NCBI RefSeq assembly: GCF_010672525.1
Contig: NZ_JAAHGH010000002.1
Span: forward strand, 266,583-330,582
Origin: Okeania sp. SIO2B3
Lineage (GTDB): Bacteria; Cyanobacteriota; Cyanobacteriia; Cyanobacteriales; Microcoleaceae
DNA: 64,000 bases
Direction: 5' to 3'
The first letter of the stretch is position 1; every line of letters starts with the position of its first letter. The position numbers and the translations under genes were made by a program. Of the stretch, positions 1 through 64,000 are shown in pieces. The notes under the pieces are model-generated. The model did not search any database. It had not been told where the DNA came from and saw only the letters and a program-made list of their open reading frames with translations.

Positions 1-226
1 TTCTAGCCATTTCGCTAGTTAAACTGACATAGGGTAAAATTTCTTGTAAGCGTTGTTTTAAATTATCTAAGCGTTCGAGTTGACGATGGGTTTGGGGTAA
101 ACTTAGCGATCGCGATTCATAACCATAGCCAAAGTATGATAGAATATCGTCTGGTTCAGAGTTTAATTTAAAATAATCAGCAAAGGTATAAGACTGAGTC
201 GGATTAATAATTGGAATTATAGACAT
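1..226 (-). CDS. Conserved cyanobacterial hypothetical protein, N-terminus only (runs off the window)
   Basis: The open frame starts at ATG 226-224 and continues past the left edge, giving about 75 residues. It begins MSIIPIINPTQSYTFADYFK and contains LPQTHRQLERLDNLKQRL. This wording (an S-Y-T-F-x-x-Y-F opening, then an L-P-Q-x-x-R helix and PYVSLTSEMAR) recalls a cyanobacterial hypothetical family that I know only by its N-terminus, possibly nuclease-like. I cannot assign a function from this part. A family A right-end fragment lies just upstream of the start. Confidence 0.55.
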   Translation of the reverse strand, partial: MSIIPIINPTQSYTFADYFKLNSEPDDILSYFGYGYESRSLSLPQTHRQLERLDNLKQRLQEILPYVSLTSEMAR

Positions 227-236
227 ATTTCAACCC

Positions 237-291
237 CAAAAAAGCTAAAGCCTTTATATATAGATGCTTTAAGATTTAATCAGCAAACCCT
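237..291 (+). repeat. Family A element, right-end fragment
   Basis: AAAGCCTTTATATATAGATG followed by TAATCAGCAAACCCT matches the right end of the full family A copies (for example 12766-13000). Only this terminus is present. Confidence 0.6.
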
Positions 292-306
292 AATTAATAA
301 CTGATT

Positions 307-753
307 TTATGGTAGCCAGTTTATATCTAATAATTGTTCAAGACTATCAGGGCAGTTTTCTGGAAAAATTATCTCATATCCTGTCTTTTGCTTGACATAT
401 TTTAATGCTTTTTCATAAAGTTTTGCTTGGTTTTCCTGTAAATAATTTCGTAAATTTTGAGTTAATTATTCATTGATTTGGGTTCTAAAACCCATAATTT
501 CAGCTAGCCAATGATTGACATTATACTCATATTCAACAGTCCAATATTCCAGAAGAAGCAAATGTCTGATTATCTGTTCGAGACACCTTTCAACTATTTT
601 TTTCTCTCGCCGACTCTGCTCTTCTAATTCCTCAATTAAATGTTCTTTATCTAATTCATTGAATCGGTTTTCTTTTAATAGATTAATCGTTTCTACTAAC
701 CATTGTTCATATTCATTTTCGTAAAGGGGTATTAAATTACTTTTATAGTAGTC
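307..753 (-). pseudogene. DUF29 family protein, copy 1 (start lost, internal stop)
   Basis: Read leftward, the frame encodes SNLIPLYENEYEQWLVETIN and continues through ELEEQSRREKKIVER, typical of the short helical DUF29 proteins common in cyanobacteria (function unknown). Three things are visible against the second copy, which lies exactly 1066 bp to the right without indels over ~440 bp. The ATG codon is replaced (GAC at 753-751). A TAA sits in frame at 466-468. After that stop, coding sequence continues in frame to DINWLP and a natural stop at 307-309. The last part is therefore the true DUF29 C-terminus and the TAA is a nonsense mutation shared with copy 2. Confidence 0.75.
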
Positions 754-1036
754 GCCAAGGTGCTTAGGACATAAAGGAGAAACATAGCGATCGCCTTTAT
801 AAGATGGTCTAATAATTTTATATTTTTCTCTGTCCTAACTGCCCTGTCAGTTGCTATAACTGTGATTTTTACCTCATATTATTGTGGTGGTGGTTAGGAG
901 TCAGGAGTCAGAATTTGCTCATGTTTTCAGCTCAAATTAATTACAGCATATTTCGGGCAAATGATGTACAAGGTAAATGGTGAAAATCTTGTAGTGTGGG
1001 CATCTTGCCCGCGATGATAGACCTTATTTGATATTA
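754..1036. other. Intergenic, repeat-derived
   Basis: No gene seen. It holds a GTCAGGAGTCAG heptamer tract near 898-911 and the phrase GTGGGCATCTTGCCCGC near 996-1012, whose reverse complement recurs near 52312-52331. Confidence 0.5.
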
Positions 1037-1819
1037 CTACTCCAATCCAAACATACTTACCAAAGCGGGCAAAGTTCCCTTCGCTGTTTCTGCCAGTTTA
1101 GCAACGGCAGGCAGTCCCGAGAATATACCCGTCAGCATTTGTATCGCACGCTTGGCCTCCTTTTTCATACCTCCATCGCCTGGATTATTGGCAGCTTGGG
1201 CCAACTCTTGTAAGTTTTCGAGTGCAGTTTCCTTATCATCTTTGCTTAGATTTGACTCGGAAGCGATCGCCTCTTTTAGCTGAGTCAACAACTCTTTAAT
1301 TCCTGCTTTCTCTGTTTCTGGGGAGTCTGGTGACTGAATTATTACCTGCTTGTTACTGTTTTCGCCACCAAGAAATGGTAGCCAGTTTATATCTAATAAT
1401 TGTTCAAGACTATAAGGGCAGTTTTCTGGAAAAATTATCTCATATCCTGTCTTTTGCCTGACATATTTTAATGTTTTTTCATAAACTTTTGCTTGGTTTT
1501 CCTGTAGATAATTTCGTAAATTTTGAGTTAATTATTCATTTATTTGGGTTCTAAAACCCATAATTTCAGCTAGCCAATGATTGACATTATGCTCATATTC
1601 AACAGTCCAATATTCTAGAATAAGCAAATGTCTGATTATCTGTTCGAGAAACCTTTCAACTATTTTTTTCTCTCGCCGACTCTGCTCTTCTAATTCCTCA
1701 ATTAAATGTTCTTTATCTAATTCATTGAATCGGTTTTCTTTTAATAGATTAATCGTTTCTACTAACCATTGTTCATATTCATTTTCGTAAAGGGATATTA
1801 AATTACTTTTAACTGTCAT
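1037..1819 (-). pseudogene. DUF29 family protein, copy 2, with internal stop and foreign C-terminal tail
   Basis: ATG 1819-1817 opens MTVKSNLISLYENEYEQW and runs 95 codons to TAA at 1532-1534. The same frame then stays open for 164 more codons. It first gives the missing DUF29 end (LTQNLRNYLQENQAKVYEKT to DINWLPF). Where copy 1 stops, this copy reads on into LGGENSNK and a ~90 residue tail (LTQLKEAIASESNLSKDDKE ... AVAKLAETAKGTLPALVS) ending at 1037. That tail resembles the C-terminal module found on cyanobacterial pentapeptide-repeat and related proteins, so this looks like a fusion by recombination. Either the 95-residue product or nothing is made unless the stop is suppressed. Confidence 0.7.
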
Positions 1820-1884
1820 TTTTACCTCATGTCTTCAGATCAAATCATGAAATAACGCTTGACAAATTCGCCAATTTTATTATT

Positions 1885-2154
1885 ACCGAATTATTAATTA
1901 TTAATTATTAATAACTAAATAATTCTGGCTTAAAGCCTCCGCTTTTAAGGAAAAAAAAAGCGGTCGTTTTGCTACGCAACATGTTTGCGGAGCATTCCGT
2001 AGGAAAAAGCGTAGCTTCCCGTAGGGTGGGATGGATGGGTTTCCTAACCATATCTAATCGACCAAGAGAAGAAATAATATCTCCTTATATTCAATCAAGG
2101 ACAGTTTTAACCAGAGGTAATTATCAATTATCCATTATCAATTATCAATTAATT
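1885..2154 (+). repeat. Family C dispersed element, full copy without insertion
   Basis: It begins ACCGAATTATTAATTATTAA, carries an AAAGCCTCCGCTTTTAAGG hairpin, an SDR copy at about 1983-2006 and GGGTGGGATGGATGGGTTTC, and ends in AGAGGTAATTATCAATTATC. Other copies lie at 52385-52810 (carrying a family D insertion) and 63775-63965 (reverse), with partial ones at 51886-52012 and 54280-54420. No protein is supported. Confidence 0.65.
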
Positions 2155-2263
2155 AATCACCCACAACTTTTTTCATATAATCTCCCCATAACTGAGCTGC
2201 TTGTCCGCTACTGCTATAAGTAGGAGAGTTATCATCATTTCCTAACCAAATACCTGTCTCCAT
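2155..2263 (-). pseudogene. Stray 3' end of a PBP1 gene
   Basis: About 100 bp match the last 35 codons of the penicillin-binding protein gene that ends at 4436. The frame is open and reads METGIWLGNDDNSPTYSSSG to KKVVGD and stop. The few substitutions are mostly conservative or silent. The source gene is 2.2 kb away on the same strand, so this is a duplicated gene terminus. It has no start signal or catalytic part. Confidence 0.75.
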
Positions 2264-2415
2264 TATTTGGGTGGATTACTGGGGAAGAGTGAAAGAAAAA
2301 ACATATCTCCTTTTTGTTAAAAATTCTAATTTAGCACTCCTTAACAAGTTTTATCTATATGTTACCTTCCTCGTAACCTTGCCTTAGCTGAGAGAGTTGA
2401 TAATAATTCTGCTAA

Positions 2416-3496
2416 CTACTCAAATGCATAAAATAAATTATCGGGTAGTCTCTCACTTGTGGGAGAGAGTCTAGAGAGTCTAAAGAGTTTATCTATATTA
2501 GTCCACAAATAAAGTCCATCTTCTTTTATTTCAATTCGATCTAACTTATTTCTACAAAGAGCTAATTTATTTTTAACACCATTATTTTGATTTATTAAGT
2601 CTAATATACTCTTATCGCCTTGTCGTACAAAGTATTTTAGATCGCCGTTTTTTTGATAATTTTTCTTAAATATTCCCCCAAAAAATTCCCGCCAACTTTC
2701 CGCTCCAATTATCGATATATATCTCTCTTCTATTATTATGGGTGCATACAAACGATAATATAACCAAGCAGTAATATTTCTATTGTCTATTGCAACGCAT
2801 TGATCTACTTTAATTGTAATTTTCTGACAGTGAATTCTAATTGAAGAAGCTCCAATAGCTGCACGTCTATTAGATTCACTTAATAAGGAACGCCACGAAT
2901 TATCTTTTATTTGGTAAACGTCATCAGACTCTTCTGTCTCCAAACAGTTTACCTTACCAATTATTGCCTGGCAATATTGAAAAAAACTTTTGCGAGAAGT
3001 AGATTGAACTAAATCTGTAGTCTGTCTAGGCACAGGAAAAAAATTAAATAAAAGTTGAGATACAACACGATCTTTTAATCCTAAATTATTGTCATAAATT
3101 ACGGTATTTTCTCTAGCACAAAAAGCATGATATAAATATTTTTCAATTAACCTTAAATCGTCCTTTTTTTTTATAATATATAAATGCTATTAAACAACAA
3201 ATATAATAATCAGCTTCACATAACTGACCAGAATTCAAAGGATTAGTATTTTCTACCCTAGCTATATAGCAACATTTATGGGCAGAATATAAATTATTTA
3301 ATGTTATAGATAAGCTTTCTTCTCTTGATAAGTATTTTTCTTCTTTGAGAGCTTCAAAAGCTGCCCTAACTTGACAATGAGCCACTTTTTCTAAAGCTTT
3401 AACTACAGGACTACTATCTATTACTTTATAAATTGCATTAATTGCCAGAAAATATGGTTTTCCTGTCGAAATAAGTTCTAAAAATTCATCGCTCAT
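2416..3496 (-). pseudogene. Hypothetical protein gene split by a frameshift in an A9 run
   Basis: The first frame starts at ATG 3496 (MSDEFLELISTGKPYF) and stops at 3143. Its last residues follow a run of nine A on the coding strand (3164-3172). Removing one A joins it to a second open frame that reads KKKDDLRLIEKYLYHAFCAR, then VVSQLLFNFFPVPRQTTDLV, and continues to the stop at 2416. The downstream frame is open well before its first usable start and reads like ordinary protein, so the two parts are one gene of about 358 codons. I do not recognise the family. The cause could be a real mutation, a sequencing error in the homopolymer, or transcriptional slippage. The 5' end of this gene is the template of the tandem array at 3796-4410. 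Confidence 0.65.
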
Positions 3497-3601
3497 ACTT
3501 GTTTTATTACTATTTGAAAATTACATTAAACTTCTATCCTCACTAACTCCTGAAAGTCAGAATTTAATTTCTGACTTGGTGACTTGGTGACTTGGTGAAT
3601 A

Positions 3602-3797
3602 ATACCAATTTGATAAATGTTTGTTACAAATGGTAGAAGTAATAAAGAAGGAATAAAGAAGAAGGAAGAGGGGAAAAATATTTAAAAAAAGGGAAAAAAC
3701 GATAGATATAAATATCTAAAATGAACTAGGGCAGCTATTTTTAAGCATATCCGATCAAACTCTACCCTTTTGTAGCATTCTTTTTTCAAAGTGGTAT
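3602..3797 (+). repeat. Family E element (terminal inverted repeats)
   Basis: The left end is ATACCAATTTGATAAATGTT and the right end is TTCTTTTTTCAAAGTGGTAT. Related elements are at 13102-13348, 28384-28611 and 28613-28808. The interior is purine-rich filler plus a segment (TAGATATAAATATCTAAAAT onward) shared in inverse orientation with 28613-28808. It separates the frameshifted gene from the tandem array. Confidence 0.6.
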
Positions 3798-4410
3798 AAA
3801 TTATATTAATTGCCAGAAAATATGTTTTTCCTGTGGAAATAAATTTTCAAAATTCATCCCTTATGCTTGTCTTATTAGTATTTGAAATTTATATTAAACT
3901 TCTATCTTAACTAACCCCTGAAAGTAAGAATTTAATTTCTGACTTATGAATAAATTATATTAATTGCCAGAAAATATGTTTTTCCTGTGAAAATAAATTC
4001 TCAAAATTCATCCCTTATGCTTGTCTTATTAGTATTTGAAATTTATATTAAACTTCTATCCTAACTAACCCCTGAAAGCAAGAATTTAATTTATGACTTG
4101 GTGAGTAAATTGTATTAATTGCCAGAAAATATGGTTTTCCTGTGGAAATACATTCTCAAAATTCATCCCTCATGGTTGTCTTATTAGTATTTGAAATTTA
4201 CATTAAACTTCTATCCTAACTACTGAAAGTAAGAATTTAATTTCTGAGTTGGTGAATAAATTGTATTAATTGCCATAAAATATGGTTTTCCTGTGGAAAT
4301 ACATTATCAAAATTCATCATTGTTTTATTACTATTTGAAAATTACATTAAAGTTCTATCCTAACTAACCTCTGAAAGTAAGAATTTAATTTCTGACTTCT
4401 GACTTCTAAC
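3796..4410 (-). repeat. Tandem array (four ~152 bp units) copied from the 5' end of the neighbouring gene
   Basis: Units begin near 3799, 3951, 4106 and 4256. Each carries TTAATTGCCAGAAAATATG, then TTTTCCTGTGGAAAT, then AATTCATCCCT, then a stretch ending in AAGAATTTAATTTCTGACTT. The same order occurs once at about 3433-3590, where it encodes the first ~20 codons and upstream leader of the gene starting at 3496. The units are diverged and no start codon is kept in a long frame, so they are promoter-plus-start duplicates and not genes. Confidence 0.75.
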
Positions 4411-4435
4411 TTCTAACTTCCAACTTCTAACTTCG

Positions 4436-6724
4436 TTACTCCCCTACAACTTTTTTCATATAATTCCCCCATAACTGAGCCGCTTGTCCGCTAGTACTAT
4501 AAGTAGGAGAATTATCATCATTTCCTAACCAAATACCTGTCACCATACTCTTGTTAGGAATATAACCAACAAACCATAAATCTACTCCTCTATTAGTCGT
4601 ACCCGTTTTACCTGCTTCATCCAACCCTAAAGAAGCTCCACGACCAGTACCATATTGCACTACTCCTTGGAGCATTTGAGTCATGGTATCTGCTATTTGT
4701 GGTTTTAATATCTGGCGGTTAGCTTGAATATCCCCTTGAGGGTTTTCACAGCTTGGATCTGAATTATAGGAATAAATACAACGACAAGTGTAGATATTAT
4801 CGCGATCGCTACAGTCGCTACTATCAATAATCTTTCTAATAGTATGAGGGCGGTTTCCTACTCCACGGTTAGCGATCGCTCCATAAGCGCCAGTTATTTC
4901 TAAGACGTTAACTTCATTTTGACCCAATATTAATCCTGGTACAGCATCTAACTTAGATTTAACCCCTAAACGCTTTGCCATCCTGACAACATTACCTAAA
5001 CCTACTTGTTGAGCAACTCGCAAAGCTACCACATTTTCAGAAAGTGCTATTCCAGTGTACATATTTGTATTGCCACCACTGCGTTGACAACCTCCGTAAG
5101 TTTGACCCATCCATCTCATGGAACTACAAGAATATATTTTTGTTGGTGGTATCCCTCTTTCCAGAGCAGCAGCATAGGCAAATACTTTGAAGGTAGAACC
5201 TGGTTGACGTTGTGCTTGAGTTGCCCGGTTAAACTGACTCTGTTGATAATCTGCACCTCCAGTCAAGGCAATGACTTCTCCATTTTTAGAGTCTATTGTG
5301 ACTATAGCGCCTTGAGAAAAATTAGCATAAGATCCAGCATTGTTAATTGCATCTTTTAAACTTGTTTCTGCTTTAGTTTGAATTTCAGGATTTAAAGCTG
5401 TTTGAACAACAAAATTTCCCTCTCTAGCTAAATCTTCTCCTAATAATTCTTCCAGTTCACTAAATACATAACTATAATAATAAGGTGCTATTGTACTTTG
5501 GAGAATTTCTATAGCTTTAGGATTAATTTCTACCCGCGATCGCCTCGCTCTATCCGCTTCTTGTTGGTCGATCATGCCCAAAGTGAGCATTCGATAAATT
5601 ACTCCATCTCTTTTTTCTATAGCTATTTGATAATTTTCTACAGGATTAAAAGTATTAGGTGCTGGTAAAATTCCTACTAATGTTGCTGCTTCTGATAAAG
5701 TTAAATCTTGAGCGCTTTTACCAAAATAAAATCTAGAGGCATCTTCAAATCCATATAAATCTAACCCCAAATAAACCTTATTCAGATAATTTAATAATAC
5801 ATCGTTTTTACTATAAAAAGCCTCTATTTTGAAAGATACTATTGCCTCTCGTATTTTCCTACCCAAAGAATCTTCTGTACCTACATAGTCACGAAAGACA
5901 CTTCTTGCTAATTGTTGAGTTACTGTACTTCCTCCTTGGCTTATACCATCTGCCCTCAAATTTGTCAATACTGCTCTAGTAATTCCGATGGGGTCTACGC
6001 CGAAATGCCAATAAAAGCGACTATCCTCAGAAGCAATAACCGCATCAGGTAAATATTTAGAGAATTTAGATATGCGCCCTAATTCATAATGAGCATTTCT
6101 GTAGGTGGGACGTAGAGGAGTTTGCCCATCACGAGCATAGACAACTACTGGGCCAGTAATTGGATTGGGTAAAGGGTCTACCTGAAATTTTGTCCATTCA
6201 AGTAGAATCATTAAACTGATTAGAGCGGTTAATCCAGAAAGACCAAAGACAGTATAACGAAATGCTTGAAAATACCAGGCAGGAGGGTCTACATAACGAA
6301 TTTTAACAGTATCAGCTAATACTGGTGGTCCTAAAGTTAGAACATCGCCATGACGTAGAGACATACGAGAAACTTGTTTTTTCCCATTGTAGATACCATT
6401 AGCAGAATTCTCGTCTTTAACTACATAAGAAGCTTTAGATTTATTAGTATTTTTCGAGACAGACAGATGAATTTTACTAATCAGGGGATTACGAATGACA
6501 ATATCACAAGCTTGGGAAGAGCGGCCTAGTAAATAGCGATCGCCTAAAAGAGGATATTTTTTAGCTGGAGTATTCTCTGTTTCCTGTATCCAGAGTTCGG
6601 GTAATTTAGCATTAGGTCTCAGTGCTAGTCGGGAAAAGTTAACATTGGCATGAATAGTTTGAACCATCTGGGTAATATTGCCCAAGAGAGTTTGAGAGTT
6701 ACGAGGAGGTCGTGGATAATTCAT
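4436..6724 (-). CDS. FHA-domain bifunctional penicillin-binding protein 1 (glycosyltransferase/transpeptidase)
   Basis: This is a 762-residue class A PBP that polymerises and cross-links peptidoglycan at the outer face of the inner membrane. Order: an FHA domain at about 57-145 (GRSS, then NGIYNGKK), which binds phosphothreonine peptides; one membrane helix at about 157-176; a GT51 domain with EDSRFYWHFGVDP (E233 the probable catalytic acid) and QGGSTVTQQLAR; and a transpeptidase with SxxK at 510-513 (PGSTFK), SEN at 562-564 and KTG at 705-707. All three transpeptidase motifs are intact. A cytoplasmic FHA front end is a known cyanobacterial arrangement that suggests control by Ser/Thr kinases (inference). 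The gene stands alone. Its last 35 codons also occur as a stray copy at 2155-2263. Confidence 0.95.
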   Translation of the reverse strand: MNYPRPPRNSQTLLGNITQMVQTIHANVNFSRLALRPNAKLPELWIQETENTPAKKYPLLGDRYLLGRSSQACDIVIRNPLISKIHLSVSKNTNKSKASYVVKDENSANGIYNGKKQVSRMSLRHGDVLTLGPPVLADTVKIRYVDPPAWYFQAFRYTVFGLSGLTALISLMILLEWTKFQVDPLPNPITGPVVVYARDGQTPLRPTYRNAHYELGRISKFSKYLPDAVIASEDSRFYWHFGVDPIGITRAVLTNLRADGISQGGSTVTQQLARSVFRDYVGTEDSLGRKIREAIVSFKIEAFYSKNDVLLNYLNKVYLGLDLYGFEDASRFYFGKSAQDLTLSEAATLVGILPAPNTFNPVENYQIAIEKRDGVIYRMLTLGMIDQQEADRARRSRVEINPKAIEILQSTIAPYYYSYVFSELEELLGEDLAREGNFVVQTALNPEIQTKAETSLKDAINNAGSYANFSQGAIVTIDSKNGEVIALTGGADYQQSQFNRATQAQRQPGSTFKVFAYAAALERGIPPTKIYSCSSMRWMGQTYGGCQRSGGNTNMYTGIALSENVVALRVAQQVGLGNVVRMAKRLGVKSKLDAVPGLILGQNEVNVLEITGAYGAIANRGVGNRPHTIRKIIDSSDCSDRDNIYTCRCIYSYNSDPSCENPQGDIQANRQILKPQIADTMTQMLQGVVQYGTGRGASLGLDEAGKTGTTNRGVDLWFVGYIPNKSMVTGIWLGNDDNSPTYSTSGQAAQLWGNYMKKVVGE

Positions 6725-6739
6725 CGTAAAATTTCGGTA

Positions 6740-7032
6740 AGTGGGAAACCACCGTCTTTTAAGCGGTGGATGGAAACGACGGGCGCGGATTTTAATCCGT
6801 AGTCAAAAAATGTGTTATAATTAACTTTAAACTTAAAAAGTAGCCTCAATGGTCTTTTGGCCGGAGAGAGTAGTGGCAATTGACACCGTAAGCGTGGACT
6901 GCTGCTGTATACGTACTACGGTACGGTACTGGCAATGTGGTTGTTGCGAGCAATGTGAAAATCGAGGTTTTAACCCGATTTACAACTCCTAGTAACGAAT
7001 CCACGCGGATTTATCCCGTGGAGTGTCAAAAC
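6740..7032 (+). mobile_element. IS200/IS605-type remnant without tnpB (end structures only)
   Basis: No protein is coded. Hairpins are dense: ACCACCGTCTTTTAAGCGGT near 6749, CGCGGATTTTAATCCG near 6784, and a final CCACGCGGATTTATCCCGTGG near 7001-7021 followed by AGTGTCAA. The closing order (GAATCC, hairpin, GGAG/GGA, TGTCAA) matches the right ends at 32519, 33959 and 61520 that follow TnpB sequence. The middle (CTGTATACGTACTACGGTAC and TTGTTGCGAGCAATGTG) is probably the old omega-RNA/right-end region. Assignment is by analogy. Confidence 0.5.
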
Positions 7033-7420
7033 TGGAGGGAACAGGGAACAGAGAGTTGACGAAGTCAAAAGTCAAAAGTCAGAAGTCAGAAGTTATTTTT
7101 GTAACGGGAATGCGTGAGCAACCCTCCAAAAATATTTCGCCTTAAAAGGCAGAGTTCTAGACCCAATTCTTTTGGTAAAAAAGCATTTCGTCAGGAAATG
7201 CTCTGCAAACAGATACCTAGCTCTATACACTACCTTTTTAGGCTGATAGCTGACAGTTAATAGCTGATAGCTAGTTAACCCAATTTTTCAGTAATTTGCT
7301 TGAGAATTAATTGACATCCTAAGCTACAACATAATAGAAACTGTAACTAAGGATGTCTACAATATGCTTAATTAATTTTACTGGTAAATATCACAAATTG
7401 ATGTTAATCATACCACACTT
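7033..7420. other. Intergenic with short repeats
   Basis: No gene seen. It contains a GTCAAAAGTCAGAAGTCAG tract (7066-7093), a hairpin-bearing phrase CGCCTTAAAAGGCAGAG (7139) and an SDR-like copy in reverse (AGGAAATGCTCTGCAAACAG, about 7193-7212). Confidence 0.5.
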
Positions 7421-9106
7421 TTAATCTAATCCAGCATCAGTTACTGCCCCTAAACTACTAGAAGATACTAACTTCGCATATTTTGCTAATACACCTCTGG
7501 TATACCGGGGTGTTGGAGGTTGCCATGCTTGACGACGCTGTTGTAGCTCCTCATCAGAAATATTTAACTGTAGCAAACGCTGGTGAGCATCAATAGTAAT
7601 CATATCTCCTTCCTTGATCAGAGCGATCGCTCCACCTACTGCTGCTTCTGGAGCTACATGACCAACTACCATACCGTAAGTACCACCAGAAAACCTACCA
7701 TCAGTAATCAAACCTACTTTATCTCCTAAACCAGCACCGATAATAGCCGAAGTTGGTGCCAACATTTCTCGCATTCCCGGTCCGCCTTTCGGTCCTTCAT
7801 AACGGACGACAATAATATCTCCTGCTTGAATTTTGCCTGCTAATATTGCTTCTAAGCAAGCTTCTTCTGACTCAAATACTCTTGCTGGACCTGTTATTTC
7901 TGGGTTCTTGACTCCTGTAATTTTAGCAACTGCTCCCTCTGTTGCCAGATTTCCTTTTAAAATAGCTAAGTGTCCTTGAGCATACATCGGATTATCCCAA
8001 GGGCGAATCACATCTTGGTTAGAAGGTGGTTCAGAAGGTATATCTGCTAACTGCTCTCCAATAGTCTTACCTGTAATAGTTAGAGCATCTGGGTGGAGTA
8101 GGTCATGTTCGAGGAGCATTTTCATTACTAAAGGAATGCCACCTGCTTGATGTAAATTTGTTGTAACGTATCTACCACTAGGTTTCAGGTCACACAATAC
8201 AGGAACTCTTGCTCGAATAGTTTCAAAATCATCAATAGATAATTCTATATTAGCAGCATGAGCAATGGCTAATAAATGTAGAACTGCATTAGTGGAACCC
8301 CCAACTGCAGTAATTACCGAAATTGCGTTTTCTATAGCCTTGCGGGTAATTATTTGACGAGGTAAAATTTGTTTGCGGATAGCCTCTACTAGAACTTTGG
8401 CAGACTCCTCAGTACTATCAGCTTTTTCTGCATCTTCCGCCGCCATAGTTGATGAATACATCAGACTCATACCCATTGCTTCAAAAGCTGAAGACATAGT
8501 ATTTGCGGTGAACATTCCTCCACAAGACCCAGCACCAGGACAAGCTCTACGTTCAATTTCTTTCAGCTCTGTTTCATCAATTTTTCCGGCACTGTATTTT
8601 CCTACTGCTTCAAAAGCACTAACTACGGTTAAATCTTCACCATTATAGTTACCTGGTTTAATAGTACCACCATAGACAAATATCGCCGGAATATTCATTC
8701 GAGCGATCGCTATCATTGCCCCTGGCATATTTTTATCACACCCGCCAATGGCTAAAAGTCCGTCCATGGCCTGGCCATTACAAACTGTTTCGATGGAGTC
8801 GGCAATAACATCTCTAGAAACGAGAGAATATTTCATCCCCTCAGTGCCCATAGAAATACCATCGCTAATAGTAATTGTGCCAAATATCTGTGGCATTGCC
8901 CCTGCTTGTTTGGTTCCTGCCATGGCTCGCATGGCCAAATCATTGATGCCCATATTGCAGGGGGTAATAGTGCTATAAGCGTTAGCTACTGCGACGATCG
9001 GCTTAGTAAAGTCTGAATCTTCAAAACCTACAGCTCTGAGCATAGCTCGGTTAGGAGCACGTTGTACTCCTTTTGTGATTAATTGGCTTCTTACATTCTC
9101 TGGCAT
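7421..9106 (-). CDS. ilvD: Dihydroxy-acid dehydratase
   Basis: The 561-residue enzyme dehydrates 2,3-dihydroxy-isovalerate and 2,3-dihydroxy-3-methylvalerate to the 2-oxo acids of valine/isoleucine synthesis (also leucine and pantothenate precursors) in the cytoplasm. Length and sequence fit IlvD throughout. The Fe-S ligand cysteines are visible at C50, C123 ([10 protein letters not shown]) and C195 ([15 protein letters not shown]), and the C-terminal [19 protein letters not shown] motif is intact. The start ATG 9106 gives the usual N-terminus ([20 protein letters not shown]). It stands as a single gene. Confidence 0.97.
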
Positions 9107-9287
9107 AGTATTTTTTTTGTTGTACTGTCTGATATTCTTGATTTTCTCAGAAGATAAGCGTGGTTTTTGAGATATTTACAATAAAGTTACTAAACTTAGG
9201 CCCTTAATTTGGTGTATGTATTTTATTGGAATATATTAGGAAAGCAAAAAGTTTCACAGAAAAAGCTAGTTAACTAAGTTAATAATT

Positions 9288-9563
9288 AGGGCTTGCTGAT
9301 TAAATCTAAAAGCATTGATAAGTAAAGGTTTGAGCCTTATTGAATTCCCAAGGGGTGCGCTCTTAAGTAGTCTAAAACCCTCAAAAAGTTAGCATAGAAG
9401 GTAAACTAAGCACAGAAAAATCTTAGGACAAAACGCCCGCTCCTACCTCCTCGCTCCCGACCCATTTCTCCTGTCTTCCCCTCCACAGTCGGGGCCCGCG
9501 GGTGGGTTGTCTCCTGTCTCCTGTCTCCTACCCTTACCCATAAGACTTTTGAGCACAAACCCT
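9288..9563 (-). repeat. Family A element, full copy (reverse)
   Basis: Ends are AGGGCTTGCTGATTAA and GAGCACAAACCCT with outer flanks ATT and AATTA. The interior has AAAGCATTGATAAGTAAAGG and a CTCCTGTCTCCTACC tract. The rest of the gap 9107-9827 shows no gene; the AT-rich stretch just before 9816 is the likely promoter area of the pentapeptide gene. Confidence 0.7.
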
Positions 9564-9827
9564 AATTAGGTATATAGAACCCTTATGGGATATTTACCCA
9601 CGTAAAAATTTTTGAGTTACGAGTTGGAACTGGAGTAGAGGCAATACAGGAAATTTGATTAATGCAGCGTAGGGTCAGACCAAACCCCACACTCCCCACA
9701 TTCCTCCTATATTTTTCAATAGATCCCAAATGCCTTCTATGATAGGGTTTCTATTTACTTTTGTAAGTTAGTAATGTCCTAGTTTAAATATAAAATATAA
9801 AATAGAAAATAGTTTGAGGCGGTGCAA

Positions 9828-10667
9828 ATGGAGGCGGAAGAACTTCTAAAACAGTATGCAGCAGGGGAAAGAAATTTTAAAGGTATTACCCTGGTAGAAG
9901 TAGATTTAAGAGGGGCTGATTTAAGTAATGCTAACTTTACTAGGGCAAACTTCCGTAATATTAAACTTATGGATGCTAACTTATGTGGGGTGAATCTCAG
10001 AGAGGTGAATTTAGGGGATGCTTATCTCAATGGGAGTAATTTGAGTGAAGCTAATTTGATTGGAACGAGTCTGGTGAAAACTGACTTAACTAATGCTGAT
10101 TTGAGTGAGGCTAATCTACGGGGTTCTAATTCTAGGGAAGCTAATTTAAGTCAAGCTAATTTAAGAGGTGCTAATCTGACGGAAGCTAATTTAAGTCAGG
10201 CTAATTTAACTGCAGCTAATTTAACGGCAGCTACGATGATTCGCGTTAATTTGATCAGAGCTATTTTAAATGGCTCAAATTTAGAGTCTGCGAATTTAAC
10301 AAATGCTTTGATGAATGAGTCAATCTTAGAAGAGGCCAATCTAAGTAATGGCATTCTGAGTGGGGCGATGTTAAGTGGGGCTAATCTGAGTGAAGCTGAA
10401 TTGAGCAAGTCTACTACTATTGGAGCTACTTTGAGTGAAGCTAATTTAAGTGGAGCGAAACTACGAACTGCTAATGTTAGTTGGACTACTTTTCGAGGAG
10501 CTAATATGAGTGGGGCTAATTTATTTCGGGCTAATTTAAGTTGGTCAAATCTGACGGGAGCAATATTAATTAAGGCTGTATTGATTGATGCGAAGCTAAA
10601 TAAAACTAATCTACGAGATGCAGATATGAGGGGAGCAATTATGCCTGATGGTACAACTTGTCCTTAA
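9828..10667 (+). CDS. Pentapeptide-repeat protein
   Basis: About 279 residues, nearly all A(D/N)LxxAN-type pentapeptides from residue ~20 (for example LRGADLSNANF, LSQANLRGANLTEANL), which fold as a right-handed quadrilateral beta helix. There is no signal peptide and no extra catalytic domain. I chose ATG 9828 over GTG 9822 because GAGG at 9816-9819 has 8-base spacing to the ATG but only 2 to the GTG. Function of these cytoplasmic solenoids is generally unknown. DNA-level repetition (GCTAATTTAAGT-like phrases) makes slippage likely. The short N-terminal EELLKQYAAGERNFKGI segment is the usual lead-in of the family. Confidence 0.9.
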   Translation: MEAEELLKQYAAGERNFKGITLVEVDLRGADLSNANFTRANFRNIKLMDANLCGVNLREVNLGDAYLNGSNLSEANLIGTSLVKTDLTNADLSEANLRGSNSREANLSQANLRGANLTEANLSQANLTAANLTAATMIRVNLIRAILNGSNLESANLTNALMNESILEEANLSNGILSGAMLSGANLSEAELSKSTTIGATLSEANLSGAKLRTANVSWTTFRGANMSGANLFRANLSWSNLTGAILIKAVLIDAKLNKTNLRDADMRGAIMPDGTTCP

Positions 10668-10986
10668 ATAGATATTATTGCTGCTTACTATATAAGAATT
10701 TAAGCTCAGGAAAAATATAATAAAACAATATATTTCCATGGTTTCATACCATGTCTGGTTGAATACTTATAAATAACGATGAAGGAGTCAGGAGTCAGGA
10801 GGGAAGAAGAGAAGAAAGTTTTTTGTCACTAATTAAACGGAGATAATACAATAAGATGATTATTGGCATAATTTCAACTTCCTTTTAATCACAATTATTA
10901 ATAAATAAAGTTGGATGATATACTTTTTTATAGGCTACAAGCTGAATACTTAACACCATAATTTTAAGATTTTTTGATTAAATTAT
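10668..10986. other. Intergenic, likely promoter of the downstream exonuclease gene
   Basis: No gene seen. It contains ACCATGTCTGGTTGAATACTT (10747-10767; first 20 bases match a family F end), a GTCAGGAGTCAGGAGG tract near 10786-10802 and AT-rich sequence. Confidence 0.45.
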
Positions 10987-11898
10987 ATGTTTTATTTGAC
11001 AGAGAATAATGATCTTAAAAGATGTATTGAAGAATTAACTACAGCTAATGTGCTTTGGATTGATACAGAGGTTGCTGATTATAATACTCGTAAACCTAGA
11101 TTGTCTTTAATTCAAGTATTAGCTGATTCTCAAGATTTGATTGGCGATCGCGTTTATATTTTGGATGTTTTAGATAATCCTGATTTAACTAATTTTTTTA
11201 TCGATAAAATCATGGTTGATCCTAACATTGAGAAGGTATTTCATAATGCTAGGTTTGATATTAAGTTTTTGGGTAAAAATCAAGCTGAAAATATTACTTG
11301 TACTTGGGAAATAGCGAAAAAATTACCTTATTATATTTTGCCACTTCCGAATTTAAAACTGAAGACATTAGTTGAAAATTTAACTGATTTTAAAAATATA
11401 GATAAAGAAATACAAGGTAGTGATTGGGGACAACGACCGCTGACAGAAAAACAATTAGAATATGCGAAAATGGACTGTGTTTATTTAGCTCAAGTACATT
11501 TAGCTTTGTTAAAATTAATTAAACAAAATAATTCTGAACCTACTGCTGAAAATTTAGATGAACTAGGTCAAAGATATCAAGATATTTTACATGAATGGAA
11601 ATTGTTAGATTCAGAAATTAGTCATATACTTGAGCGGATAAAATTAGCTATGCAGGCACAGAATATTTCTGAAACTTCAACTTTTAAATTATCACCTACA
11701 GAACGAATTACTCAAAAAGTTAATTTTGCTGAGTTGGCAATGATAGTAAAAAATCAGGAAATAGACTTAGATTTTCCGATTACTGTCACTCAAAAACTAC
11801 AAAAAGATTTTGGAGATATTATGAATAAAATTTCGGTAAATAAAGAGAAAAGTTCTAGCTGGAAATTGACTGTTAAAAATTTGTCCGATATTGACTAG
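10987..11898 (+). CDS. Ribonuclease D-like 3'-5' exonuclease
   Basis: A 303-residue protein with a DEDDy exonuclease domain in the first ~180 residues: DTE at 26-28 (motif I), HNARFDIKFL with D91 (motif II), and YAKMD at 159-163 with Y159/D163 (motif III). It should remove nucleotides from RNA 3' ends using two metal ions. The helical C-terminal ~120 residues could be a degenerate HRDC-like or unrelated domain; I see no clear HRDC signature. It is shorter than E. coli RNase D (~375). Codon use is AT-rich like the surroundings and it stands alone. Confidence 0.85.
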   Translation: MFYLTENNDLKRCIEELTTANVLWIDTEVADYNTRKPRLSLIQVLADSQDLIGDRVYILDVLDNPDLTNFFIDKIMVDPNIEKVFHNARFDIKFLGKNQAENITCTWEIAKKLPYYILPLPNLKLKTLVENLTDFKNIDKEIQGSDWGQRPLTEKQLEYAKMDCVYLAQVHLALLKLIKQNNSEPTAENLDELGQRYQDILHEWKLLDSEISHILERIKLAMQAQNISETSTFKLSPTERITQKVNFAELAMIVKNQEIDLDFPITVTQKLQKDFGDIMNKISVNKEKSSSWKLTVKNLSDID

Positions 11899-12152
11899 CT
11901 GTCAGCTTGGGTTGAAATACCTTATTACTTAGGAGTAAACCCACCCCTAACCCTTCCCAGGAGGGGAAGTCAGTAGGGGCGAATGCCATTCGCCCGTACA
12001 GGAGTCAGGAGGGAAGAAAGAAGAAGAAACAGGAGTAGAATTTGTAGACTAAATAACTCTTTTATCTTACTCTTAAATTAATAACTAAAGCTGCTAAATA
12101 TTGGTAGCTTAAATATCAATAACTAAATACATATTATTGAGGAAAAGTCAAG

Positions 12153-12767
12153 ATGATGAAAGCTAAAGATATTATGACGACAGAGGTTGAAACAATTCGC
12201 GGTTCAGCAACGGTAGCTGAAGCTGTGAAGAAAATGAACGATCTCTGTCTGCGCGCTCTAATTGTAGAACGCCGTCACGACCAAGATGCTTATGGTATTA
12301 TCACAGAGACAGATATTGTTTATCAGGTTGCTGCTTACGGCAAAGACCCTAAACAAGTGCGAGTTTATGAAATTATGACTAAGCCTTGTATTGTTATTAA
12401 CCCTGATTTAGGTGTAGAGTATGTAGCGAGATTATTTGCTCATACAGGTATACATCGAGCGCCTGTGATTAAGGATACGTTACTTGGTATTATTTCAATT
12501 ACAGATATTTTAAGCAAGAGTGATTTTGTGGAGAAACCAAAATCTGTATTGCTTGAAAGGAGAATAGAGGCAGCTATTGAAGAAGCAAGGAGTATTTGCG
12601 AGCAAAAAGGTGTTACTTCTAAAGAATGTGCAGCAGCTTGGGATATTGTAGAAGAGTTACAAGCTGAAGCTGCTCATCAAAAGGCAGAAAGGATGGAAAA
12701 AAGTGCTTTTGACCTCTATTGCGAGGATAACCCAGAAGCTGCTGAAGCACGAAATTACGATGTTTAG
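12153..12767 (+). CDS. CBS-CP12 fusion protein
   Basis: 204 residues. Two CBS motifs fill residues 5-125 (AKDIMTTEV, YGIITETDIVY, VYEIMTKPCIVI, GIISITDIL), forming an adenine-nucleotide-sensing pair. A CP12 domain follows at about 138-204, with C149 and C159 and the AWDIVEEL core (162-169). CP12 scaffolds GAPDH and phosphoribulokinase under oxidising conditions to shut down the Calvin cycle; CBS-CP12 fusions are known in cyanobacteria. Oddity: the C-terminal pair is incomplete. C190 (YCEDNPEA) is present but the partner is alanine (AEAR where CP12 has ECR), so the loop that engages GAPDH may lack its disulphide. GAGG at 12139 supports the ATG start. The stop TAG overlaps the first bases of a family A element. 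Confidence 0.92.
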   Translation: MMKAKDIMTTEVETIRGSATVAEAVKKMNDLCLRALIVERRHDQDAYGIITETDIVYQVAAYGKDPKQVRVYEIMTKPCIVINPDLGVEYVARLFAHTGIHRAPVIKDTLLGIISITDILSKSDFVEKPKSVLLERRIEAAIEEARSICEQKGVTSKECAAAWDIVEELQAEAAHQKAERMEKSAFDLYCEDNPEAAEARNYDV

Positions 12768-13000
12768 GGTTTGCGCTCAAAAGTTTTTTAGTAGGGGTAG
12801 AAGACAGGAGACAGGAGACAGGAGAAATGGGAATGAGCGAGGAGCTAGGAGCTAAGTTTTGTCCCAAGATTTTTCTGCCCAAATCTTGACCAAAATCCCA
12901 AATTTTTGAACCATTACCACTTAAAACCTCGCACTTTTTGATACTGAAAAAGGCTAAAACCTTTATCTATAAAGACTTTTAGATTTAATCAGCAAGCCCT
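12766..13000 (+). repeat. Family A element, full copy abutting a stop codon
   Basis: It starts AGGGTTTGCGCTC inside the TAG stop of the CBS-CP12 gene (12765-12767) and ends TTAATCAGCAAGCCCT. The termini are inverted repeats of about 12 bases. The interior has AGACAGGAGACAGGAG and GATTTTTCTGCCC, as in the other copies. Confidence 0.75.
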
Positions 13001-13101
13001 ATTTAGTTTCAACTTTTTCGCGATCGATGTTAGCAGGGAACAAGCAATAGTGGGAAAACATTTCCCTGTCTAAGGTCGATCATCATTTCAGTTATCAGTT
13101 A

Positions 13102-13348
13102 TATCAATTTTATAAATGTTTGCTACAAATAGGTAGGGTACTTCTTAGGAGTCAGGAGTCAGGCGTCAGGAGTCAGAATGAATAGATTTAATACCAGTTT
13201 TTAGGTTATAAATTCTCTTTTTCTCTTGGTGCGCGTTCCCTTGCGACTGGCGTCGTCGCGGGGTCGCACCGCTTTGTCAAAGGGAAATTTCCTGCAAAAT
13301 TTTTTTATTGCACTTATTATTCGTAACATTCTTTTTTCAAATTGGTAT
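13102..13348 (+). repeat. Family E element
   Basis: The left end is TATCAATTTTATAAATGTTT and the right end is TTCTTTTTTCAAATTGGTAT, matching 3602-3797. The interior contains a GTCAGGAGTCAG tract and GC-rich filler. A single family F-like end (ATATCATGTCCGGATAA) follows at about 13350. No gene lies in 13001-13464. Confidence 0.6.
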
Positions 13349-13464
13349 TATATCATGTCCGGATAATTAGCGATAGAACTCCGTTCCGCTCACGCGACCA
13401 AAAAACCTTATCCCCTTAAACTTTTCTTTCCCTTCTTCCTTCTTTCTTCTTTCTTCTTCCTTCT

Positions 13465-14148
13465 TCAAGATGATAATTTATCCACAAAATTTTGATGTTC
13501 TGCTGTAGCTAACCCCAGTTGTACAACTTCAATTACTTTAATTAATTTTCCTGTTAATAAAGCTGCTTTATCTAACCATAAACTAGGAAAAACTTCACTA
13601 CAAATTATTCCCTCGGAATTAGGTTGAAGCTGAATATATTCCCCTTCTTTTAAGCTATACCAATCAATTTCTCCATCTTCGACGCGCCAAACCAAATATT
13701 CTTGAACTTGATTACGACGATAGATTTTCTTTTTTTCATGCACATCAATAGAAACAGTACTAGCAGCAATTTCTACTATTAATTCTGGCGCTCCTTCCAC
13801 ATAACCATCCTCACTAATAATTGACTGCCCATCATTTTCAATTCGTAGTAAAGCATCGGGTTGAGGTTCATTATCTCCATCCAAACGAACAGTAGAATTA
13901 TCTCCAAGTTGTACTCCTGGTGTTGAAGCACGATAGAGTAATAGCCATCCCATAATTGAAGCATGGGGTTCGCCATGTTGGGTAATTCGTAAAGGAGATG
14001 CCATATAAACTATTCCCTCAATTAATTCTGCTTTTTTAACATTTGACTTAGTGTAACGATTTTCAAATTCAATTCGAGTTAAGCGATCGCCATTTTCTAG
14101 AGTAGGAATTGTTGATTTTAGTACTTTATTTTCTAATCCACTTGTCAT
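13465..14148 (-). CDS. Uma2 family (DUF820) putative endonuclease
   Basis: 227 residues with the PD-(D/E)xK-like Uma2 fold: LIEGIVYMASPLRITQHGEP near residues 41-60, then PDALLRIE, ELIVEIAAST and a K in KKIYRRNQVQEYLVWRV. The family is hugely expanded in cyanobacteria; nuclease activity is inferred from fold and partners are unknown. Full length for the family. The start ATG 14148 gives MTSGLENKVL. The stop codon runs directly into a GAAGAAGGAAGAAAG heptamer tract. Confidence 0.85.
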   Translation of the reverse strand: MTSGLENKVLKSTIPTLENGDRLTRIEFENRYTKSNVKKAELIEGIVYMASPLRITQHGEPHASIMGWLLLYRASTPGVQLGDNSTVRLDGDNEPQPDALLRIENDGQSIISEDGYVEGAPELIVEIAASTVSIDVHEKKKIYRRNQVQEYLVWRVEDGEIDWYSLKEGEYIQLQPNSEGIICSEVFPSLWLDKAALLTGKLIKVIEVVQLGLATAEHQNFVDKLSS

Positions 14149-14311
14149 AACTATTTGGCCTCAATATGTTAAATTTTGTTAGTACATATATAATATAAAA
14201 TATTAGTTTTTGAGGTGTGTTGAATTGTCAAGGATAGGCAAAGTTGAGTTATTCATACTATTGTTAAATGTGGTGTAATTTGACTATCTAAATTAGAAGC
14301 GATCGCTAATT

Positions 14312-15394
14312 TTAATCATGCTTCTGTTTGAGCTTGGTTAATGCTTGCTTTGCTGGAAAAGTGCGTCCCTCTTGCACTGAATTTAAACCTGCCTGAATAC
14401 CTTCTATTGCTTGTATGCGGTCTACTAATTCTAGTAATTTTTGGTATGACTCGGCTTGAGGTTCTATGGGTTCTTCCATCTGCCAAATTCTTCTCAAAGC
14501 TTTTAAAGCTTTTTCATTAGCAGGAGACACTGCTAAAACGCGAGTCCATAATTGTCTAGCTAATTCAATATTTTTCTCTACCTCGGCTTGATAAGCATCA
14601 TTTTCTAGTGTGGCAATATCCTTCAATTTTGCCTGTTTGTCGAATAAAATCAAATGGTATTTAGTAGCAGGTTCAACTACAGTATAAGGAGTTTGCCGAG
14701 GTTTTTCAAACTGAAGATTAATATCAGGAACTCGATAAGACAAACGATTATCTAATCTTTCAACAGTAGCACAATTACCTTCACCTTGAATTCTTAAAGA
14801 TTCTAATAAAGTATAGGTAAAAGAGCCTTGTTTTATGTTTTCATCCTCAATTTCATAAGACCTTTCATTAGGACTACAAGAAAAAAATGTAATTACACCT
14901 TTCTGCTTTTCCTTTCCTATACCTAAACCTTTTGAACTTTCCTGACTGCGACAAGCATCCAAAAATAAAATAACATTATCGGCTCCACATCGCCTCAATC
15001 TTTCTGTCACAAAATAAAGAGGAATAGCAGTATCTTCTACTCCATCTGGATGGGGGTCAGCATCAGTAGGCATTAAATAATCTCGGTCATTAAAACGCAT
15101 TCCATGGCCGCTATAAAAGAACCAAAAATTATCACCTGCGGATAAAAATTCCTCGTCAAATCTTTCTCGTAAAAATCTTTTTAGCGTGCCATAAGTAGGT
15201 TGAGAATTAAAAGGTTTACCCGCATCATTAATTTGAGGAGAATTATCCGTAAATAAATAAACATTCTCTTTTTCAAAACCTGCCTCATTGAAAAAATAAT
15301 TCCGCATTAATTCAGCATCTCTCTGAGCATACTGAAGATTTGGCATATTATCGTAATTATTAATCCCAATACAAATAGCGTAATTTCTTGCCAT
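14312..15394 (-). CDS. Caspase-family (orthocaspase) peptidase
   Basis: 360 residues. The p20-like caspase domain (about 3-240) shows the dyad: H97 in FFYSGHG and C148 in LFLDACRS. It should cleave after basic residues as metacaspases do, though the P1 pocket is not readable here. The C-terminal ~110 residues are helical and include one TPR-like hairpin (IELARQLWTRVLAVSPANEK, about 275-295). Its start lies 3 bases after the stop of the upstream gene (15398-15742), so the two are co-transcribed. Cyanobacterial caspases with such small partners are thought to be stress or anti-phage effectors. No signal peptide. Confidence 0.92.
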   Translation of the reverse strand: MARNYAICIGINNYDNMPNLQYAQRDAELMRNYFFNEAGFEKENVYLFTDNSPQINDAGKPFNSQPTYGTLKRFLRERFDEEFLSAGDNFWFFYSGHGMRFNDRDYLMPTDADPHPDGVEDTAIPLYFVTERLRRCGADNVILFLDACRSQESSKGLGIGKEKQKGVITFFSCSPNERSYEIEDENIKQGSFTYTLLESLRIQGEGNCATVERLDNRLSYRVPDINLQFEKPRQTPYTVVEPATKYHLILFDKQAKLKDIATLENDAYQAEVEKNIELARQLWTRVLAVSPANEKALKALRRIWQMEEPIEPQAESYQKLLELVDRIQAIEGIQAGLNSVQEGRTFPAKQALTKLKQKHD

Positions 15395-15397
15395 ACT

Positions 15398-15742
15398 TTA
15401 AGATTCCTTGCGTACTAATTTTAATTTAATTGCACCTTTACTTCCTGCTTTTCCACCAATACCAAATAAAGTAACTTGACCTTCCCCATTAATTTCAACT
15501 GATAATTCTATTTCTTGTAATTTAACATTAGAAGATTCTCGATTTGTTTGGTCAAATACATATTCAATAACTTCAAGAAATTCAGACATTTCTCGTTTCA
15601 AATCTTCAGCTTTAACCTGAAATCTTTTTCTACTTGATTCGGGAGATTCTGCTGGCAAATCATCATAATCAGGTCCCGTATCTATTGAATTTTTTCCTCC
15701 AGAAGTTTCATCGGCAATAATCCAAATTTTCTTGTCTTTCAT
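15398..15742 (-). CDS. Caspase-associated small protein (Pepco/Trypco1-like)
   Basis: 114 residues, first gene of the pair with the orthocaspase. An acidic N-terminal linker (TGPDYDDLPAESPESSRK) is followed by a helix (EDLKREMSEFLEVIEYVFDQ, 47-66). A strand-rich end follows (LQEIELSVEINGEGQVTLFG, then GGKAGSKGAIKLKLVRK). This plan, a helix then strands with a GxGGKAGxKG turn, resembles the small peptidase-co-occurring domains (Pepco/Trypco1) described beside caspase and trypsin-like peptidases in bacterial conflict systems. The match is by pattern memory, so treat the name as tentative. Its role would be recruitment or inhibition of the peptidase. Confidence 0.6.
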   Translation of the reverse strand: MKDKKIWIIADETSGGKNSIDTGPDYDDLPAESPESSRKRFQVKAEDLKREMSEFLEVIEYVFDQTNRESSNVKLQEIELSVEINGEGQVTLFGIGGKAGSKGAIKLKLVRKES

Positions 15743-15869
15743 AATAATAATTAGTTCTGATTCTTAAAGTTTTGGTTATTTTTCAGTGGTTGCCCAGAGA
15801 TAATCTCTATATTTTAACTTATTTTATTTTTAGATAAACTCTGGAGAGCTTACAAAGTTTTTTGAGACT

Positions 15870-16395
15870 GAATTTTGCCCCCCTAGCCCTCAATTTTGGG
15901 GGGGAAAAAGAGTCAATTTGCTTGCTCTAGTCCCCCAATTTTGGATGATTTAGGAGGCTGTGAAATTTGCCCCCCTAGCCCCCCAACTTTGGGGGGAACA
16001 AGAGTCAATTTGTTTCTCAAAGTCTCCCAGAATTGGGAGATTTAGGGGGCGAGCGATCTAGTAACTTTCAGAGGATATCTCAAAAGTTTTTTGAGACTGA
16101 AATTTGCCCCCTAGACCCCAACTTTGGGGGGAAAAGAGTCAATTTGCTTGCTCTAGTCCCCCAGAATTGGGGGATTTAGGGGGCGAGTGATATCGCAAAT
16201 TTCTCAGGCAACCTCTCATACAAATTAGTTGGAAACTTTTGGTAGGAATTTTCCCCTAAACTTCCTTCAAAAATTTATTTGACTGATAACTGATAACTAA
16301 ATTTTACCCCCCTAGCCACCCAAAATTGGGAGAAAAAAGAGTCTATTTGCTATCTTTAAGTCCCCCAGAATTGGGGGATGTAGGGGGCTATAAGT
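15870..16395. repeat. Array of GC-rich palindromic repeats
   Basis: Four related units near 15877, 15968, 16105 and 16305 each contain GCCCCCCTAGCCCCC-like sequence, then CAATTTTGGGGGG or a variant, AGAGTCAATTTGC, and TCCCCCAGAATTGGGGGAT followed by TAGGGGGC. Both arms form strong hairpins (CCCCCAATTTTGGGGG type). The array lies between the M23 peptidase stop and the caspase operon start. It may terminate the former and fold near the promoter of the latter. No protein is supported. Confidence 0.7.
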
Positions 16396-16424
16396 TTTGT
16401 CAATTTTTCCCTATTAAACTAACT

Positions 16425-18503
16425 CTATTCCACCACTTTTTCCTCCTCTTCATTCAAACTAATTTTTGTATCTTCATCAGACTTTTCCGCAGCTTTTGTC
16501 AATTCAAAAATTGGTGGTTCTAAATCAGGAATAGGTACTTCAAAACCAGGTGGTAAAGGCGGCAGTTGTGGTACACCAGAATCTAATTCTTTAGTCTGTT
16601 TCACCAACTCATTAATACTTATTTCCGGTACAGGTGGTATTTCGGTAATTTTCAACGCTGTCATCAAATTCGCCAAGGCAAACTGAATATGAGTATCTGG
16701 GTTTTTCGCAACCCACCCATCCTTTGTTAACTGTCGCATTTCAAAATGTAAGTGCGGACCTGTAGACATTCCCGTACTTCCAACGCGACCGATAACTTCA
16801 CCTTGTTTGACAACTTCCCCTGGTTTCACAAAAATTTCTGATAAGTGACCGTAGAGAGTTTCCAATGATTTTTTCTGGTGGTCTAACACCACAGTTACAC
16901 CATAACCTCCTAACCAGTCAGCGATCGCTACTTGACCTGCATAAGTTGCAACTACTGGGGTTCCTGTTGGCGCTCCTAAGTCTGTACCTGTGTGAAATTT
17001 CTTATAACCTAATATTGGATGTTGTCTCCAACCAAAAAATGAAGTGATGGGTGCGGGGATAGATAGAGGAAATATTAATCTAGTGTTACCATTTCCTGGT
17101 ACTGCTGGGGGTCGCATGGTGCGGTTGTAATATGCTAAACCTGACTGAGTAATGGGGTGATCAAATAAACCCTGCACCTGAGCGGGTAAAACTGCAGCGA
17201 CTTCTACTCCTTGTGATGACCCTGAGTAATGACTTGGAGTATAGGAAGTGCTGGCGTAATAACTGCTTTGACTGGAGGATGAACCAGAGTAGTAGCTACT
17301 TTGACTATAACTAGAAGTGTCTGAATAATAATTGTTGTTGGAGGAGTAATAGTTGCTTTTGGAGGATGAGTAATAGTTGTTATCGTAGGATGAGTCTTGA
17401 TAGTTATTTTGAGAATAGTAACTTTGTTGAGTTTCCCCACTCCATGAATTGTTGGATGCTGTTTGAGCAGGAGCGCTCCAGTTATTAGTCTGAGCAGGGG
17501 CGCTCCAATTATTTGTTGCAGTTGTAGAACTCCAGTTATTAGTTTGAGCAGGGGCGCTCCAATTATTATTTTCGGCGACAGCACCCCAATTTTTATTATT
17601 TGTTGGATATTCGGCGACGTTATCTGTGGAACGTTCGGAGAAAACTACTGTACTTGGTGCTTCATAACTTTCTGTTGCACCAGTTTTGTATTCTGTATTA
17701 TCTATATAAGCGTTAGTCGAACCGTCATAATAATAAAGTTTTTCAGGTTTTGGTAATGTTAGAGGTGGTAACTCCTGATATTTTTGTTGTTTTGATAGGT
17801 TGAGTCCTGTATTCGTCGGAGGTGCGACATACAAATTTTTCGGCAGATAAATACCACTGTCAGGTTCCGGTTCCGGTTCCGGTTCTGGTTGGGAATAATA
17901 ATAAGGTTCCGGTTCGTAATAACTTGGTGCTGGTTGAGAATAATATGGTTCTGGTTCGTAATAACTTGGCGCTGGTTGAGAATAATAATATGGTTCTGGT
18001 TCGTAGTAGCTCGGTGCTGGTTGAGAATAATATGGTTCTGGTTCTGGTTCGTAATAGTATGGTTCCGAATAGTATGGTTCTGAATAACTTGGTGAAGCAG
18101 AATAATAAGGTTCTGGTTCGTAATATGGTTGTGAATAATAAGGTTCTGGTTCGTAATATGGTTCCGGTGTATATGAAGGTGCTGGTTCGTAGTAGGGTTC
18201 CGGTTCGTAATATGGTTCTGGTGAATAGGATGGTTCCGAATAGGATGTTTGGGGATAATAGTTATCTACTGGAGCAGGTTGATATGATGGCTCATAGTCA
18301 TACACTTCTATTTCTAAAACTGCCTCCGCTAAAACTATACCTCTACTCAACATTCCTAGACTAGCTAGACAACAACCAAGCTGCATAAGAGACTTATGAG
18401 TTAGAAGTTTGGTCTGAATAATATTTTGGTTTTGCTTTTTAGTTGTTTCCTGTAATTCAGTTTTAGACTCTACTGACAGGTTTTGGTTCTCTGATACCAT
18501 CAT
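16425..18503 (-). CDS. M23 metallopeptidase with Tyr/Pro/Glu-repeat and Asn/Trp-repeat linker
   Basis: 692 residues. A hydrophobic segment near 38-60 (LGCCLASLGMLSRGIVLAEA) suggests export. Residues ~75-218 are tandem YYEPEPYYSQPAPS-type repeats. Residues ~300-350 repeat NNWSAPAQT, then come Ser/Tyr/Asn-rich repeats. The lysostaphin-like M23 domain spans about 480-610: FFGWRQHP, HTGTDLG (H~504), LYGHLS and HLHFE (H~584), a complete zinc/catalytic set, so it probably cuts peptide cross-links in peptidoglycan. A Glu/Pro-rich tail follows. Active LytM enzymes and inactive EnvC-like activators share the fold; the full motif set favours activity. The repeats could anchor or space the enzyme in the envelope (inference). 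Confidence 0.9.
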   Translation of the reverse strand: MMVSENQNLSVESKTELQETTKKQNQNIIQTKLLTHKSLMQLGCCLASLGMLSRGIVLAEAVLEIEVYDYEPSYQPAPVDNYYPQTSYSEPSYSPEPYYEPEPYYEPAPSYTPEPYYEPEPYYSQPYYEPEPYYSASPSYSEPYYSEPYYYEPEPEPYYSQPAPSYYEPEPYYYSQPAPSYYEPEPYYSQPAPSYYEPEPYYYSQPEPEPEPEPDSGIYLPKNLYVAPPTNTGLNLSKQQKYQELPPLTLPKPEKLYYYDGSTNAYIDNTEYKTGATESYEAPSTVVFSERSTDNVAEYPTNNKNWGAVAENNNWSAPAQTNNWSSTTATNNWSAPAQTNNWSAPAQTASNNSWSGETQQSYYSQNNYQDSSYDNNYYSSSKSNYYSSNNNYYSDTSSYSQSSYYSGSSSSQSSYYASTSYTPSHYSGSSQGVEVAAVLPAQVQGLFDHPITQSGLAYYNRTMRPPAVPGNGNTRLIFPLSIPAPITSFFGWRQHPILGYKKFHTGTDLGAPTGTPVVATYAGQVAIADWLGGYGVTVVLDHQKKSLETLYGHLSEIFVKPGEVVKQGEVIGRVGSTGMSTGPHLHFEMRQLTKDGWVAKNPDTHIQFALANLMTALKITEIPPVPEISINELVKQTKELDSGVPQLPPLPPGFEVPIPDLEPPIFELTKAAEKSDEDTKISLNEEEEKVVE

Positions 18504-18530
18504 TTCCTCACACTATACTTATTACTTTGA

Positions 18531-18620
18531 CAGGACTTACCCATGGACACTAAATCAATTGAGGGCGAATTAATTAGCCCCTACATATGGCGTTTTTAAA
18601 GTGAATTTGCGTAAGTCCTA
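18531..18620 (+). repeat. Family B element (~90 bp)
   Basis: Ends CAGGACTTACCCA and TGCGTAAGTCCT are near-perfect inverted repeats; the interior has GAGGGCGAATTAATTAGCCC. Other copies are 23767-23863 (reverse), 47184-47296 and a left-half copy at 19144-19198. Confidence 0.65.
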
Positions 18621-19244
18621 TTTGAATTGACAATTAATGCAGTTTAATAAAAATTAACTTTAACATTGAAGAAGGCATAAGACATAAGGTAGAAGACAGA
18701 AAGCAGAAGGGAAAATTGCTTATGGATAGTCAAAGACCGACTATGAGCGTGTCTTATAGGAGAAGGAAGAAAGAAGAAAGAATAAGGAAAAATCTGACGT
18801 TGTCTGAGTTTTAAGATTTTGATATATCCGCGTCCTTTACTTCGACTGCTATATTAATTTCCCTAGTAGAAAAATCTACTTGCTATATTTGACTTCAACT
18901 ACAGCGCTTTTCATTTAACATTGAAGTAGACTACACAAAATTATTTTTGGTTAGGAAGTAGACAGTAGGAAAATGATTTAGCCGCTGTAGTCTATCTATA
19001 TTGAAAAACCGCTATATGATTTTTTTCTGGTAATTAAATTGATTTGTTGCCCAAAAAAAATATTGCAGTTTCTTACTTTTTACCTTCTTATACCAAGGGT
19101 GAAAAAAGAATGCTTAACTTAGGTCACACTTAAATAATTAAGTCAGGACTTACGCACGGACACTAAATCCAGTGAAGAAGGCGAATGCCATTCGCCCCTA
19201 CTCCCCCGCTCCCCCACTCCCCTACTCCCCTACTCCCCTACTCC
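18621..19244. other. Intergenic between M23 gene and birA
   Basis: No gene seen. It holds purine-rich heptamer tracts (around 18755-18795), a lone family E-like end (TATACCAAGGGTGAAAAAAG, 19090-19109), a left half of family B (19144-19198) and pyrimidine-rich tandem CCCCTACT sequence (19200-19242) running up to the birA stop. Confidence 0.5.
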
Positions 19245-20120
19245 CTACCTACTTCCGGGAAGTGGTTGGCCATAGCCCAGATTGATTGTACCGGGTTTTA
19301 GGAAAATTTCTGAGGAAGATATTTGAGGCTGAGTTAGCGGACTAGCTGAGTCTTGGTTAAACTTGACTCGTAATTCCCCATTAGTCGTTACTCCCACAAT
19401 TGTGCCAATACGATCTTCTACTACTACTTGCTGCCCAATATTTATTAGTAGTTGCTGATAGGAAGGTAAGATACTTTCTATTCCTGACTCTAAAAGTTGT
19501 TTAATGCCAGAATCTAGTCCATGAAAGACTATAGCAGCTAACATTTCTAAAGAGAATATTTCCGATTTTGACTGTTTCCTATAATAGCTTTGTAAATTAA
19601 TTCCTGTGTCTGGTACAGAATTAGCCCAATTAATTCCTACGCCAATTACTGCCTGAGAAATTTTTTTCTTGTGTATCCTGGTCTCTGTGAGGATGCCACC
19701 TAATTTTTTGTGTTCTAAAATTAAGTCGTTAGGCCACTTAATCTCAACTGGTACACCATAATTCCTCAAACTAGAGGCTATACCCCAAGCACTTGATAAA
19801 GTTAGCTGAGGAGTTTGGGATATAGAGATATTAGGAGTGATGGTATTGCTCTTGGCGATCGCTATTGACATATATAGGCCACCAACAGTTGACTGCCAAT
19901 TTCTTCCCCATTGACCACGCCCTGCTGTTTGTTGACTGGCAATAACAATGCTTGATGGGTTTCCAGAGTCGATTAACTGCCAAAGAGTTTGATTTGTTGA
20001 GGGGAGGCTCAGAAAAATATGGAGATTAGCGAATGTTGAAGCGGTGAATTTATCTGAAACTCCTTGAATATTTGACAAGCTGTCTATAAATTTTTCTTTG
20101 TTAAATTCTGCTACTGACAA
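19245..20120 (-). CDS. birA: Biotin--[acetyl-CoA-carboxylase] ligase, no DNA-binding domain
   Basis: 291 residues. It activates biotin with ATP and attaches it to the biotin carboxyl carrier protein of acetyl-CoA carboxylase. Visible motifs: STNQTLW, the biotinyl-AMP loop GRGQWGRNW, GGLYMSIA, EIKWPNDL, KKLGGILTE and VIGVGINWAN, followed by a C-terminal SH3-like cap (VVEDRIGTIVGVTTNGEL). The protein starts directly with the ligase domain, so it is the monofunctional class without the helix-turn-helix of E. coli BirA. The N-terminal ~25 residues are variable. The C-terminus PLPGSR ends in the pyrimidine-rich repeat. Confidence 0.93.
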   Translation of the reverse strand: MSVAEFNKEKFIDSLSNIQGVSDKFTASTFANLHIFLSLPSTNQTLWQLIDSGNPSSIVIASQQTAGRGQWGRNWQSTVGGLYMSIAIAKSNTITPNISISQTPQLTLSSAWGIASSLRNYGVPVEIKWPNDLILEHKKLGGILTETRIHKKKISQAVIGVGINWANSVPDTGINLQSYYRKQSKSEIFSLEMLAAIVFHGLDSGIKQLLESGIESILPSYQQLLINIGQQVVVEDRIGTIVGVTTNGELRVKFNQDSASPLTQPQISSSEIFLKPGTINLGYGQPLPGSR

Positions 20121-20249
20121 TTTTCCTAATATTGGGTCAAAGTATAGATATCAACACTTTATAGCAGAAGGAACAAGGAAGAAGAAAGAAGGAAGAAGGA
20201 AAAGTCTTACTTTATCTGAGTTTTAAACTTTTGAACTGTCCTAACCTTT

Positions 20250-20815
20250 CTTTTCATTCTGTGAAGCACTCGAAGTTGGAGGTGTTACTTCTGCTTCTGT
20301 TGCGGATGCCGCAATAGTCATTTCATTCTTTGAAGCACTCGGTGTTGGTGGGTGAGTTCTACTTCTGTTGCGGATGTCGCAATAGTCATTTCATTCTTTG
20401 AAGCACTCGGTGTTGGTGGGTGAGTTCTACTTCTGTTGCGGATGCCGCAATAGTCAGTTCATTGTCTGAAGCACTCGGTGTTGGTGGGTGAGTTCTACTT
20501 CTGTTGCGGATGCCGCAATAGTCAGTTCATTGTCTGAAGCACTCGAAGTTGGGGGTGTGAGTTCTACTTCTGTTGCGGATGTCGCAATAGTCATTTCATT
20601 GTCTGAAGCACTCGGAGCTGATGACTCAATTATTAGTTCTACTTCTGTTGCGAATGTCGCAATAGTCATTTCATTGTCTGAAGCACTCGGGTTGGGGTGT
20701 GACTTCCGCAATAGTCATTTCATTCCGTGAAGCATCCAGGATTGATGATTTAATCCTTTTCTCTACTACTGTTACCGATGTAGCAATAGTCAAATTCATT
20801 CTGTGCAGCACTCTG
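20250..20815. repeat. Tandem 68-69 bp repeats (about eight units)
   Basis: The phrase GCAATAGTCA recurs at 20311, 20379, 20447, 20515, 20584, 20659, 20708 and 20783 (in the last as GCAATAGTCA after TA). Each unit also has GAAGCACTC and TACTTCTGTTGCGGATG. Leftward frames give pieces such as SASDNEMTIATSATEVEL, but the 68 bp spacings shift the frame at most junctions. I take it as a repeat array, perhaps derived from a coding repeat, and not a working gene. A short leftward frame from 20880 (MPWFILTFLFALLHRIGSLL) enters the array but frameshifts within it. Confidence 0.7.
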
Positions 20816-20960
20816 GCTTTGAGTAAACTTCCAATCCTGTGCAGTAGAGCGAACAAAAATGTCAAAATAAACCAAGGCACTTATGCTGAGGTCAGGAGTA
20901 AGAATTTCCTTCTGCCTTCTGCCTTTCCTGATAACTGATAACTGATAACTGATAACTGAA

Positions 20961-21821
20961 ATGACTGTAACTGACTCTGACTCACAACAATTAAATAGAT
21001 ACTATCAAATTTTGGGCGAGAATAATACCACTTGGCATTGGCAAAAATGGCAAGGATTATCTTACCTAACTTGTAGCCTCTTGGAAAATTGGCCTCATGG
21101 CTTTTTTACTCACCATTTCTGGCCTCGCACACCAGGAGAATTAGTAGAAGTATTCCCTTCTTCTGCTGAGGTATATCGTGTGAAACAAGTACATGGCAAT
21201 ACTGTACTAACAACAGGGAAAGCTACTCAGGTAGAGATGCCTAATTCTGATGTTGAAAAAACTTATGCTGAAGCTGATGGTTTAATAACTCAAACAACAA
21301 AACAAGCAGTTTGGGTTTGTAGTGCAGACTGTGTACCTGTTTTGATTGCTGACAAAACAACAGGACAAGTGGCAGCAGTTCATGCCGGATGGCGTGGCAC
21401 GGCCGCTAAAATTGTTCCCGTAGCATTGGCAAGTTTTCAAGCTCAGGGTAGTCAATTATCCGATTTATTATTTGTTCTTGGCCCTGCTATTGCTGGAGAG
21501 GTTTATCAAGTTTCTGAAGATGTGGCAGCTGAAGTTGGGACGACTGTTGTTCCACAAATAGAGAGAGCAACTACTGAAGATATTTTGCATTCTCTGGAGC
21601 TTTTGCCTAATTCACCAGTTTTATCCGATCCTGAACCGGGAAAGGTGCGCTTGGATGTGCGTATAGTTAATGTTTTACAGTTGGAGCAATTGGGTATTGA
21701 TCATTCACAGATGGCGATCGCTCCTTATTGTACTTATCAACAACCGGATTACTTTTTTTCTTATCGGCGTGAAAAACAGAAAAAAGTGCAGTGGTCTGGA
21801 ATAGTTAGTGGGTTGAATTAG
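20961..21821 (+). CDS. pgeF: Peptidoglycan editing factor / laccase-domain protein (YfiH family)
   Basis: 286 residues of the YfiH (DUF152) family, purine nucleoside-type hydrolases that in E. coli correct wrong amino acids in peptidoglycan precursors. Zinc and active-site motifs: VKQVHGNTV, EADGLIT, CSADCVPVLI and HAGWRGT, all intact; the C-terminal CTYQQPDYFFSYRRE is also family-typical. The ATG at 20961 follows a heptamer repeat (GATAACTGATAACTGAA) with no clear Shine-Dalgarno. The stop TAG (21819-21821) overlaps the first bases of a family A element. Confidence 0.9.
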   Translation: MTVTDSDSQQLNRYYQILGENNTTWHWQKWQGLSYLTCSLLENWPHGFFTHHFWPRTPGELVEVFPSSAEVYRVKQVHGNTVLTTGKATQVEMPNSDVEKTYAEADGLITQTTKQAVWVCSADCVPVLIADKTTGQVAAVHAGWRGTAAKIVPVALASFQAQGSQLSDLLFVLGPAIAGEVYQVSEDVAAEVGTTVVPQIERATTEDILHSLELLPNSPVLSDPEPGKVRLDVRIVNVLQLEQLGIDHSQMAIAPYCTYQQPDYFFSYRREKQKKVQWSGIVSGLN

Positions 21822-22057
21822 GGTTTGCTTATGGAAAGTCTTTTGGTAGGGGTAGGAGACAGAAGACAACCCACCCCCAACCCCTCCCAGGAGGGGAAGA
21901 CAGGAGAAATGGAAATTATAGAGGAGGTAGTCGGGTATATTTGTCCCAAAATTTTTCTGCCATAATCATCCTAAAATACTATCTTTTTGACCTTTTTAGA
22001 CCAAAAAAGGCAGCAAACCAATATCTGTCAGTGCTTTGATATTTAATTAGCAAGCCC
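21820..22057 (+). repeat. Family A element, full copy abutting the pgeF stop
   Basis: It starts AGGGTTTGCTTATGG within the TAG stop of pgeF and ends TTAATTAGCAAGCCC. The interior has AGGAGACAGAAGACA and AATTTTTCTGCC. Confidence 0.72.
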
Positions 22058-22195
22058 GAATTAAGTCAAAAGTCTAAATTTACAAGCTAAAAGGCAGTCA
22101 AAATATATTAATCAAGTGGTAATTTCAATATTTGGTAGAAAATACTCTGGAGCTAAAATTACTTTTTTCTCTAAGCAATGTTAAATGCTTCCCTA

Positions 22196-22560
22196 ATTGA
22201 CATACTCCCCGGCGTAAACGCACGGTGATTCTCCTGGAACCAGGATTCTTGGTTTGCTGACGCAAGGCTACGCCAACAATGAGTCCACTTAAACTAAACA
22301 CCTTACGGCATCTAGTCCAGAGATGGTTCTCACGCCTGCGCGTTCGCTCTATTGCCTCTTTCAGAGGAGCTGCGCTATCAAGAGCCTGTTGACCTATGCC
22401 CTACGGTACAGTTTAAACCTTAAAAAAAACTTTGGTTCTCTGGTACTTGTTGCTTAAAGCTTTTCCATACACAAGCATTCCTGTGCAAAACCCCCTAACT
22501 TTAGTTTTCAAGGTGCTAGTTTGCTACGATTAGTAGCTAGGTTTTTAGAGCGGTTAAATA
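22196..22560 (-). mobile_element. IS200/IS605-type remnant, right end and omega-RNA-like part only
   Basis: The left boundary TTGACATACTCCCCGGCG is the reverse complement of the CGTCGGGAGGATGTCAA end found at 32519 and 33959. Inward lie GC-rich hairpins (TCTTTCAGAGGAGCTGCG matches the AGCGCAGCTCCTCTG block of the other copies). No TnpB reading frame survives. The rest of 22058-22857 has a CCCTAAAAGGGC hairpin phrase (22593) and the promoter region of the next gene. Confidence 0.55.
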
Positions 22561-22857
22561 CCTTTGCCGCTTTTATAAGTATAACATAAAGTTGCCCTAA
22601 AAGGGCAAGGCTTTAAACCCAATTTTTCGGTAAAGTCGTATTTTTTGCCTCTCGACATCTTTTTTTGATTTTCCTTCTATTAATCTCAGGGTGTTAAAAG
22701 CTATTTTTGATAGTCAGTACTTATGTTAATTTATGAGATTATTCGGTAATTTGTGTAGAAATGTTTGTATATTTAACTGAGCATATTTCTGGAAAACTAG
22801 ATAAGATTAAAATACTAGAAACTTTGTCATAGTTTAAAAAATTATTAATAAATTCCA

Positions 22858-23469
22858 ATGAGCGATTTAAGTCATTATCAACAACTTGGTCTCACTGAAG
22901 ATGCTTCTTTTGATGAAATTCAAGCAGCAAAGGAACGTTTGAAGCAGCAGCATAGTGGCGATCAAAAGGTTATAGAAAATATTGAAGCTGCTTATGATTC
23001 GATTTTGATGGACCGTTTACGGTTGCGTCAGGAAGGAAAGATTAAGGTTCCTGAGCGTATTCGGTTTCCTGAGAAGCAAACAAAGAAGGTCTCTGATAGT
23101 TTTACTCCTGGGTTGACTGAAAAAGGGCCAGTTTGGCTACAAAGGTTAATTGATACTCCTAGTCAGGCTGATATTTTGTGGCCTACTGGTATATATGTGG
23201 TTTTAGGTGCTATTAGTATTTATTCTGGGGTTAGTCAACCGTCTATTTTGCAACTTACTTTGGCTTTAGGAGTTGGTGGTTGTCTTTATTTTCTTAATCG
23301 TAAAGAGAATAAGTTTGGTCGTGCTGTGTTGTTGACTGTTGGGGGTTTAATTCTTGGGTTGATTTTAGGTGGAATATTGAGTGCTTTAGCAACTGGTTTA
23401 ACAACAGAAATATTTATTACTTTGGTAACGTTTTTGGTGTTATGGATGGTTAGTTGTTTTTTACGTTGA
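22858..23469 (+). CDS. CPP1-like (DUF3353) J-like membrane protein
   Basis: 203 residues. The N-terminus (MSDLSHYQQLGLTEDASFDE) is a J-domain-like helical region but lacks the HPD motif. The C-terminal half has about four membrane segments (DILWPTGIYVVLGAISIYSG, LTLALGVGGCLYFL, AVLLTVGGLILGLILGGILS, IFITLVTFLVLWMVSCFL). This matches the cyanobacterial/plastid CPP1 family, whose plant member chaperones protochlorophyllide oxidoreductase. A role in protein folding at the thylakoid is plausible. Stop-proximal DNA is purine-rich repeat. Confidence 0.85.
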   Translation: MSDLSHYQQLGLTEDASFDEIQAAKERLKQQHSGDQKVIENIEAAYDSILMDRLRLRQEGKIKVPERIRFPEKQTKKVSDSFTPGLTEKGPVWLQRLIDTPSQADILWPTGIYVVLGAISIYSGVSQPSILQLTLALGVGGCLYFLNRKENKFGRAVLLTVGGLILGLILGGILSALATGLTTEIFITLVTFLVLWMVSCFLR

Positions 23470-23573
23470 TTAAGGTAAGGAAGAGGGAAGAAGGAAGAGG
23501 GAAGAAGGAAGAAATTTGAGGGGTTGCACGTTATGGAATGATAAGGAAGAAGGAAGAAGGAAAAAAAATTTGA

Positions 23574-23724
23574 GGGGTTGCACATTATGAAATGATATTG
23601 CCAAAAATTAGTTTAGATTATGACTAAAAAAAACTATTAATTAATCATTCTAGTACTAGCAATTCTCAAATCCAAAATTTAATTCAATCAAAAATCTAAA
23701 ATCATTCGTCACTGTGCAATGCCC
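23574..23724 (+). repeat. Family D element (~150 bp)
   Basis: Starts GGGGTTGCACATTATG, contains AATGATATTGCCAAAAATTA, and ends CATTCGTCACTGTGCAATGCCC, with imperfect terminal inverted repeats. A second copy at 52622-52764 is nested inside family C; a left-end stub is at 23518-23540. Confidence 0.7.
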
Positions 23725-23766
23725 GGAATAGAGTTTAATTACAGTTTGATAGTAGAGTAATACTAT

Positions 23767-23863
23767 CAGGACTTACGCAAATTAACCTTGAAAAAACTAG
23801 ATGTAGGGGCGAATGGCATTGGCTAACGCCCTCACTCTATTTATTGTCCGTGGGTAAGTCCTG
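23767..23863 (-). repeat. Family B element (reverse)
   Basis: CAGGACTTACGCAAATTAAC to GTGGGTAAGTCCTG, with GTAGGGGCGAATGGCATT inside. Confidence 0.65.
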
Positions 23864-23933
23864 ACTATGAAAAATAGAAGTCAAATTTTATGTCTAGAAG
23901 AGACTTTTGCCATTATAGAAGCTATCTATCTCA

Positions 23934-24059
23934 TACCATTTTTATATGAGGTTGCATAGAATGATGAAATTCATTAGACCAATCTATCTCTATCTACGCC
24001 TATATCTAGTAAATTATGCTTGAAATATTATTCTATGCAGCTTCATTTCAATTTGGTAT
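23934..24059. repeat. Family K inverted-repeat element
   Basis: The left end begins ATACCATTTTTATATGAG and includes GTTGCATAGAAT. The right end reads ATTCTATGCAGCTTCATT and closes with ATTTGGTAT. Together they form ~30 bp imperfect terminal inverted repeats. One copy seen. Confidence 0.5.
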
Positions 24060-24145
24060 CAAGCAGTTATTTCTCTTGATTTCAATTACTCTCTTACCTG
24101 CTTCTCTTATTAATAATTGAGAGCTGATAGGTGAATAGTTACGCT

Positions 24146-24345
24146 ATGATTATTTATGAATTGTCAAGAAAGGAAATTGCTAAGTCGGTTCTAAATTTAC
24201 TCCATTAATATTTTTCTGAACAAATACATAATCTTTATCTAACCAGAGCGGAATAAAAGGAAATTGCTAAGTCGGTTCTAAATTTACTCCATTAATATTT
24301 TTCTGAACAAATACATAATCTTTATCTAACCAGAGCGGAATAAAA
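24146..24345 (-). pseudogene. Two tandem fragments of the 3' end of the ABC lipoprotein gene
   Basis: AATTTACTCCATTAATATTT followed by TTCTGAACAAATACATAATC occurs twice with ~87 bp period and again in the intact gene at about 25105-25140. Both fragments would encode the C-terminal LWLDKDYVF-QKNINGVNLEPT region. They carry no start. They are duplicated gene ends lying just downstream of the source gene. Confidence 0.75.
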
Positions 24346-24671
24346 GGAGTCAGAAGTCAGGAGTTAGAACTAATTACTAAGAGCAGAGGTTTTAAATCTA
24401 CTTAATTTATGAATTACTCAATGATTTATTCTGAATTTTAGCTCCTGTACCTTGCCAATATGTCTTCTGAACTCCCTTGAAAGTTATAACTCTAACTATC
24501 TACAAGATATCCCTTATATAATGTCTCTTTAAATAACCCCAATAAAAAATTTAGGGAGTAAGGAGTAAGTAGTAGGGAGTAGGAAACAAGAGGAAATTTG
24601 TTTCCTCCCCATGACAAACGGAAAAAATATTCTCTCTCAAGAGAATAAAATTTTTATTATGGCTAATTATT

Positions 24672-24940
24672 GCCCTGCTGATTAAATCTAAAAGCATTGA
24701 CATATAAAGACTTTAGCATTTTGGGGCCTTTAAAAAGTGCCTGGTTTTAAGCTATTCATGCTCAAAAAGTTAGTATTTTAGGCACATAGTTGAGCCGAAA
24801 AATCATTCTTACAATTGTTACTCCTAACTCCTTGCTCCCAAGCCATTTCTCCCCTCCTGGGAGGGGGAGGGGCGAGGGGTGGGTTGTCTCCTGTTTCCTG
24901 TCTCCTACCCCTACTAAAAGACTTTCCATACGCAAACCCT
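24672..24940 (-). repeat. Family A element, full copy (reverse)
   Basis: Ends are GCCCTGCTGATTAAATC and ATACGCAAACCCT, flanked by TAATTA. The interior has AAAGCATTGACATATAAAG and CTCCTGTTTCCTGTCTCC. The remainder of 24346-25052 has short repeats and no gene. Confidence 0.7.
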
Positions 24941-25052
24941 AATTAATGAGACTTGATATTACTCAAATTCTTTTTCGAGCAAAAATCTAATTCACTAAAT
25001 CATAGTATCTAATTCTCAATCTTTACTTCCTTGTCAATTCCAGTCAGAATTT

Positions 25053-26708
25053 CTATGATTTATTAATTGTCCAGAAAGGAAACTGCTGAGTAGGTTCTAA
25101 ATTTACTCCATTAATATTTTTCTGAGCAAATACATAATCTTTATCTAACCACAATGGAATAAAAGGAACGTCTTCTCCTAATAAGTCTTGAATTTCTCTG
25201 AAAATATCTTGGCGCTTTTCTGGGTTTTGTTCTTGACGTTGTTGTTCTATTAATTGATTGATACGATCGCTATAATAAAATGAACCTTGAAATTGGCTAG
25301 CTCCTGCTTCGCAACCTGTTTCTTCTGAGCCTTTTGTACATTCTAAAAATGGTTGGATATAGTTATCAGCGTCAACAAAATCTCCGTACCAATCTAACAT
25401 AAAGGTTTGATATAGTCCTTTATCTAAATTTTTAAAGGCGGTCGCTGCTTCTACACTATTTAATTCTAATTCCATTAAACCGTCTATTTTTTCTTCTACA
25501 GATGCTTTAAGTGTACTAGCGACTAATTGTCTTTTTGTCGAATTAGAAGCATACCAAATTTCTATTTTTGCTGGATTATCTTGAGAATGTCCTGCCTGTT
25601 TTAATAACTCTTTAGCTTTGTCAAAGTTTCCATCTCCATAATTTTCTTGAAATACTGGTTTATAACCTTCAAATTTATTGGGAATTAGACTATAAATAGG
25701 TTCAGCTTGCTCTCGTAAAACTCGTTTATTTAACAAATTCCTGTCAACAATAGCTGCTAATGCTTGTCTCACTGCTTTGTTATCTAATGGTGCTGAATTA
25801 ATATTTAAAACTATATAATTAACTGTCTTGCCATCTGTAGAAATTACTTGCCAACCTTGACGTTCTGATTCTTGTTCTAAATTAGAAATTTGGTCAGTAT
25901 CAAGAGATAAATAAGCTACATCAATAGCACCTGTTTTAAAGGCATTAAATAAATTAGCTGAACTAGAAAATATTTGAATGTCAACTCCTTGATTTTGTGG
26001 TTTTTCTCCCCAATAATTTTCAAATATATCTAATCGTAAAACATCAGTTCCGTACTCAGCTAATTTGTATGGTCCGGTACCAATAAATGTATCGGGTTTA
26101 AATTTATTTTCATCTGTTGTATATGCTTGAGGTGAAACAGCACAAAGACCAGAAAATGCTAGTAGAGGGGTAAAAGCAGCAAAGGGTTTTTTTAACTTTA
26201 TTGTTAACTGATATTCTCCCGTAGTTTCTACTGACTCTACTGTATTTGCTAATAAAGAAGAAGGTGGACCTTCATTTTCAATAAAACGTTTTAAAGAAAA
26301 GGCCATTGCTTCGCTATTGAAGGGAGTACCGTCATGAAATGTTACCCCCTGACGAATAGGAATTGTATATGTTGTGCCATCTTCACTAATTTTTGGCATT
26401 TCTGTAGCTAGTTGAGGGACAAGTTCCGTTGTTCCTAACTTGTAACCATAGAGGCGATCGCCTAAGTTATAGAGTAAGTTACCAGATATTACTTCGTAAG
26501 CATCTGCCGGGTCTACAGTACGAGGTTTAAGAGTTGTACCAATTGTAATACGATTTGTTTTGATTTCTGTAGTAGAGGTGTTATTAGGATTATTCTGTGG
26601 TTGACTACAACTAATAACTAGGAAACAGCAAAGACAAAACAAACTAATAAATTGAATAATTAGCTGTCGGGAACGGTTGACAGAACTAAATAATTGATGT
26701 TTAAACAA
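25053..26708 (-). CDS. Peptide/nickel-type ABC transporter substrate-binding lipoprotein
   Basis: 551 residues of the SBP_bac_5 (DppA/OppA-like) family. The signal peptide ends in the lipobox LVISC with C34 as lipidated residue, so it is anchored outside the cytoplasmic membrane and delivers oligopeptides or a similar ligand to an ABC importer. Family motifs: KPRTVDPADAYEVISGNLLY, LRQGV-type IPIRQGVTFHDGTPFNSEA, GTGPYKL and AVRQALAAIVDRNLL. No permease or ATPase gene is adjacent, so the rest of the transporter lies elsewhere. Its 3' end is duplicated twice downstream. Confidence 0.93.
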   Translation of the reverse strand: MFKHQLFSSVNRSRQLIIQFISLFCLCCFLVISCSQPQNNPNNTSTTEIKTNRITIGTTLKPRTVDPADAYEVISGNLLYNLGDRLYGYKLGTTELVPQLATEMPKISEDGTTYTIPIRQGVTFHDGTPFNSEAMAFSLKRFIENEGPPSSLLANTVESVETTGEYQLTIKLKKPFAAFTPLLAFSGLCAVSPQAYTTDENKFKPDTFIGTGPYKLAEYGTDVLRLDIFENYWGEKPQNQGVDIQIFSSSANLFNAFKTGAIDVAYLSLDTDQISNLEQESERQGWQVISTDGKTVNYIVLNINSAPLDNKAVRQALAAIVDRNLLNKRVLREQAEPIYSLIPNKFEGYKPVFQENYGDGNFDKAKELLKQAGHSQDNPAKIEIWYASNSTKRQLVASTLKASVEEKIDGLMELELNSVEAATAFKNLDKGLYQTFMLDWYGDFVDADNYIQPFLECTKGSEETGCEAGASQFQGSFYYSDRINQLIEQQRQEQNPEKRQDIFREIQDLLGEDVPFIPLWLDKDYVFAQKNINGVNLEPTQQFPFWTINKS

Positions 26709-26802
26709 TTTAACTATTTACCTCACTAATAATAGAGCTTCTTATTTTTTCTGAGATAAATTCTACCAAGATTTTAGTTCCTCAGAAAGTTATTTAAAAT
26801 AT

Positions 26803-26927
26803 TAGACATCTCCGGAAAAGAGGGAGTAGGTAGGGACGTTGCATGCAACGTCCCTACAGAGTAGGGGAAAATAATTGATAATTTCTGTACAATAATTGAT
26901 TGAATTTTTGATTATTGGAGATGTCTA
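26803..26927. repeat. Family G inverted-repeat element with a 28 bp perfect palindrome
   Basis: Ends TAGACATCTCC and GGAGATGTCTA are perfect inverted repeats. Inside, GTAGGGACGTTGCA and its complement TGCAACGTCCCTAC form a perfect 28 bp palindrome at about 26832-26859. Confidence 0.65.
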
Positions 26928-27157
26928 TTGCTTCTAAATTATGACTTGTTTAGTGCAAGCTCAAAATATTAAAAAGCTTTTCCTAACGGAATGCTCCGCA
27001 AACAGTAATTCAGCAGCCATAATTTAGCTGAAACTGAGATAAATGCAATTTCAAAGGGTATTTCAACCCTTCTTAAATTGTCTTGCTTGTAGAATTAGAA
27101 TATTTCAACCCAAGCTGATAGCTAGTTCAACAATTAATAATTAATAATTAATAATAT

Positions 27158-27210
27158 AGGGTTTGCTGAAAAAGTTTTTTAGTAGGGGTAGGAGGCAGGA
27201 GACAGAAATT
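27158..27210 (+). repeat. Family A left-end fragment
   Basis: AGGGTTTGCTGAAAAAG followed by TTTTTTAGTAGGGGTAGG matches the left part of family A and then stops. Confidence 0.5.
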
Positions 27211-27305
27211 TGTGATAATTTGATTATTTGCTTATATTTATATACCCTAAAATTCTAAAATATTTCACAACTGAATTAAGATAGCTCTATTTATCAATGA
27301 ACAGC

Positions 27306-27439
27306 ATATAGCAATCTTAAATGATTTGTGAGAATTTTGATAATAGTTAAGATTGACGAAAAACCTTAAAAATTATGACTCCTGAGGACTGAATCCTAAC
27401 TACCACATAAATATTACAATTGAAACAGGATTGCTATAG
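27306..27439. repeat. Family H inverted-repeat element
   Basis: Ends ATATAGCAATCTTAAATG and ACAGGATTGCTATAG form imperfect terminal inverted repeats. Confidence 0.45.
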
Positions 27440-27539
27440 TTTTGCTGATGTTAATTCTTATCTAATGTAGAAAAAAATTAAGAATTATCACAGACTATGG
27501 ATAAGTTTAGAGGTTCATGTTTAAAATTACGATACCATA

Positions 27540-27692
27540 TATAGCATTTTCATTTGAGATGTCAAACAATAGTTGATTATTTACTAACAGTGAAAAGTCT
27601 GGCAGACATTCTTAATTTTTGCCTCTTAACCTTTTACCTTTTGCCTAAAAGCGACCATGTTTTTTGGCGCAACTCAAATGAAATTACTATAG
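27540..27692. repeat. Family I inverted-repeat element
   Basis: Ends TATAGCATTTTCATTTGAG and CTCAAATGAAATTACTATAG are inverted repeats of ~20 bases. It lies just upstream of the next start codon, so it may carry its promoter. Confidence 0.5.
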
Positions 27693-27710
27693 TTTTTACT
27701 GGTAAATTCT

Positions 27711-28217
27711 ATGTGTGATTCTCAAAATATCAATAAAGATTTGAGTGTAGAAGAAGTTTATACTTGTCCTGTCTGTTATCATGGCCAGATATCAGCAATG
27801 ATTTTAATGGATGCTTTTGCTTGTAACTTCTGTAACCATATTTTTACTGCCGATCTGGTAAAGCAATCATTGAAAATAGCAGATAGTTCTTCTAATTTAA
27901 GTTGGCGGTGGAATGGTAGAAATTGGAAAGTCGATCATCCTAACGTAGAATTGAACTGGATAATTAAGTTATTAGCAGTTGCATTTGTAATATTACCAAC
28001 AACATTAATAGGATTAACGGCTTACTTTTACCCCCCAATATCTGGTACTCCTTTGTGTTGGTTACCGAGAGTTTGGACTGTTTTAACTTTTCTATTTCAT
28101 TTGCTAATTATCGTTAATATTTTCATTGATTATTATCAGTTTCCAGTCAGGTTATATTTAAAAGCAGTAGGACGGTATTTATGGTTTAGAATTTCGCCAC
28201 AAAATTCTTCTACATAA
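27711..28217 (+). CDS. Zinc-ribbon membrane protein, unknown function
   Basis: 168 residues. A zinc ribbon sits at about 18-45 (CPVCYHGQISAMILMDAFAC then NFCNHIF), four cysteines in two CxxC pairs. Two membrane helices follow (LLAVAFVILPTTLIGLTAYF and VWTVLTFLFHLLIIVNIFI). The segment SWRWNGRNWKVDHPNVELNW lies between. The plan is conserved in cyanobacteria as far as I recall, but no function is known to me. It has no operon partner. Confidence 0.75.
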   Translation: MCDSQNINKDLSVEEVYTCPVCYHGQISAMILMDAFACNFCNHIFTADLVKQSLKIADSSSNLSWRWNGRNWKVDHPNVELNWIIKLLAVAFVILPTTLIGLTAYFYPPISGTPLCWLPRVWTVLTFLFHLLIIVNIFIDYYQFPVRLYLKAVGRYLWFRISPQNSST

Positions 28218-28383
28218 ATTTCAAGATGCTCAATTACCAAATCAGACACAATTAATGAGTAAGATATGAAGATCTGGAATTTCCAGATGAGTTATGAAAC
28301 TGGATTATCATTTTTTACCATAGTAAAAAATCTGTAAAATTTTGCACTTTTCCCTGTTCCCTAAAGTCTTAAATTATCTTTTT

Positions 28384-28611
28384 ATACCATTTTGAAAAAA
28401 GAATGTGTTGGAATAATAAGTGTGATTAAAAGAAATGTGCAGAATATGTCTTATTTGACAAAAAAGAGAATTTCCGACCTAAAAACTGGTATTGAAGCCA
28501 TTCCCGTGTGACTCGGTCCTCCTGAGTTCCCCTCCTGGGATTGGGTTAGGGGTGGGTTGACTCCTAATAAAGAGACTAATCATTTGTAGCAAATATTTAT
28601 CAAATTGCTAT
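28384..28611 (-). repeat. Family E element, first of a tandem pair
   Basis: Left end ATACCATTTTGAAAAAAGAA, right end TTTGTAGCAAATATTTATCA then AATTGCTAT. The interior includes TTCCGACCTAAAAACTGGTA, which is also found inverted near 13190-13220. Confidence 0.6.
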
Positions 28612-28612
28612 T

Positions 28613-28808
28613 ATACCACTTTGAAAAAAGAATTATACAAAAAGGTAGACTTTGATCGGAATATGGTTAAGAATATCTGCTCCAGTTCATTTTAGATATT
28701 TATATCTATTGTTTTTCCCTTTTTTTCAATATTTATCCCCTCTTACTTTTTACTTCTTCCTTCTTTCTTGCTTCTACAATTTGTAGCAAAAATTTATCAA
28801 ATTGCTAT
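28613..28808 (-). repeat. Family E element, second of a tandem pair
   Basis: Left end ATACCACTTTGAAAAAAGAA, right end TTTGTAGCAAAAATTTATCA. The interior AGTTCATTTTAGATATTTAT mirrors the 3602-3797 copy. It directly follows the previous element. Confidence 0.6.
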
Positions 28809-28956
28809 TACATCTTACGAGATGTAAATAAATAGTATATCAGGCTTCATACTAGATTTAAAGACATGATATTAACCAGCTTTTAAATCTTTAGAGGGGA
28901 AAATCCAAAAAGGCGATCGTTAAATTTGAATTGCTATAGTAAAGAATGGGTTGGTT

Positions 28957-29061
28957 ATACCAATTCTCCATGAAGTTGCGCTAAATAAAAGATAACAGCT
29001 ATTAGTAAAATTCAGGTTTTGGTAAGAATTATTAAGCGCATTGTTACAGAGAAATGGTATT
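28957..29061. repeat. Family J inverted-repeat element
   Basis: ATACCAATTCTCCATGAAGT and TTGCGCTAAA at the left pair imperfectly with AAGCGCATTGTTACAGAGAA and ATGGTAT at the right (~26 bp arms). Confidence 0.5.
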
Positions 29062-29141
29062 AGGATATAGACTGATAATAAACCTTAGACAGGGAAATAT
29101 TTTTCCCACTGTTCCCTGTTCCCTGCTATACAAATTATCTT

Positions 29142-29312
29142 ATATTATGTCCGGATAAGAGTGTGATAAAAAAAACTTTCTCCTTTTATTCCGATTTTTT
29201 TCTTGCTTCTTGCTTCTTGCTTCTTGCTTCTTGATTCTTTCTTCCCTCCTGAGGACTGAGGACTGACTCCTCGGTCGTTTATTTATAACTATTCAACCTG
29301 ACATTATATTAG
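29142..29312 (-). repeat. Family F element abutting a stop codon
   Basis: ATATTATGTCCGGATAA at the left and TATTCAACCTGACATTATAT at the right are inverted repeats. The right terminus overlaps the TAA stop (29309-29311) of the vWA gene. A TTGCTTCTTGCTTCTTGC heptamer tract is inside. Confidence 0.6.
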
Positions 29313-29956
29313 CCAAAGATAGCATTAATAAAAACATCAGTTAAATTCATTTTTTCCAAGTCTTCAATAGTCACAGTATTGCAAATATCAAACCTGGCAC
29401 CTATTGTTTGTAATTCATTATCTAATAATTGAAAAAACTGTGTTACTTCAGGCTTATTTCCTACCTGAATAAGTGAAATACCCAATTCTTCATCTTGTTG
29501 CAAATTATTAGCAGCAAAAATTATAATATCCTTGACTCTATCGGGATCTTCTATCTCACCTGCTGTAACAACTAAGATAGTTTCCCCATTTGGCTTTGCT
29601 GTCTTCAATGCACGTCGTTCAAAATAATTATCAATAGCATCCTTAAGAGCATCTGCTAAATTAGTTTTACCCGAAGGTTGATTTTCCAGAAAGATATGAA
29701 CTAAGTCAGTGGATGTCACCTGGTCATATCGTTTAAAATAGTCTGAGAATAGGTAAACTGTTAGTCCATCTAAATCTAGCTTCTCACATTCAGTTGCTAA
29801 TTTTATTACCGAGTCTTGCATTAACTCCCAAGGACTTTTGCCTATGACAGACTCAGATAGATACATACCTTTGCTTTGATCAATGATTAAGGTGTAATCA
29901 CGCTGTTGTATAGCAGCACCACCTTCAAGTAACGGGTCCATAATATTGGTCTCCAT
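29309..29956 (-). CDS. von Willebrand factor A (vWA) domain protein
   Basis: 215 residues, a single vWA fold with no signal peptide, so cytoplasmic. The strand YTLIIDQSKGM (21-31) holds the MIDAS site. It reads D-Q-S-K-G where the classical metal motif is DxSxS, so the second serine is missing. GKTNLADAL carries the MIDAS threonine and TAGEIEDPDR stands in place of the usual TDG. The chain resembles cyanobacterial/TerY-like vWA proteins. Metal binding may be weakened. ATG 29956 was chosen; ATG 29941 (MDPLLEGG) has a GGAG upstream and is an alternative. The stop codon falls at the end of a family F element. Confidence 0.75.
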   Translation of the reverse strand: METNIMDPLLEGGAAIQQRDYTLIIDQSKGMYLSESVIGKSPWELMQDSVIKLATECEKLDLDGLTVYLFSDYFKRYDQVTSTDLVHIFLENQPSGKTNLADALKDAIDNYFERRALKTAKPNGETILVVTAGEIEDPDRVKDIIIFAANNLQQDEELGISLIQVGNKPEVTQFFQLLDNELQTIGARFDICNTVTIEDLEKMNLTDVFINAIFG

Positions 29957-30604
29957 TATCTTCTCTTACTAAATTGTTAATAGCACCAAAATTTGTTTGT
30001 GCTTACTTAATTTTCTACTGCTAAGGAAAATGTTTTTATCCATCCGTAGAAACTTTTAAGTTATGATGAGATTATAGTTAGAATTTTGATTTGTCAGTAA
30101 AAATTTAGAATTTCACTAACTCAACATTGTATCATCTTGTTGGTAGTTGCAGATATTTTCAATTAAGCAGAAAATTGAGATAAAAGCAAACTTTCATTAA
30201 TATAAGCTCTTGAAAAATGTCTCTTCTCCGGAAAAACACCAAATTAAATTGAAATAAAGTAATAGTGGTTTTTAGGGCTTTTATGACGAATTATTACGGA
30301 ACTAACTGACTTTTTTGTAAGTCTATTTTAGTAAAATACTGTCAATTTGTATGATCTGTTACTAATCAGATAAAATGGTACAAACTAAGTTCATTTTAGT
30401 TATGAGAGATTAATTACAGATAGACAAATTAAGTTTAGTATTAGCTAAACTTTAAAATCATGCTGTTATCTATAACCAAGTAGTAGAATCAAATTAAAAC
30501 TTACACTTTTATTTAATCCTATAGTTCTAGTCATAGTTCTAAAGTGACTGATTTCCCAACTAATAATCACAAGTAAATCTAGCCATAAGAAATGCGTATT
30601 AACC
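29957..30604. other. Intergenic between divergent genes
   Basis: No gene or element seen. The sequence is AT-rich and presumably holds the promoters of both flanking genes, which point away from each other. Confidence 0.5.
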
Positions 30605-31279
30605 ATGAAATCAAACTCTAAAAATTATAAACCAAATCCAAATGAGCGAGTTGATAAGAAATCACCCCATCCTTTTTTACTAGCATTAATTTTGACTGGA
30701 ATATTAGCTGCTGAAGCATATCCCAATCTTACTGAAACAGCAATTGCTGCTGTAAAAGTGCTTCAATCTCAACAATTAGAAACAAACAGCAAAATTAATT
30801 CTACAGCTAATAAATTTGCTAACCTGATTGAGTCTGCAACAGATATTAAAATTGACGACCACACAGAAATATCTCAACCCTTTTTTCTAAAAAATAAATC
30901 TATCAATCAGATACTTGCTGTGAGCGAACCTTCCATTAATCAAAATTTTGATGACCTAAAAAAAATCAGTAAACCCACTCTAGATAAAGTGGAAAAAATT
31001 GCCGATTATGATGAAATAATACCTAATAATATAGTTGATGCTGTTCGCGAAGATTTAAGTAATCAAACAGGTATTTTGCCTGAAAATATCAATGTCACTC
31101 AAGTCAGTCAAGAAACTTGGCCTAATACTTGTTTGGGACTTGCAAATAGTAATGAACTTTGTGGGCAAAGATTAGTAGAAGGTTGGTATATTATCTTATC
31201 TGATGGTAATTATACCTGGGCTTATCGTACAGATAATCAGGGTAAATTGATCAGAGTAGAAGCAAAAAATCAAATATAG
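30605..31279 (+). CDS. Anchored protein with conserved cyanobacterial C-terminal domain
   Basis: 224 residues. A hydrophobic segment at about 23-38 (PFLLALILTGILAAEAYP) is a signal or membrane anchor. A low-complexity linker follows to ~145. The last ~75 residues (VDAVREDLSNQTG, ETWPNTCLGLANSNELCGQR, LVEGWYIILSDGNYTWAYRT) match a small domain that recurs at the end of many cyanobacterial secreted proteins; I know it only as a conserved unknown. Two cysteines in CLGLANSNELC may form a disulphide outside the cytoplasm. Confidence 0.65.
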   Translation: MKSNSKNYKPNPNERVDKKSPHPFLLALILTGILAAEAYPNLTETAIAAVKVLQSQQLETNSKINSTANKFANLIESATDIKIDDHTEISQPFFLKNKSINQILAVSEPSINQNFDDLKKISKPTLDKVEKIADYDEIIPNNIVDAVREDLSNQTGILPENINVTQVSQETWPNTCLGLANSNELCGQRLVEGWYIILSDGNYTWAYRTDNQGKLIRVEAKNQI

Positions 31280-31479
31280 TTCTCATAAGTCACCTATTAA
31301 TTACCAAGTACTTTCAAAAGGAGAAATGAAGATGCCATTAATAGATTGTGTTATCTCAAGTATCATTAATTGAGACGTAATAAAAATGATATTCCCAATT
31401 ATCTTGTATCTTGAGAATCTATCAAATTGCCCCCTATTCTCTACTCCCTACTCCCTACTCCCGAATCAATGTTATTTGT

Positions 31480-31729
31480 GGGTATTTAAGCTGAATAAAG
31501 TCTTTTTGCCGAGACAGGAGACAGGATAAATGAGACAGGAGACAGGATAAATGGCTCGGGAGCGAGGAGGTAGGAGTAACAATTGTAAGAATGATTTTTC
31601 TGCCCAACTATGAGCCTAAAATACTAGCTTTTTGAGCAAAATCAACTGAAACAGGGGCACTGCAATTCGACCATAAAAATGCTCAAACCTTTATATATAA
31701 ATACTTTTATAATTAATCAGCAAGCCCTA
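31480..31729 (+). repeat. Family A element (left end worn)
   Basis: The interior GAGACAGGAGACAGGATAAA, GATTTTTCTGCCCAACTATG, and the right end TAATCAGCAAGCCCTA match the family. The left terminus is diverged. It sits directly against a tnpB fragment. Confidence 0.65.
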
Positions 31730-31870
31730 TGTAGAAAAACCAAAGGATCTAACAACTATCACAAAGCCAGGCTGAAAGTAGCCAGGATACACGCAAAAAT
31801 TAAAGATTCAAGGCTTGACTATACTCACAAACTGACAACCCAACTAATAGACATCTCCAAAAATTCTCAA
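31730..31870 (+). pseudogene. TnpB (IS200/IS605 family) internal fragment
   Basis: The frame reads CRKTKGSNNYHKARLKVARI then HAKIKDSRLDYTHKLTTQLI, a characteristic helical stretch of TnpB between the two halves of its RuvC-like domain. It is cut at the left by a family A element and at the right by unrelated sequence. It may belong to the same original gene as 32215-32466. Confidence 0.75.
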
Positions 31871-32022
31871 GCACTTACTGTAACTATCTTTTAGGGAGCG
31901 ATCGCCAGAACCTCCAGATCATCATTTTTTACGGGCTTTATAGTATTACAAATAGTTATTGTTAATTATTCACCATTTTTATCTAATTTTTCATTGCTTT
32001 TTGTTAGCTCTAAATTGATGAT

Positions 32023-32214
32023 TTATGTTAAGATTAACGCTCCTATTCTTAATCTTACTAAACCACATATTGTTAAAATTACTTTTTCATAATTAAATTC
32101 TTTTAATCTGAATCTTTCTCGTGCCACTCTCAAGATTTTTATCAGTCTTATTACGTGTTCTACAAATATTCTTTTTTGAGCTTTTTGTTGATTCTCTTTC
32201 TTGACTTCTTCTGG
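32023..32214 (-). pseudogene. IS5-type DDE transposase, C-terminal end
   Basis: Read leftward: KKENQQKAQKRIFVEHVIRL then IKILRVARERFRLKEFNYEK and LTICGLVRLRIGALILT, then stop. This is the well-known end of cyanobacterial IS5-family transposases (the E of VEHV being the last DDE residue). Only the last ~64 codons remain. It lies between two plus-strand TnpB fragments, so it probably inserted into that tnpB. Confidence 0.75.
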
Positions 32215-32519
32215 CATTTCAAGATTAGAGAGTGGGATTGTCCAGAGTGTGCAGCTCACCATGACCGTGATGTTAACGCTTCAATAAATATTTTGGCTGC
32301 TGGGCTAGCAGTGTCAGCGCCAGTCGCTCATGGGGGAAACCCCCAAGACCGCGCTGGCTTGTCTGTGGAGCGCGCTTTTAGATCAGAAGGGAGTAAATCC
32401 CGGAAGGCAGGTGCTACGTTAGCGCAGCTCCTCTGTCAAGAGGCAGCAGAAAACCCCTACCAGTGATGGAGCGGGAATCCTGCGCTTTCACGCAAGTGCA
32501 GCGTCGGGAGGATGTCAAT
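32215..32519 (+). pseudogene. TnpB C-terminal fragment with right end (IS200/IS605 family)
   Basis: The frame IREWDCPECAAHHDRDVNAS then INILAAGLAVS is the TnpB zinc-ribbon second half and third RuvC motif (D of DRDVNA), ending at 32466. It is followed by the GC-rich omega-RNA-like block (TTAGCGCAGCTCCTCTGTC), the hairpin TGCGCTTTCACGCAAGTGCA and the terminus GGGAGGATGTCAA at 32519. The first CPxC pair of the ribbon is missing. Confidence 0.75.
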
Positions 32520-32969
32520 GGTATTCGTTTGGTATACTGTGAACTACCCCAACTTACTCGGCTATCGCTTCGTTGAAGTTGGGGCTTCTGAACTCACAGG
32601 GGAATGCCTCAAGACAGACTTACGCCCACCTTTTGGTCTTACTCCCCCTCCTTCCCTACGGGACGCTGCGCGAAAAGCAGCAATCCTGGTTCCCAAGACC
32701 GATAATTCTCTAATGCCTTCTGCTCTAATATTTTTTGCTGCGTTGGAGTCCCTATCGTGGTGAGTGCTACAACTCGGACAAGTCCACTCTCTCAAATCTA
32801 ATGGCATTTCTGACATTTGATAGAGGCAATTAGAACAAGTTTTAGAGCTAGGAAACCATCTGTCAATCTCAACTAATAAACCACCTTTTTGTTGTAGTTT
32901 ATAGTCAAGGAAGTTGACAAACATTCCCCATCCGACATCAGAGATAGCTTTAGCTAAGTTGTGATTACG

Positions 32970-32990
32970 TTTGCGCAGCATGAGCTAGGA
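32970..32990 (+). repeat. 21 bp small dispersed repeat (SDR) inserted in tnpB
   Basis: TTTGCGCAGCATGAGCTAGGA compares with TTTGCGCAGCATTCCGCAGGA at 33709-33729 and near 58794. Excision joins GGT ATG GTT to CGT AAT CAC, restoring the usual GMVRNHNLA of TnpB. The insert is a multiple of three but brings TAG into frame. Confidence 0.7.
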
Positions 32991-33676
32991 AACCATACCC
33001 TTGACATTCAGATTCTCAACGACTACTACTTGATTATTGTCAACAATTTTTCTTGATAATTGATGTAGAAAGTCCTGACGGGCATTACTAATACGTTCGT
33101 GAACTCTAGCTACTAGCTTCCGTGCTTTTTCTCTTGAGTTACTTCCTTTTTTCTTACGGGCTAACTTCGCCTGTTTTCTGGCTAAGTTTTTTTCATGTTT
33201 TTTAAGATGTTTGGGGTTGGCATACTTAGATGTTTTCTCCCCATCATGTGTAATACAAAAGTCTTTTAAGCCAAGATCAATCCCTGTCACCTTCCCTTTT
33301 GTCACTACTTCAAGAGTCTGTTGGTCAGTGTCAAATAACAATGAAGCATAATATTTCCCTGCTGATGTTTTCGTAATGGTTACAGTTTTTAATTGGCCAT
33401 CAAACAATCTATGAATAGAGGCTTTAATTACCCCCACTTGAGGTACTTTTACTTCCTTATCTACCACTAGGCAGTTTTGAGAGTATTGACATGATTGCTT
33501 ACCATGATAGGACTTGAATTTAGGATATTTAGCTCTTCGATCAAAGAAGTTCTTGAAAGCTTTAGTTAAGTTCAGAGTGGTTGATTGCAAGGCTTGAGAA
33601 TAGCATTCTTTTAGCTATGCGGTTTCTTCTGATTTCTTGAGTTTTGGCAGAACTTTATCTCAACGTTGGTTGAAGA

Positions 33677-33959
33677 CCCGCGCTCTCCCGAAGGGGAGCG
33701 TCGGGATGTTTGCGCAGCATTCCGCAGGAAAAACCAATCAATTTTGAGGTTTTGTAAATAGTATGTTAGACTTAAAACTTGGCTGCTGGGCTAGCAGTGT
33801 CAGTCTGTGGAGCGACCGTAAGACCAAAAAGAGGCTCGACCTTGGAGGCTGGTGCATTGTTAGCGCAGCTCCTCTGCAAGAGGCAGCAGAAAGACCTAAT
33901 CAGCGATGGTTAGGAATCCCGCGCTTTCACGCAAGTGCAGCGTCGGGAGGATGTCAATG
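33677..33959 (+). mobile_element. Internally deleted IS200/IS605-type element inserted in tnpB
   Basis: Left hairpin CCCGCGCTCTCCCGAAGGGG, an SDR copy, then GGCTGCTGGGCTAGCAGTGT (remnant of the TnpB 3' codons), the GCGCAGCTCCTCTG block, hairpin CGCGCTTTCACGCAAGTGCA and terminus GGGAGGATGTCAA. Joining the flanks (TTGA with GGGCAA) restores tnpB coding sequence without target duplication, as expected for peel-and-paste IS200/IS605 transposition. A sister copy is at 61205-61520. No protein is encoded. Confidence 0.7.
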
Positions 33960-34315
33960 AGGGCAACTTGACTTAACCATTTACCTGTTTCCTTGTTAAG
34001 TTTCATTGCACAGATTTAGAGCATAGTTCCACCACCAACGAACGCACCCCATAACTTGACTGAGTTTGTGGGATTGCTCAGAAGTTGGGTAGATTCTAAC
34101 TTTGATGGCTCTATACAAGGGTTTCAGGGAAACTAAGGTTGACTATAAAATAATTATAGCACAAGACTAAGACAGATACAGGAGGCTTCGCCGTTTATTT
34201 GCTGGTCGGGCATTCATCCCTAACCTGTAGAGGATAAGGGAATTCTGCCCGACATTATGTTAAACAAGAGATGGTTTGATATGCGGGAAAGGATGAGAGC
34301 CTTATCTGAACTTGA
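33960..34315. other. tnpB start region and left end, then spacer to tRNA-Ala
   Basis: Beyond the TnpB N-terminus, CATCCCTAACC and GGATAAGGGAA near 34211-34243 can pair and may be the left-end hairpin of the tnpB element. No other gene seen up to the tRNA. Confidence 0.4.
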
Positions 34316-34388
34316 TGGAGTTAAGCGGACTCGAACCGCTGGCCCCCTCAATGCCATTGAGGTGCTCTACCAACTGAGCTATAACCCC
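34316..34388 (-). tRNA. tRNA-Ala (GGC)
   Basis: The reverse strand reads GGGGTTATAGCTCAGTTGGT at the 5' end, an anticodon arm CTCAA-TGGCAT-TGAG with anticodon GGC, and a T arm GCGGTTCGAGTCCGC, closing with TAACTCCA. 73 bases; the acceptor stem pairs; CCA not encoded. The region 34389-34587 to the right holds no gene. Confidence 0.93.
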
Positions 34389-34587
34389 TAATCATGAGCA
34401 TTTTAGCTTCTTTTAAACTAACTGCTCTTTTTGATTAGTATCCTAATTATACTATAACTTCTAGATTTTACAGATATTTTATCAAAAATACTTATTTTAT
34501 CTTTGAAGTGGCCATTTGTTTTTGGAATATTTTCATTTTTATTCCAGATTGGCAGTATACTGGCAGAAGAAAATTGGTTGCTGTTAC

Positions 34588-34687
34588 GCTATAACTTAGT
34601 TGGTCAGAGGACTACCTTTACTGGTAGGGATTACAGAATATGGACGTAACAGGACTCGAACCTGTGACCCCTACCATGTCAAGGTAG
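34588..34687 (-). other. Left attachment site (att) with 3' part of tRNA-Val
   Basis: Same 100 bases as 44758-44857 except at 34594 and 34639. The half 34641-34687 duplicates the tRNA-Val 3' part; the other half (TTAGTTGGTCAGAGGACTAC onward) resembles the 5' part of a valine tRNA on the plus strand. Just inside lie TGTACCAATACTGTACCAAA direct repeats (34758-34777), possible integrase arm sites. 34688-35014 is otherwise empty. Confidence 0.8.
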
Positions 34688-35014
34688 ACAGTCTGTAATC
34701 TTGTATCCCCTGCCTATCAAGAGCTTACTGAGGGTTAAACAGCCCTTCTCTAGTTCCATGTACCAATACTGTACCAAATAGCGCTAAATCAAGGAATTTT
34801 TATTACTATTTTTTTCAAATAATGGCCATCGATTTGCTACTTGTAAAGTGGCCAAATTTCAGTAAACAGGTAATGCGAAAAGTAATGATTTATTGAAGGC
34901 CAAAAAAAACGCATCATCATGGCCAATAGAGACCAGGCAATATTTCTTTAAGGTTTAAGGGCATTTCAGCCTGTATATAAGTATTTTTTGCAAATATTTG
35001 TTATACAAGAAAAA

Positions 35015-35224
35015 TTACGCCCCTCCTTGACTGGCTAAGGCTTTCGATATTTCCAGTTTGTCCCTTAAAGGGGTCTGGCTCTCCACACTTTTTACCCACT
35101 CCGTGACGAGCATATTAATTACTTCAGACTGGTTGGCTCCATATAGCGAGGAGTAGTATTTCAACTTTTCTTTAAGCTCAGGTTCTGTATAGACTTTAAA
35201 GAAAGGTTTCCTTTGTTTTGTCAT
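35015..35224 (-). CDS. Small ribbon-helix-helix-like protein
   Basis: 69 residues. FFKVYTEPELKEKLKYYSSL then YGANQSEVINMLVTEWVKS has the strand-helix-helix pattern of CopG/Arc-type DNA-binding proteins, where the strand (KPFFKVYT) reads DNA as a dimer. It lies 30 bases downstream of the replication gene on the same strand and is probably co-transcribed, so a copy-control or partition role is plausible. A good AGGA (AATGATGATGGAGGAAAAC-like leader on the coding strand) precedes ATG 35224. Confidence 0.6.
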   Translation of the reverse strand: MTKQRKPFFKVYTEPELKEKLKYYSSLYGANQSEVINMLVTEWVKSVESQTPLRDKLEISKALASQGGA

Positions 35225-35254
35225 TGTTTTCCTCCAAATGATGATGATTTTGAC

Positions 35255-38200
35255 TTACTGAACTTGCCAGATTACAGGGTAGCTTTCCCCTATCTTCCTT
35301 CTAATCAATTTAATTTCATTCGTACAAAAAGTTACTATCTTCCCAGGTAAATTAGCTTTAATAACGTCTCCTACTATCTCCAAGAACTGACAATATATCC
35401 TGCCGTCTTTTAGGTCTATGTAATCCCATAGTTTAAACTCAGGCAATGGATTTTCTGGCTCTTCTATATCCCTGGTAAATTTACTATACTTACTGTTTAA
35501 GACCAAGGTAGGAGGTTTAATCTTGTGTTTACCACTGCTGAGTTTGGTAGGTTCAAATTTCTCTTCATCAGACGATAAAGCTTCATTTTTCTCACCGAAA
35601 TAATCTGAATTGTACTTACCGATAAGTTTATCCCGCCTAGTATCTAGACACCGCTCTAACAGAGGCCCCATCATTATAGTCCTAGAGACACCCCCTTTCT
35701 CATCCTTTTCGTGATAACAAAGCACGTCCTCTAGTCTGTACTCTCGCTTCCTGTCATTGCCTCTTGATTGCCCAATGCTGCTAGCCTTCAATCCTACCAA
35801 GTCGAGTATATTGTTGAGATATCTGATATTACTGAGCTTTTTCTGCTTGGGCAACAGCTTGCTTTCATTAGCAATAGCAATGAACTCCATGACGGTTGGA
35901 GATTCGCCCGTGAAACTAGGGTTCTCTAATAAGTGGAAAGGAAGTTTAGACAATTCATCAACTTCAGAGTGCAGAATATCGATATCAGGCAAAAAGCAGC
36001 CATAAATAGCCCTGTTGACAGTTTTGCTGTCTCTGATAGCATCATTCAGCTCCTTGTTTTTCAATAGATAACGTCTCCACAGTTTCGTCTTTGCATCTGG
36101 GTTGTTAAATAGCACCTCTGCTATCAAATCAATTCCCCACTCGTTAGTTCCATCTATGCCTGGGAAAAACTGTTTCAGCCTGTACCTCTCTATCTCTCCT
36201 GACTGTTGTTCATTCTTAGCTTCAACTTTGTCTACTAACTCATATTCTGCTTCTGTTAAGTCTTTAGCGTCAAAAATAGATAACGAACGGTTATAGATGA
36301 CTGAGGCCGACTCTTCATAAGTACTAATAGTCTCGTCGTCTATTTCAACATTCTTAGGAGTAAAAACCTTGTACCCTCTACTCTTCAAGTCGTGTACTAT
36401 CAGTTCTCTAAAATTATGCTGCTCAAGCAATCTAATTTCATCAAGTTGATCTAGATACTGTGAATAAGGTGAGCTTGTGTCGTAATCCAAGACCTCACAG
36501 CAGCTATCAAACAGCGCCTTCCTAACATCCCAGTCTTTGCTCCTAGCCTTGTATTTAGTCTTGTCTTCCATTAGAGAATACATCCGTCCTAATTTGACAA
36601 GCTTCAAGTCATCAATATATTTACCCTGGTTCTTAGCTTTGTAAGTAAACAGGTGCACAGGACAATTCGTGTCTCGAAGTCTGTGCATCATCTGTACGCA
36701 GGCATCCAATCCTAAGTGAGTCCACCTGACAAATATGTGGTCGAAATAATCTCTGGTGTCAATGCTTAATCCTGATTCGGCGGTAGGACTCACTAAGACG
36801 TAATCATACAGATTGAGACAGTCGTCTGGTGATTTCAGAAACTCTCCAACTTCTTTCTGATACAGAGTCCTGGAATTTATCACTAACGTCTTGCTGTCGC
36901 TTCGTAAGCTTACTGTTTTTAAATTCCAAGACTCTGTAAACAATTGAGAGTCAGTACATATCAATGCTCTTCCGTTGCTCTCAATGTAATTAACCAGCAT
37001 CTGCCGAAATAGACTTTCGTCGTCATAAACAGATATTTTCCTTTCTGGCATCTGGTGAGTATTCTTTACCTTTATCTGTTTGTCAAACCCCGTGAGGGAC
37101 TCTATTAGAGTAACCTCTCTGTCAGTAAGCTGGTCTGACATGATAATCACTCCAGCACAACTTTGGAGTAACTCAGTCAATCTCTTCGTTAACTGCATCC
37201 TTTTACCTTTACAAGTACTTGAAGTTAGCAAATGCTCTATCACTAAAGGGCATTCATCAAAAACGAGTATCTTATCTCTAACAGCCTCTGGGTCTATCTT
37301 CCAAATACTATCGATACATAAAGAGATAGACTCACCTTGTGCTGCTATCTGAAGACGACTAGCAGTTTCTGTTATGTGATACAGGGACGGTATCCTTTTT
37401 CCTGTTTGTTTCAATAAGCTGTTTCTGTACCCAATGAGAATGATGCCAAGTTCATTTACTATCTTTTTCAGGGCTTCGGTCTTGCCAGTCCCCATAGGAG
37501 ACTTTAGTGCCAACAGCGTTTTAATACTTTTTTTGACATCGCTAATAAATTCGTCTAAAGGGTTTTTGTTGTCACCCCAGAAATAGTCCTTTACAGGCAG
37601 ATACCTAGATTCAAATCTATAATGTGGAGTGAATACCTTGCTGTCTACTATCTCTTTGAACTCTCTGTTTTTCTTCTCAAAACTGTTAAATGATATCAAC
37701 TTAAAATCTCTATTCCCTGTTGCTAACTTATCATCAAAATCGCTGTGTATCTTAGTGAATTGACCGTACCAGATGATATGCACTTCCTTGTCATATTCTT
37801 TCTTTATGTAATCAACTAATTCTCTATATTTCTGAATAACCAAATCATTTTCTCCACTGCCAGCGTCAGCAGCTATAGCAAAAGTAAATCTCCCAGGATT
37901 GCCGTTAGTTACCTTAGAGATGAACTCATCTACGTCATCCCAGTTCCCTTTGAAATTACCACTAATAGCACCTATGGTCGGGTATCCAGACAGTTTATTT
38001 ATAACCTGTGCTTTCAAGCAGCCTTCAGAAAAAATGATGACGTTTTTTCTACCCTTATCCCCTTTGCCTTTATTGATTGTAAACCTCACTCGCTTACTCA
38101 TGTTTTGCTGACATAAAGTGTGCGGAGTCTTCTGGTTTATGTGGTGATTAATTCCACCTTTGCTCCCACCAGATAACCAGATATACTTACCATCCTTGAT

Positions 38201-38806
38201 TTTTAATTGCCCTCCAATAACATATCCATCTTCATTGAGAACAGGACAGAAGTAAGCATTTTTAGGTACATTAAATCTAGGTTTGCCCATTCCATCCCAG
38301 TAAATACCAGGTAGCTGTTGAAATTCACTGCTCACTATGCCTTTTGGGAACGATTTACCAAGTAAACCTGTAGATTCAATACCACGTCTTTTAAGGTCAG
38401 CTAGCGCCCAGTCCTCTACTGGTTCGTTCTCTAGTAGCTTGTAAAATTCATCGTTTAACTCTTTAGGTGCTAGCGTAGTGCTTTTTGCTTGCGGTGCTGG
38501 CTTAGGTTGTGGTAACTTCCTGTATTCTGATAGCTGATTCCTGTCGGGAGCGTAGAGATAGCCTATGCCTGCTTTGTCTTGCCCCTTATTCTCCCATCCC
38601 GGCACTTGCCAGTCTTCACCACAAATAACTAATTGGCCATTCGTCTTGCATCTTTTGTGAAGACCTCCACAGATGGGACAGTTTTCACCTAGCTTATTGA
38701 ATCTAACCCAACCTGCATGAGTTGACGTTTCTGTACTAGATAGATTATTATGATGAACATCACTATGATTGTTTTTATCTATTATCATTTTCTTCGCGGT
38801 TGTCAA
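35255..38806 (-). CDS. CyRepA1-like plasmid replication protein (Toprim/DUF3854 plus helicase)
   Basis: 1183 residues. The N-terminal zinc-finger-like region (CPICGGLHKRCKTNGQLVIC, 39-58) resembles primase zinc ribbons. A Toprim-like DUF3854 domain follows at about 255-340 (VIIFSEGCLKA, then FTFAIAADAGSGEND). The helicase has Walker A SPMGTGKTEA near 432, Walker B ILVFDECPLV near 515, LVSPTAESGLSI and QMMHRLRD (~710). The C-terminus is unassigned. This layout matches the cyanobacterial CyRepA1 replication proteins, which initiate plasmid replication. The first codon could be TTG 38806 or ATG 38788; neither has a strong ribosome site, and a CGGTTGTCAACCG inverted repeat overlaps the TTG. Strand and position suggest it is the element's replicase. 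Confidence 0.85.
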   Translation of the reverse strand: MTTAKKMIIDKNNHSDVHHNNLSSTETSTHAGWVRFNKLGENCPICGGLHKRCKTNGQLVICGEDWQVPGWENKGQDKAGIGYLYAPDRNQLSEYRKLPQPKPAPQAKSTTLAPKELNDEFYKLLENEPVEDWALADLKRRGIESTGLLGKSFPKGIVSSEFQQLPGIYWDGMGKPRFNVPKNAYFCPVLNEDGYVIGGQLKIKDGKYIWLSGGSKGGINHHINQKTPHTLCQQNMSKRVRFTINKGKGDKGRKNVIIFSEGCLKAQVINKLSGYPTIGAISGNFKGNWDDVDEFISKVTNGNPGRFTFAIAADAGSGENDLVIQKYRELVDYIKKEYDKEVHIIWYGQFTKIHSDFDDKLATGNRDFKLISFNSFEKKNREFKEIVDSKVFTPHYRFESRYLPVKDYFWGDNKNPLDEFISDVKKSIKTLLALKSPMGTGKTEALKKIVNELGIILIGYRNSLLKQTGKRIPSLYHITETASRLQIAAQGESISLCIDSIWKIDPEAVRDKILVFDECPLVIEHLLTSSTCKGKRMQLTKRLTELLQSCAGVIIMSDQLTDREVTLIESLTGFDKQIKVKNTHQMPERKISVYDDESLFRQMLVNYIESNGRALICTDSQLFTESWNLKTVSLRSDSKTLVINSRTLYQKEVGEFLKSPDDCLNLYDYVLVSPTAESGLSIDTRDYFDHIFVRWTHLGLDACVQMMHRLRDTNCPVHLFTYKAKNQGKYIDDLKLVKLGRMYSLMEDKTKYKARSKDWDVRKALFDSCCEVLDYDTSSPYSQYLDQLDEIRLLEQHNFRELIVHDLKSRGYKVFTPKNVEIDDETISTYEESASVIYNRSLSIFDAKDLTEAEYELVDKVEAKNEQQSGEIERYRLKQFFPGIDGTNEWGIDLIAEVLFNNPDAKTKLWRRYLLKNKELNDAIRDSKTVNRAIYGCFLPDIDILHSEVDELSKLPFHLLENPSFTGESPTVMEFIAIANESKLLPKQKKLSNIRYLNNILDLVGLKASSIGQSRGNDRKREYRLEDVLCYHEKDEKGGVSRTIMMGPLLERCLDTRRDKLIGKYNSDYFGEKNEALSSDEEKFEPTKLSSGKHKIKPPTLVLNSKYSKFTRDIEEPENPLPEFKLWDYIDLKDGRIYCQFLEIVGDVIKANLPGKIVTFCTNEIKLIRRKIGESYPVIWQVQ

Positions 38807-39007
38807 CCGTGTTTTTTTTTGCGCAATGAAAAGTTTTCAAAAACTTATTGCATTATTTTAAAAACTTTGAATATGATCTCATTCTAACGACCAATTTTGA
38901 AAATGGTTATGTGGCGAGTAAAAAAAAATAAATGCTCTAATATTAGAGCAGGACTTTTATCAGAACGGATGAGAGAGGTTGTTGCAATATTGCAACAACC
39001 TCTCTTT
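38797..39007. promoter_or_regulatory. Palindrome-rich region upstream of the replication gene (possible origin/operators)
   Basis: Three perfect inverted repeats lie within 210 bases: CGGTTGTCAACCG (38797-38809), TGCTCTAATATTAGAGCA (38933-38950) and a 34 bp palindrome with arms AGAGAGGTTGTTGCAAT/ATTGCAACAACCTCTCT (38972-39005). The interval is AT-rich with AAAACTTT-type repeats. Candidates are replication origin, autoregulatory operators, or a terminator between the small-gene cassette and rep. Placement upstream of a Rep gene supports origin function but does not prove it. Confidence 0.45.
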
Positions 39008-39081
39008 GACTTTTAAGTTCATTTGACTAGCGATTAACAACAATCACTATGTGGCCACTTTAGTTGACTATTTCAATCGAA

Positions 39082-39648
39082 TCACACATCACTATCTTTA
39101 AAGTCCTCTTGCAATTGAGTTACTAAGGCTTTAATCTCAGCGAGTTTAGTTTTGCCCTCTTGATATTTTCTTCCTTTGCATCGCAACACATTTTCGATAA
39201 TAAAAGTATCGGACTTACCTTCACTTACTAACCTAGCGACTTCCGTGATTAAGCTAGTTGGAAATTGTTCGTTAGTGGTAGTGGAAGTGTTATCTGGAAG
39301 TTGCTCCGGATAAATATCAATCGGCTCATCTGTAACTGGCAATTCAGGAATGCCCTGCTTTTGCTCATAGATGTAGGTAGCTATAGTATGAGTAAAAGTC
39401 TCATCATCAGCTTTCCTAAGTATGGTGAAAATAGGTGAGTACCTATTAATAGCTAGGGATAGTCCAATGGTAGATAAGCCAGACAGTAAGCTACCTGAGT
39501 AGAGTAGTGACTTAATAGCGGTATCGGATGACGCTGTAGGTGCTACAAAGAGGATAAGGGATGAGAAGGTGGCGACACTTGCTGCGGAGATTAATAAAGT
39601 TTTGAATGACTTCAACATTTCCAGTAGGAGAGATGGTCTTAGATCCAT
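39082..39648 (-). CDS. Element-encoded membrane protein with long soluble tail, unknown
   Basis: 188 residues from ATG 39648, chosen because GGAGG lies 9 bases upstream and the frame overlaps the previous gene's stop by about 10 bases (translational coupling). A longer frame opens at 39693 but has no ribosome site. Two membrane helices (LLISAASVATFSSLILFV and SLLYSGSLLSGLSTIGLSLA) precede a Pro/Thr-rich linker. The helical tail (SLITEVARLVSEGKSDTFII, VLRCKGRKYQEGKTKLAEIK) looks like a DNA- or protein-binding module seen on cyanobacterial plasmid proteins; function not known to me. Confidence 0.6.
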   Translation of the reverse strand: MDLRPSLLLEMLKSFKTLLISAASVATFSSLILFVAPTASSDTAIKSLLYSGSLLSGLSTIGLSLAINRYSPIFTILRKADDETFTHTIATYIYEQKQGIPELPVTDEPIDIYPEQLPDNTSTTTNEQFPTSLITEVARLVSEGKSDTFIIENVLRCKGRKYQEGKTKLAEIKALVTQLQEDFKDSDV

Positions 39649-39872
39649 ATTAGGGAACCTCCGAGTAAACATATAGCGATAACTATCGACCATATTCTCA
39701 GCTCAGGCTCTAACCATAAAAAAGCCAAGACGGCGATCGCGAATCCTGATAGCAAGATAGCTGGCAAACGCAGAGTGGGTGAATGTTTCATAGTGAGGTT
39801 AAGCAGAGATGATACGCTTAAACCTGACAGTAAACACCCCCATAAGAAGTAAAATTGTGATAAGCTATTCAT
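39639..39872 (-). CDS. Small integral membrane protein, unknown
   Basis: 77 residues, almost entirely three membrane helices (FYFLWGCLLSGLSVSSLL, LPAILLSGFAIAVLAFLWL, WSIVIAICLLGGSLIWI). Its stop overlaps the start of the next gene, so the two are translated together and likely act as a membrane pair. No homologue recognised. Confidence 0.6.
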   Translation of the reverse strand: MNSLSQFYFLWGCLLSGLSVSSLLNLTMKHSPTLRLPAILLSGFAIAVLAFLWLEPELRIWSIVIAICLLGGSLIWI

Positions 39873-39990
39873 AATTATTTGAGTGTTACTCCGGCTAAAC
39901 CTTTAATGTAATTCGTAGGCTCGTCAGAAGGAAGTAACCTTGAGAGCAGTTATCATTTTTATATAAGCAGGTATATAAGTAAGTTATTAT

Positions 39991-40012
39991 ATAAAATTGA
40001 GAACGCTCTCAA
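39991..40012 (-). terminator. Probable rho-independent terminator after the 171-codon gene
   Basis: On the minus strand TTGAGA-GCGT-TCTCAA is followed by TTTTAT. It lies directly downstream of the stop at 40026. The stem is short (6 bp), so moderate confidence. Confidence 0.5.
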
Positions 40013-40025
40013 TGTTAGGTCAAAA

Positions 40026-40526
40026 CTACTGTTTCAAGTTATTTGCTATTCGCTCAATTTGCTGCTGTGCTGAGTTTTCCGCTCTCTGTAATCCAGTATT
40101 GATACCAGCGTAGCCCGGCCTTAATGAATGCAGAGTACGTCCAACGCCAGCGAGCTGACGAGTTTGTTTCAGTCCTTCTCTAGCATTGCTCTTGGCGTAC
40201 CGTGAGTGATAACTAACTACCTTAGTATCGTACTTGTCAATACGTTGTAGCTCCTGATATCCTACCCTTGATGCTTTCTTAGCTTCCGCCAGTTGTTTTC
40301 TGTGAGCTGTTAAAGCCTTGGCCTCAGCCGGAGTCATATAACGAGCTGAGGGTACAACTGGTACTGACTGGATGCCTTGCCAGTCGGGAGTATTATCGGG
40401 TGAGAACCTACTCATTACGCCACCGGAGATTATGTCATCTTTATTGATAGCGTGACTGCCAGAGCCTAAAGTTTTACTCGATGTTTTCTTGCTATCATTT
40501 CCGAAATACTGCTTTAGTAGTCCCAT
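40026..40526 (-). CDS. Element-encoded basic helical protein, unknown
   Basis: About 166 residues from ATG 40526 (MGLLKQYFGNDSKKTSSKTL), selected over an upstream GTG because AAGGA sits 7 bases before it. The protein is Lys/Arg/Gln-rich and helical (YMTPAEAKALTAHRKQLAEA, ENSAQQQIERIANNLKQ), without membrane segments or known motifs. It could be a structural or nucleic-acid-binding protein. It is one of the small cassette genes of the integrated element. Confidence 0.55.
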   Translation of the reverse strand: MGLLKQYFGNDSKKTSSKTLGSGSHAINKDDIISGGVMSRFSPDNTPDWQGIQSVPVVPSARYMTPAEAKALTAHRKQLAEAKKASRVGYQELQRIDKYDTKVVSYHSRYAKSNAREGLKQTRQLAGVGRTLHSLRPGYAGINTGLQRAENSAQQQIERIANNLKQ

Positions 40527-40615
40527 CGTTAATTCCTTCACTAAATGTACTTACTGATATCAAAGGGAAAGATATCAATAAAATTGCTAATGTAAACCCT
40601 GCTAAGAAGTGAGGG

Positions 40616-40843
40616 TTAATGAGTGTCGTTTGTTTTGTTCGCTTTGATTTTTTCATAGCCTAAGCCGATTTCTACTGATATCGATGAACAGTGTTGACTA
40701 CCATCAAGAGGCAGTGGTACTGACATCGTATGAATGTAACCATCTACAGTCAAATTCAAGAGGACAGCGGAGTACAGTTTGTCATCATCCAAAGGGGCGA
40801 GATAGCTGATGCTATCGACAAGTTCGTTTTTCATCAGGAGCAT
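40616..40843 (-). CDS. Small element-encoded protein, unknown
   Basis: 75 residues (MLLMKNELVDSISYLAPLDD), predicted strand-rich middle (YSAVLLNLTVDGYIHTMSVP). No family recognised. The start could be ATG 40843 or ATG 40834. The upstream gene stop at 40859 lies 15 bases before it, so it belongs to the same leftward operon. Confidence 0.5.
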   Translation of the reverse strand: MLLMKNELVDSISYLAPLDDDKLYSAVLLNLTVDGYIHTMSVPLPLDGSQHCSSISVEIGLGYEKIKANKTNDTH

Positions 40844-40858
40844 CTTCTTTTTGTGTTA

Positions 40859-41146
40859 TCAGCCTATGTGGGGAGTACCGGGGAGAGCAGAGAAAAACAT
40901 AGATTCGTCTAAATCTAATGATTCCAACTGCTCATCTTTCTCTCTGAAGATTTTCTCTTGGATAATCATCCGAGCCTCTTCTTTGTAATCGGTGAGATAC
41001 TTCTTGTAAGCTTGTCCCCACTCAATGGCATCTTTTCTTGCCTGGATGCGAGCGTCATCAGTATTGTCTGACTGGATAGACTGCCTAACAGACTGTTGTT
41101 GCCTCGCATTCAATTGTTGTATAATCGCTCCGTTGTTCGTTGTCAT
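40859..41146 (-). CDS. Small element-encoded helical protein, unknown
   Basis: 95 residues from ATG 41146 (MTTNNGAIIQQLNARQQQSV), which has GGAGG 4-5 bases upstream; the longer frame from 41164 lacks this. It is helical and charged (ARKDAIEWGQAYKKYLTDYK, EARMIIQEKIFREKDEQLES). It overlaps the upstream gene by ~60 bases in another frame, a compact layout typical of phages and plasmids. Confidence 0.55.
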   Translation of the reverse strand: MTTNNGAIIQQLNARQQQSVRQSIQSDNTDDARIQARKDAIEWGQAYKKYLTDYKEEARMIIQEKIFREKDEQLESLDLDESMFFSALPGTPHIG

Positions 41147-41462
41147 TATCCTCCAGTAAATCAATAATAGTGTTCAAGTGATACACGGCTTGAGCGCGCC
41201 CTCTAGAAGTCGCTAGGGAGCGGTAAGCTATCATAGCTTCACAACTTTTCCGGTCATAGCCCTTGTCATACTTAAAGTGGGTGAAACCTTTGATATTACA
41301 CTGAGAGAGCAATTCTACATCTCTAGTAAACTGAGAACTAGATATTTTTAGTCCTGTACGGTTTAGAGCTTCTAAGAGTTGACTTCTAGTGAAAAAGTCT
41401 TTATCGCCCAACGCGATAAAAATACTGGCTCTGATTTTCTCGATCGTCTTTTCGTTGAACAT
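41085..41462 (-). CDS. Small winged-helix-like protein, first gene of the element cassette
   Basis: 125 residues. IRASIFIALGDKDFFTRSQL then LEALNRTGLKISSSQFTRDV looks like a winged-helix or helix-turn-helix N-terminus, followed by a basic patch (HFKYDKGYDRKSCEAMIAYR). AAGGAG lies immediately before the ATG with almost no spacing, which is odd; no better start is in frame. It is the promoter-proximal leftward gene opposite the plus-strand RHH gene, so a regulator is likely. Confidence 0.5.
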   Translation of the reverse strand: MFNEKTIEKIRASIFIALGDKDFFTRSQLLEALNRTGLKISSSQFTRDVELLSQCNIKGFTHFKYDKGYDRKSCEAMIAYRSLATSRGRAQAVYHLNTIIDLLEDNDNEQRSDYTTIECEATTVC

Positions 41463-41745
41463 CTCCTTTTAGGTAAAGGTTACTACTTACTAATAGCCTC
41501 ATTAAGTAACTGTTCGCTATGGGGGATGGTCATTGGTAAAGAACCTGTTTGATATACCAGGGTCAATACTCGTAACGTCCACCGAAAAGGGAGCAGCAAC
41601 TAGACAAAGCTGCTAGTAATGGGATATGGTGTATATGTCAATGAGATATGGGCTATGGAAACTACCCCGTGATTCTAGGGACGACACCCTTCTATCCAGT
41701 CGGTGTTTCCTATTTGCTCATGTTTGTATTTTATTCAATATCCCT
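41463..41745. promoter_or_regulatory. Divergent control region of the element
   Basis: Between the leftward cassette and the rightward RHH gene. It contains GATATGG-type repeats (TGGGATATGGTGTATATG, ATGAGATATGGGCTATGG near 41619-41656) and a CAGCAACTAGACAAAGCTGC hairpin (41594-41613). I see no clear leftward promoter by eye. Confidence 0.4.
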
Positions 41746-41774
41746 TTGAGATGTCAAGGGAATAACAGTATAAA
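41741..41774 (+). promoter_or_regulatory. Sigma70-type promoter with overlapping operator-like inverted repeat
   Basis: TTGAGA (41746-41751), 17-base spacer, TATAAA (41769-41774), placing the start about 30 bases before GTG 41804. TCCCTTTGAGATGTCAAGGGA (41741-41761, written here as arms TCCCTTTGA and TCAAGGGA) is an inverted repeat across the -35 box, the expected position of an RHH repressor operator. Confidence 0.6.
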
Positions 41775-41803
41775 TATTGGTTATATCGAAGGAGTTGGAA
41801 AAA

Positions 41804-42091
41804 GTGCCTGAGAGAAAAGCTCTGTCTGTAGCAGTCCCTGACGACTTGATGGAAGTAGTAAGAATGTTGTCAGAACATTCCGGAAAAAGTATGTCGTCAT
41901 CTCTGATATATATAGCTGAAAGAGGCGCTCCCATTATCATTGATGAGCTAAACAAATTTGAAATATATAAGGAAGCTGTAGCTAAAAGGAAGGCCAAAGA
42001 AAGTAGCGATTCTATAAAAACAAACGAAGTTGAGAATGACGGTAAACAAAAAGTAAAGGAGAAAAGTGGTGATTCTAAAAGTAAAAATTAG
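41804..42091 (+). CDS. Ribbon-helix-helix (CopG-like) regulator
   Basis: 95 residues from GTG 41804, chosen because AAGGAG lies 9 bases upstream. The strand ALSVAVPDD, then helices LMEVVRMLSEHSGKSMSSSL and IYIAERGAPIIIDELNKF, match the RHH fold; the Lys/Glu/Ser-rich tail is disordered. As a dimer it probably binds the inverted repeat over its own promoter and controls the divergent small-gene cassette. It is the only strongly supported rightward protein gene of the element. Confidence 0.65.
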   Translation: MPERKALSVAVPDDLMEVVRMLSEHSGKSMSSSLIYIAERGAPIIIDELNKFEIYKEAVAKRKAKESSDSIKTNEVENDGKQKVKEKSGDSKSKN

Positions 42092-42114
42092 CATCACCAC
42101 GAACTAACTGCTTC

Positions 42115-42149
42115 AAGCATGGCCTGAAAGAATAGTCATGCTTTTTTTA
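42115..42149 (+). terminator. Rho-independent terminator of the RHH gene
   Basis: AAGCATG and CATGCTT form a stem around a 15-base loop and are followed by TTTTTT, just after the stop at 42091. Confidence 0.75.
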
Positions 42150-42168
42150 TACTTTTACTTCTGGTAAA

Positions 42169-42984
42169 TTATTCAACAGGGAATTGTTGACTTAACTCCT
42201 GGACAGTTTGTTGAATCAAACTCAGTTTATCATCTATGGAAGCTAAAACTTCCTTGGGGTCAATGTCAGTAGAATCTTTTTTGACGTACTGCACCGCCTC
42301 TTTCACCCAATTACGAATACCCATAGGAGCAAATGCCCTGTAGGTATTCTTCGCTCTTTCGTGGACATCATCGAAAGCATAGTATTCAATGATTTTGGTT
42401 ATGACAGAATCAGATAACTTTTCTCGACCGTCCACCCAATTAGTTATAAGGGTCTTTGTACTTCTTGGTATGGAATTCCAGACTACTTGTCCGATTTTAG
42501 ATTCCGACGTAATTACAGCCTCCTTGATTGCTCGCTCCCTAACGCCAGTCAACTTTGTTACCGCCTTTATACTGAGATAACCGATACCCCTATCTTCATT
42601 GAAAACAATCTCCTTTTGAATTGCTAACGCATAAATTAATACCCGTGAATCAATACTTTCAGCTTCAGCAACTTCTTTGACTTCAGGTAAAATTTCCTTC
42701 AATATCCAACATTTAAACTCTCTTTCTCCTACGGAGTCCAACATTAAGTCATATAGTCCAAACTCAGAAGTGATAGTAACCTCTTGCTCATCTGATATCT
42801 TGTAGGTAGTTTTTTCTTCTTCGTTTAGTCTTTCAATAGGTGTTTTCAAGATTTCACAGATATCCTCTACGAAAAAGTAGGGCTTATCATCGTTAAGGAT
42901 GACGACACGAACTTTATTCGAGTTAAAATTGTAGGTAAGCATAATGTCCTGATGGTTAGTTTCAACTGCTAACCATTTTTTCAT
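42169..42984 (-). CDS. BRO-N domain protein
   Basis: 271 residues. The N-terminal ~100 match the BRO-N DNA-binding domain of phages and mobile elements: VRVVILNDDKPYFFVEDICE, ILKTP, then SEFGLYDLMLDSVGEREFKC and WILKEILPEV. The C-terminal part (YLSIKAVTKLTGVRERAIKE, YAFDDVHERAKNTYRAFAPM) is unassigned and differs from the common ANT and KilA-C partners. ATG 42984 is preceded by AGAGGAC at good spacing. BRO proteins often act as antirepressors or regulators in temperate phages; on this element it may control the lysogenic-like state. Confidence 0.8.
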   Translation of the reverse strand: MKKWLAVETNHQDIMLTYNFNSNKVRVVILNDDKPYFFVEDICEILKTPIERLNEEEKTTYKISDEQEVTITSEFGLYDLMLDSVGEREFKCWILKEILPEVKEVAEAESIDSRVLIYALAIQKEIVFNEDRGIGYLSIKAVTKLTGVRERAIKEAVITSESKIGQVVWNSIPRSTKTLITNWVDGREKLSDSVITKIIEYYAFDDVHERAKNTYRAFAPMGIRNWVKEAVQYVKKDSTDIDPKEVLASIDDKLSLIQQTVQELSQQFPVE

Positions 42985-43052
42985 ATGTAAGTCCTCTTGT
43001 CTTGCGACAAGTAAAGGAGAGGATTGCTTATTCTAAAAGTAAAAAATAAGTG

Positions 43053-43081
43053 TTGACAAATCAAATTTGAATGTGTATATT
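43053..43081 (+). promoter_or_regulatory. Near-consensus sigma70 promoter
   Basis: TTGACA (43053-43058), exactly 17 bases, TATATT (43076-43081). It faces right in a gap without a conventional rightward gene and points into the hairpin-terminator unit. Confidence 0.7.
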
Positions 43082-43087
43082 AACAAT

Positions 43088-43258
43088 GTGACTTAATTTA
43101 AAGCCATTTAAAATTGATATCACCACAGACGAGCATATATTTTATCTTATTATATAAATTATACAAGTAATTTATATAAGTACTGAAAATATGCTCTAGC
43201 AACATAAAATAGTAATTAATGGACATTAAACCACCGTAAATTGACGCGGTGGTTTTCT
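43088..43258 (+). ncRNA. Candidate small structured RNA of the integrated element
   Basis: Starts about 7 bases after the promoter and ends at a rho-independent terminator: AACCACCG, loop, CGGTGGTT, TTCT (43229-43256). Between them is a long hairpin (43131-43196): outer arms GAGCATAT-A-TTTT/AAAATATGCTC, and an inner perfect 12 bp stem TTATATAAATTA/TAATTTATATAA with loop TACAAG. No open frame of note lies inside. Size ~170 bases. It could be a copy-control or antisense RNA, a regulator of integrase or BRO, or an RNA component of an unknown system. The evidence is sequence signals only. Confidence 0.55.
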
Positions 43259-43283
43259 GATACTAACAAGAATAAAAGGGGCA

Positions 43284-43400
43284 TTGACGGAGGAAATTAG
43301 GATACTACAGGAGCAGATGAAAACACTAGAAGAATTAGAAAAATCAAAGTTAGAATCAGTTCCGGAGGAAAAACAGAGCGGTAAGCAAAGAACAAAATAA
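43284..43400 (+). CDS. Possible 38-residue coiled-coil peptide
   Basis: The frame from TTG 43284 reads LTEEIRILQEQMKTLEELEK then SKLESVPEEKQSGKQRTK and stop: leucine at heptad spacing, then a basic tail. AGGGG precedes at short spacing. It lies just after the candidate RNA terminator. Could be a fragment or chance frame; the composition looks coding. Confidence 0.3.
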   Translation: MTEEIRILQEQMKTLEELEKSKLESVPEEKQSGKQRTK

Positions 43401-43486
43401 CCTTGCTAACAAGAAGTATAAAAACACCTAGCGAACGAAAAATGAAGATATCATCTCGCAATCAACGCCTGGAATAACCATTTGTC

Positions 43487-43543
43487 GTGTCACAGATACA
43501 TAAGGGGGGAGTTAATATATCCCCCTAAGTTGATGTGTGACAC
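43487..43543. terminator. Long inverted repeat between the small-RNA locus and the integrase end
   Basis: Outer arms GTGTCACA/TGTGTGACAC and inner arms GGGGGA/TCCCCC make a strong cruciform-capable stem. It sits 20 bases past the integrase stop on the minus strand, so a terminator or an excision-related site are both possible. Confidence 0.45.
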
Positions 43544-43561
43544 CCAGAAGGTGGTTTAATC

Positions 43562-44698
43562 TTAAATTTCAGGAATCACGACATTATCATTCGCTCCCCA
43601 GTAGTGATTTAATATCATCTTCTCACTCGTTCCAGCGAGTTTAGCTACTGTGGCTAAATCTAAGTCTTTTTTTAACATCAGAGTTATCCAACTGTTCCTC
43701 AATGAATATGGGGGCAGTTTTTTTGATATCAAGCCTTCCTTGTATAGTGCCGATATCACTCTCTTGAATGCTCGCTGAGAAAAATTGTGGTGGTTCAAGT
43801 AACTTCCACTAGGAGAGGGGAAGATTAGTTTCGTTCTACCCCCACGGCTTCCTTCAATAATGTTTTTCAATTGGTCATTTACAGGAATTGCTCTTTCTCT
43901 ACCTGTTTTTGTCGATAGCTTTAAATGCCCATGCGTATAAGCTTTTCGGATATTAATCACTCTAGATTCCAAGTCAACGTCATCCCAGGTTAAGGCGATC
44001 GCTTCTTCTGGCCTGCATCCTGTTAAGCTTAAGAAGGCTGTATAGGGGTAATAGAAAGAATGTCTCCCTTTCTTGTCCGAATATTTATCATACCTGAAAG
44101 CTTCTAGTATCTGGTTGATTTCACTCTCATTCCACACCTCTTTGCATCGGCTCTTTTTGACGTAGTCTTTCTTTGGTTTATCAAACCTAATCAAACGGAT
44201 ATCGCTCCCCTCTAGGCTTGCATTAATATCAGTTTGAATCATTCTCAAGCTTTCTCCAGAGTACATTTCTTTAGCGACTTCTATAAACCTTTCGTGGGTT
44301 CCGTTTTTACCTATTTTGCCAAAAACCCTGTTAACCATCCTCCAGGATGTCGCCTGCCTAGAATTGCTTACGCGATCGCAATTCTTTTTTTTATAATCCT
44401 CCCAGTAGTCCCATAGTGTAATTCTTTTTTCTACTGGGACATACCCTGGTCTATACTTAGCCAGTTTTGGGTCATAGGCATCTGGAAATCCCATCTTATA
44501 TTTAGCCATGTCCGAATCTATCTGCTTGGCCACAAGCTCTGCTTTCTTGAGACTGTCCTCTGTGCTTACGGGACAAACAGATATGGCCTTGCGTTTACCT
44601 GTGGGGTCAGTGAATCTAAGTCTATATGACCCACCGTGTATTTCTATATTTACCTTGCCAATTTTTGCCTTGATTTTGTTTGTCTTTTGACGTACCAT
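43562..44698 (-). CDS. Tyrosine recombinase (integrase) of the tRNA-Val element
   Basis: 378 residues. Arm-binding AP2-like N-terminus (NIEIHGGSYRLRFTDPTGKR, 18-37), core-binding helices (~95-180), catalytic domain (~187-378). R229 (LTGCRPEEA) and K264 (TKTGRERAIP) are in place. Box II reads PYSLRNSW with R334, where Tyr and Asn take the usual first and second histidine positions; LAGTSEK replaces LGH. The nucleophile is Y366 (NHYWG). Enough is kept for activity, and tyrosine or asparagine at these spots occur in some integrases. It starts 60 bases from the right att copy and should catalyse integration at tRNA-Val. No excisionase is recognised. Confidence 0.92.
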   Translation of the reverse strand: MVRQKTNKIKAKIGKVNIEIHGGSYRLRFTDPTGKRKAISVCPVSTEDSLKKAELVAKQIDSDMAKYKMGFPDAYDPKLAKYRPGYVPVEKRITLWDYWEDYKKKNCDRVSNSRQATSWRMVNRVFGKIGKNGTHERFIEVAKEMYSGESLRMIQTDINASLEGSDIRLIRFDKPKKDYVKKSRCKEVWNESEINQILEAFRYDKYSDKKGRHSFYYPYTAFLSLTGCRPEEAIALTWDDVDLESRVINIRKAYTHGHLKLSTKTGRERAIPVNDQLKNIIEGSRGGRTKLIFPSPSGSYLNHHNFSQRAFKRVISALYKEGLISKKLPPYSLRNSWITLMLKKDLDLATVAKLAGTSEKMILNHYWGANDNVVIPEI

Positions 44699-44757
44699 TC
44701 TAGTACCACTTTATTGATTGAAAATGGCGCTAGAGAAGGACGTTATAGCTCAGTCGA

Positions 44758-44857
44758 GCTATAGCTTAGTTGGTCAGAGGACTACCTTTACTGGTAGGGA
44801 TTACAGAAGATGGACGTAACAGGACTCGAACCTGTGACCCCTACCATGTCAAGGTAG
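44758..44857 (-). other. Right attachment site (att) overlapping tRNA-Val
   Basis: 100 bp direct repeat partner of 34588-34687. Bases 44811-44857 are the 3' part of tRNA-Val up to the end of its anticodon stem; bases 44758-44810 are a plus-strand tRNA-Val-like 5' part (AGCTTAGTTGGTCAGAGGAC, anticodon-loop-like TTTACTG). Two anticodon-arm sequences therefore face each other in the core. Confidence 0.8.
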
Positions 44858-44884
44858 TGCTCTAACCAACTGAGCTATACGTCC
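44811..44884 (-). tRNA. tRNA-Val (GAC)
   Basis: The reverse strand reads GGACGTATAGCTCAGTTGGT at the 5' end, anticodon arm CTACC-TTGACAT-GGTAG with anticodon GAC, T arm ACAGGTTCGAGTCCTGT and acceptor TACGTCC-A. 74 bases, complete cloverleaf. It is the integration target; its 3' part is supplied by the element. Confidence 0.94.
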
Positions 44885-45364
44885 AAACTGGGTTTTACTA
44901 TACCCATAATTCAAGTATACCAATTCGAGACCAAAAGTCTAAATTTTATGAGTAGCGTATAAATAATACCTATATTTTTACTGAAAAATACATAGGAATA
45001 TCTTATGACTATACATTTTCTTCTAGCAGGGGGAATCTGTAAGTCTGTGCTTACGTCCACTTTTTTCGTTATACGTTATACTACCTTTGTCTAAAATATC
45101 AATTTTTTTTGAAATATACAGATACAAAAAATATGAACAAAACTGTAAAAATACTGCTGAGAGATTTCAAGAAGCAAGATAATTATCATTGGAGTGGCAG
45201 TAATGCTTAGTGTCTGTGGCATCAGCAGTCTACCCTATTACTAAAAAACTTGCCAAACAATTCAATGCCAACGATCAGCTAGATATCGCAGTCAATGCAA
45301 TTTTATTCAACCTGAATATGTACAAAGTTCTCACGAAACGAACAGAATATTAATTAAAAAAATT
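44885..45364. other. Intergenic upstream of the arsenic operon
   Basis: No secure gene. A rightward frame at about 45210-45353 reads [20 protein letters not shown] then [16 protein letters not shown] and stop, possibly a gene remnant; I do not recognise it. No ArsR gene or clear operator is seen. Confidence 0.4.
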
Positions 45365-46528
45365 ATGAGTACAAATTCATCACAAGTAAATACATCTGCT
45401 GTACAAGCAGGGGGTCAACTTAGCTTCTTTGAAAAATATCTCACTGTTTGGGTAGCGTTGTGTATCCTCACAGGTATTGCACTAGGGAAAATATTTCCTG
45501 GTGTTGCCAGTGCATTAGATGCTATGAGCATTTATCAAGTATCCATACCCATTGCCATCTGTTTATTTTTTATGATGTATCCCATCATGGTTAAAATAGA
45601 CTTTACCCAAACCAGAAATGCAGCTCGCACTCCCAAACCTGTAATTTTAACATTAGTCGTCAACTGGGTAATTAAACCTTTTACCATGGTAGCGTTTGCG
45701 CAAATTTTCCTCGGTTGGTTATTCCGTCCACTATTAACAGGTACAGAAATATTGCGCGGTACAGAAGTAGCATTGGCAGACTCCTACATTGCTGGAACAA
45801 TATTACTTGGTATCGCACCCTGTACGGCAATGGTATTAATGTGGGGTTATCTTTCCTACAGTAACCAGGGACATACATTAGTAATGGTGGCGATTAATTC
45901 CTTGACAATGTTGTTTTTGTATGCTCCACTAGGACGCTGGTTACTATCAGCTAATAATTTAACTGTGCCTTGGGAAACTATTGTTTTATCGGTGCTAATT
46001 TATGTGGGTTTACCTCTAGCTGCTGGAATGTATAGTCGTTACTGGATTTTCAAAAATAAAGGAAAAGCATGGTTTGAGCGTAAGTTTCTCAAGTATTTAA
46101 GTCCGGTTTCTACTGCTGCTTTGTTGATAACTTTAGTTTTATTGTTTGCTTTTAAGGGAGAATTAATTGTAGAAAATCCTTTTCATATTTTGTTAATAGC
46201 AGTACCACTATTTCTCCAGACTAATTTTATTTTTTTGATTACTTATGTAGCAGCTTTGAAAATGAAATTACATTACGAAGATGCTGCTCCTGCTGCTTTA
46301 ATTGGAGCTAGTAATCATTTTGAAGTAGCGATCGCTACTTCAGTTACTCTATTTGGTTTAAATTCTGGGGCAGCTTTAGCAACAGTAGTGGGAGTATTAA
46401 TAGAAGTACCGGTAATGTTGATGTTGGTAGAATTTTGCAAACGTACAGCTTTTTGGTTCCCTCGCCAACCAGAGAAGGCAACATTAATTGACCCCCGTTG
46501 TTGTGAGACTCCATTTGTTGGAGAGTAG
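45365..46528 (+). CDS. acr3: Arsenite efflux permease Acr3
   Basis: 387 residues with about ten membrane helices, BART superfamily. It extrudes As(III) using the proton gradient. Family marks: [13 protein letters not shown], the conserved cysteine in [20 protein letters not shown], and [20 protein letters not shown]. Full length. First gene of the cluster with arsH and a phosphatase, though an 840 bp gap full of repeat elements separates it from arsH. The C-terminal DPRCCETPF pair of cysteines is unusual and might bind As(III). Confidence 0.95.
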
Positions 46529-46712
46529 GGGAGTAGGGGAGAACGTTTCACTGAAGTTAGAAGTCAGAATTCAGAAGTCAGAAGTTAGATTTGATCGACT
46601 AAAAACTTTGATAATACTATAGTTTGGGGCAATTATTTGACATTTGACATTTAAAGGAGCGAAACTATTTATGACATTGTGACATCCTTAAAGTGAATTG
46701 GTATAAATTTAT

Positions 46713-46909
46713 GATATCAAATCCGTTTAATTGGACATAAAAAAATCTCCAATCGCCATAACTACGCTCATCTTTCTAATTCTTTCTCCTCCTGACTCGG
46801 TTCTTCCTCTCCCCTCCTGGGAGGGGTTAGGGGTGGGTTGGGAGGGGTTAGGGGTGGGTTGACTTCTAAACAGTTAACCTATCTATAACTGTTTAACCGG
46901 ATTTGATAT
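46713..46909. repeat. Family F-like inverted-repeat element
   Basis: GATATCAAATCCGTTTAATT at the left and GTTTAACCGGATTTGATAT at the right pair over ~18 bases. The interior has GGGGTTAGGGGTGGGTTG twice. A related element is at 48998-49121. Confidence 0.55.
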
Positions 46910-47019
46910 GAGGACTTATGCAGTACAACGTATTTTCGTCCGAAGCGACCGACAGCGTTTGCGGAGCAGTCCGGAACGGAGAGCAATCTCAAATCCTAGT
47001 TTGTCGTACCTCATGCGTA

Positions 47020-47126
47020 ATATCATGTTCGGTTGAATACTTACACTTTGAAGGAAGTAAGGCAGAAGGGAAGAAAGGATTAAAAGGGATAAATTTTTTT
47101 GATCACTGATTATCCGAACATGATAT
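47020..47126. repeat. Family F element, probably nested in a larger family B-like element
   Basis: Perfect arms TATCATGTTCGG (47021-47032) and CCGAACATGATA (47114-47125). Outside it, AGGACTTATGCAGTACAACG (46913) and AAGTCCTG (47127-47134) look like the two ends of a family B-type element that it split. Confidence 0.55.
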
Positions 47127-47183
47127 AAGTCCTGTTTTTGAATATATTGAAACTGCCAACTTAAAATTTGTTCTTGACAACTT

Positions 47184-47296
47184 CAGGACTTACGCACGAG
47201 CACTAAATCAAGTGAGGGCGAATGCCATTTGCTAACGCAAAGCTCCGCTAACGCCCCTACATATGCCGTTTTCAAGGTTAATTTGTGTAAGCCCTG
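47184..47296 (+). repeat. Family B element
   Basis: CAGGACTTACGCACGAGCAC to AATTTGTGTAAGCCCTG; the interior GAGGGCGAATGCCATTTGC matches the other copies. A heptamer tract (ACCTACGACCTACGACCTA, about 47310) follows up to arsH. Confidence 0.65.
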
Positions 47297-47372
47297 AACT
47301 TAAAACCTACGACCTACGACCTACGACCTAACAACCTACAACCTAAAACCTACCACCTTATAGAATTCAGAA

Positions 47373-47987
47373 ATGACAAATTTTGACCATCCTCCAAGAA
47401 TTTTATTCCTATACGGGTCTCTGCGCGAACGTTCCTACAGTCGTTTGTTGGCAGAAGAAGCTGCTCGAATAATTACAGAAATGGGGGCGGAAGTGAAATT
47501 TTTTCATCCCCATGACTTACCTTTACGAGGACGAGTGGAAGATTCTCATCCAAAAGTTCAAGAGTTGCTTGAATTGAGTCAATGGTCTGAAGGTCAGGTC
47601 TGGTCTTCTCCAGAGATGCACGGTAACATTACAGGTATTCTCAAAAATCAAATTGACTGGATTCCTTTAAGTATTGGTTCAGTGCGTCCAACTCAAGGAA
47701 AAACTTTGGCGGTTATGCAAGTGAGTGGGGGTTCTCAGTCTTTTAATGCAGTTAATTCCCTACGAATTTTGGGCAGATGGATGCGAATGTTTACTATTCC
47801 GAATCAGTCTTCTGTAGCGAAAGCTTATCAGGAATTTCATGAAGATGGGACGATGAAGGAATCAGCGTATCGCGATCGCGTTGTTGATGTTATGGAGGAA
47901 TTATACAGGTTTACATTATTATTGCGAGATAAGGTTGATTATTTGACAGATCGTTATAGTGAGCGTAAAAAAAAGGAAGAAAATTAA
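47373..47987 (+). CDS. arsH: NADPH-dependent FMN reductase ArsH
   Basis: 204 residues. Flavodoxin-like: [20 protein letters not shown] near the N-terminus binds the FMN phosphate, then [20 protein letters not shown] and a long ArsH-type C-terminus ([16 protein letters not shown]). ArsH oxidises trivalent organoarsenicals or reduces quinones with NADPH; in cyanobacteria it contributes to metal-oxidant resistance. It ends 2 bases before the next gene, so the two are one operon. Confidence 0.95.
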
Positions 47988-47989
47988 CT

Positions 47990-48439
47990 ATGGAAGAAAA
48001 AACAATTCAACCGATAGCAGAAAATTTATGGTGGGTAATTCCAGATAAACTTGCCGGAGTCCGCAAACCATTGGCAGAAGAATTGCCAGAATTACAAACA
48101 TTAGGTATTGGGTCAATAGTCTCGGTGATGGATGACCCTTCTAATCTGGAATTGTACGAACAAGCTAATTTACCTCATCTGTGGTTACCGACTAAAGGTG
48201 GCACTCCTCCAAGTCGGGAACAGGTTCAGCAATTACAGGATTTTATTGATGCTCAAAATAGTCAGGGAAATGGAGTTGCGATTCATTGCACCAGTGGTAG
48301 AAGACGAACAGGTACAGCTATTGCTGCGTATTTAATTGTTTCTGGGTTAACCTACAATGATGCCATGGAGAAAATTTTGAGTGTAAATCCAGAAATTGAT
48401 TTACGAGAAGCTCAAAGTAAATTTTTGCAAGATTTTTAG
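47990..48439 (+). CDS. Dual-specificity protein phosphatase-like, arsenic-operon member
   Basis: 149 residues with the cysteine phosphatase loop HCTSGRRRTG (C100, R106) and a general acid region near D48-D49. The fold class is DSP/PTP. In arsenic clusters such proteins are proposed as arsenate reductases that use the PTP loop, which would feed arsenite to Acr3; direct phosphatase function is the alternative. It is tightly linked to arsH. The stop at 48437-48439 overlaps the start of the arsJ remnant. Confidence 0.8.
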   Translation: MEEKTIQPIAENLWWVIPDKLAGVRKPLAEELPELQTLGIGSIVSVMDDPSNLELYEQANLPHLWLPTKGGTPPSREQVQQLQDFIDAQNSQGNGVAIHCTSGRRRTGTAIAAYLIVSGLTYNDAMEKILSVNPEIDLREAQSKFLQDF

Positions 48440-48865
48440 CACCAACACTTATACAAAAATTTGGTTCCGGTGAGCCACCACAATCAAAAACTATTCAATT
48501 TTGGACGTTTACATTAACTGGTATTCCCGGCGCGATCGCTATTGCGTTACAATTAGGTTTACCTTCTAATTGGGTTGTTGTTAGTGGTTTGATGTTGTTT
48601 GGTGTAGTGTTTGCTTTTAATTCTGCGGTTCATTCCTACCTACCTGGTATTGGCATTTACAGATGATGACAAAGTAGCTTTAAATTTTGGCTTCTATTAT
48701 ATGGCTAATTCTGGTGGTCGTCTTGCTGGTACAGTTTTATCTGGATTAGTTGATCAGATATTTGGTTTAGTCTGTTGTCTGTGGGTATCAATGTTGTTTG
48801 TGTTGGGAGCAGGTTTAGTTCCCCTGAAGTTACCCGATCCTCAACCGAGTCAAGCTATTGCTTGA
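48439..48865 (+). pseudogene. arsJ: arsJ remnant (organoarsenical efflux MFS permease, C-terminal third)
   Basis: Frame one reads APTLIQKFGSGEPP, FWTFTLTGIPGAIAIALQLG and MLFGVVFAFNSAVHSYL. At 48636-48643 CTAC is duplicated (CTACCTAC), shifting the frame. Frame two continues LVLAFTDDDKVALNFGFYYM then ANSGGRLAGTVLSGLV to the stop at 48865. ArsJ exports 1-arseno-3-phosphoglycerate made by a partner GAPDH; no such GAPDH gene is here. The N-terminal two thirds are missing and the fragment is fused directly behind the phosphatase gene, so the pathway is lost in this locus. Confidence 0.8.
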
Positions 48866-48997
48866 AAAGCTGGTGGGGGAAATTAATCAGTTATCAGTTA
48901 TCAGTTATCAGCAGGACTTATGCAGTCAAGTAGGTTGGGTAGAACGATAGTGAAACCTAACCAAATTCCAATTTGAATGGTGTTGTGTTGGGTTATT

Positions 48998-49121
48998 ATA
49001 TCAAATCCGGATAACTACTATACCCAAGTAAGTCATTGCGACTGGAACGGAGTGGAAGGAAGCAATCTCGTGACACCCCTGAGATTGCTTCCTATCGTCG
49101 CAATGACCGTGGATTTGATAT
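48998..49121. repeat. Family F-like inverted-repeat element
   Basis: ATATCAAATCCGGATAACTA and GTGGATTTGATAT are the ends; inside, GGAAGCAATCTC and GAGATTGCTTCC form a further inverted repeat. Confidence 0.6.
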
Positions 49122-49142
49122 TACTTTTAACTGTTGATTTGA

Positions 49143-49493
49143 TTAGCGATCGCATATTGTCAAAATTCCTTTTTCTGAACCTATTGGAGATATAAACCCA
49201 TTTCCTTCTAGTGTTGTTTCCACAATAACTTGACCTGTAGCAGTTATTCGTCTGATTACTATAGGAAGAAATCTGCGAGTATTACAATCAATTTGCACTC
49301 GCATATAGACTTCTCTCATTCCATCTTCGTCTTCCTGGTCGTATTGCTTTAATATTTCTGCTCCCCACAAGTTATCGCCCAGGTATTCAATTGTGTTCAT
49401 GTTTATTGAAGTTGTGGCTTTACGGTTAGCTCCTACGGGATACCATTCTACCATCCGTTGTGTTATCAGCATACTTGCAAAAAGTTCAAACAT
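49143..49493 (-). CDS. Hypothetical protein, surface-adhesin-E-like fold
   Basis: 116 residues. The order W-Y-P-V-G (19-23), YLGDNLWGAEILKQYDQED, YMRVQIDCNTRRFLPIV, TGQVI and P-I-G-S-E-K-G-I-L-T-I-C resembles the small beta-rich family known from surface adhesin E: strand repeats ending in a P-x-S...C close, with a mid-chain I-D-C. No signal peptide is seen, so location is unclear. Weak assignment. Stands alone. Confidence 0.45.
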   Translation of the reverse strand: MFELFASMLITQRMVEWYPVGANRKATTSINMNTIEYLGDNLWGAEILKQYDQEDEDGMREVYMRVQIDCNTRRFLPIVIRRITATGQVIVETTLEGNGFISPIGSEKGILTICDR

Positions 49494-49862
49494 AATTAAT
49501 TCCTCAATAACTAATTAAACAGAAACCAGATTTATCTACGAAATTTCCTGATTTGAAACACAATAATCAGGGGAATAGACCTGATTTCTTCATCGGTTGC
49601 TACTCAAACCCCTCATCCACAGCAATATTGTAGTTGCGTTCTTGAATTAGGGTTATATATAGATGTCAGACCAGTAAAGTTTTGACTTTCTCCGAACTGA
49701 TTCTAAAGTTGTTTAGTTGTCGGTTTCTGATAAATTTCTCCTTGTTTCATTACAAACAATATTATGACTATAAATCCTGATATATATAGTAACAGTAAAT
49801 CACTACTTTTGCAAACAATTATTTAGGCTAATGTTAGAGAATAAACTTATTGTCCACTTTTG
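49494..49862. other. Intergenic
   Basis: Nothing recognised on either strand; AT-rich, without the named repeat families. Confidence 0.4.
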
Positions 49863-50171
49863 TCATCTATTTACCGCATACCGCTCCAAAACAAAATCCC
49901 ACAAATGATGCGCCATCTCTAATTTACTACAAGAGGGAATATCTAACTGCCGACCTTCTGCATCCAGAAAAATTCCCTGATTTGTATTACTGCCAAAACC
50001 CGCACCTTCGCGATCGATAGGGTTAGCAACAATAGCATCTAAATTTTTAACTCGTAATTTCTCCAAAGCAGGGGCAACAATATCTCCAGTCTGTGCTGCA
50101 AAACCAATTAAGTATTGATGAGACTGCTTTAATTTTCCTAACTCCGCCACAATATCCGGTACTGGTGTCAA
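49863..50171 (-). pseudogene. coaBC: coaBC 3' fragment (phosphopantothenate-cysteine ligase end)
   Basis: Reads PDIVAELGKLKQSHQYLIGF then AAQTGDIVAPALEKLRVKNL and DAIVANPI...GFGSNTNQG, which is the end of the CoaB synthetase domain of bifunctional CoaBC (~400 residues). The decarboxylase half and the CoaB nucleotide-binding part are absent, and no start with ribosome site is present. A complete coaBC must exist elsewhere since coenzyme A synthesis is essential. No gene in 50172-50446. Confidence 0.8.
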
Positions 50172-50446
50172 AGGTAATGAATTTGGTAGCGATCACTTGG
50201 GCAATTTCTCACTACTATATTCAGCTTAAAACTTTTTTACTCATAATATTCCGCTATTTGACAATCTTTTCAGGATTTGAAAATTTGTACCTCTAAGTTT
50301 ATGCACCCAAAGTGGCACTAAATTTCGGTTTTGCTGAACCAAGGGATGAATTTTTGTACTTCCTTTTTCTCTATAACTCCTCCCACACTCCCCACACTCC
50401 CCACACCCCCCACACCCACAAATTCATCCCGCACTCTATGTAACGC

Positions 50447-51649
50447 CTAAATTTCAGAACCTCTAGCTTCTTCAGCTTGAATGGTGTCAGGTGTTAAATG
50501 TCGCCATCTAAACCTTTGAGAAAATTGATGTGATTTCCCTTCCACAATATCTGCTGCTATTTCCCCTAATAAAGGTGCCATTTTAAATCCATGACCACTG
50601 CCACCGCTACTAACAGAAAGACCTTTAATTTCTGGATGGTTATCTATCCAGAAGTGTCCGTCAAGGGTATCAGTATATAAACATCTACGAGTATATACCA
50701 AAGGTGCATCTACCAGTTCGGGGAAAGTCATTTTCAGAAAAGACCGCATATTTTCCACTTCATCATCCTTAATTCGGCGATCGCTATTTTCGGGATGAAG
50801 AGGTACACCACTAGAATGTTTAGCTATCTTGACAACACCATATTTAGGCAAAAAAGGAAAACCATACCAACCAGAATTAGAAATATCGGCTGCAAAAACA
50901 CTCAAATAGGGCGACGAAAAGTATTTAGGATTTTGAGGTTTTAACCAAAAAACAGGATGACCAGTGGTTTTCATGTAAGGTTGTAGTTCTGGTAAAAGAT
51001 AGGGAGTATTCGCACCTGCTGCTACCAGCGCATGACCACATTGAAAAGTATTTCCCTCTCTAGTTTTGACTCCTTGTAGCTTCCCGTTTTCTACAATAAA
51101 ACTTTCTGCGGTTTGCCCTTGGTAAATTTCAACACCTAAAGAACAAGCATACTCAGTTAGTTTTTCTACTACCAGTGAAGATTCTACATAACCTGCTTTC
51201 GGATTAAAATTAGCATCTATGTAAACCGAGTTATTCACCATTGGAAAACGTTCTTTAATACTTTCAGCATTCATTCTGTCTGGAGAATAACCACTTTCGA
51301 TGAGATTTTGGTAACTAAATTTTTCAAAGCTGTGGCGATCGCTTTCTATTTTATCTTTACACAGCATTAAAAAACCTACTTCGTGATATAATTCTTCCCC
51401 AAAAAAATCATTCCATTCTTTCCAGCGATCGATACATATTTCTGCCATGCGGAAATATTCTTGATCGGAACCATATTCCATACGGACAACTTTAGTAATA
51501 TCAGTAGAAGCTGCCAGATGATGAGGAATTGTATCTGGGTTAATAACTGCTACTTTGTGTTTTCTTTTCGCTAATTCTACAGCAGCAGTGATACCAAAGA
51601 TGCCGCTACCTACAATTAGAAAATCATATTTTGTATTGGGATTTTTCAT
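50447..51649 (-). CDS. FAD-dependent oxidoreductase, sarcosine/N-methyl amino acid oxidase-like
   Basis: 400 residues of the DAO/MSOX group. Rossmann motif FLIVGSGIFGITAAVELAKR (10-29), then STDITKVVRMEYG as in MSOX-type active-site arginines, a mid-domain GHALVAAGANTPYLLPEL, and the C-terminal RRCLYTDTLDGHFWIDNHPE with C~322 where MSOX enzymes bind FAD covalently, then GGSGHGFKMAPLLGEIAADI. It should oxidise a secondary amine or N-methyl amino acid to an imine with O2. The exact substrate cannot be read. Stands alone; cytoplasmic. Confidence 0.88.
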   Translation of the reverse strand: MKNPNTKYDFLIVGSGIFGITAAVELAKRKHKVAVINPDTIPHHLAASTDITKVVRMEYGSDQEYFRMAEICIDRWKEWNDFFGEELYHEVGFLMLCKDKIESDRHSFEKFSYQNLIESGYSPDRMNAESIKERFPMVNNSVYIDANFNPKAGYVESSLVVEKLTEYACSLGVEIYQGQTAESFIVENGKLQGVKTREGNTFQCGHALVAAGANTPYLLPELQPYMKTTGHPVFWLKPQNPKYFSSPYLSVFAADISNSGWYGFPFLPKYGVVKIAKHSSGVPLHPENSDRRIKDDEVENMRSFLKMTFPELVDAPLVYTRRCLYTDTLDGHFWIDNHPEIKGLSVSSGGSGHGFKMAPLLGEIAADIVEGKSHQFSQRFRWRHLTPDTIQAEEARGSEI

Positions 51650-51885
51650 GAGTTTTTATGAATGTTAAACTGATTATGTTGAAAATATCAATTGTATAAT
51701 TTTCCTATACTTAGATTAAGTCAAGTTTTGATAATTATTCTACTTCATAGTTAAATTATACTTTCAGCTTCAGAAACAAAATTAAATCTTTATAATCCTA
51801 ATTTCACATATTCTTCTTCTATTTCTATACTGATAGATTTCCTTCCCAATTTTTGAGCGAATACAGATGTATTCAACAATGAATA

Positions 51886-52012
51886 ATGAATAATGAATAA
51901 TGAATAATTACCTCTCCTTGAAAGAAGAGGATTGACAAAGAGATGAAAATTTTCTTTATTATTCCCTTAAAAGGGGAGGCTTTAAACCACAATTTTTAGG
52001 TAAAAGTTCCTG
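51886..52012 (-). repeat. Family C partial copy and ATGAATA repeats
   Basis: Tandem TGAATAATGAATAATGAATA, then ATTACCTCTCCTTGAAAG and a CCTTAAAAGGGGAGG hairpin with AAACCACAATTTTTAGG, as in the reverse family C copy at the right end of the window. 51650-51885 has no gene. Confidence 0.5.
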
Positions 52013-52202
52013 CAAATAAATCTATAATTAAATCACCAGGACAACTAATTGCTCTAATAATTATTTCCAATAAAGCTTCTGGTTTTTGAGAGAGAGGAGT
52101 GGCAAATATTAGGTCAATACTACTGTCTTTATACACAATTATCTCAAACAGCGATCGCCTCTCCCCAAATAATTTTTTTTCTGCAAATTTCCAAATTTTC
52201 AT
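51996..52202 (-). pseudogene. DNA methyltransferase fragment (N6/N4 type)
   Basis: Leftward frame: KIWKFAEKKLFGERRSLFEI, then PLSQKPEALLEIIIRAISCP and GDLIIDLFAGTFT, stop. QKPE-x-LLE followed by D-x-FAG is the SAM-binding motif I region near the C-terminus of N4/N6 adenine methyltransferases of restriction-modification systems (usually FAGSGTT). Everything else is missing. Confidence 0.7.
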
Positions 52203-52384
52203 TTGCTTTAGGAAGTAGGATACAGGGGTATTTTTCTAACATTATGGTTGTGACAAGATAAGAAAGAAAAAAAAGAGAAGATACAGCATTCAACCTTTGT
52301 GAGGTACACCCACGCGGGCAAGATGCCCACACTTAAATATTTAATTATTAATACCTGTACTTCCTTCCTTCTTCCTTCTTCCTT

Positions 52385-52810
52385 ACCGAATAATTAACTA
52401 ATTAATCATTAAATAATTCTGGTTTAAAGCCTCCCCTTTTAAGGGCAAAAAAAGCGGTTGAGGGATGGCGAGGTCCCCTCGCCATATCCAATCAACCAAG
52501 ACAGCGGTCGTTTGCAGAGAATTCCGTAGGATGGGATGGATGGGTTTCCTAACCATATCCAATCGACCAAGAGAAAAGAAATAATATTTCCTTATATTCA
52601 ATTCCGTAGCGGTTAAAACCCGGGGGTTGCACATTATGGAATGATATTGCCAAAAATTAGTTGAGAATTTGACTCGAAAAAACCTAATATAGTCATTCTA
52701 GAAATTCTTAAATCCAAAATTATGTTCATCAAAAATGTCAAATCATTCGTCACTGTGCAACACCAAAACCAGAGGTAATTATCAATTATCCATTATCAAT
52801 TATCCATTAA
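52385..52810 (+). repeat. Family C element carrying a nested family D insertion
   Basis: ACCGAATAATTAACTAATTA at the left, AAAGCCTCCCCTTTTAAGGG hairpin, the GGATGGGATGGATGGGTTTC block (52528-52547), then family D at 52622-52764, then AAAACCAGAGGTAATTATCA to the right end. The uninterrupted counterpart is at 1885-2154. Confidence 0.7.
52622..52764 (+). repeat. Family D element nested in family C
   Basis: GGGGTTGCACATTATGG to CACTGTGCAACACC. The flanks read AAAACC on both sides, a possible 6 bp target duplication. Confidence 0.7.
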
Positions 52811-52815
52811 TGAAT

Positions 52816-53037
52816 TCAAGCTTGATCACAAGGCTCAAAATCCAATAAATGGACATAAGGTTCAATTAACTCTGGACGTTGAAAGGCGATCGCTCGTAGT
52901 ATAACAGAGTCTGGCTCAATTCCAATAGCATTAAATTCTTCGCGACTTACTTTGATTTCTATTTCGTAGTAATTTTGTATCTGCTCAGTAAATTGGGGGT
53001 AAATAACAGCTTGACAAAATCTATGATTATTTAGAGA
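52816..53037 (-). pseudogene. 5'-truncated hypothetical protein fragment
   Basis: An open frame without start codon reads FCQAVIYPQFTEQIQNYYEI, EIKVSREEFNAIGIEPDSVI then LRAIAFQRPELIEPYVHLLD to a stop at 52816-52818. It is well-formed coding sequence of ~70 residues, no family recognised. The upstream end is cut by TGA near 53038. The remaining gap 53038-53299 shows only part of a family B interior (GGGGCTCGTTAACGCC). Confidence 0.5.
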
Positions 53038-53299
53038 AAATCATAGATTTAAGTAAGTTGGCATAAATAAACCAAACTATGTAAAGATAAGTAAATATGG
53101 ATAATATATCTAATATGAGTGAGGAAATTTACATATAGGGGCTCGTTAACGCCTAGAGCAAAAGACGTAGTGCCATAGACAATTTTTTTAAAATGTTTTA
53201 ATTATTCTCGACTTCCAAAATATGAGTTTGTGTACTATATTAACTTGGACTGGTTAGATAAAAATTATCCAAACAGCTTAAATTCAAGCAAAAAAATCT

Positions 53300-54091
53300 A
53301 TGGTGAAATTCTCTTTAGAAACAATCAGGGCAAAATTTAGGAGAATATTAATATATGGTATTGGAGTTAAACTTCTTGGATATTATGAAAAGTTAATTCC
53401 TAAATATTCCTTGATTGGCGATACAGCATTTTTTGACTCTAAACAATTTGACTGGACAACTGAGATAGAAGCGAATTGGGTATTGATTCGCAAAGAATTA
53501 GATGAACTCCTCAAATACCGAGATAGTTTACCAAATTTCCAAGACATTTCTCCAGACCAAGCTGATTATACTAGCCCTGATGATTTATGGAAAACATTTT
53601 TTATGTATGGGTATGGTATTAAATCAGAAAAAAATTGTCAAAGATGCCCAGAAACAACTCGTTTAATCGAAAAAATTCCGGGGATGAAAACAGCATTCTT
53701 TTCTATTTTATTACCTGGTAAACATATTCCTGAACATCGAGGTCCCTACAAAGGAGTTGTTCGTTATTTATTAGCATTAAAAGTACCTGAACCAAAAGAA
53801 AAATGTCGCATTCGGGTAGGTAATGAAACCCGTAATTGGGAAGAAGGAAAAAGTATGATGTTTGATGATTCTTTTCCCCATGAAGCTTGGAATGAAACTG
53901 ATGGTGTCCGTGCAGTTTTATTCTTAGACATAATGAGACCAATGCGTTTTCCTCTTTCAGTTTTTAATGAATTATTTATGAAACTCATCGCAATTTCTCC
54001 CTATATTCAAGATGCAAATATTAATCAGAAAAATTGGGCAGACCGTTTAGAAAAATTGTTTGCACAGGAACGTGAAAAAGAGAAAGTTTAA
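53300..54091 (+). CDS. Aspartyl/asparaginyl beta-hydroxylase-like dioxygenase
   Basis: 263 residues of the AspH/LpxO-type 2-oxoglutarate/Fe(II) dioxygenase family. Metal ligands H146 (EHRGPYKG) and H194 (FDDSFPHEAWN), with R204 (GVRAVLFLDIMRP) as 2-oxoglutarate binder. A weak hydrophobic patch near the N-terminus (ILIYGIGVKLLGYY) may associate with membrane. Substrate unknown: small molecules, peptides and lipids are all used by relatives. The gap before the GMC gene is large, so no operon is implied. Confidence 0.88.
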   Translation: MVKFSLETIRAKFRRILIYGIGVKLLGYYEKLIPKYSLIGDTAFFDSKQFDWTTEIEANWVLIRKELDELLKYRDSLPNFQDISPDQADYTSPDDLWKTFFMYGYGIKSEKNCQRCPETTRLIEKIPGMKTAFFSILLPGKHIPEHRGPYKGVVRYLLALKVPEPKEKCRIRVGNETRNWEEGKSMMFDDSFPHEAWNETDGVRAVLFLDIMRPMRFPLSVFNELFMKLIAISPYIQDANINQKNWADRLEKLFAQEREKEKV

Positions 54092-54094
54092 AGT

Positions 54095-54140
54095 TGAAGA
54101 AGGAAGAAGGAAGAAGGAAGAAGGAAGAAGGAAAAGTATT
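54095..54140. repeat. Heptamer purine tract after the dioxygenase gene
   Basis: GAAGAAGGAAGAAGGAAGAA-type AAGAAGG heptamers, as seen after the Uma2 gene, 23470-23570 and elsewhere. Confidence 0.6.
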
Positions 54141-54279
54141 GTGTTGTCTGAGTTTTAGAGCTTCTCGATCTCTCCTAACTTTTCCTTCGACTGCCATAAA
54201 CTAAACCAGTCATTTCAGTTATCAGTTATCAGTACCTCTAGTTAAATTCAGAAACTTGAAATATTGAACTTTATTTTTT

Positions 54280-54420
54280 CTTGGTTGATTAGATATGGCG
54301 AGGAAACCTTGCCATCCCACCCTTCGGGAAGCTGCACTAACGACCGCTTTTTCATCCCCTTGTAGAACGGTAGCTCGCGGCGCAGCCAAGGGAAGGCTAT
54401 TGACCTTATTTTTTTGTCAA
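54280..54420 (-). repeat. Family C partial copy (reverse)
   Basis: TTGGTTGATTAGATATGGCG, CCATCCCACCCTTCGGGAAG and AACGACCGCTTTTTC correspond to the central block of family C. The rest of 54421-54928 has a CTGATAACTGATAACTGAA heptamer unit (54776-54794) and no supported gene. Confidence 0.55.
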
Positions 54421-54940
54421 ACTGAGCAAGACAAATTTGCCTAACTATTCTGTTACTACGGTAAGAATTTTTATTTTCTTCCAAACCAATAATAGGCATA
54501 ATAGCTATAATTTTACTTGATTATTGATTGATGCCCTCAACTAAATTATAAACTCGATAGTATTTTTTAAAATTCAGAGGTTAAGTAAGGCGATCGCTAT
54601 TTTTTTTGCTAGAGGTAAACTTTAAATTTTCAGCTATTTTATACTAATAATATTTACCGAAAAATTGTGGGTATGCGCCTCCCCTTTTAAGGGGATAAAA
54701 AATAACATATTTTTTCTGTCAAGCCTCTTTATTGCAGAGGTACTGAAGTCCGCAGTTCCTCCGGAGGAGGCTAACTGATAACTGATAACTGAAATGACTC
54801 CCATTTTTGTTCTAGATATCAAGTGTTTTGTATCTCAAATAACAAAAAAATAATTAGAAATTATTCATATATTTTAGGTAACTTATACTTAAGTTTATTT
54901 AATTAAAAACAAAACTAAAAAAATATATTTGGAGAGAGTA

Positions 54941-56455
54941 GTGGGTTACGATTTTGACGCAATAATTATTGGCAGTGGTGCAGGGGGAGGAACAATTGCC
55001 CATACTCTAGCAAAAGCTGGTAAACGAGTTCTCCTAGTGGAACGTGGCCCTAGATTTAGTGATGTTGAAGCCTTTCAAGATGAGCAACGAATGCTGATTA
55101 ATAAAGAAGCTTTTGACGATCGCCAAATTCAAGTAAATGGACGTAGCGCCCAACTTCACATCGCAGGAATATTAGGTGGTGGAACATCCCTATATGGAGG
55201 GGTACTTATGCGCCCAAGTCCCTACGATTTCCATCCAGGTAAATTTTATGACCAATGGCTACCCCGTCATCTCTGGGATTGGCCAATCGCCTATGATGAT
55301 ATGGCTCCCTACTTCGACCAGGCAGAAGCTTTATTTAATGTCGCCGGGGATAAGCCACACAAAATGCTGAATATTGGTACGCCAAGTAATGGTTATCCGG
55401 CCACTGTTCCACCACTCGAACCAATTAACCAACAATTAGAAAAAGGTATAAAAGCTGCGGGACTAACTCCATTTCACCTCGCCTTCGGTATAAACTTCGA
55501 TACTTGTCTACGTTGTTCTAAATGTCCTGGTTTCTACTGTCCTAATGAATCTCGTGCTTCTACAGTGATGCGTACTATTGATAAGGCAGCTCTTGATTAT
55601 AACCTCAAAGTTCAAACTCTGACAGAGGCAGAATATTTAGTTACTAATACCAGTCAAAAAGTTACTGCTATTCGCCTTCGTTGTCGCAAAACTGGCACAG
55701 TTGAGGAACTCACAGCCAAAATTTATATTCTGTCTGCTGGAGCATTGGGTAGTTCAGTTATTCTGATGAAGTCTGGTTTAACAGGGCGTAGCGGACAAGT
55801 AGGGCGGAATTATATGTATCATTGTGGTGCTTTAGTGGCGGGATTATTCAAACAATCTACTGGTGGGGCGGATAAATTTATTAAACAGTTAGGGTTTACA
55901 GACCTCTATCTTGGTTCTAAAGAATTTCCACATAAATTAGGGTTAGCTCAAACTGTACCTATTCCCGGACTTCTTTCTCTACAAGAAAATTTTCCTGTGC
56001 CAATTCCTCAACCTATCGCCGAATTTCTGTTGAAGCGGATGTTGGTAATAACTGGTATTGTGGAAGATTTACCCCAAGAGGAAAATCGGATAGAAGTTGG
56101 TAAGGATGGGAAAATTCGTCTGTTCCACAAATTTCATTCTTATGATGTTTTTCGTTCTCGGTATTACATGAGTAAGTTAAAACGGGTATTTCGGTCGGCA
56201 GGAGCAGTATTATGCTTTGGGGCGATGGGACATAAAGATGATATTCATACATCCCACCAGGTAGGTACAACTCGCTTTGGTAAAGATCCAAATACATCTG
56301 TACTTGATCAAGACTGTCGTTTACATGACCATGAAAATGTCTTTGTTGTAGATGGTGGTTTTATGCCGAATGCTTTGGGTGTTAGTCCAGCTCTGACTAT
56401 CTCAGCTAATGCTCTTAGGGTAGGGGATATTATGTTGCAAGAAGCGATAATTTGA
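54941..56455 (+). CDS. GMC-family FAD oxidoreductase
   Basis: 504 residues. Start GTG 54941 chosen because GGAGAGAG lies 3-10 bases upstream; the TTG at 54929 would bury that site. FAD motif GSGAGGGTIAHTLAKAGKRV at the N-terminus, GGGTSLYGGVLMRPSPYDF (GMC signature region), a four-cysteine segment CLRCSKCPGFYCPNESRAST near 195-215 that could bind an Fe-S cluster or zinc, and C-terminal GFMPNALGVSPALTISANAL with the catalytic His/Asn zone around H-Q-V-G. It probably oxidises an alcohol or sugar-like substrate; not assignable further. Confidence 0.88.
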   Translation: MGYDFDAIIIGSGAGGGTIAHTLAKAGKRVLLVERGPRFSDVEAFQDEQRMLINKEAFDDRQIQVNGRSAQLHIAGILGGGTSLYGGVLMRPSPYDFHPGKFYDQWLPRHLWDWPIAYDDMAPYFDQAEALFNVAGDKPHKMLNIGTPSNGYPATVPPLEPINQQLEKGIKAAGLTPFHLAFGINFDTCLRCSKCPGFYCPNESRASTVMRTIDKAALDYNLKVQTLTEAEYLVTNTSQKVTAIRLRCRKTGTVEELTAKIYILSAGALGSSVILMKSGLTGRSGQVGRNYMYHCGALVAGLFKQSTGGADKFIKQLGFTDLYLGSKEFPHKLGLAQTVPIPGLLSLQENFPVPIPQPIAEFLLKRMLVITGIVEDLPQEENRIEVGKDGKIRLFHKFHSYDVFRSRYYMSKLKRVFRSAGAVLCFGAMGHKDDIHTSHQVGTTRFGKDPNTSVLDQDCRLHDHENVFVVDGGFMPNALGVSPALTISANALRVGDIMLQEAII

Positions 56456-56923
56456 GAACGGACGTTAACAAAGTCAGAAGTCAGAAGTCAGAAGTCAGAA
56501 GTTACGAGAAAGGAAGAATGAGAGTGAGAATTATCTGGGAATATTCCGGCATTTTATGTCTGCTTAAGGTGTATTTTTTGCTTTCTATTCTCCATTATTA
56601 ATGAAAAAATTGCGGATAAAAATTAATTAAAACTCTTCATATTTTCCTTGCTCTAGCACAACTATAGAATTTTAAAGATTCAGTAAAGTTACGCATCAAT
56701 ATTTGAATTGAAGAAAAAAATTATGGTATTTAGGAGCACTTTTATGAAGATTCTGTGAAGTAATTCAGAGTTAGTAGGTACTTATTTAAAGATTCTGTGA
56801 AGTTATGATCAAACTCTTGCCATTTAGATAATGTCTGTGCCAGTATATTTACTGATAGGTTAATGACAGACTTTTTAGTTACTAAAACTCAAGCTAGTAT
56901 AAATATCAGGAAGGAGAAGCATT
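56456..56923. other. Intergenic
   Basis: GTCAGAAGTCAGAAGTCAG heptamers (56473-56500) and a duplicated AAGATTCTGTGAAGT (56744 and 56789). No gene. Confidence 0.45.
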
Positions 56924-57526
56924 TTGAATAATCAAGTAAACAAAAAAAATCTATTAAACTTTTTACGGTCGTAGACCGTAAAAAGTTTGGCTTTCTTAGG
57001 TGCTATTTCTGCTTTATCTACTAACTCTGTAGCTCAAGCTGCAATTCTATGGGATTGGTCATTTGGTGGTACTGAAACTGTTCGTTCTACCACCGATGGT
57101 GACATTTCCGACTTGGGTTCTGCAAATACTTTTATCTTTACTGATTTTGAAGTTCTTGCGTCTATGGAATCTTCTCTTGTAGGTGCTGATTTTATAAATG
57201 ATCCCTTAACCATAATTCAGGGGCAACAAGGATTTGTCTGGGATGGTTCCCAAATTACTCAGCTGTTTAGAAATGGTAGTGCTTTTACCAATGGGACAAA
57301 TTTTCATAGTGGTGACTTCAGATACACGTTTGTTGATAATTTCTCTCAATTCAGTGATAAAAGTGGTCTAAATATTTTTGCCAGTGAATCTGCTTTTACC
57401 CCAACTCCTTCTGCTCCAACAACTCCAGGTCCTAACCTGCAACCGGCTCCTGAACCTGCTACTCTTTTCGGGTTACTAACTTTTGGTGCAGTAGCTTTAG
57501 GTTCACGTTATCAACGATCTAAATAG
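56924..57526 (+). pseudogene. PEP-CTERM exported protein with an in-frame stop inside a hairpin
   Basis: The frame opens at TTG 56924 behind AAGGAG with 7-base spacing: NNQVNKKNLLNF, then TAG at 56972-56974, then continues in frame to KSLAFLGAISALSTNSVAQA (signal peptide core), a ~130 residue secreted domain, and PAPEPATLFGLLTFGAVALG followed by SRYQRSK, a complete PEP-CTERM sorting signal. The TAG lies in the loop of a perfect 15 bp hairpin (56956-56988). Without the hairpin the signal peptide would be whole. An internal TTG at 56987 could start a shortened product but has no ribosome site. The mature part has no recognised domain. Confidence 0.7.
56956..56988 (+). repeat. Perfect 15 bp inverted repeat inside the PEP-CTERM coding region
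   Basis: AAACTTTTTACGGTC, loop GTA, GACCGTAAAAAGTTT. It carries the in-frame TAG. Confidence 0.85.
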
Positions 57527-57567
57527 ACTTAATTTTTTTGCTGTTCAATTTCAGTATAATTAGGCTC

Positions 57568-57619
57568 GTAGTTGGGCTTTAGCCCCTAAAGCATTTTATT
57601 GCTCAACAAGCCCAACTAC
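57568..57619. terminator. Long inverted repeat between convergent genes
   Basis: GTAGTTGGGCTT and AAGCCCAACTAC pair perfectly around ~28 bases. It lies between the stops of the PEP-CTERM and EamA genes, so it may terminate both or be a short mobile hairpin. Confidence 0.5.
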
Positions 57620-57649
57620 AAACAAAAACTTGATTATCATCTGCTGACA

Positions 57650-58729
57650 TTAAATTTTCTCTGATATTTCAACTCCAACTTGCACATTCACTTCAACTGG
57701 TTGCTGTTGAGATTGTATAAATATTTTGCCAGAATTAGTATTTGAAACATCTTCTTGTTTTGAAATCCTCAAATTCAACTTCTCAGCTAATACATCCCGT
57801 TGATTAATCAAATAAATACTAACTAAAGTTAAACCAACTCCCACTGACTGTAACGAACTCAAAACTTCCCCTAAAAAGAAATTGCCAAACAATAAAGCAA
57901 AAATTGGAGTTAGAAAAGTTAAAGCACTTAAACTCGTAAGATTTCCAGAAGAAGCAAAATAAAAGAATAAACCATAAGCGATCGCGCTGCCAAAAATAGT
58001 CGCATAACCCATAGCTATCCAACCATACCCATCAATATTAACCCACTGCTGAGACTCAAAGCCTGCGGAAATAGCAAGTAATGGAACACCACCTAAAATT
58101 AAATGCCAAGCAGTTGCCATAACTGGATCGCTATATTTGCAAACCCAACGCACCAAAACTGTTCCTACTGCCATAGATAGAGACGCTAATAACATTAACC
58201 ATTCTCCACTTTGAAACAGTGCACCCATTCCTAGAGATGCTTCTATTGTTTCTGGATGCAGCAAACTCCCGATCCATTCATCAGGTAAACCAATTAAACT
58301 TATACCAAAAACGCCAATACCTAACCCTAACCAACCCCAAAATCTAATTCTCTCTTGAAATAACCACAATGATAGAATAGCTACTGCCAAAGGTTGGGAG
58401 TCAATCATCACTGAACCCAAACCAGCACCAGTTCTGACTAACCCTTGAGCCAAAAACCCCTGAAACAAAGTACCATCTACTAAGGCAAATAATAAAATCC
58501 ACAACCAAGCTATTTTTCCTTGTGGTTGAGGTCTTCCCTGAATCATTCCTACCAGTAACAGTAATATACCTGCTGGCAATATACGCATTGCTGCCATAAA
58601 GAATGGTGTTGTCTGAGGAATAACACCTTTCATCGCTACCATTGCTGTTCCCCAGAAGAAAAAGGGAGCAATTAGTAACAGTGGCGCAAAGGGGAGTTTT
58701 GAGTTAGTCAGTTTTAGCTGCATAGTCAT
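57650..58729 (-). CDS. EamA/DMT-family transporter
   Basis: 359 residues, ten membrane helices in two EamA repeats (LLIAPFFFWGTAMVAMKGVI begins the first; LMLLASLSMAVGTVLVRWVC begins the second; LTPIFALLFGNFFLGEVLSS is the typical end). A ~50-residue cytosolic tail follows (LNLRISKQEDVSNT). Substrate unknown; relatives export amino acids or metabolites. The ATG lies exactly at the end of a heptamer unit (GATAACTGAA-ATGACT), as at pgeF. Confidence 0.88.
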   Translation of the reverse strand: MTMQLKLTNSKLPFAPLLLIAPFFFWGTAMVAMKGVIPQTTPFFMAAMRILPAGILLLLVGMIQGRPQPQGKIAWLWILLFALVDGTLFQGFLAQGLVRTGAGLGSVMIDSQPLAVAILSLWLFQERIRFWGWLGLGIGVFGISLIGLPDEWIGSLLHPETIEASLGMGALFQSGEWLMLLASLSMAVGTVLVRWVCKYSDPVMATAWHLILGGVPLLAISAGFESQQWVNIDGYGWIAMGYATIFGSAIAYGLFFYFASSGNLTSLSALTFLTPIFALLFGNFFLGEVLSSLQSVGVGLTLVSIYLINQRDVLAEKLNLRISKQEDVSNTNSGKIFIQSQQQPVEVNVQVGVEISEKI

Positions 58730-59127
58730 TTCAGTTATCAGTTATCAGTTAGCCTTCTATCGGAGGAACTTCGTTATCAGTACCGACCGCTGTTTGCGCA
58801 GCATTCCGCAGGAAAGTCAGAGGCACCGAAATACTGAAGTTTAATTTTTTCTTCCCCTTGTAGAGCGACAGCTAGTGGCACAGCTAAGGGGAGGCTGTTG
58901 ACCCTATTTTTTGGTCATTATTTTATATAATATTAAAATGTTATTTACAAATTGTAACATTTTTTCATAGAAGTATCCATTATTAAATTTATTGAATTAA
59001 TAATAAAGCAAAATTTCAAAATATTCATTAAATATCATCTTGATTGACAATTTAAGTTGAATATGTTAATAATATAATTCAGATAATTTGTGCTATGATG
59101 AAATTTGACTTTTGACTGAATAAAAGT
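58730..59127. other. Intergenic with heptamers and an SDR copy
   Basis: AGTTATCAGTTATCAGTTA (58734-58752), an SDR copy GTTTGCGCAGCATTCCGCAG (about 58793), and CGACAGCTAGTGGCACAGC also resembling 54370. The 58917-59127 part is AT-rich and should hold the sppA promoter. Confidence 0.5.
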
Positions 59128-59946
59128 ATGATTTGGCCATTTAAGCCTCGGTATCGTAAACAAATTGCCCGAATTGAAATTAATGGTGTTATCGCGAGCG
59201 ACACCAGAAAAAGAGTTTTAGAAGCACTAAAAACGGTAGAAGAAAGAAAATTCCCTGGTCTGTTACTGAGAATTGATAGTCCAGGAGGTACTGTTGCTGA
59301 CTCTCACGAAATTTACAATGCCCTGAAAAATTTGCAAGATAAAGTCAAAATTGTTTCTAGCTTCGGCAATATCTCAGCCTCTGGGGGTGTGTATATTGGT
59401 ATGGGTTCTCAACATATTGTGTCTAATCCTGGGACAATTACAGGTAGTATAGGGGTGATTTTGCGAGGCAACAATATAGAACGTCTTTTGGAGAGAGTAG
59501 GGGTTTCTTTTAAAGTAGTAAAGTCTGGCCCATACAAAGATATATTAGCCTTCGACCGAGAAATGACAGACCCAGAAAAGCAAATTCTCCAAGACTTGAT
59601 TGATAATAGTTATCAACAGTTTGTCAAAATAGTGGCTGAGGCGCGAAATTTAGCTGTAGAAACTGTAAGAAATTTTGCAGATGGCCGAATTTTCACAGGA
59701 GAACAGGCATTAGAATTAGGTGTGGTTGACCGTTTAGGTACCGAAGAAGATGCCCGTAAATGGCTTTGTGAAATGATTAAATTAGACCCAGAGAAGACTG
59801 AGAGTTGTACCCTAGAAAAACCAAAATCTTTAGTAAGTCGAGTTTTGGGTAATAATCAGGTATCATCAAAACTGTCGGCAGCTCAAAGTTTGGTAGAATT
59901 TGAAGTATCTACCAATGGTTTACCTTTGTGGCTGTATCGACCTTAA
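59128..59946 (+). CDS. sppA: Signal peptide peptidase SppA (short form)
   Basis: 272 residues, the single-domain S49 serine protease type (about half the E. coli length). Nucleophile S85 in NISASGGVYIG, general-base lysine in KSGPYKDIL (K132-K137 region), and D-S-P-G-G (50-54). It degrades cleaved signal peptides and, in cyanobacteria, has been linked to light acclimation. The N-terminus MIWPFKPRYRKQIARIEING has no clear membrane anchor. The next gene begins 37 bases later, likely one operon with aroH. Confidence 0.93.
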   Translation: MIWPFKPRYRKQIARIEINGVIASDTRKRVLEALKTVEERKFPGLLLRIDSPGGTVADSHEIYNALKNLQDKVKIVSSFGNISASGGVYIGMGSQHIVSNPGTITGSIGVILRGNNIERLLERVGVSFKVVKSGPYKDILAFDREMTDPEKQILQDLIDNSYQQFVKIVAEARNLAVETVRNFADGRIFTGEQALELGVVDRLGTEEDARKWLCEMIKLDPEKTESCTLEKPKSLVSRVLGNNQVSSKLSAAQSLVEFEVSTNGLPLWLYRP

Positions 59947-59983
59947 GTTAAAATAAAAAGTTGTTGATTGGGAGGATTTTGGC

Positions 59984-60361
59984 GTGGTGTGGCGAGTTCA
60001 AGCAATTCGTGGGGCAACTACTGTCTCAGAAAACTCAAAAGAAGCTATTCAAGAGGCAGTAACGGAACTACTAGATGAACTAGAGAACCATAATCAAATC
60101 GATCCAGGCCAAATTATTAGTACGACTTTCTCTGTAACTCGTGACTTGGATGCTATTTTTCCGGCTGCGATCGCCCGCCAACGTCCCAACTGGAATAATG
60201 TACCTTTATTAGATGTGCAGCAGATGCACGTTGAAGGTAGTTTAGAACGTTGTATCAGATTTTTGATTCATGTAAATATGCCAGAAACCCATGCCCAAAA
60301 AATTGTTCATACCTATTTGCGAGGGGCAAAAAAATTGAGACCTGACTGGCAGAAAGCTTGA
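59984..60361 (+). CDS. aroH: Chorismate mutase, AroH type
   Basis: 125 residues, the trimeric monofunctional chorismate mutase that converts chorismate to prephenate for Phe/Tyr synthesis. RGATTV near the N-terminus, the QQMHVEGSLERCIRFLIHVN core with the catalytic Glu/Arg, and YLRGAKKLRPDW at the end match the family at full length. Start GTG 59984 follows GGGAGG with 7-base spacing. Confidence 0.95.
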   Translation: MVWRVQAIRGATTVSENSKEAIQEAVTELLDELENHNQIDPGQIISTTFSVTRDLDAIFPAAIARQRPNWNNVPLLDVQQMHVEGSLERCIRFLIHVNMPETHAQKIVHTYLRGAKKLRPDWQKA

Positions 60362-60654
60362 AGAAGACAGAAGGCAGAAGGTAGAATTGCTTATTGATAG
60401 TCAACGACCAGTCACTCTGTATCTAAGAAGAACAAGCAATTTTAAGTATCGCAAGTGACGGTTTGGTATTAAATCCGCAAAAGAAAAAGAAATAGCAATA
60501 GTCTGGTACGGATTTTTTTCTACGCAACGCTACGAGAATGCCAACTTATTATTAATTATACCCAATATACTTAAGTGCAACTTTAGCTGCTTAGTTTCAC
60601 TACACTCATTTTTTTTTGATAACCTTTTAGGAAAATAAGCTAGAGTTATTTATA

Positions 60655-61137
60655 ATGCTCACTCTAAGTTTTTATTATATGAGGTCGCCATTTTTTTCCA
60701 ATATTATTATATCTACCCTTATTGCCATAGTCGCTTGGCTCTGGAATAGCCCTGCTTTGGCCGCAATTCCAGTCCAGCTATACGACCTGGAATACAAAGA
60801 ATGCCCAGCTAGCTTAGAAAAAGGAATGATTTCCAGTGGCTCTAGTATGACAGCTAACTGTTTTATTATCGGTGGTAAAGCCAAAAATGCTTCTGATAAA
60901 ACTTTATATGATGCTGATGTGTATGGACGTATTTATGATGCTGATAACAATAATGTTATGCAAAATCGTACCAGACTTGGGTCAATTGAAGAAGTCCCAC
61001 CAGGTGTCACTGATTTTGAAATCAGAGTTTCCATACCAGCAAATCTGCCTACTCCATTGAAACTTAAACAGTTTAAATCATCTGGCTTTTCTCATAAAGT
61101 TCGATGGCAAACCATAGAAGAATTTGATGGATTTTAA
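60655..61137 (+). CDS. Exported conserved hypothetical protein, FxLYD-like
   Basis: 160 residues from ATG 60655 (or ATG 60679). The signal peptide core IIISTLIAIVAWLWN is followed by an ALA cleavage site. The mature part has GGKAKNASDKTLYDADVYGR then IYDADNNNV and PPGVTDFEIRVSI, the pattern of FxLYD-type Ig-like domains (K-N-x-S-x-K-x-L-x-x-A-x-V-x-G). Two cysteines (CPA, NCF) may pair outside the cytoplasm. Function unknown. 60362-60654 upstream holds no gene. Confidence 0.65.
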   Translation: MLTLSFYYMRSPFFSNIIISTLIAIVAWLWNSPALAAIPVQLYDLEYKECPASLEKGMISSGSSMTANCFIIGGKAKNASDKTLYDADVYGRIYDADNNNVMQNRTRLGSIEEVPPGVTDFEIRVSIPANLPTPLKLKQFKSSGFSHKVRWQTIEEFDGF

Positions 61138-61204
61138 TTATTGAAGGCAGGTTGAGTTTTAAGAATTAATGTCTTTTTTCAATCTGCCTCAAAGTTTTTT
61201 TTAA

Positions 61205-61520
61205 CTCCCCCGGCGGGAAGTCCCGCGCTCTCCCGTAGGGGAGCGTCGTATGGGAAAGCCGGGCGTTATGTGTGTGGTTCGTCCTGATTTTCTATATACT
61301 TCTTTAGCACTGAAACACTGACGCCAACCGAACCCGCGCCGCCGAAAGGCGCAAGGGAACGCGGAGCAAGAAACGGACGTGGAGGCAAGTGTAACCCACC
61401 CCCATCCCCTCCCGGGAGGGGAGCAAGAGGGGTGGGTGCAGCAGCCTGTGAGATGTCAACCCGCTGAGGAGTTACGGCTCGGCAGGAATACCTGCGCCTA
61501 ACAGCCGGGGAGGATGTCAA
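61205..61520 (+). mobile_element. IS200/IS605-type remnant (ends and omega-RNA-like part)
   Basis: The left hairpin GCGCTCTCCCGTAGGGGAGC matches the left end of 33677-33959 and the right end GGGGAGGATGTCAA matches all the TnpB-linked ends. The interior is GC-rich, unlike the flanks, with AACCCGCGCCGCCGAAAGGC resembling a TnpB 3' tail and CCCACCCCCATCCCCTCCCG. No TnpB domain is readable. Its right end supplies the stop codon of the leftward gene at 61517. Confidence 0.6.
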
Positions 61521-61795
61521 TTAAGAGCAATTTTCCCACCACCAACTGGAACAACTATGAAATGAGTCTGAGAACCAGAATATTGGTTTTGTAGTACTAC
61601 AGTATCAGGAATAGGAGTAGAACCCAAAGTTTCTTGGCAACCTCTACATCGAGCCATAAATGTTCCAGTGTCAGCAACTTGCAAAGCTACTTTTCCTCTG
61701 GGAAATGAGCTGTCTTGGCTTTGTGCTAATGGTGCAGTTAAAGTTAGAGGTCCAATAGCTGCGAGAGTTAATGCTAATCTAAACCACTTTTTCAT
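61517..61795 (-). CDS. Small exported protein, C-terminus cut by a transposon end
   Basis: 92 residues from ATG 61795 (MKKWFRLALTLAAIGPLTLT), a clean signal peptide ending APLAQSQ; an upstream start at 61816 would add a polar leader. The mature part has ARCRGCQET (two cysteines two residues apart), then TVVLQNQYSGSQTHFIVVPV. The stop TGA is made by the TGACATCC terminus of the IS200/IS605 remnant, so the natural C-terminus may have been longer. No family assigned. Confidence 0.6.
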   Translation of the reverse strand: MKKWFRLALTLAAIGPLTLTAPLAQSQDSSFPRGKVALQVADTGTFMARCRGCQETLGSTPIPDTVVLQNQYSGSQTHFIVVPVGGGKIALN

Positions 61796-61816
61796 TTTTG
61801 TATACTTTGTTACCAA

Positions 61817-62176
61817 TAAATGTTGAAAAAAGAATCAACTTAATGGACGAGTAACCACGATTACTTCTATCTTATCATAATATTTCACTTTATCCTAAAA
61901 TTCTATTTCGTTGAAGTATTTTTATTTTGAGCTTTCAGAAATGAAGCAATTTTTTAGACCTAATTAGGGTTTGCTGAAAAAGTCTTTTTAAGGAGTATAT
62001 AAAATCTCTTGATACTAATTTATCCTGTAAAATACTAAGTAATTATTAGGAAGCTCAAAGCTGATAGCTGACCGCTGAATGCTCAAAAATATTAAAAGAA
62101 TCCGCAGAGTTTCAATATCTTAATTTTAATTCTTAAAATATAGACTGTTACTTCTCTAAGTCAGGATTTGAAATTA
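61817..62176. other. Intergenic with a family A left-end fragment
   Basis: AGGGTTTGCTGAAAAAGTC at 61966-61984 matches the left end of family A. The rest is AT-rich and should hold the purH promoter. Confidence 0.5.
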
Positions 62177-63721
62177 ATGGCACGTTTAGCATTACTCAGT
62201 ACATCAGATAAAACAGGTCTCATTGATTTAACAAAAAGTCTAGTTACAGAATTTGACTATGAAATAATTAGTAGTGGCGGTACTGCTAAAACTCTGAAAG
62301 AAGCAGGAATTTCTGTGACAAAAGTATCTGACTATACGGGATTTCCAGAAATTCTTGGAGGTAGGGTTAAAACATTACATCCTCGGATTCATGGAGGCAT
62401 ATTAGCAAGAAGAGATTTAGAGCAAGATATAGAAGAATTAAATGCTAATAATATTCGACCCATTGATTTAGTTGTAGTTAATTTATACCCCTTTGAACAA
62501 ACAATTTCTCAACCGGGAGTTACTCTAGCAGAAGCAATTGAAAAAATTGATATTGGCGGACCTGCAATGTTAAGAGCTTCAGCTAAAAATTTTGCTCATC
62601 TGACAGTTTTATGTAACCCTAATCAATATAATTCATACTTGGAAGAACTACGGAAAAATTATGGTGAAATATCATTAGAATTTCGTCAAAAATGTGCCTT
62701 AGCTGGATTTAAACATACAGCAACTTACGACCAGGCGATCGCTACTTATTTACAAGGGCAAGAAACAACTTCTGAACAGGAGAAAGAAACATTTTTCCTC
62801 TCTGGTAAAAATATTAAATCTCTGCGTTATGGAGAAAATCCTCATCAATCTGCAACTTGGTATCAAAGCGGAATTATTCCTAGTGGGTGGGCGGCAAGTA
62901 AAATTCTTCAAGGTAAAGAATTAAGTTATAACAATTTGGTAGATTTAGAGGCAGCAAGACGTATTATTACGGAATTTTCTGATGCTCCGACTGTGGCAAT
63001 TCTTAAACATACAAATCCTTGTGGAATTGCAATTAGTGAAACTCTTTTGGAGGCTTATGAAAAAGCTTTTGCTGGAGATTCGGTTTCTGCTTTTGGGGGA
63101 ATTGTTGCTTTGAATAAATCTATTGATGCTCCTACTGCGACTGCTATGACTAAGACTTTTTTAGAGTGTGTAGTTGCTCCGGGATGCGAACCAGAAGCGG
63201 AGGAAATTTTTCAGAAAAAATCTAAGTTAAGAGTGTTAATTTCACCAGATTTAAAACAGAGTCCGCCGGAAACTATAAAGGTAATTGCTGGTGGTTTTTT
63301 AGTACAAGCTGCTGATGATGCAGTAGAAAGTTCAAGTGATTGGAAAGTTGTTACTGAAAAACAACCGACTCCGGAAGAAATGGAGGAATTAATGTTTGCT
63401 TGGAAGGTGGTAAAGCACGTTAAATCTAATGCTATTGTGGTGACTAAAAATTTGGCAACTGCTGGTATTGGTGCTGGTCAAATGAATAGAGTTGGGGCAG
63501 TAAAAATTGCTTTGGAGCAAGCAGGAGAAAAGGCTATTGGAGGAGTATTAGCTAGTGATGCTTTTTTCCCTTTTGATGATTCGGTAAAAACAGCAGCAGC
63601 AGCAGGAATAACTGCTATTATTCAACCTGGAGGTAGTATGCGAGATAAAGATTCTATTGCTGCTGCAAATGAGTTAGGTTTGGTAATGATACTAACTGGA
63701 ATGCGTCATTTTTTACATTAG
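62177..63721 (+). CDS. purH: Bifunctional AICAR formyltransferase / IMP cyclohydrolase
   Basis: 514 residues from ATG 62177 (MARLALLSTSDKTGLIDLTK); a TTG nine bases upstream is in frame but would sit on AGGA. The N-terminal ~190 residues are the MGS-like IMP cyclohydrolase (GGTAKTLKEAG, TGFPEILGGRVKTLHPRIHG, DIGGPAMLRASAKN). The rest is the AICAR transformylase (SLRYGENPHQSA, ILKHTNPCGIA with the catalytic Lys-His, SDAFFPFDDSV, QPGGSMRDKDSI). It makes the last two steps of IMP synthesis. Length is usual. Confidence 0.97.
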   Translation: MARLALLSTSDKTGLIDLTKSLVTEFDYEIISSGGTAKTLKEAGISVTKVSDYTGFPEILGGRVKTLHPRIHGGILARRDLEQDIEELNANNIRPIDLVVVNLYPFEQTISQPGVTLAEAIEKIDIGGPAMLRASAKNFAHLTVLCNPNQYNSYLEELRKNYGEISLEFRQKCALAGFKHTATYDQAIATYLQGQETTSEQEKETFFLSGKNIKSLRYGENPHQSATWYQSGIIPSGWAASKILQGKELSYNNLVDLEAARRIITEFSDAPTVAILKHTNPCGIAISETLLEAYEKAFAGDSVSAFGGIVALNKSIDAPTATAMTKTFLECVVAPGCEPEAEEIFQKKSKLRVLISPDLKQSPPETIKVIAGGFLVQAADDAVESSSDWKVVTEKQPTPEEMEELMFAWKVVKHVKSNAIVVTKNLATAGIGAGQMNRVGAVKIALEQAGEKAIGGVLASDAFFPFDDSVKTAAAAGITAIIQPGGSMRDKDSIAAANELGLVMILTGMRHFLH

Positions 63722-63774
63722 AAAATGAATTATAAGTCTAAGCATTTCCTGCAGAATGCTGCGCAAACAGCTAT

Positions 63775-63965
63775 TGTTCAATAATTGATAATGGATAATT
63801 GATAATTACCTCTCCCTAAAAGAAAGAGGATTGAATAAAAGGAAAATTTTTTCTCTCTTGGTCGATTGGATATGGTTAGGAAACCCATCCATCCCACCCT
63901 ACGGGAAGCTGCGCTAACGACCGCTTGTTTCTCCTTTAAAGGATTTAAATCTTAATTATTCGGTA
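63775..63965 (-). repeat. Family C element (reverse)
   Basis: GATAATGGATAATTGATAAT, ATTACCTCTCCCTAAAAG, TCTTGGTCGATTGGATATGG, CCATCCCACCCTACGGGAAG and a closing TTAATTATTCGGTAAT. It is preceded by an SDR copy in reverse at about 63748 (TCCTGCAGAATGCTGCGCAA). Nothing else is seen to the end of the window. Confidence 0.65.
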
Positions 63966-64000
63966 ATTAATAATTGCTTTTAAGGTTTGGAAAGGGGACT

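What the first reader, a model, noticed from the sequence alone, without database searches (positions are those of the whole stretch)
43053..43258. Orphan promoter, long hairpin and terminator: a candidate small RNA gene
TTGACA-N17-TATATT is followed at the right distance by a 66-base hairpin with a perfect 12 bp inner stem and an outer 11 bp arm, then a G/C stem with a T-rich tail. No protein frame fits inside. It lies between integrase and BRO-N in the element. It could be a copy-number RNA, an antisense regulator, or the RNA part of an unknown RNA-protein system.
Basis: partly seen in the sequence, partly recalled or inferred. Interest (0 to 1): 0.75.

Follow-up and report, generated by a model that had tools for sequence, protein, structure and literature searches.

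The report
Small RNA gene in mobile element
A short stretch of DNA in a mobile element of a filamentous cyanobacterium looks like a real gene for a small RNA, because its start signal, folded shape and stop signal are kept in a second cyanobacterium although the DNA just after it is not; what the RNA does is still unknown.

Summary
In detail: at 43053-43257 there is TTGACA-N17-TATATT, a 66-nt hairpin (43131-43196) and a terminator-like stem, with no sense-strand frame of 20 aa or more. The unit has one homologue, on a Hydrocoleum sp. CS-953 contig (73-74% identity, ending within 4 bases of the terminator tail). Fourfold-degenerate codon positions of shared genes are 40% identical and the DNA downstream 45%, so the unit is under selection. 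Promoter hexamers (12 of 12), outer stem and terminator arms are kept; all 4 consensus pairs that vary are compensated; the inner hairpin is 58% identical but folds as a long stem in both. The host element (34588-44857, at tRNA-Val) carries an integrase and a CyRepA1-family replication gene. In Hydrocoleum the unit starts 4 bases after a putative ribbon-helix-helix gene (RHH1); in the window a BRO-N gene separates them, yet the unit is intact. Best reading: an independent small RNA gene that arose behind RHH1 and probably regulates the element's replication or maintenance. Transcription and target are unproven; the base-pairing search was unconvincing. No Rfam family matches. New member of a known kind.

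The parts
43053..43081 (+). promoter: TTGACA-N17-TATATT
   Evidence: both hexamers identical (12 of 12 bases) in Hydrocoleum L007, spacer 12 of 17
43088..43130 (+). 5' part of the predicted RNA (start at 43088 assumed from the -10 box), with a small 4-bp stem and conserved GCCA loop at 43099-43110
   Evidence: 28 of 44 aligned positions identical for 43088-43131; 2 of the 4 stem pairs changed on both sides and still pair; start site not measured
43131..43196 (+). 66-nt two-part hairpin: conserved outer stem, variable inner stem (43150-43179)
   Evidence: 5' arm 10 of 13, 3' arm 13 of 14, inner part 25 of 43 identical in L007; the L007 hairpin has z -4.0
43197..43227 (+). conserved linker ending AATGGACATT
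   Evidence: 22 of 29 identical over 43198-43226
43228..43257 (+). terminator-like stem AAACCACCG/CGGTGGTTT with tail TTTTC
   Evidence: eight pairs unchanged in L007, the two innermost changed on both sides and still paired
43009..43048 (+). second copy of the 3' tail of the RHH1 gene, just upstream of the promoter
   Evidence: 34 of 40 identical to 42051-42090
41804..42091 (+). RHH1: 95-aa putative ribbon-helix-helix protein; its homologue directly precedes the unit in Hydrocoleum
   Evidence: 75-76% identical to L007:6411-6704; Pfam RHH_5 E 0.0072, 16.5 bits, below the cut-off of 26
42169..42984 (-). BRO-N protein with BstA-like second half, lying between RHH1 and the unit
   Evidence: Pfam Bro-N E 2.9e-9; BstA matches at 131-242 (PHROGs) and 133-238 (PADLOC); no match in L007
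43562..44698 (-). tyrosine integrase
   Evidence: Pfam Phage_integrase E 4.2e-19
35255..38806 (-). CyRepA1-family plasmid replication protein
   Evidence: NCBIfam NF042913 272 bits, cut-off 200; 25% identity to the pSYSA CyRepA1 protein, E 2e-27
41088..41462 (-). p125, first gene of the presumed leftward rep operon
   Evidence: 77% identical in L007; operon inferred from gene order
34588..34687 (.). left att repeat
   Evidence: 98% identical over 100 bp to 44758-44857
44758..44857 (.). right att repeat, overlapping the tRNA-Val gene (44809-44885)

Best explanation
An independent gene for a small RNA of about 170 nt, carried by a roughly 10-kb tRNA-integrated CyRepA1-type element. Shown: promoter hexamers, hairpin shape and terminator are kept between two cyanobacterial elements while neutral sites are scrambled. 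Also shown: in one element the gene begins 4 bases after the stop of the putative regulator gene RHH1, and in the window it is intact although a BRO-N gene separates the two. Inferred: it is transcribed rightward from its own promoter and ends at the GC stem, and it descends from a 3'-end small RNA gene of RHH1. Inferred and weaker (about 0.35): RNA and RHH1 act on the same targets, most likely the divergent rep operon or its leader, to limit the element's replication or excision, the RNA by base-pairing through its conserved unpaired segments.
For: One homologous block, 43030-43261 against L007:6685-6920, 74%, E 5.6e-32. Unit 150 of 205 identical, against 82 of 183 in the next 200 bp, a shuffled mean of 49% (maximum 64%, 100 shuffles) and 135 of 341 fourfold sites in 7 shared genes, p171 and integrase in part. 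Promoter hexamers 12 of 12. In a 21-pair consensus (small 5' stem, outer stem, terminator) both sequences form all pairs; 17 pairs never vary and all 4 that vary changed on both sides. Inner hairpin 25 of 43 identical, yet both hairpins fold well (z -6.2 and -4.0). No sense-strand frame of 20 aa or more in the transcribed part of either. CyRepA1-family rep gene and att repeats define the element; the Hydrocoleum element has its own 55-bp identical repeats at a tRNA-Ala. Precedents: pSYSA asRNA1 on a CyRepA1 plasmid (PMC9978351, abstract and passages); the argR gene is immediately followed by the sRNA gene argX (PMC6586332, title and start of abstract in the listing).
Against: Only two sequences, so covariation is thin: 34 of 500 shuffles reach the same score, and the structure was derived from these same sequences. 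The window's inner stem is not the same pairs as Hydrocoleum's (6 of 10 form on the same columns). No transcript data. Fold scores do not favour one strand consistently. Duplex energies with element sequence are at the edge of shuffled RNA (window: equal to the best of 10 shuffles; Hydrocoleum: 0.4 kcal/mol beyond the best of 10, at a terminator with the same arms), and among the 22 best complementary runs listed per element none recurs at the same place. The terminator's T tract is short. More distant elements with p125 or RHH relatives lack the unit, so it is not essential to this kind of element.
Confidence: 0.62

Rival explanations
1. It is only the 3' untranslated region and transcription terminator of RHH1, stranded when BRO-N arrived, with no job of its own.
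For: In Hydrocoleum it directly follows RHH1 and, by inspection, carries the first terminator-like stem behind it.
Against: A bare 3' UTR needs no -35 and -10 at 17-nt spacing, yet both hexamers are unchanged. In the window RHH1 has a stem with a T tract of its own (42115-42143, fold z only -1.2), but the detached unit kept its parts.
Confidence: 0.15
2. It acts as DNA, for example as an origin, partition or recombination site with a hairpin.
For: Hairpins fold well on both strands (z -6.2 and -3.7 in the window, -4.0 and -3.6 in Hydrocoleum); the element presumably replicates and recombines.
Against: Conservation follows a promoter and a terminator as well as the hairpin; the inner hairpin sequence is not kept.
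Confidence: 0.1
3. A copy-number antisense RNA of the pSYSA asRNA1 or pMV158 RNAII kind, pairing with the rep leader or a small gene beside rep.
For: CyRepA1-family rep, a putative RHH protein beside a divergent rep operon, and a conserved leader 41597-41740 (117 of 144 identical).
Against: The unit is not opposite to rep or to a conserved frame and lies over 4 kb from rep. RNA model R1 found nothing in the pSYSA region. No convincing complementarity.
Confidence: 0.2
4. RNA or DNA partner of BRO-N, such as an anti-BstA (aba) immunity element or another RNA-protein system.
For: BRO-N is next door and has a BstA-like region.
Against: The Hydrocoleum element has the unit without a BRO-N match. 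The aba element overlaps the start of bstA and needs terminal CCCGCC repeats (PMC8585504 passages); CCCGCC does not occur on the + strand of 43030-43261.
Confidence: 0.04
5. A type I toxin-antitoxin pair: the RNA silences a 42-aa frame on the opposite strand (43098-43226).
For: The frame exists and is rich in hydrophobic residues; the homologue has a 24-aa TTG frame there whose residues from YML on resemble its end.
Against: The first half of the frame is not kept; the changes compared are not mainly synonymous (by inspection); the nearest minus-strand promoter-like sites upstream end at 43514, about 290 bases away.
Confidence: 0.02

Closest known systems
pSYSA asRNA1/ssr7036 control of the CyRepA1 plasmid (Synechocystis 6803, PMC9978351)
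   Same: similar-sized noncoding RNA (asRNA1 is 153 nt) on a replicon with a CyRepA1-family replication gene
   Different: asRNA1 is antisense to the coding sequence of ssr7036, beside cyRepA1; this unit is antisense to no conserved gene and lies over 4 kb from rep
3'-end small RNAs behind a regulator gene (e.g. ArgX behind argR, PMC6586332; review PMC9438474; both seen in a listing only)
   Same: small RNA gene immediately behind a (putative) regulator gene
   Different: here on a mobile element; transcription and target not shown; detached from the regulator gene in the window
pMV158 CopG plus antisense RNAII (PMC4485353, start of abstract in a listing)
   Same: a small regulator protein and an RNA beside a replication gene; that CopG is an RHH protein is recalled
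   Different: RNAII inhibits repB translation as an antisense RNA; no such complementarity was found here
BstA/aba (PMC8585504, passages)
   Same: a BstA-like protein lies beside the unit in the window
   Different: aba appears DNA-based and overlaps bstA; the unit also occurs without any BRO-N match

Membership tests
3'-end sRNA with own promoter | lies at the 3' end of a protein gene | tested here: met
   4 bases after the RHH1 stop in L007; detached in the window
3'-end sRNA with own promoter | own promoter at sequence level | tested here: met
   11 of 12 consensus, hexamers conserved
3'-end sRNA with own promoter | detected transcript | not testable with these tools
   no RNA data at hand
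3'-end sRNA with own promoter | pairs with a target mRNA | tested here: inconclusive
   nothing convincing within the element; host genome not searched
pSYSA asRNA1-type copy control RNA | replicon encodes CyRepA1 | tested here: met
   272 bits, cut-off 200
pSYSA asRNA1-type copy control RNA | RNA locus beside cyRepA1, upstream of it | tested here: not met
   rep starts at 38806, unit at 43053
pSYSA asRNA1-type copy control RNA | complementary to a small coding gene on the other strand | tested here: not met
   only a 42-aa frame whose first half is not kept
pSYSA asRNA1-type copy control RNA | sequence or structure similarity | tested here: not met
   model R1, from 2 sequences: no hit up to E 5 in L058, the pSYSA region
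CopG/RNAII-type control | small RHH repressor | tested here: inconclusive
   RHH_5 16.5 bits against a cut-off of 26; no PDB sequence relative up to E 1
CopG/RNAII-type control | RNA antisense to rep mRNA | tested here: not met
   not opposite to rep; no convincing complementarity
aba-type anti-BstA element | linked to a BstA gene, with terminal CCCGCC repeats | tested here: not met
   no BRO-N match in L007; CCCGCC absent from the + strand of the unit
any Rfam 15 family | reaches the gathering score | tested here: not met
   window: only 2 tRNAs; permissive searches of 41450-43600 and L007:6100-7000: 4 sub-threshold hits each

The most novel reading that the evidence does not exclude
A previously undescribed RNA family in which the outer stem and terminator are fixed and the inner stem keeps its shape but swaps its sequence, serving as the specificity (incompatibility or superinfection) determinant of a CyRepA1 integrative element, read by RHH1 or Rep in a protein-RNA control circuit that is not simple antisense.
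Probability: 0.12. Interest if true: 0.7.

Novelty: new member of a known kind. Interest (0 to 1): 0.45.

Why it matters
If transcribed, it would be a small RNA gene outside Rfam 15, carried by an integrated relative of the CyRepA1 plasmids, a replicon family whose RNA-linked example, pSYSA, was reported in 2023 (PMC9978351) and is of interest for cyanobacterial vectors. The detached copy in the window and the attached copy in Hydrocoleum form a natural experiment suggesting that the RNA is a gene in its own right.

Tried and rejected
Homologues: no DNA match in plasmids or phages. Of 59 genomes searched with 42985-43561, own included, 3 matched: own, Hydrocoleum, and G058 with 28- and 34-base pieces outside the unit. 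Of 388 genomes of the order, own included, 12 matched at E 0.001 or better, but only own and Hydrocoleum over the whole unit; the other 10 matched 26-67 bases (at most 2 candidates scored per genome). Family: 2 of 61 by blastn and 2 of 61 with RNA model R1 under stricter filters, own included in both. The RHH1 profile in genome contigs gave 1 locus, the same Hydrocoleum contig. Viral contigs: no relative with the RHH1, rep or p125 profiles; two patterns hit 2 and 1 contigs, judged chance because no element protein matched there. L002 (90% over 39 bases in the own genome) covers part of the inner palindrome only and looks like chance.

Distant elements: RHH1 relatives in 7 of 388 genomes and p125 relatives in 9 of 388, both counts including own and Hydrocoleum. 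Model R1 over 20 sources gave the two known copies; of the 6 other hits the best (E 0.2) is the Hydrocoleum hairpin read on its other strand. The stems behind the RHH gene of L051 did not match the model.

Targets: long duplexes gave -56.1 kcal/mol in the window against -49.3 to -56.1 for 10 shuffled RNAs, and -63.3 against -54.1 to -62.9 in Hydrocoleum (the shuffles used coarser steps; the Hydrocoleum best hit is a terminator with the same arms). The best window seed, 11 nt in RHH2, is not in the Hydrocoleum list. Also rejected: MITE (one full copy in the own genome); leader of a 38-aa frame, 43284-43400 (the DNA behind the terminator does not align with Hydrocoleum); retron-like and ToxIN-like readings (no reverse transcriptase among the 10 proteins scanned; no repeat array seen), the knowledge of those systems being recalled.

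Full report
1. What is there. The promoter hexamers lie at 43053-43058 and 43076-43081 with a 17-nt spacer. The 66-nt hairpin is 43131-43196, with a perfect 12-bp inner stem at 43150-43179 and an outer stem of 8 plus 5 pairs. The terminator-like stem is AAACCACCG (43228-43236) with CGGTGGTTT (43247-43255) around a 10-nt loop. The fold of 43088-43260 has z -5.4, with 0 of 200 shuffles as stable. Perfect hairpins of 12 bp or more occur at 5 distinct places in the window against a mean of 0.1 in 40 shuffles. One of 4 strong promoters is followed by one; in 60 shuffles none was. Two stricter terminator scans did not list the stem because of its loop; it appears with a loop limit of 12, a change made after seeing the miss.

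2. Conservation. A search of 59 genomes (own included) gave one long match besides the window itself, G034:C351, the same contig as Hydrocoleum sp. CS-953 NZ_LGSU01001313.1 (same length and match position). The aligned block is window 43030-43261, 74%. Within it the hexamers are identical (12 of 12), the spacer 12 of 17, the hairpin's outer arms 10 of 13 and 13 of 14, the inner hairpin 25 of 43, the linker 22 of 29, the terminator 5' arm 9 of 10. In a 21-pair consensus made of a small 5' stem with GCCA loop (43099-43110), the 7-pair outer stem and a 10-pair terminator, both sequences form every pair; 17 pairs never vary and all 4 that vary changed on both sides (2 in the 5' stem, 2 in the terminator). 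With two sequences this is weak: 34 of 500 shuffles do as well, and the structure was taken from these sequences. A fifth doubly changed pair involves the promoter spacer and is not counted. The Hydrocoleum hairpin alone has z -4.0, the longer RNA z -3.6 with 1 of 200 shuffles as stable. The inner stem thus keeps its foldedness while its sequence drifts, but the pairs are not the same ones: on the columns of the Hydrocoleum inner stem the window forms 6 of 10 pairs.

3. Is the similarity selected? In seven shared genes (p171 and integrase in part) fourfold-degenerate positions are identical at 135 of 341 sites (40%). The unit is identical at 150 of 205 positions (73%), the DNA behind it at 82 of 183 (45%), and shuffled copies of the Hydrocoleum unit align at 49% on average, 64% at most (100 shuffles). 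The unit is therefore conserved well beyond neutral DNA.

4. The element. A 100-bp direct repeat, 98% identical, bounds 34588-44857, the right copy overlapping tRNA-Val. Inside are a tyrosine integrase, a CyRepA1-family replication gene (272 bits, cut-off 200; 25% identity to pSYSA CyRepA1), RHH1, BRO-N and small genes. The Hydrocoleum element is bounded by 55-bp identical repeats at a tRNA-Ala. It shares p171, p101, p125, RHH1, RHH2, rep and, more weakly, the integrase, but shows no BRO-N match.

5. Position and history. In Hydrocoleum four bases separate the RHH1 stop codon from the -35 hexamer. In the window the last 40 bases of RHH1 occur twice, at 42051-42090 and 43009-43048 (34 of 40), with BRO-N between. 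The simplest reading is that BRO-N came in at the RHH1-unit junction; the reverse order of events cannot be excluded. On this reading the unit belongs historically with RHH1, not with BRO-N. That promoter, outer stem and terminator are intact in the detached copy argues for a function independent of RHH1 mRNA; how long ago the two were separated is not known.

6. What it probably does. Inference: a regulatory RNA of the element. CyRepA1 plasmid pSYSA is reported to be controlled with the antisense asRNA1 (PMC9978351, abstract and passages), and the sRNA gene argX follows its regulator gene argR (PMC6586332, listing only). By analogy RHH1 and the RNA may both act on the divergent rep operon, whose leader (41597-41740) is a second conserved noncoding stretch (117 of 144 identical) that folds on both strands (no shuffle control). 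Against this, base pairing within the element was not convincing: the window's best duplex equals the best of 10 shuffles, Hydrocoleum's exceeds the best of 10 by 0.4 kcal/mol at a terminator with the same arms, and none of the 22 listed complementary runs per element recurs at the same place. The host genome was not searched for targets.

7. Known families. No Rfam family reaches its threshold (permissive searches). It is not a pSYSA-type asRNA (wrong place, no conserved gene opposite) and not an aba element. It works most like a 3'-end small RNA with its own promoter, but transcription, which defines that class, is untested.

8. Limits. Two sequences only; no expression data; searches cover the held collections and score few candidates per genome. 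Confidence that this is a transcribed, selected RNA gene is about 0.8; that it controls replication or maintenance of the element about 0.35; the combined statement is given as 0.62.

Noticed in passing
window 41597-41740: Noncoding stretch between RHH1 and the rep operon, 117 of 144 identical in Hydrocoleum, with a nearly invariant core (GATTCTAGGGACGAC...TTTGCTCATG); it folds on both strands (no shuffle control); a possible leader RNA or origin.
   Followed up: partly
window 38972-39005: Perfect 15-bp hairpin upstream of the rep gene, between it and p203 (z -6.4).
   Followed up: no
window 42169-42984: BRO-N protein whose second half matches BstA, an abortive-infection protein family, with a copy of the RHH1 tail on either side.
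   Followed up: partly
window 44760-44788 and 44851-44879: Inverted tRNA-Val-like fragment beside the intact tRNA-Val (90% over 29 bp).
   Followed up: no
L007:411-642: At the left end of the Hydrocoleum element a TTGACA-N17-TAATGT site (411) is followed by a terminator-like stem (593-620) with the same AAACCACC/GGTGGTTT arms as the unit's; L007:500-642 does not fold unusually (z -0.5).
   Followed up: partly
L007:858-1176 and 1064-4981: The Hydrocoleum rep frame is fused to the p171-like gene, and a 114-bp stretch is repeated at its end.
   Followed up: no
L050:5768-7750 and L053:8656-10677: A second copy of the p125-p101-p171-p203 gene block in the window's own genome (L050) and one in a relative (L053), with no RHH1 match at E 0.001.
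   Followed up: partly
window 43284-43400: 38-aa TTG-started frame directly behind the terminator; the DNA there does not align with Hydrocoleum.
   Followed up: no
L051:4529-4566: Strong hairpin with TGTCTAGT/ACTAGACA arms behind an RHH gene; ACTAGACA also lies in the conserved leader of the window element.
   Followed up: no
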